NCBI GenBank assembly: GCA_030267565.1
Contig: BRXU01000016.1
Coordinates: forward strand, 2,002,501 to 2,066,500
DNA length: 64,000 nucleotides
Source of the DNA: Pleodorina starrii
Lineage: Eukaryota > Chlorophyta > Chlorophyceae > Chlamydomonadales > Volvocaceae
Reading direction: 5' to 3'
Positions 1 through 64,000 of this stretch are shown piece by piece (position 1 is the first letter of the stretch; each line of letters starts with the position of its first letter). The notes beneath the pieces are model-generated. The model did no database searches. It was not told the origin of the DNA and saw only the letters and a program-made list of their open reading frames with translations. The position numbers and the translations under genes are program-made.

Positions 1-3000
1 CGCCGCCGCCGCCGCTGCGCCGCTGCCTGCTGCGCCACCGGACGAGCCAATGCGATGGGTGGCAGCCGTAGCAGCCGCCGCCGCCGCAGAAGGGGTCGAC
101 GGCGCCGAGACCTCCAGCGCGCCCAGACGTGCCGCCAAGTCGCCGCTTCCACCCAGCGGGGTCGCAGACGCCGCCGCCGTCACTGGAATCGCTGGCATCG
201 CGGGTACCGGCGACTGCAGTTCCGACGTCGCGGCCGCCATCTCGTCCATTTCATCCAGCTCGGCCGGGTGGAACCGGCCCGCGACGCGCGGGTACTGCTG
301 TTGCCTGGCGGCTGCTGCTGCTGCTGCGGCGGCGGCGGCGGCGCTGTCCGCCGTGGGTACGGCGCCGCTGATCCGTGCCGAGGCCATGAGCTGCGCCATG
401 AGTGCGGGCAGCTGCAGGCCGTCGTCCTCCTGCACACATACACACACAGAGGTACACACAGCGGCACACACACAGCGGCACGCACATAAATAACACACAC
501 ACACACACACAAATATTTACGCCTGTATGGCCAAAGAGGAGACCAGTACATGTGAAGGGACCAAGCTGGGGTGGGGGGCGGGGGGCCAGAGGAGGCTGCC
601 CCGCCAACCGCAGCGGAGGCAACCAGGAGCCGCAGTGAGAGCAGTGGGCAGCAAGAGCAGGGGGGCCGCCCCAGAGGGAGGGAGGGAGGAGGCCCGCACC
701 CACCCATCCCTGGAGTGCAACAATGGAGTTCCGGGCGCGGGTAAACGACGTGTCGTACCTCCACTCGTACGGTGCTCCAGCCGGCGACCCGCGGGACGAT
801 CTGCTGCAGCGCGTCCAGGGGCTTGTCGGGCAGCTGAACGCCGGACCACTCCATCACCTGGTTTGGTTTGGTTTGAGAGGGGTAATCGTTCGGGTAGGGG
901 TGATTTCTGATCTCCTAATTGCTGTCTGGTTCGGTATTTAACACATCCCCACACAACCCACAAAAAAACGCGAACACGCGAGTATAGGAACCCTAAAACA
1001 GCTACAGCTGGACAGCTGGTGTGGGAAAATAAACCCAAAGTTACAGCCGTACTGTACTGCGCCGATTCTGCGGTGGTCTGGTCCCGACCCGGTGCCACCG
1101 CTGAACATTTCCCACGTGTCCAGGTACCGTACTCGGGTCGTACTCGGCGGGGACGTCTACTGCGCCCCATTTCCCCCGCCCCCCCCCCCCCGTGGATGCA
1201 CTTTCCTGCTGCAGACCTGCAGACCTGCTCGGCTGGCAGCTGGTGGCTACAGCTAATATGCGCGCGCACAACTGAACACCCACCCACCGAGTTGAATGAG
1301 GCCGCGTCCGGACACAGCAGCAGAAAGCGCCGATGCTGCAGCGCCGTACAAGGGGCAGAGCGACGCGGATGGGTCAGGAGAGGAGAACAGAGAAGGAAGG
1401 TAGGGCCAGCGGGAAGGGGTTATTGTGCCGGTATGGGTGCAATGCGAAACGGGTATTGGTTGGAATTGGAACGGGGGAAGGGGTGCCCGGTAGTGCCCAG
1501 TGGTTCGACGGGTAGCTGTCCTCCCGAGGCATCAGTGCCCTGCCCCTGCCCCTGCCCCTGCCCCTGCCCCTGCCCCTGCCCCTGCCCCTGCCCCTGCCCC
1601 TGCCCCTGCCCCTGCCCCTGCCCCTGCCCTTCGCCCCTGCCCCTGCCCTTCGCCCCTTTCCCTCCCCCCCCACCTGCGGCGTGGGGCAGTGCCCGGGCAG
1701 CTGCAGGCCGTTGCCGAAGAGCGAGATGACGTCATCGCAGTCCATGTGGCCCGGCAGACCCGACACCACCACCTGCACACCGCAACACGACGCAATGCAA
1801 TGCAACACAGCGCAGCACGCAGCACGCAGTGCAATGCCATGTAACACCTCGAGAGCCAATGTGGACAGCCGAGGGGCGGGATCGGCGTGTATGCGCAACA
1901 TAGCGCTCGCGTCTTGCGGCGCGGGATTCTGGGTGCGACCCTTGGTGCCGCCCTTTCAGGGGACTCTGGCGTTAATATCGCGCCATTTACCCCAGGTGCC
2001 CCCTCCCCTTCATGGAGAGACGTGTTCTCTCCACGGTCCCTCTCCCTCTCCCACCTTCCTGCCCTCCTACTACTGCTCACCCCGGCCCCGCGGGCAGCAC
2101 TCGCCAGCCACCGTCCCCCCCCTCCCGGCCCCATGCTCCATCCCGCCCTCTCCTCTCCTTTGACGCGCCTCCCCTCTCTTCTCTTCCCTTCTCTTCCCTT
2201 CCCCTCCCTCCCCTTCCCTTCCCTCCTCCGCGCCCCCTCCCCCTCCATCCATCCCACATCGCCGGCCCCTCTCCTCAGTCCTCACCCGCCGCACTCGGGG
2301 TCCCGCCTCCCGACTGCGGCCTCCCGGAGGTGAGGAGCCACCGCCAGGTGCCAGGCTGCTGGGGGCCGCCAGGCTGCTGGGAGCCGCCGCCCCTGGGCCG
2401 CCGCCTCCGTGTGCAGCCCCAGGCCAGGACTGCAGCACCACCTGTCGCCCAGGCCATGGCAGGAAAGGAAAACGGAATGCGGCAACCGACGTCAGCAACA
2501 CGCCGTTCCCGGCTGCATCGCACGACATGCGCCAACTGTTGTCAGGCAAGGCAAGAGGCTGCCCGCTAGCAGCCCGAACTCTATTCCGCTTACGGGTTGA
2601 CCCTCAGGGGTCGCGAGGCGCTTGGACAGCGAAGAAACATCACATACACACACAGTCGCCCGCCCGCCCGCCCGCACGCACGCACGCAGCGCCGTCTGCA
2701 GACGCACGCACGCGGCCCCACTACTCAACACACACACAAACACACACACAACGCCCTCTCACTCACAGTCAGCTGCCTCCAGGTGTCCGCCCCGCTGCGC
2801 GTCAGCGGCGGCGCGAACAACCGCCGTCCGTTCAGCGCCAGGGCCGCCGCCACGTCTCGCTCCGAGGTGCACCGCACCACCGCCACCGCCGGGCCCTGCC
2901 CCGAGACAGCGCTCTGCCGGACCTTCGGCTGCCGCTGCTGCTGCTGCTCTTGTTGTTGCTGTTGTTGCTGTTGTTGTTGTTGCTGCTGCTGGTGCTGGTG

Positions 3001-5346
3001 CTCCCGGGCGGCGGCGGCCAGCAGCGGTGCGGGCACGGCGGTGTGAGGGTTGACCAGTCGGCCGGCAAGCAGCAGCGTGGCCAGGGCCTGCAGCCAGCAA
3101 CAAGCAGGAAGGGTGGCAGTGGCAGGAGAGATGCCGCATCGATGGGTCGGAAAGGCGACGCGCGCGTGTGCGCACTGGGCAGGTTCCGGGTGGGGTCGCT
3201 GCTGCTGCTGCTGCTGCTGCCGCCGCACGCAGCGCACCTGGCTGCACCAGCAGTACCGTACAAGCACATCACGCGGGGGCGGGAGCTGGAAAGAAGCCTC
3301 GGCTCGCATTGCTTGCCCTGGCCCTGAGACCCCCCCTCCGGCCCGGCGAGCATTTCCCGCACTGGCACCACCGCACCAGCGCCCCGCCCGTGGGGCCCAG
3401 CCACTTCTCCCTCGAGGTGGTGCCGCGCGCGCGTACCTCGGGGTTGTGGGGCGCGGGTGCCGACAGCAGCACCCGCCAGCAGCTCGTCGCATCGTCGCTG
3501 CGGACGCCTGTCCGCCAGGGGAGATGGGCCAAGCCGCCCAGCCGGTTGGTTGGCGTCCGGGGTCAGGCCAGGCGCAAATGTTCAGGCACGGGTGACGGAG
3601 CTGGACTTTGGGGATGGATGCGCATGGGGGGCGGCAGTCGGGAACGCGCCGGCTTGTTGTCAGCCATACCTGCCCACCGGATCCTGTCCGCCGCAGGATT
3701 GAGAGTTGCCACAGGAAGGTGCGGGGCCAGCTGAACCTCAGCCGCAGCTGCAGCGCGCAGCGGTTGAGTGCCCGGGCCGCGCAGCCATTGCGAGAGCTGC
3801 CAAACCGGTCCCCGGGTCCCCGGGTCACAGACCGCCGCAGCCGCAGCCGCAGCCGCGGGGCCCCGCCTCCGTCGGCTCACACAGGACTAAGCCACCGCCC
3901 TCCCTCCCTCCCTCCGCTCCACACCACCTCACCCACATGGCGCCTGTCAGCCACACGTGCCTCTGCTGCACCCTCCCCTCCCCTCACGTACTTACCCGCA
4001 TGTCCGCCGGCCGCCTCGGCCCGCTGGCCAGTAGGACCCGCACGCCCCGCCGCCGCCGCCGCCGCCGCACGCTTCGCCACCCGCCTCGCCCGCGGGCCCT
4101 GCTGCTGCAGCCCCTGCTGCTGCAGCCGCTGCTGCTGGCTCCAGCTCCAGCTCGAGCCGGAGCCCCCCGCCTGCGCTCCTTGCGTCCACGCGGCTGCGTC
4201 CCCGAGGGACAGGCCCATCAGCCCCCGGGGCAGCCACTCCTGCAGGCCGCCCTCGCCCTCATCCTGCTCGTCGTCTTCGGCTTCGTTCCGCAGCGCGACA
4301 TCACCCGGCTCCCCATCGTCATCATCACCTGGCAAGCCGGGCGGCCACCCCGCGGAGTCGACATCGACCTGGTCCAGGGCCGCGGCCAACGCCTGGAGGC
4401 CTGCGAGTGTTTGTGAAGCAGATGGCGCCCCCGTGCCGGTGGCCCGGTGCGATGCACCGGCGCGAGTTGGTGAGATTCAGGGCACACGATTCAGGGCAAC
4501 CGAATCAGGGCACCACGATTCAGGGCACGATTCGAGAGCCAGGCGGAGGGGCGGGAATGCGGCCGGCCGGGATGGGCGAGGGGCAAAGCCTGCACCGTCG
4601 CAGCAATCGCGGAACCGGGGCGGACAACAAGATGGGCGATCCGGTCCCCGTGGAGGCGGAGACGACCCGTGGGTCAGTCAGGCGGGAGAGCCCAGCCCCC
4701 GTGTGCCCCACGCAGGTTGGGACGGGGATCAGGTCCGGGCACACGTACCGAACAGTGCGCTGTCGCCCACATCGCTTTCGTCCCTGGCGGCCGCCGCTGC
4801 TCCCCCATCGGCTCGCTGCAGCCCTCCTGACCAGTCTGCTGGACCACTGCCCGGAGGACTGCGAGCGCCCGCGTCTGCAGCATGGCTCCTCGGCCAGGGC
4901 GGCGGCGGTGGCGCTCCTCCGCGGTCCTGCCAGCCAGCTGCAGCAACCCGGTCGCTGGCCGCCATGCCTCCGCTGCTGCCCGCCCCAGCAGCACCGGCGC
5001 CAGCATCGCCGCCGTCGCCGCTGCGCGTGTGGCTCTGCAGGGGCCGGCCCTCAGCGCCGCGGACGGCTTCACCCAAGGTGTCGGCGGCCGCCCCCGCGTC
5101 AGCGGCGGCTGCAGCCACTTCGGGTCCGCCTCCCAGCTCCTCGACCCCGGGATCGTCATCGGGAAGGAGCAGCAGGCTGATGAGCTGATCCAGGGCGTTG
5201 GGGCCGCTGTCCTCGGGGGCTGCGGCCGCCGCCGCGTCATCGGACCGACCCGTGGGTCTCGGGTCTGGGACGCCCGGCGCGTCGCCCTCCGGGCCGCCGC
5301 TGGTAGTGACGCCGCCAGGGCGGTCGGGTGGCGGTGGCCACGTCAC
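1..5346 (-). CDS. Alanine/glutamine-rich putative RNA-binding (RRM-like) protein, partial
   Basis: A multi-exon minus-strand gene whose 3' end lies off the left edge. Exon-like blocks bounded by good splice signals are near 4748-5346, 3996-4401 (acidic DDDD and EDDEQDE stretch), 3675-3735, 3480-3528, 2765-3080, 1710-1790, 792-862 and 1-434. The 2765-3080 block has a polyQ run followed by AVVRCTSERDVAAALALNG, which resembles the last half of an RRM. The 1710-1790 block reads VVVSGLPGHMDCDDVISLFG, which resembles the first strand and helix of another RRM. The last block is Ala-rich with acidic AELDEMDEM. The start codon is not resolved; the frame stays open upstream of 5346 and an ATG in another frame lies near 5550. 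Between 3430 and 3300 the phase does not close, so one exon is wrong or missing. A splicing factor is possible but I do not recognise the family. Seen: coding blocks and RRM-like strands. Inferred: RNA binding. Confidence 0.5.
427..516. repeat. CA-rich microsatellite in intron
   Basis: A run of (CA)n and CAGCGGCACACA units directly upstream of the acceptor of the last exon of the left-edge gene. Similar CA/TG stretches occur at 2640-2760, 7, 28560-28580 and 56920-56950, always in introns. Confidence 0.8.
1538..1630. repeat. CCCCTG hexanucleotide tandem repeat
   Basis: About fifteen nearly perfect head-to-tail copies of a CCCCTG unit lie in what I read as an intron of the left-edge gene, just downstream (minus sense) of the VVVSGLPG exon. 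Translated on either strand it gives long Pro-Ala or Gly-Ala runs; these are not real proteins. Confidence 0.9.
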
Positions 5347-6424
5347 GATCAGGGGAGCGGAGGGGATGGCAGCAGGGGCGCTGCTGCTTCCAGTGCCGCA
5401 GGGTGGTGGCAGCGCCGGAGGCGGCGTCAGGGTGGTGGCGGGGCTGACGCCCTGGGGCGGGGTCGCGGCGTCTGGCGGCTTGAGGTCAGTTGCTGGGATG
5501 GAGCGACGGCGCGAGGGCGCGTGTCTGTTGCTGATGCAGCCACGTCCATGTGGGGGACCTGTGCGTGTGGGGGTGGGGGTGGTTTTGGCACTGTGGGACT
5601 TTCCGCGTGCCGCGCCGGTCAGGAGCTGGCGTAATGAGGGGTGCGATGGTGTGTTGATTGATCACGGGGCAGCAGACGGGAGCGGATACTCGTAAGGCTT
5701 GGCATCATTCCCTGTCCTCTCGTTCCCTCTCGTTCCCCTCAACAGTGCCCCTAGTGGCCCACTAGCGCCACCGCCCGCCCGAGGCAACAGCGTGTAGCTC
5801 CCGCGTCGTGCGCCCCACCTGCACTGCGCCCAGTAATGTCGGTGCTCAGGGAGCCAACCGTGAAAACCAGCCCAAGCCCATTTTGAAGGCACGTCGTCGC
5901 CACTTCCGAAACGACCGTTCCATGCGGTTTTTTGGGGTCCTCAGGGGCACTAACGTGAGCTTCCAGCGGTGAAGCGGCTGCAGAACGGGCAGTGAGGCGG
6001 GGCTTTCAGCATGCAACAGTGTCGGAGGGCCAGAACCCTCACATACGACGTGTGTCCGTCGTTAAATGACCATCCAGCTTACAAAAGACGAAATCCAGCA
6101 TGCAGTTTGGGGGCTGCACCGGCTCCATTTTTGCTGTGCGCACTTGGCGGTAAAGTGGAAACGGGTCCTGTATGTGATAGGCCCAGTTGAATGCGTTCAG
6201 GACGCTACATGATGCACAGTTACTTTGTAAGCTGTGACAAGTTCCTCTGTTGCAGGCGAACGCGTCAATGCTCAAGCTCCGAAACCCACGGCCCCTCTTG
6301 CGCCCCGCTCGATTTCTTAAGTTTTGAGTGAAGCAAGCAGCATCGCAACAAGCAGTGTCACGAATAATCGAGCATACAAGTTACAGCATCTTCACTCGTT
6401 GAGTCGCCACAACAAGTTGCAAAG
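5347..6424. promoter_or_regulatory. Divergent intergenic region between the left-edge gene and CURT1
   Basis: About 1.1 kb lying between the 5' end of the minus-strand left-edge gene and the CURT1 start codon. It probably holds both promoters and 5' leaders. Base composition falls towards AT near 6300-6420. I see no convincing TATA box, tandem repeat or open frame. The boundary on the left side is uncertain because the start codon of that gene is not resolved. Confidence 0.5.
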
Positions 6425-8090
6425 ATGTCCGCGCTCGCCGTGAAGTCTGCTGCCTCGGGACTCTCCGCCCGCAGGTATACCTTTCTTGCAGCGACATACT
6501 TCAATATTGCCCCCTACGTTTAGCTGGTCGTGACGGTTTAGCCCTTCCATTTGAACTCCTGGCGTTTGCAGGACTGTGTCGCGTGCGGCACTCCCGGCCC
6601 CTCTGCCGAGGCGTAAGTATGCTGCAAGTGTGTCCGGTGCGGCGGTCTCTGAGGTCTGCAGTTGTGGTTGCCGATACCTGCCAGATGATCAATCAGCCAA
6701 GTTTCATCCCGTCGGCTGTATGTCTTTGCATACTTTGATGCACGCTTTGATATGTGGCAGCGTTTGCAAAAGGGAAACACGCGCAAAACAAGCGGACTCA
6801 TGGCTCTTACTGCCGGGCTTCACAGGTGTTGTTCGCGTCCGTTCGGAGCCGGAGAGCAGCACGCCCAGCTCGACTTCGTCTGACGAGACTATGCAGAAGC
6901 TGCAGGCTCAGGCGACGGATGCTCTGAAGTTCGTGCAGGTGCGCTCGTTCAGGGTTCCTTCCGTCATAGATCGTTTGGAGCTTATGGCTCGTCGACCTCT
7001 TACTGTTACTTCAATGAGTAGCGCATGCGCCACTTATCATTATTCGCGAAACGAAGACCGCCAGTATGTCAGCGACTTGTGTTTTGAGACCCCGGTACCT
7101 CACTGTGCCATTACAGAGCAAGTGGGAGAGCACCGAGAACTCGGAGAAGCCCGCTGCCATTGCTATTATTGTGTAAGTGTTGGTTGTGTATACGTTTCGA
7201 TATGGGCATACCCCGTGGCTGGAAGGCATGTGCGTGCCTTGTGTTGTTGTTGTAAAGCGTGCGCCCGCTGAGAACGTTGTAGATATTAGTGTATTGTTGG
7301 ATGCGGTGGCTGGGGTATTCTCCGGCATCACCACGAACCAACCCCTGACAAACCGACCTCTCAGTCAGCTTCGGTACGGCGAGGAAGGATGCCGCCTGCA
7401 TACATGTCACTGCTGATCTGCGTCGTCAGGAAGGGTTCCAGGAGGCCCATTTACGCCGGCCGAATTCTGTGAGCGCTGGAACTCCCAAACCCGTGACGCA
7501 TGCGGCAGAGTATCCAGATCCAAGGAATGTGTTGAGGCCTTCGAGCTCCGAAGGATTGTTTGGTGTCGCTCAGCTTGCTGTCTTGCCTCTTGGCCTCCCC
7601 TGACACCCACGATTATGCTTCTGGGATTGTCTCGACTCTGACGGCAACATGTTACCTGGCCTTCTGTCTAATGTACAGGGGTGTCGTCGTTGCCCAGATT
7701 GCTGTGGGAGCGACAATTGACGCGATCGATAAGATCCCCGTGGTAAGCATACACGCTGTAGCTTCGACGGTACCTGGGACCCCGCATACTCCGTCAAGTG
7801 CTGAACGGCGTTTACCTACTCTTTGCAGGTTAACAAGGGCCTGCAGCTGATTGGCGTCGCCGTGACCGCCCTCTTTGCCTACCGCTACTTCACCGATCCG
7901 TCTGAGAGGTACGTTGCGACACAAAAGCGGCACGGGACGGCCTTAGGACTGAGCGTGCTCTTAGTCCAGGGGTGCCAAACACAGCAGGCTCGCTTGCCTC
8001 ATGGTGCTCATACTACCTAACCCCCCTTGCAGGGAGAGCGTCAAGAAGAGCGTTGATGCCTTCGTCAAGAGCGTGACCGGCGAGAAGTGA
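6425..8090 (+). CDS. CURT1: CURT1-family thylakoid membrane curvature protein, chloroplast precursor
   Basis: CURT1 proteins oligomerise at grana margins and bend thylakoid membranes. Seven exons close in phase: 6425-6474, 6572-6612, 6826-6938, 7117-7172, 7679-7742, 7829-7908 and 8033-8090, all with GT-AG introns, giving 153 residues. Residues 1-35 are Ser/Ala/Arg-rich without acidic residues, as in a chloroplast transit peptide. Next comes a Ser/Thr/Glu linker and an amphipathic helix (about 50-68). The family signature follows: SKWES..EKPAA, a first membrane segment (about 79-98), the loop AIDKIPVVNKG, a second membrane segment (about 114-130) ending FAYRYF, and a basic/amphipathic C-terminal helix ending VTGEK. 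Length and order match plant and cyanobacterial CURT1. It is the only recognised plus-strand gene. A broken copy of its last exons lies at 16810-17077. Which CURT1 paralogue this is cannot be said from here. Confidence 0.95.
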
Positions 8091-8325
8091 GCACCTGTAC
8101 CAACATGCGACCATTGACAGGAGGAGTTTGCCGTCCTGTTATAAAGTACCTTCGCTGGTTACGTGAGCAGATGCGCACGAGACGTTAGAGAGGGCACCAT
8201 GTGTGCTCACGCACGGTGGGCGAAGTACTCACGCTGTATAATCAATGCCAGTGCAAGCGAATATGACTGGTGGAGACGATGTATGGCAGCAGCTTGGATG
8301 CTTGTTCAGGATATTCGTTTTATGG

Positions 8326-8330
8326 TGTAA
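8326..8330 (+). terminator. Candidate polyadenylation signal for CURT1
   Basis: TGTAA, the usual green-algal (Chlamydomonas) polyadenylation motif, 236 nt after the CURT1 stop. A second TGTAA is at 8517-8521. Either could be used. Confidence 0.5.
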
Positions 8331-9224
8331 CGTCTTTCGGCGCCGTGTTTTGCTTGGCGCTATCAATTTTCCCCTTCTCGCTTGCCGAGCGCGCTCGGAC
8401 CGAATTTTTTTCGCGGGGAACTTGATTTTTAATCGGACCATTTAATCTTGGCCTGGTCACAGCAATTATTTGGGGGAGGGATTTGCTTGTGGGGCCGCCC
8501 ATTGTTGCCCCTCTCGTGTAATTATTACGCAGCTCTCCGCCCCAAACAGAACCGAGTGACTGTGTATTCAAATGCGTCCGATTACAGTTGATTGCAGTAA
8601 CGCACGTCCGGTGCACTTGCACGGTGACACACGGATAGCCGCGGCGCGCGTCGCTGTCAACTCCCGTACTAACAGCACTTACTATGGTTGGCTCACGCCA
8701 GGCCTAAGCCCCTCACAAAAAGACACGTCCTAAATGCCATCTAGTATCGGGTTTGCCGTTTGGCTGGCATAAGGACAAAGCCAAGTCACCGCAAAGTCAT
8801 CGTCAGTCCAGTCAGTGCCTAAAATTTTCACTTTACAGTGCTGCCGTTCAAGCTCCGCATGGAAGTTGAGCCAGCCTGAGACCCGTTTGTTAGCGCCCCC
8901 GAAACGTGCCACGTCGCTCGAAACACTCATTCACAGGACACACGCGGTAAGAAAACCCAAGAGTCCATGTCCTGAACGCCCGCCTAACCTCGAGGGGCGA
9001 CGCCACAAAACTGGCATGCTTTTACATTTAACCCAGCAGCAAAAGACCCAGATAGCCCAAACACTCCACACAGCGCAGATCCCGTTGCCAATCATACTTC
9101 GGTTCTATGATCTATGAAACGTGCTCGCAGGCTTAACCGTAGCCAGATGCGTACGCATCCGGTCAGCATATGTCCGTGCGACGCCCCTGTCAAGATCCAG
9201 CAAAGCAGAACGCTGCAGTCCGTT

Positions 9225-9229
9225 TTACA
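9225..9229 (-). terminator. Candidate polyadenylation signal for the HECT gene
   Basis: TGTAA on the minus strand about 40 nt after the HECT stop codon. The copy at 9022-9026, about 240 nt downstream, is at a more usual distance for an algal 3' untranslated region and may be the real one. Confidence 0.35.
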
Positions 9230-9268
9230 TCCACACTAGCAGGCTCCATGTTGCCACGGAAAGCCCGC

Positions 9269-12200
9269 TCAGGAGAGCGCCATGTACCCCTGCCCGATGG
9301 TGATGGCGCAGAGGATCTTCTCGCGCAGCTCCTCGCGCGACACGTACCGCGGTAAGTCCAGCTGCCGGAAGCAGGTGTGGGCCGCCGGCAGGCGGGCTGT
9401 TGTGTCGTTTGGATCGTACATGCGCTCTACAGCCACCATGTGGAACGCAGGGTCCATGGAGCCAAAACCCTCCGCCGGCATGCCGTCCGAGCCCGACCAG
9501 AACTGCAGCAGCTGGCGGCGCTGCACGTCGTCGAACGACTCGGCCACGTCCCAGAACCACGAAATAATCTCCTCCTTGCCTGTGTAGCCGTCCTCGTACC
9601 TGCGGAACACGGAAGCAACCAGAAACCAGGTTAGCTGTGTGCAAAAGGATCGCAAAGCGAAGCCGTCGTGGCAAAGATAAGAAAACCCGTAAGCCAGGCA
9701 TATGTTTTGCGAGTACGGCCGCTACGGGTTTCAGCAGGGATGCAAGAGCTCCGTAGCACAAGACACTCACTTGCAGTGCCGCTTCAGGTCCTGGATGTCA
9801 ATGCGCTGCTCCCCGCAGACCAGCAGCTGCATCTCCAGGCTGCTGAAGGCGTACTTGTCGAGCAGGTCGCGAGGGATGAGGGAGTGGAAGGCGTCGATGA
9901 GCGCACTCATCTGGGCCTCCACGGCGCCGACGAGCATCTTGTGCGCCTTGAGCAACACGTACTCGCGCTTCGTGGTGTTGGTGACCTTGATGTGCTTGCC
10001 GCCGGGCTTCAGCGGAATGGCGTTGGCGCACACGTCGTCGTTGTCGCAGCACGCGAAGGGCGACGCGGCCGCGGCGGTCGTCGACGCTGTCAGCGTGCTG
10101 GCGTTGGTGGGCGTCGACGCCTCCCCATCGGGCGCAGAGGTTGACGCTGCGGGGATGGGTCGTGACAGTGCGAGGGCAGGAATGTTGGCAGGAATACGGG
10201 ACAGGGGCGTTTTGCACGCGAGTCATCAGCTGCACGGAGGCGCAAGAAACAAAACGGGCCGCCACCCGCCACCAGGTGATCAGGCACGAACGCGGCGAGG
10301 TCGGCGCTTCCCACGCAGCCAATGTCTTGCATTCGCAACAAAGAAGGGCGCACACCTTGCGTCGGAATGCTGGCGCCTGCTCCCGCGAGCGCCGACGCCA
10401 CCTGCGTGGCGCTGCCAGCGGCCGCGTTGGGGTGCTGGAACGCCCACACGAAGTTCTCGAAGATGAGGCCGTCAATGTCCATGGACAGGATGGACATGAG
10501 CGACCGGAACTCCGTGGGGTCCAGCTGCTGCAGGTCCACCAAGCTCAGAGGGTTGCCCAGCAGCAGCTTCCAGAACGGCTCGCACAGCGGCAGGTTGAGC
10601 GTGATGGGGCCCAGCTCCTTGCCGCGCGCTGCGCTCTCCAGGATGGCCTTGGCCATGAACAGCCCCACGAAGGCAAACTTCTTGAGGTGCGCGGGCGAGG
10701 ACGAGGTGGGCGTAACGTACAGCTGGTTGCGCTGCGGCCCGGCAGTGTAGAAAAGCTCCGGCGAGCCACGGGAGATGGCCGAGGAGAGTGTGGAGAACCA
10801 CTCGCGGGTCACGCCGCCGCTGTCCATGCCGGCTTCCCCAATGAAGGTCACCTTGAGCGGCTGGCGCCACACGGCGTGGCCCTTGCCGGCGAAAATGGCA
10901 ACCGAGTCCTTGAAGCAGCGGTTGCGCCGGATCTGAGGGCAGCGCGGGTGACAAGGGACGCAAGGTTGGATGGTTCCAAGGTGGGTTGCTAGTTCCACCA
11001 CCCGCGGCGTATATACCACATTTGTAGTGACTCCACCCAGTACAACAAACGGTCCGGTGAATGGCATTACTGGCGTCGTCCGATAACGTGCCATAATTGT
11101 TCGAACGGGTATGTGCGGTGCCCGCCTGGACAATCATTGACCCGGAGCACGGGCTTCCTGCGTTGAATGTAGATTACTTCAAGCATAGAAACGCAGGGAC
11201 ACCACGCTCGCCCGAGGATTGAACCCACCTCGAGCTTGTGTACTGGCCCGTCCGCCGCCAGCTTCGCGACCTCCTGCAAAAACACCTTGCGCCGCATCCG
11301 GAAGTCCTGCCGCACCCACCGCCGGTGCACCGCGTCCAGCGCACCGCCGCTGGCGGGACCAGGCCCAGCCATTGGCCGCGGTTGCAACGGTAGCATCAGC
11401 ATCTCCTCGACCTGCTCCCAGCTCAGCGTCGCCGCGGAGCCCAGCGACACAAGCCGCGTGCCCAGCTCCTCCAGCGCCGGTAGCACCTCCGCCTCCAGGG
11501 AGGCCACGCCGCCCGGCGCCGTGCATCGCAGCGCCAGCGTTGCGAAGCTCTCCGCCCAGGCCGCCATGTCGGGCGTGTCCGGCAGCCGCGGCACGAGGTT
11601 CCGGAGCGTGCCGGATCCGAGCGCCTCACGCACCGCCGACAGCAGCCCCAGCGGGCCTTGCTCCGTCAGCAGCTGCAGCAGCACGACGCCGAAGGCGTAG
11701 AAGCTCGTTGGCGTGGAGGCGTCCGGCGCGGAGAAGAGCACCGCCGGGTCCGTGTAGGCCATGTCGCAGTGCAGCGGTGTGGGCGGGATTCCCACCGTGC
11801 TGGAGCTGAGCGCGGCCGCGGACGCGTAGCTGCCCCCCATTCCAACAAGCAGGCTTCCACCACCGTCGCCCAGTGGCCCCAAGGCTGCTTCTAGTTGGTT
11901 CAGCAGCACCGGCAGCATGCTGAGTTTGCACTGTTGCGCGTCCACCTGCACGTTTGCCGGGGACACCAGCGAGCGCAGGGCGTGCGGCGAAAGCAGCAGC
12001 ACGCCAGGCTGCTGTTGCTGCTGGGCCGCCGCTACTGAAACGCCGAGCGAGTTCGGCTCCCCTTGAGAGGACGGGCCCGCGCCCACGGCGTCGTCGCGCA
12101 GCCAGACCCCGGGCATCGCGGCCTGGTCCGCCCCTGCGGCAGCGGCTGGCCGCAAGTCCTGCAGGAACGCCAGCGCCTTGCAGATGTCCGAGCCCACCCG

Positions 12201-15200
12201 CACCACTTGCTGCCAGCTCAACAGGCCGCGCTCCAACCGCGTATGCAGCGACTCCTCCCCGAACGCCTCCTCGACCACCCACAGCACCTGGTGCAGCAGT
12301 TGCTGCTGCAGCTGGCGCTCCGACTGCGGCGCGCTGAGGCCCAGCGCCCTGCTGCTGCTCGGCTCCTCCAGCGCCAAAGCTGGCAGCGAAGGAGGCTTGA
12401 GCGGCGATGGGCTGCGCAGCCCCCCGCTGTGCGCGTGGGTGGGTCGCTGCGGCGTGGCAGCGCGTGAGGTCGAGGCGGATACCGGGGCTGATGACGGATC
12501 GGAGAAGGCGTCGTCCTCCGCCCACGCGATCGCGCTGGTCGTCGCTTGCTGGATGCAGACTCCCAGCACGGCCGTGATGTTCGGGTGCGAGATGCAGTAC
12601 CTGCTGTATGCCCGCCGCAGCTCCAGATAGGAGACGGACTGGCTGACGGGGACCTTCCAGACGCGGACCTGTGCCGGGTTACATTTGTCGAAGAGGCAGA
12701 GCCGGCGGTATCCACGATTAAGAGCATGTGCCTTCACCGCCAACGAGCAGAAACAGCATGAACGACCTTATCACTGAATGCCGAGTAGCTTCCATGAAGG
12801 ACCGGGTATGCAAGTCGTTGCTATGAGCGGCAGAGTGTTGAGGGGGCCTTGATCCCGTGTTCGCACGCACCTTGACGCCCTTGAAGGTGCCCATGAAGAC
12901 CTCGCGACCCTCCACCGTAATGGGCGCACTGCCGCCCACCATCATCGCCTCCACCTGCTCCACAGTGAACGACTGCACTGTTGACACGCTGTCCAGCAGG
13001 TCGTCAAAGGTGGTCTGCGGCATGGACACGTGCACACCGCCGCCACCATCCATGGCGAGGGGCACGCTGGCCGCGTCCAAGTCGTCGTCGTCGTAGTCAT
13101 CGGTAGCCTGCGTGTGGTGAAAGCACCGCCAGCGCAAAACGGGAACAGCTCCCGTTAAGCCGTTAGGCACACTGCCGGACTATCGCTCGATTTTAGCAGT
13201 CAACAACAAGCAGAACCGGGCACCAGAAAGTTCAGCTGCAGCCGACAGGTAAGGACCGCACCGCGATGGCGGGCATCGCACAACAATCCCGAAACCAACC
13301 TGGTCGTGCTCGTCATCCGCGCCCGAATGGGCATGCGAGTGCGGGTGTGCGTTGGTGGCGTTCGGTGCGGTGCTCGTAGCCGACGATTTGGACCGGCTGG
13401 AGCGCAAGGAGCTGGGGACGGCAAACGCGCTCGCCATGCCGCGTTCCCGCTCGTCCCAGTTGCTGTCACTGGACGCATTCGCGCCGCTCGCGTCGGGGCG
13501 CCGGCTGCGCGGCGAAGGCTTCCCGCTCGCAGCGGCCACGATGCCCGCCGCCGCTCGCCGGCTCTTGTCCTTCATGACCATGCGGACGTCGTCCACCCCG
13601 GACAGCCGCAATGCCGAGCCGCCCATGGGCGACCGCGGCGGGTGCTGCACCACCGACGGGTGCAGCCGCACGGGCGAGCTGACCATGACGGGCGACCGAA
13701 GCGCAGACCCGAACACGCCGGATCCCATGGAAGGCATCGGTGCAGCCACCACCAAGTTGGGAAGCCCCGAGAGGCAGTCCAGCTGTGACGCGTTAGAAGC
13801 CGTGCCGACAAGCCCTGTCCCTGCCGATGCCGCTGTTCCGCCGCCAGCGGCGCTGAGCGCAAGGATGTTGTTGCGCGCTACGACGCCCTCCAGCTCGCCT
13901 GCAAAGGAGCAATCGCACCGAGCCAGCGCCAATGCATTCAGTCATGGGCCGCGACAAGCCAAAAGCACGCTGCCGACATGCGTAACGTAATGAAGCGTGT
14001 GAATTGCATCCTCCTCCGGACAGGTGCTTGAGCATCCCATGCAGGCGGTCCGGACCACTCATCGTCCTCCGGGAAATACCATGACCACACCCAGCACCCC
14101 GTGCGCACCAATGCGCTGCATGGCGGCGCTGACGCGCTGCTGCATCTCCGCAGCTTCGAAGGAGCGGATGGCCGCCATTTCGGCGCGCGCCGCCTCGATG
14201 CCGCGCCGCCGCTCGCGCTCCTTTATCCGGCTGATGGCCTCCTGCACCTCCCATGGTGTCGGATCCTCCAGCTCGCCGAAGTCCCCGGCAACCTGCGCGC
14301 GCGCAACCCACCGGCCCCGCAGGACTCGTTAGCACAGTCAGCGCAAGTGGGTAAAGCTGCGGACTGCTCCCATGCCAAAGTGAGGAGGACACTGGTAAGG
14401 GTTTCACGCCGCGCACCGCACTACACAGGTCACGGATATGCGCGCAGTGCGATACAGCCCCAGCAGCCCGCTTACGTGAGTGATGACCTCGCGCTCGAAG
14501 TCGTGCGGGTTGGCGGAGCGGGTCACGAGTAGCGCCTCCTCCTCAATGACGACCACCATGCGGCCGCCAGGCTTGAGGAGCGACAGGAAAGTCGGCAGGT
14601 CCTCCTCGCTCAGGCTGGCGTCGCAGTAGATTGCGTCGTAGGTGGTGCCGTCCGTGCACTCCGGGATGAGCACGTTGCTGAGGCTCAGCTCAATTGCCGA
14701 GACGCACCTACGTGGTTGGCAAACACATGGAGGTCAGCCGCGACCTCACACGGTGTATGGTCTAAGCATGGTGCGGTACAAAAATCGTCACATTTGCGGT
14801 TTTCCTTCGAACACTTCAATGACAACATGCATGAGTTTCTGTGACGAGTGGCCACGGTTATGAAGGGGACAAGTGACTTACTTGGCCGGGCTGCACCCCA
14901 AGGTGGTGACGGCGATGCTCGACCCAGGTGCGCGGTCCAGCACAGCCAGGCGGTCGCGCAGCTGCTTCATGTTGCTGCGAGCCGCCTCCAGGCGCGACGA
15001 CACGCATTCAATGCCGTGCACAGTGCCTGCAGCGCAGTGTCGTGGTCGTTTGGGGGCATGCCTATCGACAAAAACTCCAGCACAAGTAGGCTTAGGGCCC
15101 TTTCGTTGAATAGTTCCCGCGCAAGCATGCCGTGCTCCCTTCAGCAAGTAAGGTTAAGGACCTGGCCCACATAATTGGACAACGGTCTAACAGGTGGATC

Positions 15201-18200
15201 AGTCAGCTTCACAGGACCAGCCAGATAGCTCACCACGCTCGCCGACGAGGCAGGCGGCCAGCGCCGTCACGTAGCCCGTGCCACAGCCAACGTCCAGGAA
15301 GGCTGTCGGGTTGCTGTTGCTCGAGCTGAGCGCCAGCTTCTCCAGCGCACTCGCCGCGAAGCTGGGCGGCGGCAGGGTCATGGTCGAACCGTCGGACATC
15401 CGCACCGTCACCTTCTGGTCCCTGGGGCAGTCATACCAAGGGCGGAGCCGTGCGCGCAGACCGTTGCGTTCGGAGGTGCTAGATCAAGAGGGTAACCGAC
15501 CGGGGACTGCGAGTCGGCGCCGGTCGGGATGCAGACATTTCCATCGCTTACGGACGTCAGCCGCACAAGCTCAGCAGTTAGCTCGAGTGTTTTGCAGGGT
15601 TGTGGATGGCTTTCATTGTCGGGGAAACCGATCGCACCTGAACGCCTCGCGATGCCGGTCCTTCGGCACAAAGAGGTCACGCGGAATGACAAGCATGGCG
15701 GCCTCCAGGCGCGGAGGCACGACGCAGCCCTTGGCCTTGAGGATGTTGACCAGCTCCTCGTTCGTGTGCTCTGATTTGCCGATGGGCCCCGGCGCCAGGG
15801 AGGCCTGCAAGGCGGCAAAGACCCAGGCCAGTGGTAAGCTTTGCCGACGAGCATGAAGGCGGTTGCTGCGCGGCAATTACTGCGGGCTGCCTCGACTCAC
15901 ACAACCGGGAAACGCGATAGGAGATCTTGGTCAATGCTCATCCACGCAGCATCCCTCGTATTGCTCATACACGCAGCAAGCACCCCGCTTGCTTTCCAGC
16001 AGGCGATTCAACGCGCGTGTCGTATATCCTCCAGCTCCCCAAAGCCCATCTAGACCCATCCTGCATGCTTTCACAACACGCTATGCAAACGGAACCTGGC
16101 CTCATAAACCTACCGATTGCCGTGAGCTGGTGATCGTCACGGCCGCGTGGAGCGGCCCTTTCACGCCCGCGATGGTTCCGATGGCACGACCGCCGTGCGA
16201 AAATTTCAGCGTGCCCTCCTGCAGTATGCAAGCGCAGCGGATGGTGCACACGGTTTGGAGATACATGCGGGACGGCTCTTTGGTGAACGTGAAGCTTGCA
16301 AAATTGTCCACTGAAGCGAGAGACAAGAGACGCCATAAAGCACGCGCCAGCACAACGCACCTTCAAGTCCAGGGTAAGCGTCACCTCGCACTTGCCCTCA
16401 ACGAAGGTGAAGATGGGGGCCGCCTTGCCCTTGTGCTTGGCCGTGGAGCCCCTGCCAGATATTGACACGAGGGGAACAACCATGAACGGGTACTTGGGCG
16501 TCTTGCACCAGCAACCCCATACTAGCACACGCTTCGAAGTGTTCGACGACGTGGATTGAGGCCGCTTCCCTGGCATGGAAAGGCGTAAGAACTCTTCGTG
16601 CTACGCTCAACGTCTGCCAGTGGCGCCGTACGCTCGCCTTCGACTTTCCCAGCCTATGATGCTTGCAGCAGCATCTCCCGCCTTTTCTAATCGAAATGTA
16701 CGTCCTTCGACCTGGGTTGCTTTCGTTGCCGTTCTGGCCGCTCCTCACACTCCTCCCGGAATTGATCAAACAGTGGGTATGCTGGACAGGGCCCATCAAT
16801 GCTTTGCAGGTGGACAAGGACCAGCAGCTGATTGGCGTCGCCGTGACCGCCGACTCGCTGCTTCGCCAACCCTTCTGAGCAACACATTCATGCGCCCATC
16901 TGGGAAGAAGTTCGGCCGAGGTAAGCTGAGCGCAATCCGTGTTCGGGGTTGCCGGGCACGGCCTCAACTGCCCTCGCCGCACTGCTCACGTACCTCCTCG
17001 CCCCTCACAGGGAGAGCGTCAAAAAGAGCGTGGCCGCCCTTGCCAAGAGCGTGGCTGGCCGAAAACGCAAAGTGTGAGCGCCAGTGCCAATTGATTTTCA
17101 GCGGCTCCCATCCCGCGAATCCCACCGCCCACTCTAAACCGCACGGACGATACGCCTACCCCGATACGAACGCCACAGCCCCGCGCCGCCCCTCACCGGA
17201 CCGGCTTGGCCACCATTGACCAGTTCGACAGGTTGGTGACGTGGAAGTAGCGGCCGTTGACGTAGAAATAGCCGAAGTAGTCTAGGCCGATGCCGCAATG
17301 CTCCTCGCCCAGCGAGCGGTTCAGCTCCATGGTCGGCGGCGCCACGCCCACCAGGAAGTTGGCTGGCTGCTGGCAAGGCAGCTGCTGCTCCAGCCTGCGT
17401 TCGCAACGGGTCCGCAATCAAGCTCCCTCAAGGAAGCAGGACAAAGAGCCCAGGGCTGCTGCAGAATGTGGTTCGCTCAGTGCGCGGAGCTATCCCGCTA
17501 CGTTCGGGGTAGGATTCTGGGCCAGGGTTGTGCTTTTTAAGGCAAGGTTTGTGCTTTTTATCAGCCATGATCCTCTTATCAGCCATGATCCTCAATGCAC
17601 GCAGCACATGCTCCAAAAAGCTCTGCTGGCCTGCTGGCCTCAAAAAGCGCAGGTGCTGCAACCAGGGGAGCTCTCGAATACTGCCCTACTGCCCCTCCTC
17701 ACCTGACAATCCAGCTGTGCACCTCCGTCTTGCAGTACTCCCGCAGCCCCATGACAGTCGCCTGGCCGCTTGTCTCCTCCACCGCGCCTGTGGCGGGGCT
17801 CACGACGGGCCGCAGCGTGCACGACTGGCCGTCCGCGGACAGAAGCGCGTGCTTCGAGGCCTTTTGTGGGTTCCAGCGCAGGCTATGCGCCAGGTCAACG
17901 AACATGGAGCTCGAATGCAGCGTGATCGAGTCCATGATGTTGTCCAGCGACACGTACGGCCACACCTCGTCTGTTGGGATCAGTGAAGGTGTTGACAGGG
18001 CGGCGACATGCAAGTCAGCGAGACTGGGGCTCCTCTAGACACAAACTTGCTCGCGAACACTGAAGACAACAGCAAGCAACTTCAAGAGCAACTTCAAGCG
18101 TCGGTTGCGCGTCGGTTACTAGCCACGGGTGCGATGTGGGGTTTTCGCCGCAGCGTCTCGGGTTTGGCGCCAGGGTGCTCCCCGTCACACGATGAGCTCT

Positions 18201-21200
18201 CCTGGCAGCCCGAATGCACACCCCAAGGCAAGGCGCACCCGGCAGCCCGTCGCCTGCCCCCTGCAGCATGTTGTTCTTCAGGAACAGGATGTGGCGCTGG
18301 TCCATGTCGAGCTGCACGCTGATCAGGTCGCCCTCGGCGTACGGCTCCGCACACCGCGTAATCAGCTTGCCGGCGACGCGGATTGTGCCATTCGATAGGT
18401 AATACGTCCGGTGCTTCATCTCCTGCAAGCAGCATGCGAGCGGCCATTGGGAGTAGTAAGCCGACCCGCTTTCCGATTAACGCCTGAGAAGGGGTGCACA
18501 GATCACGCGACCAAACGCAAGGTGATTCCGGCGGTCTTCAGGTTGAACTAGCGCGCACCTGCGGGTCGGCGTTCAGGTCGTGCCCGCCCACGGTGACACC
18601 AATGAACAGGTTGGAGTCCTCGACGTGGTTGATGTACACGTTCCAGCTGTGCTGGCCGGACGCCAGGCATAGCGTGCCCAGGACGGTGGCGTAATCGCCG
18701 CCTTCGTTGGACATCTTGGTCACCGTGAGCCCATCGATCACGTTGAGGTCCTTGCCCGCACGCGCGTCGTCCCACCTGATATGCACGTGCCCCGGCAAGC
18801 GTAATGCGGCATCGCGAGGGAGGGGCATTAGATGCAGCTATTAAACCCAATACGAAACGACTCAGTGCCCTGGCTTTCTGGCGCTTGCATACGTGGATAA
18901 AAAAACACGGGCGTTGCAGGCGTGTGTGGCTCTCTGAAGTCGCCGCAAGACCCTGTTTGCAAATCCTCGTTGTATATCCCGCATCCCGCATGGTAACTCC
19001 CGCAGCTCTCGACACCAGCCGTGGGTGCCGCCCCGCCTCACCTGAGCTCTCCCGTGTACTCGCCCGTGTTCAGGACCGTAGGCCGATTCTGGATGGTCAC
19101 CTTGCTCTCCTCGCTGCCCATCGTTACTGCCGCCACGAGCGGCCCACGCACGCCCTCGAAGGCCGTGCCCAGGGGAGTCCCGTTGCGCGCGAACCGGATG
19201 GTGCCCGCCGCCAGGCTAACCGACACGGTCAACACGTCGCCATTCTTGAATGACTGCGTGAACTCCTGCTCGCGCCCGTCGTACCGCTTGTCGCCATCCG
19301 AATGCAGCGCCCAGCCGCAGCCCGAGTCGCCCACACAGCGTGCGGGATCCATGTTGGGCGGGGCAACGCCCACCCACACGCCGTCCGGACCCAGCGTGTC
19401 CAGGATAACGTGGAACTCGTGCATGCCGGTGCCGCTGTACTGGATCGTCCCGCGCACTGTGGACGGGCCATTGGAGGTCGACTTCGTGGCTGTCAGGCAG
19501 TTGGACGACAGCTCAATGTCCGGGCCCCGGTGCTGCGTGTCCCACTCCATGTCCGCGAGGTGCCGCGGGATCCGGTTGAGCAGCAGACTGTAGCTGCCCA
19601 AGAGGGTGATCTGGTCGCCCTCGCTGTCACACGACACAAAGGGGTACAGCCGCCCGCGAATGCCGCGCGCCCGGCCCTGCTCCACGCCGTTGCGGAAGAA
19701 GATGATCTCGCCCTGCGGGATCGAGCAAATAGGCTCGGGTCAACACCATCGGCGCAAGGAAACGCTGCGCTACTTTTGGAAGACGGTTCAGGGCGGTTTT
19801 GAAGACTTCGCAGTGGTCATAAGCACGGGATAGAACGCGCACAAAGCATGGCAGGTTGGGATTTGGCCGTCAACCACCGCTGACGCGGCGCGCCCGTCCT
19901 TCCCACGACTGGTGCCGTTTGTCGCACCTGGTCGGCGTCCAGCACACAGGCCACGGTGTCGCCCTTCTGGAAGTTTGCGGCGTTCGTAGCCACGCGGCGG
20001 CCGCCCACGCGGATGACGCCATTGGAGAGGTAGTACGTCCGGTCGCGCAGGTCCTATTCCGGAGGTTGCATGCATTGCCGGAGGAGCAGCACGGATACAG
20101 GTGAGCAATGTCATACCCCTGCCTCACTCAGCGGGGGTCAACGCATGAACGGCTCCTTCCTTGGGCGTTTCGCAGTGCAGCTACGACGACTGGCAAGGAC
20201 ACGTGAAGATGTCCCCATATCATGTTCCCTCTGCATGTGGTGCAGCGCGCACTATTGCTACGTGTAACATCATGCACCCCGGGAGTGAGGTTTTTCCATA
20301 GGGCTGCAATGACATTTCCCCCGTGTTCTGCACGCTTCGCGGCGTAGCCCGCCTCCGGTTGCCCGACATGCTGGCGTACCTGCGGGTCCTGGTCCAGGGG
20401 CATGCAGCCGCGGCACACGCCGATGAAGATCGAGTCCGGCTCGGAAAGGTTGTTGACCTTGATGAGCCACAAGTGCACGCCGGAAATGAAGCCTGGAACA
20501 GGAAGCAGCGAAAGGGCACTTTCACTTCAACGCCGTGCTCGGAATTGCATACCCCAGCCGCGCGCCCTGGCCGTGGACTTCCCCTGACCAAACACATGCC
20601 CAAAAGTGCAAAATTGGTGGACTTCCCGCGACCGACACGCGCTCGTCAACCGCAAACCCCTGCTTGTGCTCGTGCAGCGAACACTTCCAAGCGGCACGGC
20701 AAAGCTTCAGCACGCACCCTGGTTTGCTAGGACCGTCGAGTAGTCGCCATACACCTCGGAAACCTTCGACACACTGTGCCCGTTTAGGCGCAAGTCGCCA
20801 GAGCAGTTCTCGCTGTTCCAGCGCAGGTCCAGCTGGCGGAGCTTGGTGAGGTTCACCAAGCCGGCCTGGCAGTGGAGGCCAGGCGCCTGCACGAACGCTA
20901 TGGCTGGCGACACCGGCGCGGACACGCCCGTGAACGCGGACACGATCAGGTGGCCGTTGCGGAAGAACCGCACGTAGCCGGCGTTCAGGTCCAAGTCCAC
21001 CGTAATGAAGCAGTGAGACGAACTCGATTCGGCCATGTGCGCCAACCCATCGCGCGGTGGCGGCGGCGCGTTCAGGGGCGACGGGTTCGCGTTGTTGGCT
21101 GCATTGGTGCCTGTCGGCAGGCACGGCGACGGCAGGGGCACACGCGTCGGGGAAAGCAAGGCGCCCGGCACACACTTTACTTTCTGGGTCTTTCCTATAC

Positions 21201-23255
21201 TATAGGTTTGCGCGTACTGATCAGGCTATGAGCCTGGCTCAACTAGCAGCCCCTTGCTGCAAAGCGCTTTAAGGCACACGTTCGTGAACCCCAACGGATT
21301 TGTCTTTTGCTCACTAAGCTTCCCTTGGCCTGTTCAGCCGCGTTGGTGCGCCGCTATTGCATCGCGCGCACCTGGAAGTCGCATCCACGCGCCCCATTTG
21401 CCTTGCGGCCGCGGCACAGACTTGGTGGCGTCCACGCCGCTAGCGCCCGCAGCTGCTGCCTGCGCCGAGCCAGCGTCCGCCGCGCTGGTCCCTGCAGCTG
21501 CGCTTGCTGCTGCCGCTGCTGACGTTGAAGGCCCCGCAACTCCCCCGCTCGCCGTCCGCACGCCTCCGACGCCGCCAGCGGCCCCCATGGCCGACGACAG
21601 CCCTACGACTGAGCCACCAGCAGCGCCGACGGCGGGGTTGCCGCCAGACGTTAGCGCACGCAGCGGCCCCCCGACGTTCGCTAGGATGTTGCTGCCGTTC
21701 GAGGTGGGCGCGTCAAGCGACGAGGTCACGATGCCCACGTAGATGTGGGTCGGATGCGGCCCGTAGTTGTCCAGCTGCACCGTCCAGCGATGCCGCCCAC
21801 TCGTGAAGACCGTGGAACCGTGGAACTCGACGCTGGTACCGCAGCCCTGGGCGCTGAGGTTAACGGGCGTGGTAGCGGTCGTGTGGTACTTGACGCACGT
21901 GTCCAGCTCGCACAGCTGCGTCTCGGGAGCGCCGTTGGGAGTGGGGCTATACCAGGTGTACAGCGGGCTGGGCGTCGTGGCCTCGTGCAGGGATACCGAC
22001 ATGCCGGGGAGCACCGTCACAAAGGGATACATCTGCAGCGAGGAGATGATGCTGCATGGCAGCGAGGACTGCAGCAGGACCGCCTCATTCAGCTTCAATG
22101 TGGCCATAATGACGGGCTGCTTGTCTTCCCTGGGCGCCAGCTCCAGGCTGAGCACGTCGCCGGGCTCCACCGTCCGGTGCGTGCTTGTCGAGCTGATCAT
22201 GTACAGAGGCTTCCGCGACACGCTGTCCACTAAAGCACCGGCCACGCTGGGCAGCTTGGTGGCCGTTGACTGCGGTGCATTTGCTGCCATTTGCGCCCGG
22301 GCTGCCTTGAGTTTGCTCTCAGGTGACTTGACTATCCCCGCAGGCGACGCGGGGCCCGCTGCTGGTGATGCAGCGGTCGCGGCGGCAGCAGCCCCACCGG
22401 CTGCAGTGGTGCCCGTTGTCGCCGGGCTGGGTGGTGAGGCAGTGCCAGCCTGTGAGCCTCCGGACGAGCCGGGGCCGGCTGCCGAGGGTGGTGGAGACGC
22501 GGGTGCTGCAGCGGACGAAGGCGCCGGCGCGGCTGGTGAAGGCGCGGAAGACGCCGCTCCCGGGTCAGCGGCTGCGGCTGAAGGGCCTCCGGGGGCCGTG
22601 CTGGTGCTGGCAGAAGCCTGCGCTGCCTGCAGCGGTGGCGCCTGGAGCGCCGGGCAAGCACGTGTAGACGCCAGGCCCCAGGTGACATTCTCGACCGGGC
22701 CGTAGTGAAGGTCGTCCACGCGAAACTTCACGGTGATGCCGCCACAGTACGCAACGTACTTCATCACCTCCAGCTCCAATACCGCGTACGTATCGCGTGA
22801 TTGGCTCGTACGCTGCGGTTGGTGAGCCTTCTGGCACTCCAGCTGCAACGCTTGCGACGACAATGCACGCGACCAGCCCGGAATGAGTGCTGTAGACTTG
22901 TGCACTGCAGCCCGTTGCTGTGGCTGCTGAGCCGGCTGTGCTTGCTGCTGCTGGGCCGGAGCACCGGGTTGTTGAGGTGCTGCTGGCACGGCCGCTGTGA
23001 CAGCGGCTGCTATCGAAGTCGCTGGTGGAGCAGTCATGTTTGCTGCTGCCGTTGAAGACGCTGGAGTGACCTGCAAGACAGCCAAAACCCTGTGAGCAAC
23101 ATAGAAAGCAAAAAATGCTTCAGGTGAGCAGGTCTTGCCTCCAGAGACAGAGCTGCCGGCCGCGTTGACGTTGCGATGTTGGCAGGACCGGCGCTGGCAA
23201 TTCCCGGGAGCATCGTCGTCACGCGGACATTTTCAGCCGTAGGGACAGGTTGCAT
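9269..23255 (-). CDS. Multidomain HECT E3 ubiquitin ligase with SPRY modules, PCMT-like domain and pseudokinase
   Basis: The model has 23 exons that all join in phase, giving about 2,891 residues. Exon bounds from the 5' end are 23255-23139, 23070-21372, 21110-20718, 20492-20380, 20053-19928, 19712-19042, 18775-18559, 18422-18239, 17970-17703, 17394-17197, 16451-16361, 16218-16114, 15804-15638, 15421-15234, 15026-14882, 14707-14476, 14292-14091, 13898-13300, 13107-12871, 12668-11229, 10932-10356, 10146-9771 and 9599-9269. Residues ~80-1394 hold about six SPRY-like modules (binding). Residues ~1395-1640 are PCMT-like, with AdoMet motif FLDVGCGTGYVTALAA and LKPGGRMVVVIEEE. Residues ~1950-2380 are kinase-like but lack HRD and DFG. 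Residues ~2450-2891 are HECT, with HTCFRQLDLP and catalytic Cys 2858 placed 34 residues from the end. It should transfer ubiquitin through that cysteine. Intron 1 is GC-AG. The first ATG could be preceded by another exon. Splitting it into several genes is unlikely because no stop or start interrupts the chain. Confidence 0.88.
16810..17077 (+). pseudogene. Broken partial copy of CURT1 (exons 6 and 7) inside an intron of the HECT gene
   Basis: Two blocks separated by about 130 nt repeat the last two CURT1 exons with their acceptors. At 16810 the sequence reads QLIGVAVTA, identical to CURT1 exon 6. A deletion of about ten bases then destroys the YRYF segment and leads to a stop at 16876-16878, and the donor is lost. 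At 17011-17077 an acceptor (CCTCACAG) and ESVKKSV..KSV match exon 7 with changes at its end. The earlier exons are not convincingly present. It lies on the plus strand within the 17196-16452 intron of the minus-strand HECT gene. It looks like a decayed segmental duplicate (introns kept), not a processed copy. Confidence 0.85.
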
Positions 23256-25739
23256 GTTGCCTGTGGTTGAGCAAGCAGCGGACGTAGCTCAGGCAGGCCG
23301 TCCGCGCAAAGGCCCCAGCCAACGAAGGCGCAGGCCCTCACCGCCCAGCTCCGCAGAGAAACGGCCCGCCTCCTCGTACTGTCGACGAGGCGACGAGGGG
23401 CCCTGGCCCATTATTTCCCGCCCAGGCGCTCCTTCTCCTCTCGCCCCGAATGGTCACCGACGCTGTATAAATGGCACAGCTACGAAGCCAGTGTTTGAGT
23501 TGCTGTCTTGTTCAAGCTGGCTGCTTGGCACAACCAGGCCACCAAAAGCTGCCTATGTAAAGGTCTGCGAAAATGTGTGCATTGTTTCAAACAATGCTAC
23601 ACCGCATAACCCTACAATATCCCTATTAAGGCATAAATTTTAGATGATACCATGCAGCAAGGCAAGCAAACAAAGGCAAAGGCTAACGAATGTTACGTAC
23701 TGGTACGGCAATGTGCCCGCTACGATTGTTTTCACTTCGGCCCCGGAACCACGCCAGCCGGAGGCCAACTGGACCCGGAGCACACACTTCAAGTACCATG
23801 TACGTGATGATGGCAGTTGCGGCGCCAATACCTTTGATTTCGGCCCACCCTGCGGGTGTGCTTCCGCCGGTTGTGTGCAACTCTCACGCCTCAACAATAA
23901 TTCGTTTCAGGCTCCTTCTTCCGATTTGGGTACGTGCAGCTCATTCCGGCTTTGCTCTGGGTCTCGTGCTTTCGTCGAACCCACTTGCAGTTAACCTGTG
24001 CGTTTTTGGCTTGCACCTGCCTGTCACGTCTTGGATGCAGAATTTTAAGGGAACTGCCGCCATTAGGGTTCACTTGTGGCAAATGCGGCGTAGGTGACGA
24101 CTGGCGAGCATCATTGCGTCGTAGATAACGTTTGTGACGTACCCACTAGGCAGTACTTTTTCTTGGGTCGGGCCCGTAACCTCTCCCTACCCCCTTCCAA
24201 TCCATCAAAACATGCTGCACGTCAGGCACTTTCAACCTTGGCTATTCGGCTTGCGCCGCTCGCGCTAAGAAGAGCTGCATATCGCTGACACACATGTGTA
24301 GTCACCTCAGCTTTGACGCACGACGGCGCCGCACGGTAGCACGCACGCGGCGAGCTTCGTGTTGCGGACTAGATCTGGCAAAGTGACATGGGCGTTGCGT
24401 CCAACTCTACGGCAAGCGTTGCGTGCGCCTATGCGCACCTTGCGCCGTGCCAGGGGAAGATATGAAGCAAGGAGGTGCCGCGTGCCGGTTCCCCTAAGCC
24501 ACCTGCACGCCATCCGCCACCCCTACACCTCCATCCATGCAATAAACAGCTCCTCACGCACCGGCCGCGTCGCCTTCTCGGCCTCCTTCGCCCCCTCTTC
24601 TGTACTGTTCAAGTGGAGGCCGGCGGCCCCTCGGCCTTCGCCGATTCGTTGCCACCTCCCTTCCCGCGCCTGGCCAGGGCGTGAGCCATTGCTTTCCACC
24701 CGGTAGCCTGGTGGCCCTGGTTGCGCTGTCCTTTTGCTCTGTTCTCTGCTCATCGCCATACGCGTAACGTACCGGCTACACCGCTCGTGCCCGTGCGGTT
24801 ATCCCCCGTCTGGGCCATTTCCCATTTGTGCCGGAGGGTGGCGGCGAGGGCCTATTAAACAACGCCTTGGCGTACTGGATTGCCGTGCAACTTATCCCGC
24901 CTCCAAAAGCTGTTCACGACAAAGCTCTCGTAGACGTGGCAAACCGTTAACATGACGCTTTCCCGCGCATCGGGCGCCTTCGATGCCCTCACCTGGGCTT
25001 GTGTTGGACATCAAAGCGCTGCCCACACAACCTACGGGAACCCACTCGGGGGTTCATGGGCCAGCGCAAAAACAGCTCACGACCTGTCGCGATTACTTTG
25101 CACGTTGGTGGGACGGCCCCCGGAGGACTCTGCCCGGTATCTCAGCCGCAAACGCACTGCCTCGCGTAGGGACGAGAGGCCGTGTGAGTACCTTACACTT
25201 CTTGCCCGTCGACCCAAACGCTTCATCATAACTCCCTCAGCGCCGGCCCTCCACAGCGTCGTCTGCTACGCCGCATCCCAACCCCCCAAGCTACACTTCC
25301 ATAACGGCGCAACCCACCACCACATCTGTGTACCGGTATGTATGTATGTATGTAGGTATGAAGAGAAACACCATTGCCGCCCCTCCCCGCGCCCTGCACC
25401 CAGTCTTCGCTGCCCTGCTGCCGCCCGGTTCGCCTCCGTTACCTCGCTTCGGCTCCGTCCTCTGCCCTGCCACTGCTACACCAACCCAACAAAGCTCCTC
25501 CTCCTCCTCCTCCTCCTCCTCCTCGTGTAATCAGACAAAACCTATCACGCGCAAGTACCTCATACATATCAACATGTGTGGTACAAGCGCATGACATAAC
25601 CTCACTGCCACTGCCACCGCCACTGCACGCACAGTAGTCATTGCAAGCCGCTTCCTCCACACGCCCGCACACAACCGACAGCCACAAAGGCCGCGGACCG
25701 CCCTGCCCACCCCCGCCTGCCCTGCCCGCCCTGCCGCCC
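23256..25739. other. Intergenic region between the HECT gene and the AAA ATPase gene
   Basis: About 2.5 kb between two genes read in the same (minus) direction. It should contain the 3' untranslated region of the AAA gene (minus TGTAA at 25193-25197) and the promoter and leader of the HECT gene. AT-richer than the coding parts around 23500-24300. There is a short (TCC)n run at 25497-25523. Open frames on both strands here are short and have no family features. Confidence 0.5.
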
Positions 25740-28700
25740 TCACAAAAAGTACGTCAGCGTGTCGGCCTTGCGCTTGCCGCCCTCGCCGTAGGCCTCGTTC
25801 CAGCGGCGCAGCTCATTCATGAGCGAGCCCTGGTCGCTGGCCACGCTGGGACCCACCTGCTGCATGGCAGCCTTGAAATCCTCCAGATTCAGGGCCCGCA
25901 GCGGCGGCGCCGCCGCCGCCGCTTCCACCGCCCCCGCCGCCGCCGGCAAACCTGCCTCCGGCGTGACCCCCCTCGACGCCGCGGGTGCCGTCTGCATCAG
26001 CAGCGCAGGGCTGGCCTCCCGGCCCGCCGCCGGCCCCGCCCCCGAGCCGTCGCTGACGCCGACCGACTCAGCGGCGGGGGCGCCGCCCGCCACGCGCGCC
26101 TTCTCCTCCGTCGCGGCGGCCCGCTCAGCTGCGATGAGCTCCCGGATGGGGCGGTACGCGGCCGCCACGCACATGTTCTTGAGGTCCGAGCCGCTGTAGC
26201 CCTCCGTCGTGGCCGCCAGCTCCTCCATCGGAAAGTCGGCCTCCAGGTTCTCGTCCTTAAGAAGAACCTGCAAGATCCCGACGGGTGCAGAGCCCGACCA
26301 GAGGCGCGCAAACGTGCCACGGGTAAGACGGCAGCGACGGCGCGGCCGTGTCACGACACGGCACGGCGCTCTTGGCAGGGCGGCAGCCGCGGCGCTGTCG
26401 GACGGCGGGCCGCGCGGCGAGAGTGGGTCTGTGCGGCGTGCGGCGCGCGACTGCCAGGTAGCGCGCGACGCAGCGGCTTATATGAGGAGGTGAGGACGGC
26501 TGTCAGGGAAGCAGGCCGCGCGGTCGACTCGGCTGGCCGCTCGCGCGTCGAGCTTGGGGCCGGAAGCCCGACGACGTGTGCACACCGTGACGCGGTGCAC
26601 CGACGGGGCATGGTGTCTGCGACCGACCGACCGTGTTGAGCTGTTGACCGACCTACCTTGAGGATCTTGACCCGGTTGCTCGCATCCGGCAGATCCACCA
26701 TGATGCGCCGGGGCATGCGGCGGATGACAGCCTCGTCCAGGTCCATGGGCCTTGCATGCCGTATGAGGAGAGTGGGGGATGGGCGGGCGGTTTAGCAGGG
26801 AGAGAGATAAGCTGTGTCATTGCGGAGGGAGGAGAGGTAATAAGGGGTTGCATTGAAGGCGTTTGGGTGGTGACGACCTGCGGGCCCAAAAACCTGGGAT
26901 GAGAACCGGTAGGCATATGGCAGCGGCAGGGCAATGGCAGGGCCCTCGTGCCGATTTGTATGCGTTTGTCCCGCGCGCGTCACCCTCCCCCCTCCCCCTC
27001 CCCTTCCCCCCTCACCGGTTGGTCGCCGCCAGCACCATGACCCGGTCCTTCTGCCGCGTCTTGAGGCCGTCCCAGTGCGCCATGAACTGCACCACGACGG
27101 GAGGGCGGGACGGGAGGGCGGCCAGGCGGTGCGGCTCTGGATTGAACGCGGAGAGCACGACCCTCGTGCTCCACACCCACACGCTCGCGCGCACCCACAC
27201 GCGCACCCAACACCAGCATCCCGCCGCATTCATCCGCGCGCCAATGACCCCCCCCCCAAAAAAAGAGAATTCCATCCGCACCCACCTCGTTCTTCATCTT
27301 GCGGCTGGCCTCGTGCTCGCTGCTGCTCCCGGTGCGCTTACCCAGCAGCGAGTCCACCTGCGGCGAGGAGGGAGGGAGGGAGGGGTTGGGTAGTGGGAGG
27401 TGATCAAGAAGATAGTGCAGGGTGTGTGAGGGAGGCAGGCAGGGCAACCCGTAGTCATCACACGCACACACAGCGCCCCCAGCACCAGCACCAGCAGCCA
27501 CTGCCGCCGCCGCCACAGCAGCAGCAGGCGGAGCGACCCGAGCGAGGGGCCAAGCCCGTGTGCCCACCTCCTCGTGTGACCTGCCTCTCAGCCCCCGTGG
27601 CCCCCAGGCGGCCGATGCCCGCTGCCACCGCACACGACGCGCGGCAACGGCAGAACCCCCCACCCCCCGGGGGCTGCCACCCAACATCGACACCCCGGGG
27701 CCCCCCATCCCCCGCCCCCGCACTCACCTCGTCCACAAAGATGACCGACGGGGCGATCTTGTGCGCCAGTGTGAACACCGCCTTGATGTACTTCTCAGCC
27801 TCACCAAACCTGCCAGGGGGGGCGGGGTGATCCAGGGGGGCGGGGGCGGGGGGGAAGAGGACGGGGGCGGTTATGAACAGGAACCTGGGCAAAGGAGTGG
27901 AGGCGACGCTGGCGAACGAACGGGTCAGCAACGGACGGGGAGGGGGACGGGGGCCATGACGGGGTTCATTGAGTGAGGGGTGGTCTTGGACGGGGGAGGT
28001 GCGAGTGGGTAATCCGCATGGCGGGGGCGGAGTCGCGGCGGGGCGGATGGCGGGCGCGCGTGTGACAGAAAGAGGTATCCACCTATCCAGCCCAGCCCAA
28101 AGGGTTGGCATGCCGCTGGATGACGGCCATTTGCTGGCTTGGGTGGGTTTTGGATGGCCGGGGTTGCGGCAGCCGGTGTGCCGGTACCGCACTCCACTCT
28201 CTCTCCCTCCCTCCCTCCATGCCTCCCTCCCTCACCATTTGGAGGTGACGCTGGAGAGGCTGACGTAGAGAAAGTTGGCGCCGCACTCGGACGCGACGGC
28301 CTTGGCGAGCATGGTCTGCGGTGAGCGGGAGCGGGAGCGGAGGGGGCACGGGGGCGGGAGAGTGGTACGTAAACGTGCCGCAGAAGTCGTAGCTTTTAGG
28401 CTATAGATGCGGCCTTCGCGGCAGCGGAAGCTGCGAGGAGGGGGAGCTGGGTGGGTGGCATATAACTTGAAAGGCGCCAGGCAAGGGGCGTGGGACCAGA
28501 GAAGTCAATCAGGCCCAGGAGCTTCAACGAGACAGCACACACGGCACGACGGCGCTTAACACACACGCACACACACACACGAATGAAGGGATACAGGAGA
28601 ACGACCCGGTCCGGGGCAAATGACTGAAACGGGGCCCCTGCCGCAAGCCCAGAGGTCCCCGCAAGCTCACGAGCCGCGAATGGGCACAACAAAAAGCCCA

Positions 28701-31700
28701 CGGGGCCGAGGCCGAGAAGCTTCGCCGTGGCGTCCGCGGGCTCGCTGTCGTAATGGATGGCGGGCGTGGGATGACAGACGGCGTACGCCCAGAGCCCAGG
28801 GAGGCTGATACCCCGATGACGTGTATGAGGCAGTGCAGCCTGCCTGCATCAAGATTCCCCCCTGCCGCCCTCCCACACACACAGCGCGCACCTTTCCGGT
28901 GCCCGGTGGCCCAAAGAGCAGCACTCCCTTGGTGGGCTTGGTCAGGGTACCCCGCGTGAAGAGCTGCACAATGATGGAGAGCGAGGCGGGATGTTGGGCG
29001 GCGGCATGAGCACGTCAGTGGAAGGCCATTGAGCACGGGTCGCCCCCATCGACCGAGCCAGCGCTGCGGGCGCCCCAAAGCGCCCCGAAGCTACTGGTAC
29101 CCAAATCCGTCCCCTGCGCAACGCACACGTACGGACAGGCGCCGCGCGCGGCGCGGCGCGGCGCTACGCCACTACGCAGTCGTAAGGCTTCTGGCTAGCA
29201 GGAGGCAGGTGGTTTCAGGGTTTTAGGGTTGTTTTAGGGCGCCGTCGCTCCCCGGCCCCGGCGCAGCGGCGGCGTGCCCCGCGCTGGAGGCCCCCCGCGC
29301 AGGGCCCACCCACCCACCCACCCACCGCATCTCACCCACTGCTCACCTCCGGCCTCTGCAGCGGCAGCATGACCACCTCCCGCAGCGTCTCCTTGACGGC
29401 CTCCAGCGCACCGATGGAGTCGAAGCTCACCCCCAGCTCCTCCGGAGGAACCACCTGCGACCCACATCACACACCCCGCCGGGCCCACACCGCGACACAC
29501 ATCACACATCACCCGGGGGCAAGCCCATGTCAGCAGCCCGTCGTGAACCGGCTTGGAGCGTCTTGGAGCGTCTCGGTTATAGGATCAGGACCGGGGTCAG
29601 CTGCACCAGAGGCACACCACCACACCGAACGACTTGCCGCGGCGTAGGCAGGAAGTGGGTGTGTCCTGCCCCCGACCGACCGACCGACCCCTCCCCTAAG
29701 CTACCCAATGACCCTAAGACCTTCCGCCCCCGTCCGTTCGCTAACGCCGTCTCCTTCTCCGCTGCGAAATCCTCATCATACCCCCTCCCGCTCCCCCCAC
29801 GCCCCCACCCCCACCCACCTCTGCGAGCAGCTTCTTCTCGAACTCGCCCTCCACCTGCACCTCCTGCAGGCCCTGCTTGGAGGGCGGCACCCGCTCAGCA
29901 GCGACTGCCTTGAGGGTGGCCACCGCGGAGGCCACATCCGCCGCCGTGACCTGCGCCGGGGGGCGGGCAAGAGAGAAGGGACGACAGAACCCCGCGGCGA
30001 AGTGCACTTTGGGCGGGCGATTTCCGAGGCGAGGTCGGGGGCTTTGGGAGGGGTTATCCACGTATACGGTAGGCCGGAGCCCGCGCACGGTAAGGTATAT
30101 TTACGTATCGGAAGAATCCTTCCCTCTCGTCGCCAAAAGGACAGCGAGGTACACTTGCAAGCAGCAGCGGCGTTGTATATACGGTAAACCGAGAAGTGGT
30201 GGCGAGTCCGAGCGGAGCCGCACCGGTGTCGACCCTGTCGAGGCGTGACGCGGACGCCCGCCGCCCTTACCTGCAACTGCCCGCCCCGCAGCAGCAGCAG
30301 CTCCTCGTCCGCAGCCGGTCCGGGCGTGGCGGTGCTGGGCGGCGTCGCAGCGGCCGTGGCAGCCGCCGCGGGCGCGGCCGCAGCCGCGGCAGCAGGGACA
30401 GCGGCAGCAGCCGCCACCGCGTCCGCGGCGGTCGCCGCCCGACTGGCGGCGCCGACCGAGGCGCCGGCTGCTGCTGCGCGCTGCACTGCCGCCGCCACCG
30501 CCCAGCCCACGATGCGCTCCACGGCCTCGGATGACAGCGCCTGGTCCCTGGGAGGGAGAACAGGGAGGTGGGAGAGCAGGGAGGAGGTGAACAGGCCAAC
30601 ACGGGGGAACCGGGTTACCGTAGGAGAGCAGGGAGACAACAGGGCAACAGGCGCGAGTACAAGGGAGGGCCAGGCGAGGACTAAATAATAAGAGGCATGA
30701 TGCCAGGTCCACGAGCACAATGGGGTGACGAAAACAAGGCCGCCACAACAGACAAGGGGCTGCAACCAAGTAGGAGAGTTGTAAGGATCGTTTCAACAGG
30801 GTCATCCCAGCCACCCACCTCCACCCGGCCGCCAGACCGACCAAACCCAGACTGCCTCCCTCCCTCCCTCCCCCTCGCCTCCCTCCCCAGCGCCAGCGCC
30901 AGTCCTCACCTGATGACCACGGCCTCCAGGTCGGAGCACTCGACGCCGCACCGGGACATGAGCCCCGCCAGCGCCCGCCGATTGGCCCGCTCGCGCAGTG
31001 TGCCCACGTCGCGCTCCAGCGCCGCCCGCCACTCGGAGGCGGCCGGCTCGCCGTGGGGCGCGTGGAGCGTGACGCGGTTGGGGAAGGCCTTGAGCAGCGC
31101 GCGCACGGAGCGACTGTCCCGTGGGTCGTCAGAGCCGGTGAGGCCCCGGACCTTGTCGGCGAGCCTGCGGCGGCGGGTGGGTGGGTGGATGGGTGAGCGC
31201 GTGCGACGGGGAACGCAACCGCAGACATGGGGCCGAGGCGACCCAGGACCCAGTCATACGGGGCGGGGGCGGGGTGGTGGTGGTGGTGGTGCGCAGGGCG
31301 CCAGCGCCCGCGGCGGGAGGCAGAGGTTACGAGGAAAGGGGCTCGTGGGAGGCCGGGAGGGACATTTGGAAGGCCGGGTGGAGGACCTGCGGTGAGCCCG
31401 GTGAGCCCCCCCCCAACCGGCAGCGCAAGGTTCCCGCAAAAACCACGGGTTAATCCCGAATGCACGGCGGCCGGCCAAGCCCCGTGCATGCGCAGCAAGC
31501 GCTGCACCGCACTGCACCGGGCCGCACCGCGCCCCGGCCACACAGACCTCGCCGCTGCACCCAAAACTCCCGCCGTCTGCCAGCCGCCACCCCACCGCCC
31601 CCCGCCCGCGCCGCCACCCACTCCCCACCTGCCAAACATAGGGTCCAGCAGTAGCATTGGCTCCATGACGCCGTGCAGCCCCCGGCCACCGCCGCCGCCG

Positions 31701-34700
31701 GGCCAGCCGCCCAGGCCGCCGCCCAGGCCGCCGCGGCCCGAGCCGCCGCTGCGAGGCGCGTGCGACGCCACCACCAGCACCCCCGGCGGCAACGTGTCCA
31801 GCGCCCGACGCACCCGATTGAACCGTTCCAGGTTGCCAACCACCACCCGCTCAGCGTCCTGAGGAGTCCAACACACACAACACACACATGTCGTGACGGT
31901 GACGGTGACGGTGGCGGTGACGGTGACGTTTTGGTTTCATAAGCCGCCCCCCGCAAGGCTCTGGCTGTTTTCATTAACCTCCGCAAGGCCCCTCACCCTT
32001 CCACCCACCTCCCTCCCATCTTTATTTCCACATACCCCGCTTTCTAACCTACCACCCAGCCACCCTAAACCCATCAGCCCACTTATGGCCCCCCACCCAC
32101 TCGCCCACCCAGCCCCGCCCGCTCGTCCGCACCCGAATGTGCACCACCACCGGCCCGGCCGCCGCCAGCTCCCCCGCCAGCTCAAACAGCGCCGCCACCG
32201 CCGCGCCCTCCGCCTCCTCGTCCTGCCGGCTGCCCTCCAGCGACAGCTCCGAAAGCGCGCAGAAGAAGCCGTGACCCTCCTCGCAGGCGCCGCCCAGGTC
32301 CAGCCCGCCAGGCACCGGCGCGTCGAAGCGCACGCCCACCTTCTTGGGGTTGTCGTCAAAGGCGAGGACCACGCGGCCGGCGGAGCCGGGGGCCGGGCCG
32401 CGCGCGCCGCTGCCGCTGCTGGTGCTGGCGCTGGCGGGGCCGCCGACGCCGCCGGCGCTGCCCGGCAGGCCCGCAGCTTCACCGGCCTGCTCGGAAGGAG
32501 GAGAGGCGCGGCCGGCGGGAGGGTGAGGAAGGGGGGAGGAAGGCAGCGGGAGGGTTGAGGGAGAGAGGGAGGAGGGTCTCTGAGACTTCCTGCGTGGCCG
32601 GGCAGGAGGTGCCAGTGCTGCCAACGCTCTCCAGCCCGGCAGGGAATTGCGAGGCTGCTGGTGCCCACACGGTTACGGTACTTGCACAGCGGCATTCTCG
32701 CTTTACAACCCCCGGCCCTCAGACTTGCGTTGCGAGTCGCGACAACTGCCTTCTGCCAAAGCCATCTGTCCCAAGCTGCCAGCCACACAGCCGTGCATTC
32801 CCTCGTCTCGAAAGCAAGCAACCAAACACCGTCAAGCTGACCCGCCACGCACTTCCTCCCCACGCAGCACTTCCTCCCGCCGCTGCCCCACCCGCCGCCT
32901 CACTTACTGCCCTGGCCGCCGCCCTGGCGCCCATGGCGCTGACGAGGTAGCTCATGTGGCTGCCGCCCGACAGGCCGCCCAGCAGCGCGCTGCCCAGGGG
33001 GCCGGGAAGACCGCCCACGCCGCCCAGGCCGCCGCCTCCGCCACCACCTCCACCACCAGCACCGCCAGCGCCGCCGGAACCCCAGAAGCGCACCCTGCAT
33101 GGGGCCAGGGGAGGAAGGCAGGGAGCGGGAGGCAACTCAGAACGACAGTCCGAGCAGACGAGCTGACTGGGAGGTAGGACGGGAGGGAGGGAGGGATGAG
33201 AGTTGAGGTGCCGTAAGAGAGGGGAGGCAGGAGGGCAGGTAGGGAGGGCGGGAGGCGCAGGACGAGCGCGGCGCTGTCAGCAGGGCCCGGGCCCCGAGAC
33301 GTGGCCGATGTAGCCGACGTCGCAGGGCCGTAAGGAATCGCTGGTCGCGGTCCATCAGAACACCAGGGCTCGGAGTGACCCCTCTCACTACCATGAACCC
33401 CTCCTTGGAGCTCTCTCGGGCTACAGCTCGCGCGGCCAAGGTCAAAGCATGTTGAGGCTCCGCCCGCCCGTTACGGTACTCCACCACACCAAACCGTAAC
33501 GATTCCAAACCCGAACCAGCCACGCGTAGCCCACGACAGCGCTGCAGCAGCCCACCCACCCACCCCTCGCCGCCCTTACCACCGCCGCACCTGTCACCCT
33601 TGCGCAGCAGCCGCGCGCCGGGCCCGCCCTTCTCGCTGCCGGCCGCCCCGCCGCCGCGCCCGCCCGCGCCCGCCGCCGCGCCCGGCGCCTTCTCGCCGGC
33701 GCCCCCTGCGCCGCCCCCTGCGCCGCCTCCGCCCGAGGCTCCCGGGACCTTGTCCGCTCCTGCGGCGCCGAAGAAGCCCAGCAGCCTGCGCCGCTTGAGA
33801 CCGCTGGCCTGCCACTTGGATGTGAAGCGGGAGGGCTCCCCCAGGCCGAGGTCCAGACTGTCGTCGTCGTCGTCCAGGTCCAGGTCGGCATCGCGACCTG
33901 CAGCCCCGGCGGTGCAGTTGGTCACAGCAGGCAGGCGAAGCGAAGCGTCAGCGCGATGATCAGCCCAGAACTGGCGATGCTTCGGAGGGTGAGACTGCAG
34001 TTGATCCGTTCCGGGTGAAAAGCCAGCCCAGCGCCGGCCATCACCGGCCCGGAAGAAACTCCTCCTTCTCCCAGCCCACCCGTAGTGGCGAGCCGTCCAG
34101 GCAGGCACGAACCTCTCTGCCCTCTCCTACTCGCCCGACCTGCACGCTGACCTGCAGTTTGACCGACCCAACCAACCCACAAGCCACCCGCCCGCTCGCC
34201 CGCCACCTTGCTCCCTGGTAAGGCTACCAGCGCCAGACCGAGCCGACAAAGAACCCAACGCCCGGCCCCGCCCCCCACTGCTCACCGTCGTCCGCCGCCT
34301 CCCCCAGGCCCGCCGCCGCGCCGGTCCCCGCCGCCCCCTGTCCCCCCGCCCCCTCGCCCTCCAGCCCCAGCGCCACGCGGTCCATCACCAGCAGCTGCGC
34401 GCCGCACGCCGCCGCCAGTGCCGACACAATGGCCCGCTGGTAGAGGTCGCTGCCGAAGGGGCCGCTCAGCAGCAGGCGCGGGCTCATGGGCGCCAGGTCG
34501 GCGGTGAAGGACGTGAAGCGGCTGTGGCGCAGGTGCAGCAGCGCGGTGGCCATCAGGCGATCCTGAGGCCGGCAGGCAGGTGGAGACAGGAGATAGGAGA
34601 CAAGGGGAGGGCGGAGACGAAGATAGGAGGCGGCGGCGGAAGAGGAAGGAAGGGAGGGCGGGAGGAGGGGAGGAGTGATTTAGAATGAATAGGAAGTAGG

Positions 34701-37700
34701 ACAGACCGGGGGGAAAGAGGGGCAGGGAAGGAAGGACCGCACGTGTTGGAAATGCAGGCTGAACATCGGGCCGTAGGCGGGCGCCGGCGAGGCGAGGCGA
34801 GCGCGGGGCGGCACCTGTCGAGCGGGACAGTGTCCTTCGGCCAAAGGGCCCAAGGCCGAAAGTTGGGTTCACGCGAGGAACAAGAAACAAAGACGGGATG
34901 GCGACCAGGCGGGATGGCACGCGGCGCCGGCGCTACCGGCACTGTTAGCCTGCCCCGGGGGGCCTGCGCCGGGAGGCCCCGGCCGACATGCCTGCCGGGA
35001 GCCCGGGACCCGCTGCGGCACGCGCACGACAGCCCGTACACGTCGTACCTTGGTTCCTGAGCCCAGGTAGTAGGGCAGGTTGTCAAAGGTGGTGGTGAGG
35101 GCCTCCGGTCGGGTGAGTGCGGAGGCGGCGAGCTCCGACTTAAAGGCAGCCACCTGCGGGGCAGGAGGGATTGAGAAGGCGGGAGAGGGAGGTAGAGAAC
35201 AGGAGACGGTGTAAAGCGGCGGAAGGGAGTGAGAAGGCGAGAGGGCGTGTGCGTGTGAGTGCATGAGGACCGGGCAGTCGAAACAACCGCATCCCCCCCC
35301 GCAGTTCCGCAGCCATGCGGGCACACACCCGCATTCCCTTCCCTGCCCCTCCCTGCCCTTCCTAGCGCAGGCCCATCCCACCAGCTCCTGGCGCATCCGG
35401 GCTGCAGCAGCAGCGGCCCCCACGCCCCAACTCACAGCCGCAAGCCCCCCGCCCAACGCACCCACCCGCTTCCTCACGGGGTCGCTCAGCGGCTGCACCG
35501 GGACGCCAGTCGTCGTAGTCGGCTGCTGCTGCTGCTGCGGCGGCAGCGGCGGCTGCTGCGACCGCGGCGCCTGCGGCGCCGCCGGGGGCTGCTCGCGCGT
35601 TGCCTCCGTCGCCGCCTCTGGGGTTCCATCCATGACCACATCCGCGGGGACGGTCCCCTCTGCGCCCTCCTCCGCTCGCCCCCCGCCGGGCAGCATCACG
35701 GCCGCCGGCTCCGTCTCAACCACCGACGGCGCCTCCATCACCGTGTCAAGCCCCTCCTCCTCCGCCTCCTCCTCCTCCCCCTCCTCCTCCTCCTGCTCCC
35801 CCTCCTCCTCCCCCTCCTCCTCCTGCTCCCCCTCCGCTTCCTCCGCGCCCGCGTCCATCGCCACCGCCGCGTCAGCCGCCCCGTCGAGCGTCCTATCAAT
35901 GGTCATGGAAGCCGTCGCCGCCGCCACCGCCGCTGCATCCGCGTCGTATTGTGAAGCGACCATCTCTCCGCCCGCGCCACCGCCACCGCTGCCGTCCAGG
36001 CCGTCGCCGCTGCCCATGCCTCCTTCCCCACAGCCGTAGTGGGCAGCGGCGGTGGCCGCCGGGTGGGTACCACCGGCCTCGGCGGCGCCGACGGCGGTAG
36101 CAGCGCCAGTGGGCGCGATTAAAGCTGCCGCCGGCGCCGTCCCCTCCATGGCACCGCAAATGAAACCCGTGAAGAGTTCGCCAACGTAAGCCCCGGGGTG
36201 GGGGGCAAGGCCGGCCGCGAGGCCTCCAGGCGCGGCGCCGCCGCCGACGCCGTCCGCTCCGCTGCCTTCACCTCCGGAGGCGGCAGCGTCGGCATTGGCG
36301 GCTAACGCTGAAGTCGGACAAGCGGCGCCGCTGGCGGCGCCGGCGGCGCGAGTCCCAGCTAGCGGATGGTACGTATCCTCTCCCGTCGCCGCCGTTGCCG
36401 CCGCCAAAGGCAAGGACAGCACCTGGCCTGGAAGGCCCGGTGACGTCACCACCGCCGGCGGCAGCGAAGCTTCCGCCGAGGGCCCACACGCGGCCGCCTC
36501 CGCCACCGCCTCCGCCGAAAACCCTCCGGCCGCCGCGCCTTCCAGGACCTCCGGCCGCAGCTCCTCGCCGCGTGCTGCCCCCGCCCCAAGCAGGCCCAGG
36601 CCCAGGTCCCCTCCCACGTCAGCCGCTCTAGCCCGAAACCCTGCCCCTCCCGCTTGCGGCGGCACTGACGTGGCCGCCAGCACACCGCCGGCGGCCTCCA
36701 GCAGCGGCGCCCCCGGCGGCATCAACCCCTGGATCGCATCCTGGAGCATGGCCTCCAGCGCCACCATGTTGCCGGGGGACGCGCCGGCGCCGCCGCCGGC
36801 GCCATGCGGTCCCACCAACGACGCCGGCGCTGCCTCCGCCGCCTGCGCGGCGGCGGCGGCGGCAGCCTCTGCCGGCTGCAGATAGCTGACGGCCGCCTGG
36901 GCAAGGGCCCCGCCTACGTTTTGGTGGAACGCAGCGGCGTCACCGACGCCGCCGTCGCAACGGCCTGCATCCCGTTGCTGGAGCTGGTACGACGGCGACG
37001 GCAGCGGGGCCGCCAGCGGGCCGCCGGCCGAGCGTGCCTGCCACCGCAGGCCTGCTCGGAAGCCGCTTGGCGAGACGGGCGCGGAGGCCGACAAGCCGAC
37101 GGCCGGAGCCGCCGCCAGCGGCACCTGCCCCCGCAGCTCCTGCAGCCCCATGCCTGGGCCGGGCGCCGCGAGCGCGCCGTCGGCCCCGGCGCTGGGGGCG
37201 GCATCGGCCACTGTGGTGGCAGCACCCGCGGGCAACGGTGCTGGGATCCCTGGATCCGCGCCCGCGCCCGCGCCCGCGCCGGCCCGCTCTGCCGCCAACA
37301 GCTCCGCTAGGCGCGCGATGGTCCGCCAGCCGCGACCCCTGCCGCCTCCCGCCCGCGCCCTCGACGGTATCTGAGGACTCCAGGGCGCCTCTGTGCAGCG
37401 CGGCGGCGGCGGCGGCGGCGTCGTCGCCGTCGGCACCCGCACCGGCACCGCAGCTGCCGCTGCCGCCGCCGGCACCGGCGCCGGCCCTGCAGCTGCCGCT
37501 GCCGCCGCCGCTGCCGCCGCTGCCGCAGCAGCGGCGGCGTCCTGTTCGGCCGCCGGTCCATAGCTCTGGTCCGCGCCCATCAACAAGCCCCGCCACAGCT
37601 CCTCCAACTGACTGTCGTTCAGCTGGCTCTCAAACTCCGCCCATGCCGCCTCGCCAGCCTCGGTAGAGGCCAGCTGCTGTTGCCGTTGCGCCTGCGCCTG

Positions 37701-40700
37701 GTGCCGCTGCGGCTGCGACCGAGGCCTCGGCGCCGCCGCCACCGCCGCCGTCGGGGCCTGCCACGCCTCCCATCCCCCCGGCAGCTCCGGCCCCGGCACC
37801 GCCGTCCCCGCCGCCGCCGCCGCGGCAGCGGCGGCGGAAATCGACCGTCCCAGGCGCGCGAGCGCCGCCCAGGTGTTGCCTGCACCGGTGCGGCCACCGC
37901 GGACGCCAGTGGAAGCTGCCGCCGCCGCCGCCGCCGCCGCGCCTGCTGCCCCCTGCGGCGTGCGACGGACACAGGGCACACAGCCGAGGTACCATATGTT
38001 GGCGGGTGTGGCATCGACGGGTAGCGGCGGGGAGGGCATGAGCGGCAGGGGAGGGTTTGGGAGGGGCAGCGCAGGGCAAAGGGGGGCGGCCAGTGCGAAA
38101 GCGGTGCTGCGAAAGAGGAGGTTGCAGGCGGCGCTGCCCAGGCCGCTCGGCCCTGGACGGTGCCGACTCCAATGTGACCCCAAAAACCGGCGCCCCAAGG
38201 CGTATAAAGCATACCCCGCACTTCATGCGCGGGACGAGCGTGTCGCGCAGCGCAACGCAACGCAGGAAACGAGAACGCACCTGCTGCTGATGGCAGCGAC
38301 GGGGGTTGTTGTGTTGGGGTTGTTGTTGGTGGTGGTGGTAGTGCTGCTGCTGCTGCTGCTGCGTCCGCTGCGGCAGCGGGGGCACAGGCCCCAGGCCCGC
38401 CACCGCTGCGCGGAAGCGCTTGAGTCGCTGCGCGGCAGGATCAGCTTCGGACGCCACGTCTGGAGGGCGCGTAGGCATCAGGCGTAGGGGGTCATCGGGA
38501 GTGCGTCAAACAGTGCCCGTATGGTGGTGGTAGACAGGGTCAGGGTCCTGTTGCGCGCCCTCCTCCTTACCCAACATCCGCGGGGCGGCGAAACAAAGGC
38601 GCGCGCGCGTGTGCAAAAAACGGAACCCCTTGCCCCAAGACGTGTAAGAGCCGAACACTCCGAGCGTAACGACATTATGCAACACAGGCATGCCTAATGC
38701 GCGTATGAGGCCAGTCGCCGAGCTCCCGAGCGCCATACCTTGCAGTCCCGGCGGGCCAAACGCCCCCGCGGCCGCCGCCGCCGTCGCGGCTGGCGCCGCA
38801 GCGGCCAGCGCCGCCACCTCACGGTGCCCGCCAGCCGTCGCCGATTGCTGCATGAGGCTCACGTAATCCGCTTGCGTATGCGGAGGTTGCGGAGCTGGGA
38901 GGAAGCCGTCGCCTGCTTGGGCCGCGCCTGCTGCGCAGATGGCTCCAGGGGGTGCCGCTGTGGGTGCTGGCAGGGGATTGGGAGTGAAGGGCGACAGTGG
39001 ATATATCGGTTCAGCTGCAAGTTTAAGAAGACGGGCGGGGTGCTGGCTGGCGACGAGGCTCGGTGCGGCCAGCGGCAGGACGACGGCCGCGAGTGCGACG
39101 GCCGTCTGCCGGTAACACCTGAGAGAGGGACGGCCTTACGCGGCACCCGGGCAGAACCCGAGGGAGAGCGACAGGCGCATTTTGCTGTGCCTCCACCACA
39201 CACACGTGACACCGCCAAGCGACGTGCAGCGCCTGACAACTTGACGTGAAGCCGCAAACGGGAGATTAGGCGGGCGCGGCACGGCAGGCAACGTGCGGCC
39301 GGCAGGCAACTCTCAGTATGAGCAGGTGCCCGCAAGCGCCCCGACGCCCATCCAACAGTGCTGGGGGGCGGCGGCACCGCCGCCAGCCACCCTGTCCGCG
39401 CTGCCGCTGCCCCAGGCATCCGCGCCTCGAAATGTCGCCTCCTCAGCCTCCCACACCGTCGCAGAAGCCCCTCACTCCGTCGGGGCTCAGAACCGACAGA
39501 GGACCAGGACTGCCTCACCGCCCGCCCACGGCATTACCTGCCCCTCCATTGCCAGCCGGCTGCTCCTGGCCCCACCAAGGCGCAGGCGTGTGCTCGGCGC
39601 CTGCTGCCGCCGCCGTCACTGCCACCGTCGCCCGCTGCCAGAGCTCGGGCGGCGTGCCCGGGGGAGGCGCTCCCATCATTGCCCTACGGGAAAGGCAGTC
39701 GGCAGTTGGCACGGACACACGACACGGACACGGACACGGGGCAGTCGACACCGGGTACTGCCGTCCACTCATCTATGTTTTGTCCTAGACGCGCAGAGCG
39801 TATGGCTGCGCACCTTAGCACATGCGGAGGCATGCCGGACAGCCGGCCCTGCGGGGGCCAGCCCTCCGCGCCCTGCCCCTGGATCTGTTGCTGCGCATGC
39901 TGCTGCTGCTGTGGGTGCTGTGGGTGCTGCTGCTGTTGTGGGTACTGCTGCTGCTGCTGTTGTGGGTGCTGCTGCTCTTGTGGGAACTGCTGCTGCTGTG
40001 GGTGCTGCTGCTGCTGTGGGTACTGCTGCTGCTGCTGCTGTTGTGGGTGCTGCTGCTGTTGTGGGTACTGCTGCTGCTGCTGCTGCTGTGGGTACTGCTG
40101 CTGCTGCTGTTGTGGGTGCTGCTGCTGCTGCTGTGGGTACTGCTGCTGCTGCTGTGGTTGCTGCTGCTGTTGTGGGTACTGCTGCTGCTGCTGCTGTGGC
40201 TGCTGCTGCTGTTGTGGGTACTGCTGCTGCTGTTGCGGGTGCTGCTGTTGTTGTGGGTACTGGTAGTACTGCCTCTGAGTTGGCATCCCAGCGACAGGGC
40301 CCGGCGGCCGCCGGGCCGGCTGGCCACCCGCTGCCGCGAGGAACGCGTCCTGGGGAGCGGCCCCGCTCCTGCCTGCGCCCAGGCTAGCCCGCCGCAGCAG
40401 CGATTCCAGGAAGGCAGCCCGCTGCACGCTCCGCATCCAATCCCCACAGCTCTGATCAACGCCGGCGCCGGCGGCTGCCGCAGCGGTCCCCGCTGGCACG
40501 GCCCCCGCCGCCGCAGCAGCAGCAGCAGCTGCGCCGGACGGCCCAGCCGCCGGAGAAGGCCCTGCCGCCGCCCCACCGGCGGCGGCGGCGGCGGCAGCGG
40601 CGCCAACGCGCTCGTCGTAGGCCGCCAGGTCTGCGGGCATGAAGAGGAACAGGGCGCAGCCGCGCCGCTCCGGTACGCTGGATGCAGCGCTGAAGCTGGG

Positions 40701-41562
40701 CAGGACGAGGAGCTCAGAGCCGTTGCGGAGCGCGACGCACTCGCCCGCCGCCAGCGACTTGCCGTCCAGTTGAAGCGTGTGGTTGGAGAGTGCGGACAGG
40801 ACCGCGAGCGGCTGGCTGCTGGCCGAGCCCGGCTTTTGGACCTGGTTGGTTGGACGGGAGGCGTAAGGTGACGGAAGGTTCAGCGGGAAAGGAAAACGTG
40901 TGCCTGGGGAGGCCGAGGCGAGCGCGCAGTGCGGTTATCATGGCAGTAACGTTCATGAGCCATCCCCCCTGCGGCGTATTGTCTTTCCACGATGCGGCGG
41001 CAACGCACGGACGCGCGGACGGACAGGTCCTGTCCTGTGCGTCCGCCGCGTCTCACGCCGGCCCCTTGGCCACCTGCTGGGGGTACTGGGAGGTAAGACC
41101 CCCAACACGCCGTCACGGGTCACCCTTATTTTACGATGTGCGACGACGAGCGGCGAGACTGTTGCCAGCTGCGCTAGAAAGTGAATGTACCGGCGCGGGG
41201 GAGCAACTACCTCGAGGCGACAAAGCTGTTGGCTTCGAGCCGAGCGCGGGGCCAACGCCAGAGATCCAGTCAAGGGATCCTGCCATAAGCAGGCGCGGCC
41301 TCCAACCAGGGATAAACTCGAGTGCTGCAATGCAAAACAAATGCCGAAAGGTTTAGCATACAACCCGTGCGTTTTGATGGGGGATTTTCTATACCTGCGC
41401 CTGTGCTGAAATCAATGCTCCCCAAGCGGCTGGCTCCTCCACAGCTTGCTGCTGCCGAGCATGGTTCTTATCTGCTGCTGCAGCACCAGGCGAGGCCCCA
41501 TCAGTGTGAGCTGTTCCGTGACACGTTTCATCAACATCGCGGTCAGGTTTGTTTGTGGGCAT
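25740..41562 (-). CDS. Plant-type FHA-domain AAA ATPase, enlarged by low-complexity insertions
   Basis: The model has 24 exons in phase, giving ~2,526 residues; start 41562 (MPTNKPDRD), stop 25740. FHA-like N-terminus: WGALIS (41562-41395), LVGGRACLW..CRLE (41324-41211) and TLQLDGKSLAAGECVAL (exon 40841-39814). Then a Q-rich tract, a Q/H exon (38459-38281) and an 829-codon Ala/Gly-rich exon (37952-35466) with an EEE-rich stretch. The family core follows: FDNLPYYL, LLLSGPFGSDLYQ, VGVRFDAPVPGGLDLGG, PNRVTLH, EKKLLAE, then the AAA module with Walker A GPPGTGKT (K about 2218), TSKWFGEAEKYI, Walker B SVIFVDE, sensor LAATNR, DLDEAVIRRMPRR, GYSGSDLKN and C-terminal NELRRWNEAYGEGG. This order matches the large Arabidopsis AAA ATPases with an N-terminal FHA domain; the AAA core is of the spastin/Msp1 (meiotic) clade. 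Specific substrate unknown. The insertions make it about twice the plant length. Confidence 0.92.
30051..30096. repeat. Short dispersed repeat (GGTTATCCACGTAT..CCGGAGCCCG)
   Basis: Matches 48909-48950 (AAA intron versus PAP intron) in the words GGGTTATCCACGTAT, GGCCGGAGCCCG and ACGGT. A weaker third member is at 53503-53549. Possibly the end of a small nonautonomous element. Confidence 0.6.
39890..40275. repeat. Coding minisatellite: Gln-rich PQQQQQ(Y/H) units
   Basis: A tandem array of CTGCTGTTGTGGGTACTG-like units inside exon 3 of the AAA ATPase gene. On the minus strand it codes for about 20 units of four to eight residues, such as YPQQQQQ and HPQQQQQ. Purity is high and the unit length varies by whole codons, which keeps the frame. 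The neighbouring residues GQ-GAEGWPPQ are ordinary. Confidence 0.9.
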
Positions 41563-42490
41563 GGTTAAGTTTCCGTTGCTGAGTGCCGAAGTCTAGATAT
41601 ATGCCAGTGGCGCTACAAGGCAGCACATATTTGTCCCATACTTAAAATGCCAGTATATGTTTGATGTGATGTAAGTTTGTGGGAATATGTTCAGCGGTTC
41701 AGGGTTGTGGCAGTTGTGACATCGGTACGGTGGAGAAGCCGAACGGTCGACCGACGGTGTGAGCCATGCGCCCAGCCCACAGCCTCCAGAGAGTTGTCAA
41801 ATCTTCCTTTGGCAAAAGATCATCTTCATATGATCGGATGCTTAGGTCGGAGTCCTTTTCCTGAATAGACACACATCAACTGCTTGCCGGGTAGGTGGCC
41901 TTGCACATTGCAGCGCTTACCCATTTCACTGGGGCCCTCCAGCTTCTTCGAAGATGCACAGAAATTTATATGTTTATACATAACATAAAAGGATTACGCT
42001 TCAAAGGGAGAGCAGGAGAGCGTGACAAAGCCTCCTGATGGCCAGTATGGCCTAGGGCTCAGGAAGTTGGGACGGCCAGGTAACCGATGACCGTTGGAGA
42101 GCTGCGGCTGCGAGTGCAGCTGTAGCTGTACTGACATTGGGGGGGGGAGACCGCCTCACTTACCAGGGTTAGTGGGCACACGCAGATTGCGTCCTTGCAT
42201 CGGGCGCCGCAGAGAGAGGATACGTACAGCGTTCAAAGCAGCTTTTTAGGCGTTGTGCTCTGGATAACAAGCCAGCTCGGCGAGTGCTTTCACAACCTGC
42301 CTCGAAGGATGTAACATAGAGGCTACATGCGTGGCGTGTGTATGATATCTGGCCAAGCCAGACGGTGCAGGCCAGCTAATCCCTTTCCACTCTTCCGTCA
42401 GCTGATCCCACTCTCGGGCCAGCTAATCCGTCTCAGGCCAGCTCGATCCCTTTCCACGCTCAGCTCAGCGCTCGCGCTGTTGCTACTTAC
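41563..42490. other. Upstream region of the AAA ATPase gene
   Basis: Probable promoter and leader of the AAA gene. It has low GC around 41600-42000 and short imperfect repeats of a GGCCAGCTAATCC motif at 42368-42450. A possible minus-strand exon end reading KALAELACYPEHNA then stop lies at about 42243-42293 after a GGCAG acceptor; see the unresolved block next to it. Confidence 0.4.
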
Positions 42491-43678
42491 ATGCATCTTG
42501 CCTGCTACGGCGGGCGCCTTTCCTGCCCAACAGCTGACACCGTGCCACTTCCTGATCCAGCCCGATCGTTGACTTGTCGATGTGCAGGGCCCCCAAAGCC
42601 GCTGCCACCATGCCGTTAGTCCCGTTCAATGAGGCGTCATCCCTGTAGGGAGAATCCCACGCGGCTACCCAGTTCCCTGGCGGCAAGACTTGGCGATTCG
42701 GCGAGAGGCTCTGGGAATAGTTACAGGGCTTCAAGTGTTCATGACCACAAGACCATGCCAGCATCTTCGCCTGCACCACCGCACTCGTAGAAGCACTTGC
42801 GCACCGCTCCTCGACACCGCACCGCTTGCCGCTCTTCCCCTGCTGCCCCGCTTGACGAGCAGGACACTCCAATCAGCGAAACACTAGACATTGCGCAGGG
42901 GCCCGGCAGGCAATGGCCTTCAAGGCGCTTCGACGTCACCACTGATCCAACGATGATTCTTCATCTCGGTCTGTGCCCTGAACCAAATTCAGGTACACCC
43001 TCCTGCCCCGGCATTCCAGAAGGCCCGTCCAACGTCTCCGCGCTATGAATAGAAGGGTGAAGCAAACCCTTCCTGCGGATATGGGCAAGACGGTCGATGC
43101 CCGGAGGCCCTGTAGACCCTACGACGTATGTAGAAACCTAAATGCCTAAGAAGTTCAGTCCCGCCGTACCTGTCAGCGCCGCACCTGACCCGTACTGGGC
43201 ACGCCGCAGGTTGACGCATACGTCCCTTGGGGTGGCCTTGGCGCGGAGCCTGCAATCCCATAGGCTCGCGCCCGCACCCCGTCCCCGACGCACGCGCCAT
43301 CCGTGGAGCGCCTCACCTGCCTGCTGCAGAGCAACGCGAGGTTGAGGAATGCGAGGGTGAAAGCTGAAGAAGGACGCAGGAGGGGAGGAGCGCCGCCGCA
43401 CCAACCTTCCATACCACTAGCCAAGGCAGCTGCGTCGTTGCTCGCAATTAAAAAGCTTGTAACCATACAGAATTGGGCCGTAGAGCGTGCACATCCGAAA
43501 TGCCGGAAGGGGCCGACCCACAGGCAACGAGCACGGGTGCACGCGTGTGTTTATTCCGACTCCCTTGCGCCTAAGTCATGCGGCCATACGCCCATTACGC
43601 TCACCTGCAGCTGCTAATGATGAGTTCATTGGCATCGCAACGACGCCGTCATTGTGGTGGACTCTCCGATGCCGCCTC
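42491..43678 (-). CDS. Unresolved exon-like blocks of an unidentified minus-strand gene
   Basis: Several blocks have good splice sites and open frames. 43678-43605 follows TTTCGCAG, precedes GTGAGC and ends MPMNSSLAAAG. 43363-43317 follows TTCTTCAG, precedes GTGAGG and reads FTLAFLNLALLCSRQ; it is in phase with the previous block. 43249-43185 lies between TTGCAG and GTGCGG. 42642-42491 lies between CCTACAG and GTAAGT and reads DDASLNGTNGMVAAALGAL. I cannot link them all in one phase, find a start codon, or recognise a family. They may be a small separate gene, or include the missing C-terminal exon(s) of the poly(A) polymerase upstream (its last recognised exon ends in phase 0, which the 43678 block does not match). 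Coordinates bracket the blocks, not a proven gene. Confidence 0.3.
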
Positions 43679-44002
43679 CTGCGAAACCGAGGGTCCCACA
43701 CCGAGGGTCCCAAGTCTCAAACGCGGTGCTCTGCAACCTCGCCTGGATCTGGGCTTACGGATTACCTTAAGGGGCGTCTTATCTACTTCATTAGCCCACC
43801 ACCGATCGCCCAAACAGTCTTTCCCAAACCGCCCTGGCCGTCCCATGCGCACGATGCCACAAGCGTTATAAACGCTGTGGAGGAGCAAGCGATACGCGGT
43901 TCACAAGCCTACATGGCATATCCAATTCATGCCAAGCCGGCCCGGTACCGAGACCGGCCTCGCTCCCGACCCGGGGGACCGCCCATGCGCGAGAATACTC
44001 AC

Positions 44003-47000
44003 CCGTGTCGCGAGGCTCACGCCGTGGTCCACACCTAGCCAGTCGCCCATATCCCGCCCCGTGTTGTGCAGCTGTGACTCCTGCACCGCAGCCCGCTCGT
44101 CGGCGACAGATGCCTGCTGTTCGAGCTGCGTCTTGGCCTCCTGCGACAGGGGCTCCTGTGTAGGCCGCGCCTCCGCTGGCGGGGGCGGAGTGGGGTCCTT
44201 CGCAGCGGTGGCCAGGCCCGGGACCACGTCCAGAGCTGCGGCGTCAAAGGGCGTCTGGGGTGACCGTGACCGTGAGGGCGGCGCCGGGCCGTTGGCGGCA
44301 GCGCTGCTGTCTTGCCTTGCGGCGGCGGCCTGCAACGGAAAGGGCGCCAGGGGGCAGAACAGCACACGCGACACGCGCAGCGCGTAGACACGCACACAGG
44401 CGCGCGGACGCGCACACACGCCACCGCCAGAGCCATACACACACAGCCACACGTATCAAAAAGCGCAAAAATGTGCACAGCACGCACGAGTACAAACAGA
44501 GACACGCGCGTTCACAAATGTCGGGCCACAGGACGCATGCCGCGACACGCAGCACGGCCGCCCCGTTGCCATAAAACATTAGTCAGATGGCGGCGGGCAG
44601 CGGGTCAGCCCATGCAGCACGCATGGAGTCAAAGAGCCGTAATGCGCATCAGCCAAATGCATCGTCAAGGTTCCCCGCAGGGATCCGACGTTGGGGACCG
44701 AGGCCAACCCCACGCGGAGCCCCGGCCAGCACCAACGAAAAAAGACCGATGGGCACACCAATGAACGTTTCGCATGAGGATCCGGTTGCGTTCCAGTAAA
44801 GCCGCAACAAATCGTAATTGTGCGCCGCGCATAATAAGAAATCATCGTGAAACAACGGGGTCGATGACAGGCCAGGCAATGCGCCAGCAGGAACGTATTT
44901 CGGCAACGGAGAGTTGTGAGCACGCCAAAAACACGCCGGCGAAGACGAACATGGCAAGAGCGTCGAATTGAACCCATGGACGTGAGGAAACACGGCCAGG
45001 GAGGCCGCGGACACGAATTGGAGACCAACGGACGCCGCCCCCCAAAACACGCACACACGCACAACACAGGCGTTAAGGATCGCGTTGCAACACGCCACGA
45101 GATTGCCACGCCACCGCAACACGCGCGGGGCGGGAGCAAAATGAGTACACCGACACCACAGATCAAGCCAGCATGTACCCAGCCCAACATTACAGCCACG
45201 AAAATGCGCGATTCGGCCATATCCAGCGAAAAGGGACACGCAACACACACAAACACAAGACACAGCGCACACAACACGCGGGCACAGCACACAGGACAGG
45301 CGCAGGCGTGTTGGCATGATACTTTATTGAAGTAGCGGTCCATTACAAGGACGATAGGCATTGCTTCCATCCCCCTCCACGCCCCAAAATGAGTTGAACC
45401 CCATGAGTGCAGCTGCGCCAGCGCGGCGGAATCGCCTCCAGCTCAACCCCACATGCTACGCCGCTCGCCACGGGGGTCTCTAGGCGCACCTGTGCCGAGG
45501 CTGACGGACGGCCAGCAGCCGACCAGACCGGCAACGTTCGCCGTGCGGTGGCCGATGAACGGCATCATGCTGTTGCAGATCAATTATCGAAACACCGCCA
45601 CAACAGCCCCGTGCAACATAACAGACAGCGCACGCGCATCCCTTGAGCACGCTTACATGTGAATGCCGCACACAACTGCATGCTGAACACAACCGGCCGG
45701 AGTTCTGCCCTGCACACGCACGCGCGGCGGTGTCGGAAGCCAGACGGCGCCCGGCAACCGGAGTACCCCGCGGCACCCCGCGCCGCGCTTACCACGACCC
45801 GACCCACCTGCTCCGCTCTCGTTCGCTTCGCGGGAGGCAACTTGCGCCCCTCGGCTCCCTGGGCCGGCTCGCCGGCGGCCGCTCGCTCCTCGGGGGCTGC
45901 CCGCTTGGCGCCCTGGACCGACGACGCTGCCACGGCTGACCCGTTGGGGGGCTCGGCAACCTGCAACGGTGGTGAGGCCTTAGTCTGGCGTATGGCCCAT
46001 GGCCTTGCCCTCTCTACCCTTCGAAGTGTCCATCATACCACCATCCCGGAGCTCATTTGTCCCAGGAGCTCTACGCTCCCTGCTCACATCACCGCTACCA
46101 CAAGATGCTCACCTTCCCTGCTGGCTGCCGCTGCTCTTGTTGCACCGTCGCCGTCTCGCCGGCTGCAGGAAGGGCCGCCCCTGCCTGCTCCTGCGTCTGC
46201 TGCGGCGCCGTGTCCTTCAGGAGCCACGATGGCAGCTGGACTCGCCGCAGCACGTTCACCCGCAACTCCATGCCGGGGCGCTTGGCGGCCCATGCCGTGA
46301 CCTGCAATTCCGAATGCCAATTGCACCGTGCGCTTTTTTAGCCACTTCATCACACCCTCGAGGGCGCTGGCCGCGGCCCCAAGGGCGTTACGGGGCCGGG
46401 CAAAGAAGGACCGACTCGGCGCTGAGGGCTTTCGCCAGAGCGAACGTGCGCCGCAACAGCGCGGTTGGGACGCATGCCGCCGCGGTGCGCCTTGACACAC
46501 CCGATCTCGCCCACCCGCTGTCCCCAAACCCCCTTTCCATTATTATGCACGTTTTGCCCAGCGAACCTCCACTCCTGAAGATCTCTGCCCCTGTCCTTGC
46601 CGCCGCCGCCGCACCTCGTTCACGAAAATCATGCAGGGCTGCTTGAGGTCCACCTTGCCCGCGGGCGCACCCATCTGCCCCGCCGCTGACGGAGGCAGCT
46701 GCGCCAGCTGGCCGTTGGGCAGCAGCTGCTGCGCAGTCACCGCGGCAGCAAGCCGCTTGTCGATGCCAATGTAGTAGAGCAGGCGTGGGCGCACGTCCGC
46801 GTCCGGGTCCTTAGCTGGCGGTGGCGGCTGCCGCTGGGCTTTTGGATAGGGCCTGTGCGACGAGGCGGATACACCGGGCCGTCTTGCCTAAATGATCGGT
46901 GTTGGCGCACAAGCGTGAAAGGGGACTCTTAACGAGCCACCGAAACGGGGCCTTGACGTCGTGGGCACACCATCCAACACATTCAAGGCGCCATGCTGTT

Positions 47001-49529
47001 CGACATCCTCTTTGCAAAGGACATCGACGGCTTGTGCCTTCACGTAGAACGAAGAATGATCTCAACTAAGCCCGACCCACATCGTCCACCCTGGGCGCAA
47101 ACTTCTGCCGAGACCAGCACCCATGGCACTCAATATCCCACCCACCTGACTCGCACGTGGTCCTCCAGGTTGCGCACCAGTCGCCTGACACGGCTGCTCA
47201 CCCAGCCGTCCCACAGCACGAGGTCCTGCTCGGTGTCCGCCGACACCTCGATCTGAAAGGCGGGGGGCAGGACGTCAGTGCATAACAGCGTTGAAGGTTC
47301 AGATGCAAGCCAAGAGTCGCGTGCTGTCCATGACCAGGGGCCGGTTTGCTAGCGTTGCGAAGCCCTCCAGTCGACATGCCATGGCTGCGGCTGCACTGCT
47401 CTCCCGGCCATCAGAAATGACTCTCAATTGACCCCCGACCCACATCGTCCACTACGCCCGTCCGAACCCGACGCCGCTTGTCTTTTGGGTTGGTCCGGCG
47501 GCGACGCAGCCACAGTCCTGGGTATTAATCAGGTAACAGGTCTCCTGGGAAGTATTGCCGGTACCGGGTTCGCTGGCGTCGCCTCCGTCCCATCGCTGTG
47601 GTGTCTCCTCTAGCGACCTCCCCAAACTGACACACGCCACGAAAGACCGTAAGCCCCCCGCACCTGGATATAGAAGGTGTGCTGCGTGAAGAATGGCACC
47701 GGCGTAAACAGCCGCCCCCAGTCGATGGGCTGCCCGCCGCGGCAGCGCAGGAACGACGTGCACACCTCCGCCGCCGCGCCAAACTCGCCCGTCATGACCT
47801 CCAGCGTGCTGCGCTGCACATTGTACAGCGAGTTCATGGCGGGGTAAGCGGGCGTGATGACGGGCATGAGCGCCAGGCTGTCGCGCGTGCCGGGCCGCGG
47901 GTCCCACACCGGCAGGCCCAGGCTGTGGTCCTCCGGCACGCGCAGGTGGATGGCGCGCGGCCAGGGCCAGGCCTTGAGCAGGATGAAGAACTTGAGCAGC
48001 ACGGTGCTCGCCTCGGCGCGCGGGTAGAGCTGGCAGATCTTGGCGACCATGATGGCGAGGTTGACGCCGCCGAGGTAGCCGGTGACGTTGGAGGAGATGC
48101 CGCGCAGCGACGCCCAGTGCTTGACGGCGCGCAGCGCCAGCCGGAAGACGTCCTGGTTGGGCACCAGGCGCAGCAGCGTGTCGGTGACGCGGCAGCCGTT
48201 GAGCGAGCGCACCGTGGCCTCGTCGCAGCCGCGCAGCACAGCGTGGTTGGACAGGTCGAGCTGCTCGGGCAGGGTGGTCATGGCGAGCGCGGCGTACAGG
48301 ATGTCGATCTGGACGCCCTTGTACTGCAGCGGAGGAGGAGGGGGCGCGGAGGGTGTATATGTGCAATGCGAACTTGGTACTGGAGGGAGGGGGGTGGAGG
48401 GATTAGGGAAGTTGGGTTGGGATTGAAGACGTGAAGGGAAAAGGGCGCACTGAGCGGGCGAAAACACGAGAGGATGCGAGACGGAAGGTCTGAACGGGAT
48501 GTGGTCATCTTTGTCGAGGCCGATTAATGCCACAGAAGATATGAAACGGGAGGTGGACTGCTGCTCCGCAGGGCAGGTTTCGCAAGGGCTCAGCTGGCGC
48601 GCATGTTCGCCCCCAACGTGAGCCCGACGTGAGCCGCTCCTGGCCGCCCTGCCCTCCCCTGGTCTCGTCTCGCGTACCTTGATGCCGATCATGGGTACGA
48701 ATGCATCCGGCACCGGCTGGATGTCTGTGATGTCCGGAGTTTGCTGGCAGGGACACGGGGAGGGGGGCCATGCGGTGTGGGTGAATGCGTAAGAATGGCG
48801 AATCGCAGCGAAATAACCGACGGAGGCGACGGTGGGGAGCTGTGGATGGGCTGTCAGGCCAGAGGCCAAGGGGAGCCGTGCAATGCAGGCGATGGGATTG
48901 GTGCACGTGGGGTTATCCACGTATGGGCCGGAGCCCGTGAACGGTGACGTATCCGGGGGGGGCCGCACGACACCGCGTGCTGAGCCCCAGAGCGCCACTC
49001 ACAGACAGCATGTACTGCAGGCAGTGCTTCTCACTGCCGAAGAAATCCGTGTCGCGCAGCACGTAGCGAGGGCCAACCACCAGCGTATCCATATCCGTTC
49101 CTGCGCCCGACAGCACAAAATTATCAGGACCTTTCCAAGCTGCAACGCAACGCCAGAAGCTCCAGGACTTGCCTGGCCCATGGACCCCAAGCCGGTATGA
49201 ACCAAACGTGTAGACGTGCGCTCGAGCATCCTCCACGTTCAGGTTTTTCTTGCGGCTAACTACCTTCACCCAAGTTTGGACCAGCTGGTAGAACAGCCCA
49301 AGGACCTCCTCGCGGAGAATTGCCTCGTCCAAGGATTCATAGAGACCGCTCGCCCGCAAAAACTGCACTCAACGAGAAAACGTTTTTTGCTATGCCGCAG
49401 TGTACATAGACGGGGAATTACCAAGCGCACCTCTTCTAGCTCTTTGCTATGCCTCTTGTCTTCGGCTGTCGGTGGTGCATCGTTCAGCGGACGTAGAAGG
49501 TACACATCCTCTAGGGATGCGCCTGCCAT
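44003..49529 (-). CDS. PAP: Nuclear poly(A) polymerase, C-terminal end unresolved
   Basis: Adds the poly(A) tail to pre-mRNA from ATP in the nucleus. Ten exons: 49529-49431, 49362-49173, 49100-49003, 48743-48678, 48323-47664, 47252-47151, 46809-46615, 46301-46113, 45960-45793 and 44329-44003. The N-terminus KELEE-FLRASGLYE..REEVLG is the family start. FGSYRLGVHGPGTDMDTL is the nucleotidyltransferase signature with two metal-binding Asp, and the third Asp is in VQIDIL. LRAVKHWA..RGI and GYLGGVNLAIMVAKICQLYP are the central domain. AWPWP, WDPRPGTRD and MPVITPAYPAMNS are typical PAP motifs. TAWAAKRPGMELRV and QLPSWLL are the RNA-binding domain. KRAAPEE and PPAKRTR look like a nuclear signal. Intron 2 is GC-AG (CCAG/GCAAGT). 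The exon at 44003 ends at a GTGAGT donor, so at least one more exon exists. An in-frame TGA just upstream supports the start at 49529. The donor at 47150 (GTCAGG) is weak. Confidence 0.93.
44330..45792. other. Long intron of the poly(A) polymerase gene
   Basis: About 1.46 kb between two in-phase PAP exons. It is rich in ACACA and GCACA words and AT-richer than its surroundings. Open frames of 263 and 222 codons overlap on the minus strand. They are Cys/Val/Leu-rich products of the CA-rich composition, with no recognisable domain, so I treat them as noncoding. Confidence 0.6.
48909..48950. repeat. Short dispersed repeat, second copy
   Basis: Copy of the 30051-30096 repeat, in an intron of the poly(A) polymerase gene. 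Confidence 0.6.
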
Positions 49530-50316
49530 GCAGCACTCTCAGCCAAAGGCTAGTAGCTGGCGGCCTTCCTACTGTTCCCTCAATTCTTCAACTCTCACAG
49601 GTTCAGCGTTGCTCACAGACAAGTGGAAAAGTGCACAGAGCAATAACGCAAGCTAAGATACAAACATGCACCGATACAGTAGCCAAGGAAATTTCTCAAG
49701 CGCACGGCACGCCGTACTGCGGAACCGGAAGGCGCAAGCAAGTGGCCCCGTCGCGCCCCTCCTTTTCCCATACCGCAATCGACTCTGTCAGCGCAAGCGT
49801 ATGTCGCAGCTTGATATCGATACGGCATTACCCCCACCGGCACACAAAAGGTGCCAAGAAGCCGCAATTAACCGCAAAGAAGTTGCTCTTGTTTGCCGTA
49901 CGGCACATCGAGCTCTACTGCTGCGCCGCGGCTCCGATGACGGGCAGGATGCAGCAATGTCACGGTAAGACACGCATGCGCTCATGGACAGCTGCGGCAT
50001 GCGCTCCGGCCACAACTCGCTCAAAGAAGGCGCACGCGACCGTGAGACGTAAGCTCAGCATGGCCCTTCAACAAAAGAGAGTCGGGTGTCCTCACTGCAA
50101 CTCCCTGCTCCTCACTAATGGCCCCCACCATAGACCTGTGTCGGGAACGAGGACGAGGGCTGCATGGCGGACCGCCCCCACGCTATCCTGGCCCAGGCGC
50201 CCAGCGACCCAGATCATCACCCCGCCCGCATGTCTCGGCACATGCACGTGCCGCCTGCACTCCTCTCTCTCCTAGGACCCACGGGTCGTTGACCGACCAG
50301 TGACCACCCGGCCAGC
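49530..50316. other. Intergenic region between PAP and DPH7
   Basis: About 0.8 kb upstream of PAP and downstream of DPH7, both on the minus strand. It should hold the DPH7 3' untranslated region and the PAP promoter. No repeat or gene-like structure was seen. Confidence 0.5.
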
Positions 50317-52576
50317 TTACACCTCCGTCCCCAGCCAGACCAGCGTGTGTAGCTTGTCATAGAAGGAGCAAGTGGCCGCCAGGGCTCGGCCCTTGGCAGC
50401 ACTGCTGCCACCGCTGCGGCCCTGGCCTGAGCCGGCCGCCGCCTCCACCGCTGTCGCCTGCACCGCAGCACCAGCACCAGCACCAGCACCAGCACCAGCA
50501 CCAGCACCAGCACCAGCACCAGCACCAGCACCAGCACCAGCACCAGCACCAGCACCAGCACCAGCCCTAGCCCCAGCCGCGGGAGGCTCCTGCCACCAGT
50601 CCGCTCCGTAGGCGATGTGCTTGTTGGGGCTCTGGTACGTGCACACCAGCGCCAGGTCGCCGAAGTCAGCGGCGGCACGCAAAACGCCGAAGCCGTTGTA
50701 CCTGCGCACACGGGCGGCGGCGGCGGCGCGGGGCAATACGGTACAAAGGATACCAGAGCGAAGGCGGACGAAGGCGACGCGCGGGGGGTGGGGCGGGCGG
50801 CGGCAGGGCGGGAGCCCGTTGGGTGCGGGGGCATGGCGGCCCGATAGAACGCCTTTCGACCGAGCGCGTCCGTCCGGCAGGCAGTGTAACTCCTCGCGGG
50901 GGATTTGCATGTGCGGCCGTCTTCCAGGAAAGGGTATCAGCCGGTGAAGTCGGCATCGGGGCCGCGGGGGCGATGGGAAAGGAGGCCATCTCCTGCCCTC
51001 ATGGGACGATTGGAGACTTACACTGCATGTCGTTCGGTGTGCTGCCGCGCGGCAATGCGCCCAGGCAAGCTCGGCAGCACCACAGGTACATCATTGCTCT
51101 TCCCGGGAACGGCGCAAGGTGCCGTTCAGCTAATCTGCGGCCGTGCTGCACGTTTCACCGCCCACTCAGCTCCCACGTCCCACCGTCCCACGTCCCACCG
51201 TCCCGCGTCACTCACATGCAGGCGGCCAGTATGAGGTGCGGGTCGTGCGGGTGCCACCGCAGCCTCCAGTTGCCACCACCCGTGTTGAGCTGCGCAAGAG
51301 AGGGATTATAAACGTAAAGGCCAGACCCCGTAGGCGGGAGGGGGTTACTAGATAAGAACCGCAGTGAAGGGGAACGGAGGAGGTGCAGTCAGCGGCCGGC
51401 GCAAGTGGAGGGCGAGCTCAACGTCCGGCACGCGAACACAGCTAAACAGCCCACCTGCGAAACGATGACGGGTTTGGAGAGATTCCGCATGTCCCAGAGA
51501 CGAACGTGCTCGTCGTAGCTTCCCGTGGCAACGATGTGGTGCTGGGTCGGGTGTGGGGACACCGTACAAACGCCGGCGGTGTGCGTCCGGCGGTCGGAGA
51601 ACACCGGCGAGGCAGGGTCGCTCCTGATGTCGTAAGACTTGAAGTAGCAGTCATCAGCTCCAGAGAAAAGGATATGCCCCTGGGCAAGGGTTTGAAAGGG
51701 TCTTCTTGCGTTTCACACCGATACATGCGGCCGCAACCGAGCACGCCCAACGCAGAAGTCGCACCTCCTTGTGGAACGCGGTGCACCATACTTCCAAAGT
51801 ATGCGCTTCCCATTCCGATAGCACGGACATCCCGGTATTCGTCACCTGCGCGGGTTTGGAAGTTTATGATTTACCATGGCTGTCGCGGAAGTTGATACAG
51901 CTAAGGAGCGGCTCCTTACCTGAAGCAAAGAGAGCGTTCCTACTGAGCTTGAAGTCGCAATGCGCGCGTCTCCGTTTCCGGCGGCAACGTGCCAGTCCAG
52001 CGACAGGCACATCCCGCTACTGCAAGCGGCGACCTCGCTCTGCTGCCTCAGAGCCGGCCGCGCCTCCTCTGTCCCTTCAGCTCCGTCCTATAGGTTGATC
52101 ATCCCAGCGCAACGAAACAGGGGCTGGTCAGGCAAGAGCGGCAAGCCGGCGTCTCCCGGCTGCGGCCTGCGCTCCCTCCTGTCCCCGCTCACCGCGACCA
52201 CCACCTCCAGAAGCCGCACCGTTCCGTCCGCGAGCGCAGCGCCCAGAACAGCGCTCTGCGCACCGCCGCCTCCATCATGCGTCGCGGGGCGCCACTTAAG
52301 GTCAAAGATGCCCGGCATGTCCAGGCTGCCCGCGGGGGCGCTGCCGCACGGCTCGTCCCCGCCCCCGGCCGCACCGCCGCCGCCGCCAGCGCCGCCACCG
52401 CGCTGCAGGGCGCGCAGGTAGCACCTGCCCACGCGCTCCTGCTTCTCCTCCAACAGCTGGTAGGTGCCAAGTGCCAGGAGGTGGGTCAGGCCGGGCAGGG
52501 GACAGAACTCGGCGCAGTCGGCGTTGAAGTCCAAAGTTTCGGAGTGGATGGGGGCAGGCGGCTCGGGACCCGACAT
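50317..52576 (-). CDS. DPH7: DPH7, diphthine methylesterase (WD40 protein of diphthamide synthesis)
   Basis: DPH7 removes the methyl ester from methylated diphthine on elongation factor 2 so that the final amidation can occur; it acts in the cytosol. Six exons in phase: 52576-52193, 52042-51920, 51845-51765, 51679-51455, 51289-51216 and 50701-50317, giving 423 residues. Family features in order: THLLALGTYQLLEEKQERVG near the N-terminus, GIFDLKW, ADGTVRLLE, LSLDWH (WD blades), WEAHTLEVWCTAFHKE, GADDCYFKSYDIR, HTAGVCTVSPHPTQHHIVAT, GSYDEHVRLWDMRNLSKP, GGGNWRLRWHPHDPHLILAACMYNGFGVL and HIAYGADWW. These are the DPH7/WDR85 motifs and in the right order. A Gly-Ala run coded by a hexanucleotide repeat interrupts the region after the GADWW motif. 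The ending TLVWLGTEV is short. Confidence 0.95.
50466..50566. repeat. CAGCAC hexanucleotide repeat inside the last DPH7 exon
   Basis: About 17 nearly perfect copies of a six-base unit, coding on the minus strand for alternating Ala-Gly. It lies between YGADWW and the last conserved stretch CSFYDKLHT. Confidence 0.9.
50787..50879. repeat. Dispersed ~90-bp repeat, copy in DPH7 intron 5
   Basis: Sharing GGCGGGAGCCCGTTGGGTGC and ACCGAGCGCGTC with the copy at 53363-53450 in the same orientation. Similarity is high over about 90 bp with scattered changes. Confidence 0.8.
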
Positions 52577-54812
52577 GGTTGCGCGGGCGGTTGGTGCGTC
52601 CTTGGGACGAGTGGCTCCGGGCGGGTGGGAGGTGACTGGCGGGGGTGGTTGTGGTTGTCTGGTGCGTGCGGTGTCGGCGGTGTGGCTAGGGCTGGGGTGG
52701 GTACATGGCGCGTATGGAGCCGCCTACGGGATGGCGAGGAGAGGCCGGGAAGACGATTTCCCCTAAAATATCGGTCATATGGGGTGAATGATATGTTTTG
52801 TTGCTTGGAAAGAATACATCACTGAAATAATCGTTTGGAGGAAGTTTTGCGTGGGTTTGTACAATTGAGGCTTTCCATATCGCGCAGCCAACGGCAGCTT
52901 ACGACAGTCCGTACAGTTCCGTACAAAGGGTGGTACGTGCTACGGGGCGCGGGCAGGCGGCGCTTTCCCCCCCGGATTCCATGTACAGTCATCGGCTCTG
53001 CTGCAATACGCTGCTGTGAACGCCCTGGTGCGCCGGTGGCAGAGGCCAACAGGACGCGGACGTCACTGCTGCTGCGGCGCCGAGGAGCTACATGTACCGG
53101 TACGCTTCTTTACGAGATGCTGGAAATGTCACGTGAGATCCCGTACGGAGCAGCGTCGTATGGCGATAGAAACCCCCCTCCTCCCCCTCGTCGGGCTCCG
53201 CACTGGGCCCTCAACACCAGCCAGGCTCCTGTCCGGCCGTCCGGCTCATCACCGTATCGCCCGTGTAGACGACCCCCAACCCAGGAAGAAGGCAGCAGAC
53301 ACGCCAGGCTGGGCTGCAACACCTGGTCCAGGGCCTGGCGGCTTGGCAGGGCGTGACAGGGGTGGGGCGGGCGGCGGAAGGGCGGGAGCCCGTTGGGTGC
53401 GGGGCCATGGCGACCAGGAAGAACGCCTTCAGACCGAGCGCGTCAGCCTGACAGGGCGCGCGCCATCGCTTCCTTACACGGATCCTTCGCCGCTCTAACC
53501 ACGCGTTATCCACAGCCCGTGAGCGGGGCCCGTGAACGATAAGTGACGGCAGTGCGGTAGTCGGGTGAAAGACGGGAGGGGCCGCAGCGCGGCGCCCCGA
53601 AGCGTCTCCACCATCACGTCACCAGAAGCGTAGCAGATCCGAGATCCGAGATCCTTGACCGCGGCAGCGCAACGCACGGTCCGTCGAGGGCCGCGCGACG
53701 GCGCGCTGCTCGGCCGGTGGAGCAAACGCAAGGCGAGACAAGACACGACAAGTCAAGACACGACAAGTCAAGACACGACTCTGGGCTTTGCGGCCTGGCA
53801 GCCGATGACCACGAGCACTACGCGATCGCCTGGGTTGGGAGCGGGGGATAGTAGTAGGGTCTAGGGTACAGCAGGCGTGGAGAGGCGGGCGCCAGCCTGG
53901 GCGAGTACCACATGAGAATCGCCACCCACCCACCCACCCAACCAACCAACCAATCAACCGCACAAATACCGGCATCAATCCGCAACAACGTGACGAATCA
54001 AACGAGCTGCCGCGCAGGAACCCAAATCAACACCACCCGCAACGGCTGTGCAAGTCCCCGGCGTTTCTTCCGGCGCCCCTCATCCCCTCTTAAAGCGACC
54101 TACAAAGCAGCACACCCGAAGCTCCTCCGCCGGGGCAGCCACAGCACCGCCAGCCCTCCCGGCGGCATGCTGCACTGCTGCAGCGGTGGGCCGTCGAGCG
54201 AGAGCCGCTGCTGCCGCAGACGGCCGTCTGAAGGCGGACGAGGAGACCGTGGTAGCTGGCGGCCCGCACGTCCATCGACCGCCCAAACCCCCCACCCTCC
54301 GTCCCCGTGTGCCTGTCAGCGTTCCCTGCAGGCGCTCCTCCCGTCCCGCCCCACCACGTCTCCATGTTGCGCCAAAGGCCAAAGCCCACGAGAGCGGGGC
54401 ACACGGCTTATTCGGCACCCACGCCGCCCCATGCCCCCAAAACGTACCCCGCCGCGCGCAAGCCTAGTCTTCCGGCCGCGTATGCCGCGGCACACCCCCG
54501 GGCACTGGCACAGGCAGCCCCTCACTCCACCGCCCACACGACCCCTAGAACGCACGCCAACGCCGCCAACGCCGCAGGGTTGTGCCCCCGCTCCTGTCCT
54601 CCCCTTCCCTGCCCTCCCTGCAGCGCCCAACTTCGAGTCCACAACGGAGCAAGCTGCCGCACACCGCGGCGCAAAACCGACACTCAGACACACGGCGCCG
54701 TCATGACCATCATCCCCCCATTGTCATCAAAGCCAGCCCCAGGAGCCCCAAGCGTCCTCCTGCTGCTGCTGCTGATGGTGGTGGTGGTGCTGGTGGTCTG
54801 CTTATGTTCCGT
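52577..54812. other. Intergenic region between DPH7 and MTHFR
   Basis: About 2.2 kb upstream of DPH7 and downstream of MTHFR. It contains the dispersed repeats at 53363 and 53503, a threefold ACGACAAGTCAAGAC direct repeat at 53745-53778, and a CCCA/CCAA run at 53926-53960. Open frames here (for example plus 53912-54706) are Pro/Arg/Thr-rich compositional frames without domains. Confidence 0.5.
53363..53450. repeat. Dispersed ~90-bp repeat, copy upstream of DPH7
   Basis: Second copy of the element found in DPH7 intron 5 (50787-50879). Followed about 50 bp later by a different short dispersed repeat at 53503-53549. Confidence 0.8.
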
Positions 54813-57800
54813 TCAGCCCAGCAGCGTCTTGGCCAGGTCGCCCGCCACAAAGTCGTTGTCCACCACCGCCACCAGCAGCCAGCGGTCGTGGATGTCCGCC
54901 AGCAGCTGGCGCGAGGGGCTGCCCTCCTCGTACAGCGACGACCACTCGCTGAGCCACAGCTCAAACGCCTCGTCCTTCCACACGCCGAAGCTCGAGGCGC
55001 ACAGCACCGTAGGCTGCACGATCTCCTTGCCTGCGGCGGGCGGGGGGGAGGCTTTCGGGAGCTGAGTACCGGTACCGGAGAGGGTGAGAAGAGGCGAGGC
55101 CGCCAGCGGCGGCGGCGGCCGGGAGGGCGGAAACCCACAGGAGAGGCTGGACAGACACTTGCAATTGATACCGGTATTACCATATTTTATTAATTGTTAC
55201 TAATTGATGCTAATTGATATTATTACTGATAATACTATTGATACTAATTGAGATATTAATTGATGTCAACACAGCTGCGCACGGGGTCTACCTGGGCCAG
55301 GCCTTGAAGCCTGGCCAGGACTGCGCTTCAGGGTGTGTGCTCGGTGCCTGAGGCCCACTCACCCGGGAAGGCCCCCCAGCTCAGCGCCACCACGTCATCC
55401 GGCTTGAGGTTGCCCTGCGGGCTGCCAGATGCCGAGGCCGCCAGGTAAGACACCGACGGCGCGGCGTCGAGCCGCGGCCGCAGCGATTCCCACGCGGCCG
55501 GCGAGCAGAAGAACTCCAGGTAGGCCCGGCCGTACAGCGAACTGCCGGCCGTACAAGGAAAGAGGGAAATGCGAAGCAGGGAGCAGGTTTAAGGACGTGA
55601 ATCGCCAAAGGCAAAGAGGAAGGATACGGTAGATTTTCCGCCATACATCCCGGGTATCTGAGCCTCCCCATGAATGACCAAGCGGGAGCCACGGTAACCC
55701 GTCGCTGCCCTCTTCCCGGGCGACATGCCACGACACGCCACGGCTGCTGACCCCAGCGCCCCAACGGCAGATCCAGGGGGGGAGGCCTCCCGCAAACAGA
55801 CGGGTGCCGCCGCCGTCGCCCCAGTCCCGCCCCGCGCCTCTTCCTTCGCCCGCTCCGCCCTTGGCCCCCCCCGCCCGCCCGCTCACCCTCCGGGTGCCCC
55901 CCAGCCGTGGGTGGGGTCGGTGCTGGACACACCGTTGAGCCGCGGCTGGCTGTTGATCACCAGGAGGCCTGACGGGGAGGAGCGGGGTGAGGGGTGAGGT
56001 GAAGTGGGGTGGGGTGAGGAGCGGGTGAGGGGTGAGGTGAGGGGGGAAACGGAGGGAGTGAGCAAAATGATAGGGTGCGGTTTGCGCTTGGGGAGCATGT
56101 CTAAGCGCGTGCCTTTTCGTGGGTGTGAGCAGCGCCATTTCGAAAAATGGGAGGGGGCGCAACCGCGCAAGGCGTGCAGCAACCCCCCAGGAAGGGCCGC
56201 AGAGGCCTCGCAACGCAGGGGAGGCAGCAAGACGACGACGACGCCGAGCGCTGGGGACGGACCCCACCCGACCCGACCCAACCCAACCCGGACAATTAAA
56301 AAGCAAGCGCCGCTCGCCCTCGCCTTCCTTACACGCCCCCCTCCCCCGCCACCACCTCATCTCGGATCTCATTTTTGCCTTGCCCCACCACCTCTCCCTC
56401 CCCCCGAACCTGGAACCCGCTCCCAACCCCAAAGCCCTCCCAGCCTCTCCTCAGGTCCGCTCGCTAACGCCCCCTCCGTCTTCCCACCGCTGCGCTTCTC
56501 CATCTTCTTCCTCTTCAGAACCCCTCTTCAGCACCCCGCTAACCCCCCCCCGCCAGTCCCCCCAAAGGTCCTCTCCCGAAGTCCCCACCGGCGGCGATGA
56601 GGTCAAGCAGCTGCGCCGTCTCGGGGGCGCCCTCGGGCTGATGCGCGCCCTCCAGCTCGCTCCAGGGAAAGCTCTTCACCTCGCCCTTGACGTACCTGCG
56701 ACCCACATCGCCCGAGAAAAGAACACACAGCGCGTCACCTCAAATTTGACTGGAGGCTCACCACACTCGTCAGCAGATGCACCCCCACTCGGAAGGCGCC
56801 GCGCCGGCCAATGGCGGTGCCCAGGCGCGGAGCAGCTGCTGTTGCTGCTGCTGCTGCGGACGGAGCCGCTGCACGCGCGCGCATGCACCTAGCGACCTTT
56901 TGCACAATTGCATGCAGACACACAGACACACACACAGATACACACAGACACGCAACTACACCGCCAGGCGCGCTCGTCCTTCCCCAGCTGAGACCGAGGA
57001 CGCACACGACGCCGCGAGAACACGCGCAGGAAACACCACTCAGTGCTCTCCACTTTGCATGTGGGGCATGCAGGCATTGTCGCATGAGCACGAGCGACAG
57101 CACGGGGCCCGCTGAAACGCACTTTGCGAAGACGGCCTTGACGTCCTCCTCGCCCTCCAGCGCAGCCCCCCAGGCGGCCCGCGCCTTGTCTTTGCGGGCG
57201 TCGGTGGCGGTGTGGCGGCGCATGAACTGGGGAGCGTCTGCCAGGCTGCCGTACTGCAGGTCGCCGCGATCCGCCCAGCGGCCGGTCGGGTAGGACGGCC
57301 AGCCCTGTGTTGTGCGTGTGTGCGTGTGCGTGTGGATCACAACGGGGAGGAGAGTGTTACAACGACAGGGGAGAGGTGCCGTGCATGTCTTTGAGGGGTC
57401 CCGTCATAAAACCCAAGGCCGCTTTTCATCGGGCCCACGGAGGGCGGTTCAAGGGTGCGGATGTGGGCGAGGCACCCGCTGACTTCCGGGCAGGACTGAC
57501 TGCCGCAGCACTTGGCACTTGGCCGGTGAGACAGGGCCGCGTGCGCGGCCGTGTTTCGACACCATCCGGGTTCCGAGCCCCCATGGCCCCTGCCCGGCGT
57601 TCCTCCCGCCCCCACCACACACATACACACGCACACACATACACACGCAGACCCAGCTCGCCGCCTGCTTACCTGCGTGCGCTTCAGGTAGGCCTTTGGC
57701 CGGTGGGTCCAGAACACGGGGCGCACCGACTCGCAGGCGCGGGCGGTGCCGCTGGGCACGTGGCGCCAGGGCAGCGGCTGCGGCAACATCAACAGGAGGG

Positions 57801-60800
57801 AGGGGGGGCGGAGGGAGTGCAGGGCAGAGAAGGACAGTCCGAAAAGGCAGGTAAGCTGGCAAGCTGACAAGTTGGAAGGGAGCGACGGGCAGCCTGAGCG
57901 TGAGCGGGGTGCGAGGGGATGATGCTGGCGGGAGTTTGAGTGAAGCGATGCGAGGTTTGGGACAAGGGGTTGGTGTCGGCTTCCTTGAAGCCGGAAAAAG
58001 GGCGGGGCCCCACTAAATCCGTACGGGTTAAGTTGAGTGCTAGGGCAGCGAGGGCGTGAAGTGTGAGAGTGTCGACATTCCTGCTGATAGACAGCCAGAG
58101 CTGTTTCCCGAAATGCCTGATAGCCAAGTCGTTAGCAAGGCCTGCCGGCGCCGCGCGAAGCGCGTCATCCCGTCGGGTGCATGAGCGCATGTGCGCATCG
58201 ACCGAAATACGGCATTTCCAAAGCGAGCGGCGAGGGCGCCAACTGTGAGAGTGTCGACATTCCTGCTGATAGGCAGCCAGAGCTTTATAGCTGAAATGCC
58301 TGCGGCTTCAGCAATCCGACCCATGTTTAGCATCGCGCCGTCTCGGCACTGTGCAACTCTTCCGGCCAGCGCATTGGCTGAAGTTACATGACAGTAGACA
58401 TGGAGTGTATGGAGTGTATCATTTACACATCACGCAGGCTGACTTGCCAATAGAAGGACAGCGGAACTGTTTGCGAGGGTTGCGACGACGTGCAGTTGCC
58501 GACGAGAGTGCACAGGCTTCGCTACTGAGGTATTCACCGTAGAGGAGGCTTGACTGCTTTAACATTAGGACAGGGAACGTAGAAGTCCATCCCCTAGGTT
58601 GCCGACTGGACTTGTTGGGCGGCCCGCAGAAGACCGCTGCATCGTGCGTGCATTGGCGGCTTGGCGTCCAACAACCAGCAGTTGGCCCCTCATGGTTTGC
58701 TACTTGCAACCTTTGTAATAGTAATATGCGTCAAGACGATCGGACCGGCAAGCAGAGCTGCTGTGGTGTGGTCGCGATGTTCGCAATGCAAACATAGTTT
58801 GTTTCCGAAACGAAGATTCATTTCACGCCGTCATGTCAGAATTCCTCTTTGAGAAACGATGAATCTTAGGGAATTAATTATAGGCCGAGAGGTGTTGGTT
58901 TGACCTCGGCCTCGGTCCATGGAGACTGCCAAACTGGTTTGTACTCGTGCGATGTTGATTTCCAATAATAAATTTACCGTGCAATAAAGAATGTAATCTT
59001 TTACTTATGCAGACTTTCCGTTGGCCGAAAGTCTACACTTGTCCAATTACTTCCCACGTCCCACGCACGCACGCACGGGCATGGGCAATCCTACAAGCGC
59101 GCGCCCTGTGGGCCGCGGGCTGCCGTAGCGCCCTTTGCGGATGCGGCGCGACGCGACGCAACACGATGCGACGCGGCCATTACGATCCGTTACGCAACGC
59201 TACGCTACGCTAGGCTACATGACGCGACGTGACGCGACACGATGCGACGTGACACGACGCGACGCAACGCTATGCTCCACGCTACGCTCCGCTATGCTTC
59301 ATTACGATTCGCTACGCAACGCTATGCTACACTACGCTACGCTAGGCTACATGACGTGATGCGACACGACGATGCTACACTACATGACATGACGCGACGT
59401 GATGCTATGCTATGCTCCGTGCTGCTCCAAGCTACGCTCCACTACGCTCCATTACGATCCGCTACACAACGCTATGCTACGCTACGCTACGCTAGGCTAC
59501 ATGACGCGACGTGACGCTATGCTATGTTCCGTGATGCTCCACACTACGCTCCGCTACGCTCCATTACGATCCGCTACACAACGCTATGCTACGCTACGCT
59601 AGGCTACATGACGCGACGACACGACGTCGTGTTGCGTTGCGTAGCATTGCAATGCGATCCTGCATGCTGCGCTGCACTACGCGGCGCGACGTGACGCGAC
59701 GTCACGCGACGCGACGTGACGTGACACGATGCGATGCAACGCGACACGATGCGACGCGACGCAACATGATGCGACGCGACATGTCGCGACGCGATGCGAC
59801 GCGACGCGACGCGACACGACGCTACACTACACTATGCTCCGCGGGAAGGCGCGTGCGCGACTTCAATCATGCACGTTGAAATGTGACGTGCGATTTACGA
59901 TCGTGCACGCTGCACTACACTATGGTACGCTACGCGACGCTACGCTACGCGGCGATGAGCGGCGGCGAGCGGCAACGAATAACAAGCTGGGACGACGCGA
60001 GCAGCGACGAGCCACGACGAGCGGCGACTAACTTTGAGCTACGCTATGCTATGCAGCATCCTAAGTAGCGCGAGTGCACGATCGCATTTTCCTCGCAAAT
60101 CGCAAGGCGACTAACTTTGACAAGCCTAACGCTATGATATCGCACATAAATGATTTCTATGATATATCTATATGCATGCAGCACATCCCGCGACGCCAAA
60201 AAAATTTACGCACTTTACGCGTCGGGGTTTCGGAGCCGAGCAATTCTACTTCTTCTGCACTGAGCCGAGCGCAGCGGAGCGTGCGAGGCTTTAATCGCCG
60301 ACTTGCGTTAAAGCGATAAAACCGAGCGAGCGAGCGAGCGACAACGTAGCGAAGCGCAGCAGAACGTAGCGGAGCGCTGCGCAGGCGTGCACGACTTGAT
60401 TCACCGACTACACGACGCGACGCTATGCTCCGCGATACGCTCCGCTATGCTTCGTTACGATCCGCTACGCTACGCTATGTAACGCTACGCTACGCTACGC
60501 TACGCTACGCTATGCAGCATCCTAAGTAGCGCGAGTGCACAATCGCATTTTCCTCGCAAATCGCAAGGCGACTAACTTTGACAAGCCTAACGCTATGATA
60601 TCGCACATACCGGTAAATGATTTTTATGATATATCTATATGCGAGCAGCACACCCCGCGACGCCAAAAAAATTTACTCACTTTACGCGTCGGGGTTTCGG
60701 AGCCGAGCAATTCTACTTCACGATAGCAATACGATTCACATCGCGCCGCCATGTCACAATTCCATTATAAAACTTTTGACAGTGATTGCGATGATTTCCA

Positions 60801-63651
60801 CGCGCGGAGGCGTTGATGCGACTTCGGCCGCGATCAGCTGTTACTATTTTAAACTTCAACTTGAATGAACACATGAAGGCACGCATATCAGAAATACAGG
60901 ATGCAATATGCTATCAGAAATGCCGAAACAAAAAGCGAAATTCCGGGAAATCCAAATTACACACTCCACGGACACACGGACATTTCAGTGGGGTAAGGCC
61001 TCCGCTTCTCTAGCTACGCTAGAGGCGCTACGGCTACAGGGCGGGGCCCCCCTGGGCGCTTCGCGCTGGGGCCCCGCCCAAAAAAGGCCCCCCGTGTGTC
61101 ACATACTGCATGTACAGCTGGTCGTAGCCGAGGCCCAGGGGCCGAGCCATAGGCGCCATGCCTGGGCCCCGGAGGAGGAGGACCGCTAGCGGAGCAACAA
61201 CACCCCTGGGGCTTCCCCCCCAAGGGCCGCCTCGCCGCTCGGGGGTCCTCCGCTCCTACCCCCATGCCACGACACGCCACGACACGCCGCGTTTGGCTGT
61301 CCCCGCTTGGGAACAGCATCCCTCTAGGTCGGTTCAGTTTGACGTAGTTGTGGGCACCTAAACCTTCACTCTTGATCCAGTTTAGATGAGTGTTCGTTCG
61401 GTTAGCTGATGCTGGTGCGCCGTACCTTTGGCACGCGGGCCGTGTCCACCAGCCCCAGCCGCTCCAGTATGGCCACCGCCGACTTCTCCAGGTTGAGGGT
61501 GTACATGTGCACTCCAGGGGTGCCCGCCTCAAGAAGCTGACGACACATCTTGACGCCCAACTCGATGCCGAAGTTCTGATCATCGCATCGGGGGAGCGGG
61601 GGAGCAAGGCAAGACACGATATCGGTAAGAAGGAAGGAACGGACAGGAAGGAAAGGACAGGGCACACGATAAGGCGGAACAAGGAGGAAAGAGAGGAGAA
61701 CCGGGGCGGGGGCGGGCGGCAGGCGGCGGGGTGAGGCCGGGGCCCGGCGGACGGTGGGAGAGGCTGAGGAGGGGAAGGGTGGAGGGGGGGCACAGGCAGG
61801 GGCGGGCGCTGGGGGGAGTGGACGCGTGGCCAAAGGCCTGCTGCGGGCCAGGCTGGGCAGCGGCAGCAGGGGTACGGAAGAAGGGCGAACTTGGGGAGAT
61901 GCGTCTGACGCTCCACCCATGGGCCACGGCCCCGCCCACATGATCCTGTCCCTGGCTCCGAAACCCAGCCCAGTCCCCAAGGGTAATCCGCTGCGCCCTG
62001 CCGCCCCATGTCCCCCCTCTCCTCCCCCCCCCGCGCGCGGAGTCCCCATTGCACCGCCTCAGCTCACCTTGATGGCCTCGTCGTTGTCCTTGTTGGCCTC
62101 CACCGTCTCCATGATGTCGGCCGGGACCTGACCGACAGGGGGGAGGGGGGAGGGAGGAGAGGGGGAGAGGAGGAGAGGGGCTGGATGATGAGGGGGAGGG
62201 GGCAGGAGAGGGGGAGGGGGGCTGGGTGATGAGTGCAATGCTATGACCAGTTGTTACTGGGTGCGGGGGCGGGAGCGGCGGAAGCAGGGGTAAGCATGGG
62301 GACGGTGATGGCAGAATGGCAGTTTCAAACGGAGTGCGCGCACCGTCCTCGTTTTGCTGCTGCTGCTGCTGCTGGTCGCGGCGGCGGCAGACAATGAGGT
62401 GGCCACCGGCATCCAAACATCGCATCAGGGGCACAGCACCAGCTGCCGCTGCTGCTGTGTGGACACTGTCGCGGCGGGTGGGTGAGTGGATCCGGTGGGT
62501 CCGGTGAGTCTGGCTGGGTGGCTGGCTGTCTGGCTTGCGGGGTCCGGGAGGTTGTCCCGGCGCCTGGCGCACCTTGGTCTTGCAGAATCCGACCATGCGC
62601 TTGAATCCGCCGTACGTCATGATGGGCATGATGCCGGGCAGGATGGGCACTGTGATGCCCACGGACCTGAGCGACCCGGCGAGGGGGGGGGGCAGGAGGG
62701 GCGGAGAGAGGAGGGGAGGGATTGAGCGGGGCGGAGTGGGAGGGGGGGCGCGGGGCGGGCGGGGAGCGTGCAACAGCGGGGGCGGGGTCCGGCGATGAAG
62801 CCGGACGACGAAGATCCGTCCCGTGGTGGCTCCGGAAGGGGTGGAGCGGGGAGGGGCACAGGAGGTCCCCGGGGGGGCGCGGGCGCAGGAGCCCCTCGCG
62901 GAGTGTCTTGGGTGCCGAGGCTGCAATCAAGGGGCGCACGCTACCGCCTCCTGCGCCGCGTGCCGCGTGCCGCCCTCCCATCCCATCCCACCCCATCCCA
63001 CCCGCCACACCGCGCCCGCGGAGAGGCTGGTTGGGGCCACGGACACAGCACCCCCTGCACCGCCTCATCCGCTCCCCCGCCCTCGCCCCCGCCCCCACCC
63101 CCACCTGCAGTCCGCCACGAACTTGACGAACAGGTCCACATCGTAAAAGAGCTGCGTGATGATCAGCTCGCCGCCCGCATCAACCTGAAGGGGGAGGGGG
63201 AGGCAGCAGGGGCAGAGGGCCGCGGAGGGCAGCGGAGGGCACACATCGGGGATAGGGACATACGGTAGGATGGTGGCAGGGACATGGACACACACATACA
63301 CAAGGGGACGCATTGACACACGGAACCAGACGGACCAACTGGCGCGCACCCTAATTTCCATATCAACCAGGTGGTGCGGTGAACTGAACTGCGGTGAACT
63401 GCATGACAAGGGGGTCACGAAGGCCGGGTCACGAGCTCGCGCGGGCTCACGGGCTCGCGGCCTCACGAGCTCTCGCGGCGGGGGCTCGCGGCGGGCGGGG
63501 CGGGTTCATTCGTGTGCGCACCTTTTGCTTCAGGTAGGCGATGTCCGCCCAGTAGTTTTTGTTCATCTGGTCGGGGTCGTCCACGATGCCGTCCGGGTGA
63601 GCCTCCGGGTAGCCAGCCACGCAGATGCCGAAGTAGACGCCGAACTCCTTC
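54813..63651 (-). CDS. MTHFR: Methylenetetrahydrofolate reductase, N-terminus beyond the right edge
   Basis: Reduces 5,10-methylene-THF to 5-methyl-THF with FAD, feeding methionine and AdoMet synthesis in the cytosol. Exons recognised: 63651-63522, 63184-63105, 62666-62573, 62127-62068, 61575-61426, 57777-57673, 57304-57123, 56695-56589, 55968-55887, about 55539-55363 and 55030-54813. Family motifs in order: [89 protein letters not shown], then after the long intron [96 protein letters not shown] [15 protein letters not shown] and [10 protein letters not shown]. Both the catalytic barrel and the eukaryotic C-terminal domain are present. The first exons (start, FAD site) lie to the right. Intron 61425-57778 is about 3.65 kb, far longer than the others. 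Confidence 0.96.
55161..55275. repeat. AT-rich island of TAATTGATA-like words in an MTHFR intron
   Basis: About 110 bp made mostly of ATTGATA, TAATTGA and TATTAATTG words, in a genome segment otherwise around 65-70% GC. It ends near an intron acceptor-like ACACAG. It looks like a degenerate short tandem repeat. Confidence 0.75.
58046..58303. repeat. Two direct repeats of ~75 bp in the long MTHFR intron
   Basis: 58046-58120 and 58224-58303 share GTGAGAGTGTCGACATTCCT, GCTGATAGRCAGCCAGAGCT and GAAATGCCTG. Spacing about 180 bp. Both sit in the 3.65-kb intron. Confidence 0.8.
59130..59970. repeat. Satellite-like array of GCTAC/GCGAC words in the MTHFR intron
   Basis: About 840 bp composed almost only of ACGC-, GCTAC-, GCGAC- and ATGCTA-type words. 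A larger unit of about 105-150 bp is visible: the phrase CCATTACGATCCG followed by TAC-CAACGCT and then ACGCTAGGCTACATGACG recurs about four times (near 59176, 59302, 59452 and 59562). A shorter stretch with the same words is at 60415-60515. No coding signal. Confidence 0.85.
60051..60252 (+). repeat. ~200-bp direct duplicate, copy 1, with an open frame
   Basis: Nearly identical to 60512-60719; starts at TATGCAGCATCCTAAG and ends at AATTCTACTTC. It is AT-richer than the array around it. An open frame of up to 81 codons starts at 60074 ([15 protein letters not shown]). Confidence 0.9.
60512..60719 (+). repeat. ~200-bp direct duplicate, copy 2, with an open frame
   Basis: Second copy, about 460 bp from the first. 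It differs by a six-base CCGGTA insertion and about eight substitutions; its 63-codon frame starts at 60535 ([15 protein letters not shown]). The insertion keeps the frame. Confidence 0.9.
61039..61079. other. GC-rich perfect hairpin in the MTHFR intron
   Basis: Arms GGGCGGGGCCCC and GGGGCCCCGCCC, 12 of 12 bases paired, with a 17-base spacer that itself contains GCGCTTCGCGC. It is flanked on the left by CTAGCTACGCTAG. It resembles the hairpins found at ends of algal mobile elements, but no element boundary is proven. Confidence 0.8.
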
Positions 63652-64000
63652 CTGAGGGGAGGTAGCGGGGGGGTTGGGGGGGGGTGTTTGGGGGGGGGGG
63701 GGAAGTGGCAGCAGAGCCGCAGCGGCAGCCGACGTCAGCTCGACGTCAAGCCCGGGGCCCCTGGGGCCGCCACACCGTGCCGCTTGTCGCCCTCCTGACC
63801 CCCTTTACCCCCCAAAGGGTCGCCCTCCCTTTCCCTCTCCCTTGTGTCGTGCCTTCCCGCGCTCGAGAGCCTCCTGCGCCCGTCCACTCGCTCCGTCCCC
63901 CGCCCCGCCCCTTCCCCCCGCCCCATACACACGATCCGTTCCTTTGCAGGCGGGGGAGGAGACCCCACCACACCCTGCATTGGGTTACCGTCCACGGGCG
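63652..64000. other. Right edge, MTHFR intron
   Basis: Begins with a G-rich run (63660-63705) next to the CCCCTCAG acceptor of the last visible MTHFR exon. No exon with MTHFR motifs is seen; the preceding exon lies beyond 64000. Confidence 0.6.

Follow-up and report, generated by a model that had tools for sequence, protein, structure and literature searches.

Closest described systems

Ligases of the HERC type, or HERC1-like ligases (human HERC1 and HERC2, Dictyostelium HectPH1), are giant proteins with SPRY and HECT domains, and no PCMT-like or pseudokinase part is mentioned for them in the available text of PMC5666861 and PMC6063350. By sequence, the HECT domains nearest to the one described here are those of HUWE1, TOM1 and UPL1 (plant subfamily V). 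The PCMT fold is that of PIMT enzymes such as PCMT1, which require the Ser of their ISAPH/ISQPY motif. A PCMT-like fold is also tied to ubiquitylation in PCMTD1 and PCMTD2, which in the source text available have a SOCS box and associate with a cullin ligase. The available part of PMC10798966 describes PCMTD2 as a CUL5 receptor, reports that CUL5 with PCMTD2 increased ubiquitylation of IL2RB and CD247 domains, names these receptor chains as its clients in T cells, and implicates PCMTD1 in ageing or stress-related repair; in this source and the accessible part of PMC11514484, PCMTD1 is without isoaspartyl methyltransferase activity.

The window analysed here, a stretch of 64,000 nucleotides from Pleodorina starrii, a green alga related closely to Volvox, encodes a protein that is likewise giant and combines SPRY and HECT domains. 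Large HERCs have RCC1-like domains, whereas the algal chain showed no RCC1 family in a Pfam scan at E <= 1, and its HECT domain, unlike the HERC group, is nearest to HUWE1/TOM1. Its N-terminus is unrelated to that of HUWE1, TOM1 and UPL1, and the Pfam scan of the chain showed neither a UBA nor an armadillo family. Whereas PCMTD proteins bind a cullin ligase, the algal protein has a HECT ligase in the same chain.

A single gene for a 2885-residue chain

A hand-corrected splice-and-codon model gave a minus-strand gene of 23 exons in one frame, encoding 2885 amino acids with one terminal stop (Table 1). Its introns comprise 21 GT-AG and one GC-AG (intron 1), with compatible phases. The automatic model of the minus strand had 22 exons and a score of 626.6; read on the plus strand, the region reached 70.6, and none of the seven dinucleotide shuffles exceeded 7.0, a contrast that is flattered because the codon table was trained on segments chosen by eye from the same region. 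The correction left 19 of the 22 automatic exons unaltered, retained only the donor of exon 3, replaced two N-terminal exons and added exon 12.

Table 1. Features of the gene, in positions of the window and residues of the predicted protein.
Feature	Residues	Position	Strand	Basis
Whole gene, start to stop codon		9269..23255	-	splice-and-codon model; junctions against 12 relatives; control scores
Exons 1-8		23255-23139, 23070-21372, 21110-20718, 20492-20380, 20053-19928, 19712-19042, 18775-18559, 18422-18239	-	
Exons 9-16		17970-17703, 17394-17197, 16451-16361, 16218-16114, 15804-15638, 15421-15234, 15026-14882, 14707-14476	-	
Exons 17-23		14292-14109, 13898-13300, 13107-12871, 12668-11229, 10932-10356, 10146-9771, 9599-9269	-	
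N-terminal conserved region, SPRY-like by eye, low-complexity insert	97-412	21952..22899	-	conserved in relatives reaching that far; no Pfam match
SPRY module 1, divided by low-complexity insert	424-696	20839..21918	-	PF00622 29.7 bits, cut-off 26.3
SPRY module 2	700-860	19581..20829	-	PF00622 38.9 bits
SPRY module 3	870-1026	19083..19553	-	PF00622 51.6 bits; also six-frame genome search
SPRY module 4	1037-1196	17903..19052	-	PF00622 22.9 bits, alone below cut-off
SPRY module 5, divergent	1204-1394	16114..17881	-	PF00622 14.1 bits, E 0.05, weak
PCMT-like domain	1400-1640	14287..15789	-	PF01135 (Pfam PCMT superfamily) 72.1 bits, cut-off 20.3; best PDB match human PCMTD1 (9oma)
Pro codon at place of PIMT ISAPH/ISQPY Ser	1467	15370..15372	-	alignment; PCMTD1 has LSAP there
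SAM-binding motif I, FLDVGCGTGY	1491-1500	15271..15300	-	alignment
Conserved stretch after PCMT, GDFGELEDPTPWEVQEA..., probably helical (by eye)	1641-1705	13882..14286	-	60-100% identity in 10 relatives
Low-complexity linker	1706-1925	13030..13881	-	identity 80% and 59% in two closest relatives, 21-24% in other eight
Pseudokinase-like domain, without HRD or DFG, VAIK Lys not conserved	1930-2385	11448..13017	-	alignment, profile, fold comparison
HECT ubiquitin-ligase domain with N-terminal extension	2424-2885	9272..11333	-	PF00632 229.8 bits, cut-off 23.9; best PDB match HUWE1
Catalytic Cys codon (LPAAHTCFRQLDLPRY)	2852	9371..9373	-	TARLPAAHTCFRQLDLPRY invariant in 11 sequences
Candidate poly(A) signal, first TGTAA 3' of stop		9225..9229	-	motif scan

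All 22 exon junctions aligned without gaps to the annotated Volvox africanus protein: of the 20 residues around each, 17 or more were identical at 21 junctions and 12 at exon 21/22. The preliminary description of 23 exons in one open frame on one strand over 14 kb was borne out. The sequence at junctions 1/2, 2/3, 18/19 and 21/22 is low-complexity or poorly conserved and has little support outside V. africanus and Chlamydomonas incerta, that of junction 1/2 coming from V. africanus only. At the five junctions between 14476 and 10932, which cover the passages from PCMT to linker and from linker to HECT where there had been doubt, 19, 20, 19, 20 and 20 of 20 residues were identical to V. africanus. 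A scan of the minus strand from 24000 to 8000 for TGTAA, the poly(A) signal of volvocine algae, found five sites against 6.4 expected. One is at 12683 in intron 19 and four are past the stop codon, the first of them 40 nt beyond it at 9229 and the others at 9026, 8837 and 8586; none is in 14476-13300.

The same domain chain was found in V. africanus (93% identity over the queried part), C. incerta (85%), Haematococcus, Dunaliella, Tetradesmus and Scenedesmus. A gene-model artefact, in which prediction fused two or more adjacent genes, would be compatible with the TGTAA inside intron 19 and with the origin of the P. starrii exon chain as a prediction from genomic sequence. However, the chain recurs in several independently annotated genomes, and single ORFs run from SPRY-3 into HECT in the relatives P0064 and P0065; in P0088 one ORF connects PCMT with the kinase part. 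The ORFs of P0064 and P0065, of about 1500 codons, span 16 of the window's intron places (the script gives 17, the last being the ORF end); at the place of intron 22 P0064 stops and the unspliced P0065 enters unrelated sequence, both ORFs ending before the catalytic-Cys exon. In addition, P0003 and P0006, with coding sequences of 7.2 and 7.1 kb on contigs of 8.4 and 8.5 kb, respectively, resemble intron-free transcripts, a status that we infer. The shared chain, the junction match and the ORFs spanning domains led us to reject separate genes: on sequence grounds, separate neighbouring genes at this locus are very unlikely, and an artefact of fusion is improbable in the extreme. The earlier reading of one polypeptide is supported.

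SPRY array, pseudokinase-like part and HECT domain

Of the four domain types proposed for this chain, SPRY, PCMT and HECT were recognised by Pfam, while the pseudokinase was called from profile and fold comparison, with no Pfam cut-off passed. SPRY scored 133 bits in the spliced chain, with four stretches in the N-terminal half. When six N-terminal segments were tested singly against PF00622, three exceeded the cut-off, two scored 22.9 and 14.1 bits and one was without match; the best conserved SPRY module is module 4 (84-99% identity in 10 relatives). The HECT C-lobe motif reads AHTCF with Cys2852 and is invariant (11/11). The earlier reading of a HECT ligase whose N-terminus is unusual is supported.

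In the kinase-like part, the VAIK Lys is replaced by Arg or Gln in six of the ten sequences showing it, and neither HRD nor DFG was seen by eye in the family alignment; an active kinase was rejected on these motifs. The top profile and fold matches include the RLK/Pelle-type pseudokinases RKS1, BIR2 and IRAK3, from which the algal part differs in being fused into an E3 with VAIK, HRD and DFG lost. Its predicted structure had a mean pLDDT of 44.6, and Foldseek returned no match to this model at E <= 0.001, the best being the BIR2 pseudokinase at E 0.26. We assign it, with moderate confidence, as a probable degenerate pseudokinase.

The PCMT-like domain resembles PCMTD1

The PCMT part is strongly conserved (65-96% identity in 10 relatives), and conservation is high in stretches such as REAFRDQK and SNVLIPECTDG. 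Like PIMT/PCMT1 it exceeds the Pfam PCMT cut-off and has SAM motif I, but it is part of a 2885-residue chain and misses the NCBIfam PIMT cut-off (TIGR00080, 71.5 against 159.05 bits for the window's sequence); all five family members matched TIGR00080 at E <= 0.1, the score being known against the cut-off for the first only. None of the 46 family sequences showing the column retains the ISAPH/ISQPY Ser (Pro in 45, Val in one); 14 further family proteins are without the column. On this loss and the missed cut-off, an ordinary PIMT repair enzyme was rejected. The loss is not unique to the HECT-PCMT family, because, by our reading of the alignment, the 17 matches outside it divide into seven with Ser (that of P0114 read by eye where the alignment is shifted), seven with Gly, two with Met and one with a gap. 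PCMTD1 retains the Ser: its LSAP stands opposite LPPP in the window's protein. Among the 45 family rows that show the place of the third Gly of motif I, 16 carry Ala there (P0100 breaks off within the motif), and no PIMT GDG motif was seen by eye in the family alignment, where a conserved NVLIPECTDG takes its place; SAM binding is therefore uncertain.

In PDB searches with the PCMT part, PCMTD1 ranked first whether a single sequence (43.7 bits) or a profile (55.7 bits, profile positions 9-223) was used, which supports the comparison with PCMTD1 drawn previously. The best stretch of canonical PIMT chains against this profile mostly ends at position 108-148, while that of Plasmodium 2pbf (28.9 bits) extends to 211. 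The canonical-type PIMT P0114, by comparison, matched human PCMT1 with 217.8 bits and PCMTD1 with 41.4. A tree separated the HECT-PCMT family together with PCMTD1 from all others with support 79, a moderate value obtained with a fragment as the PCMTD1 sequence. By eye, the algal protein and PCMTD1 share IYC and IE(D/E)-L-(I/V)-R(T/S) stretches. The general Pfam scan, which covered both halves of the chain, listed no SOCS-box family.

What the protein may do

The order of SPRY array, PCMT-like domain, conserved stretch, linker, pseudokinase-like part and HECT domain with Cys2852 lies in one frame and is conserved across the family. We consider it reasonably probable that the gene encodes a giant chlorophycean HECT-type E3 in which the SPRY array and a PCMTD-like pseudo-enzyme bind the client and the pseudokinase gates. 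Binding of S-adenosylmethionine may persist in the PCMT-like domain, which probably no longer methylates isoaspartate and would therefore be a reader like PCMTD1 and not a repair enzyme. The pseudokinase would hold or gate this reader against the HECT domain, and ubiquitin would pass from an E2 to the HECT cysteine and on to the bound client. Animals recruit PCMTD1/2 to a cullin-5 ligase by a SOCS box; the alga would have fused a PCMTD-like receptor to its ligase. The presence of this chain in further algae of the class suggests that a repair-enzyme fold was recruited into a protein-disposal machine.

Recognition of aged proteins by this HECT-PCMT protein is possible, and the Pfam score, the strong conservation of the domain and the implication of PCMTD1 in repair speak for it. 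As first put forward, with the PCMT domain recognising isoaspartyl (aged) proteins and perhaps methylating them and the HECT domain ubiquitylating them, this reading is unlikely: the motif Ser is replaced throughout, the PIMT cut-off is missed, PCMTD1 is described as lacking the activity and the named clients of PCMTD2 are IL2RB and CD247 (both from partial source text). The recognition of isoaspartyl or methylated proteins could thus not be upheld in that form. By analogy with SAMTOR and an insect CARNMT1 relative, methyltransferase folds with the role of SAM sensors for mTORC1, the pseudo-methyltransferase might instead sense S-adenosylmethionine and switch the HECT domain. Retention of motif I in most family rows despite the loss of the motif Ser is consistent with such gating, as is the Drosophila CARNMT1 relative described as an AdoMet sensor (PMC11514484, available part), but the Ala in motif I and the NVLIPECTDG that replaces the canonical GDG stretch make it improbable. 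The mostly retained motif I and the two highly conserved stretches would also fit an active methyltransferase with another substrate, its methylation coupled to ubiquitylation; with the motif Ser lost and no replacement catalytic residue found in the sequence, we regard this as decidedly improbable.

Beyond the preferred reading of a client-binding E3, a wider and rather doubtful view is that PCMTD-like folds are ancient ubiquitin-ligase receptors, joined to cullin in animals and fused to HECT in chlorophycean algae, where a methyltransferase that is catalytically dead but perhaps binds SAM would, together with a pseudokinase, gate the ligase and link SAM status or protein damage to disposal. 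The algal protein would connect PCMT folds with ubiquitylation a second time and separately, now inside one polypeptide; what PCMTD-type proteins read (damaged proteins, SAM, short peptide signals) would become directly testable in transformable algae, and a HECT ligase with two dead-enzyme modules would be useful for learning how pseudo-enzymes steer ligases.

Distribution and other PCMT-like sequences

Three protein searches were made, each scoring the best 8000 word-sharing candidates within length limits, with limited sensitivity outside Chlorophyceae. The search with the window's chain gave 63 matches, ten of the family (93 to 48% identity) and 53 sharing HECT by their listed Pfam domains. 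The PCMT-domain search among large proteins gave 12 proteins, all of this HECT-PCMT family, query included. Among proteins of ordinary length, the PCMT profile gave 64 matches, of which 47 (P0066-P0112, 47-96% identity) are same-family pieces, not independent because they are mostly exon-sized and overlapping; the other 17 showed 26-32%.

No description of an architecture with SPRY, PCMT, pseudokinase and HECT was found among the literature matches listed, at the level of titles and abstract openings. Annotation in other green algae had been left open by the earlier reading, and members do occur there, labelled hypothetical protein, HECT-type E3 ubiquitin transferase or 'TOM1-like'. Marin 2013 (PMC3712016) gives nine HECT genes for C. 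reinhardtii, and its main text, as available, has no occurrence of SPRY, kinase or methyltransferase.

A PCMT family search of the P. starrii genome gave eight exon matches at four places (one on C19, two on C4 and one on C7). The PCMT exons of the window itself were missing from them, probably because of their shortness. A close stand-alone PCMT relative in this genome was rejected; the nearest sequence, at the C7 place, showed 43% identity over 49 and 38% over 52 residues and retains the motif Ser (NISAPH).

Gene model and candidate poly(A) signals

The gene was modelled by dynamic programming on codon preference and splice consensus, with a codon table drawn from pieces of the same region picked by eye. 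The automatic model comprised 22 exons on the minus strand and scored 626.6, compared with 70.6 for the plus-strand control and at most 7.0 for all seven dinucleotide shuffles, a contrast biased toward the minus strand because the codon table was trained on those pieces. Hand reading revised the N-terminus (start at 23255, GC donor at the first intron), shifted the exon 3 acceptor and introduced exon 12. After these corrections the gene spans 23255-9269 on the minus strand in 23 exons and encodes 2885 residues with no internal stop; this model reproduces the coordinates and exon number of the preliminary description, itself supplied with few junction coordinates and no exon list.

TGTAA is the usual volvocine poly(A) signal. 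Base composition predicts about 6.4 copies on the gene strand over the 16 kb examined, and five were found; four lie past the stop codon, the nearest at 9229, and the only intragenic one is listed in the table. Early polyadenylation at this last copy would yield a SPRY-PCMT protein without HECT. The interval 14476-13300, where transcript ends would, according to the preliminary description, speak against a single gene, holds no TGTAA on the gene strand.

Support from related proteins

Comparison with P0001, an annotated protein of Volvox africanus, showed that all 22 exon junctions were gap-free, with 93% identity over the queried residues 600-2885. The same chain was common to nine more proteins, from C. 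incerta, Haematococcus, Tetradesmus (two), Scenedesmus, Dunaliella and three other sources. The Pfam domains listed for all ten relatives include SPRY and HECT; nine also have PCMT, and the tenth, P0005, shows a gap at its SAM motif, perhaps through a gene-model fault. In the Dunaliella model (P0010), the SPRY array is missing most of its first half and the HECT N-lobe is incomplete. The N-terminal end and junctions 18/19 and 21/22 had little support except from the closest relatives.

Two single open reading frames, P0064 (1516 residues) and P0065 (1518 residues), run from SPRY-3 into HECT across the sites of 16 window introns, and both end before the catalytic-Cys exon. At the site of window intron 22 P0065 continues into unrelated sequence and P0064 terminates, as expected of unspliced ORF calls. 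In P0088 a single ORF extends from the end of PCMT into the kinase-like part, and the last SPRY module is joined to PCMT in P0071, P0074, P0085, P0094, P0106 and P0107, with an unrelated stretch between them, probably an unspliced intron, in P0071 and P0074. We infer that P0003 and P0006 are transcripts, as their coding sequences require 7.2 kb of an 8.4-kb contig and 7.1 kb of an 8.5-kb contig, respectively.

The architecture is conserved in at least the orders Volvocales and Sphaeropleales.

The metagenomic protein P0094 is a divergent family member, with SPRY-5 and part of PCMT in one ORF and a valine at the motif-Ser site; it may mark a deeper-branching lineage.

SPRY and HECT domains

The SPRY segments, tested singly and in order, gave no match, 29.7, 38.9, 51.6, 22.9 and 14.1 bits (cut-off 26.3). 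The HECT match reached 229.8 bits, and the nearest solved structures were those of HUWE1. The catalytic stretch TARLPAAHTCFRQLDLPRY and the six C-terminal residues GYMALS were both invariant in 11 of the 11 aligned proteins.

The PCMT-like domain

The PCMT-like part matched Pfam PCMT at 72.1 bits, fell below the NCBIfam PIMT cut-off (71.5 bits versus 159) and was 65-96% identical to its counterpart in the ten relatives. The serine of ISAPH/ISQPY is required for isoaspartyl methyl transfer. This column showed Pro in 45 and Val in one of the 46 sequences displaying it among 60 family proteins, the window's included, many of which are non-independent exon pieces. Among 17 unrelated PCMT matches, Ser was present in seven and another residue in nine, so that its loss is not unique to the fused family. 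SAM-binding motif I was found in 44 of the 45 family rows showing it (P0100 breaks off there), and 16 of these rows carry Ala in place of the motif's third Gly.

The best match among solved structures was human PCMTD1, a PCMT-like protein of cullin-5 ligases, both by single sequence (43.7 bits; next 35) and by profile (55.7 bits; next 44.9; human PCMT1 27.9), whereas P0114, a canonical-type PIMT, favoured human PCMT1 (217.8) over PCMTD1 (41.4). The tree placed PCMTD1 and the family together against all other PCMTs with a moderate support of 79. PCMTD1 itself is reported to lack isoaspartyl methyltransferase activity (PMC11514484).

A separate PCMT-like gene of the same genome (L013, C7:4179948-4183145, minus strand) keeps NISAPH and LDVGCGCG. 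By local match, no other PCMT of this genome comes closer to the fused domain, and the gene is perhaps a lead to that domain's origin.

Proposed function and known architectures

In the algal protein, a probable PCMTD-like domain that lacks the motif Ser is fused to a HECT ligase. In the simplest mechanism, the SPRY and PCMT-like modules would hold a client, to which the HECT cysteine would transfer ubiquitin. A pseudo-methyltransferase that senses SAM and switches the HECT domain was also considered; the recount of motif I told against it, and we regard it as quite improbable. The recount likewise took weight from a broader and still doubtful proposal, that PCMTD-like folds are ancient ligase receptors, working with cullin in animals and by HECT fusion in chlorophycean algae, where the dead methyltransferase and the pseudokinase would gate the ligase and tie SAM status or damage to disposal.

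The algal members are named HECT-type E3 ubiquitin transferase, TOM1-like or hypothetical protein in the databases. The architecture was undescribed in titles and abstract starts among the matches listed, a coverage mostly outside subscription journals. Protein database searches, of limited sensitivity, found PCMT with HECT in the fused family only. SPRY and HECT also occur together in P0056, P0057 and P0059 (Triparma, Pythium and one other source) and, according to PMC5666861, in the large HERCs and HectPH1, which share this combination with the algal protein.

Other features of the window

The MTHFR frame is probably one fragment of a spliced gene. The 1117-codon frame overlaps the 36-38 kb interval, whose GC content (0.77) is the highest of any 2-kb step in the window, and may be low-complexity coding sequence or a product of chance at such GC.

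Positions of a poly(A) signal and of further features in the window
Feature	Position	Strand	Details
Sole intragenic TGTAA on the gene strand	12683-12679	-	intron 19, some 10 nt upstream of the kinase-exon acceptor
1117-codon open frame	34872-38222	-	without Pfam matches at E <= 0.01
ORF with poly(A) polymerase central and nucleotidyltransferase domains	47613-48998	-	167.7 and 80.9 bits
Satellite-like arrays, 5-base unit TACGC/ACGCG/ACGCT	59148-60512		two copies of a 112-base higher unit (93% match)
ORF with methylenetetrahydrofolate reductase (MTHFR) stretch	61583-62926	-	26.2 bits
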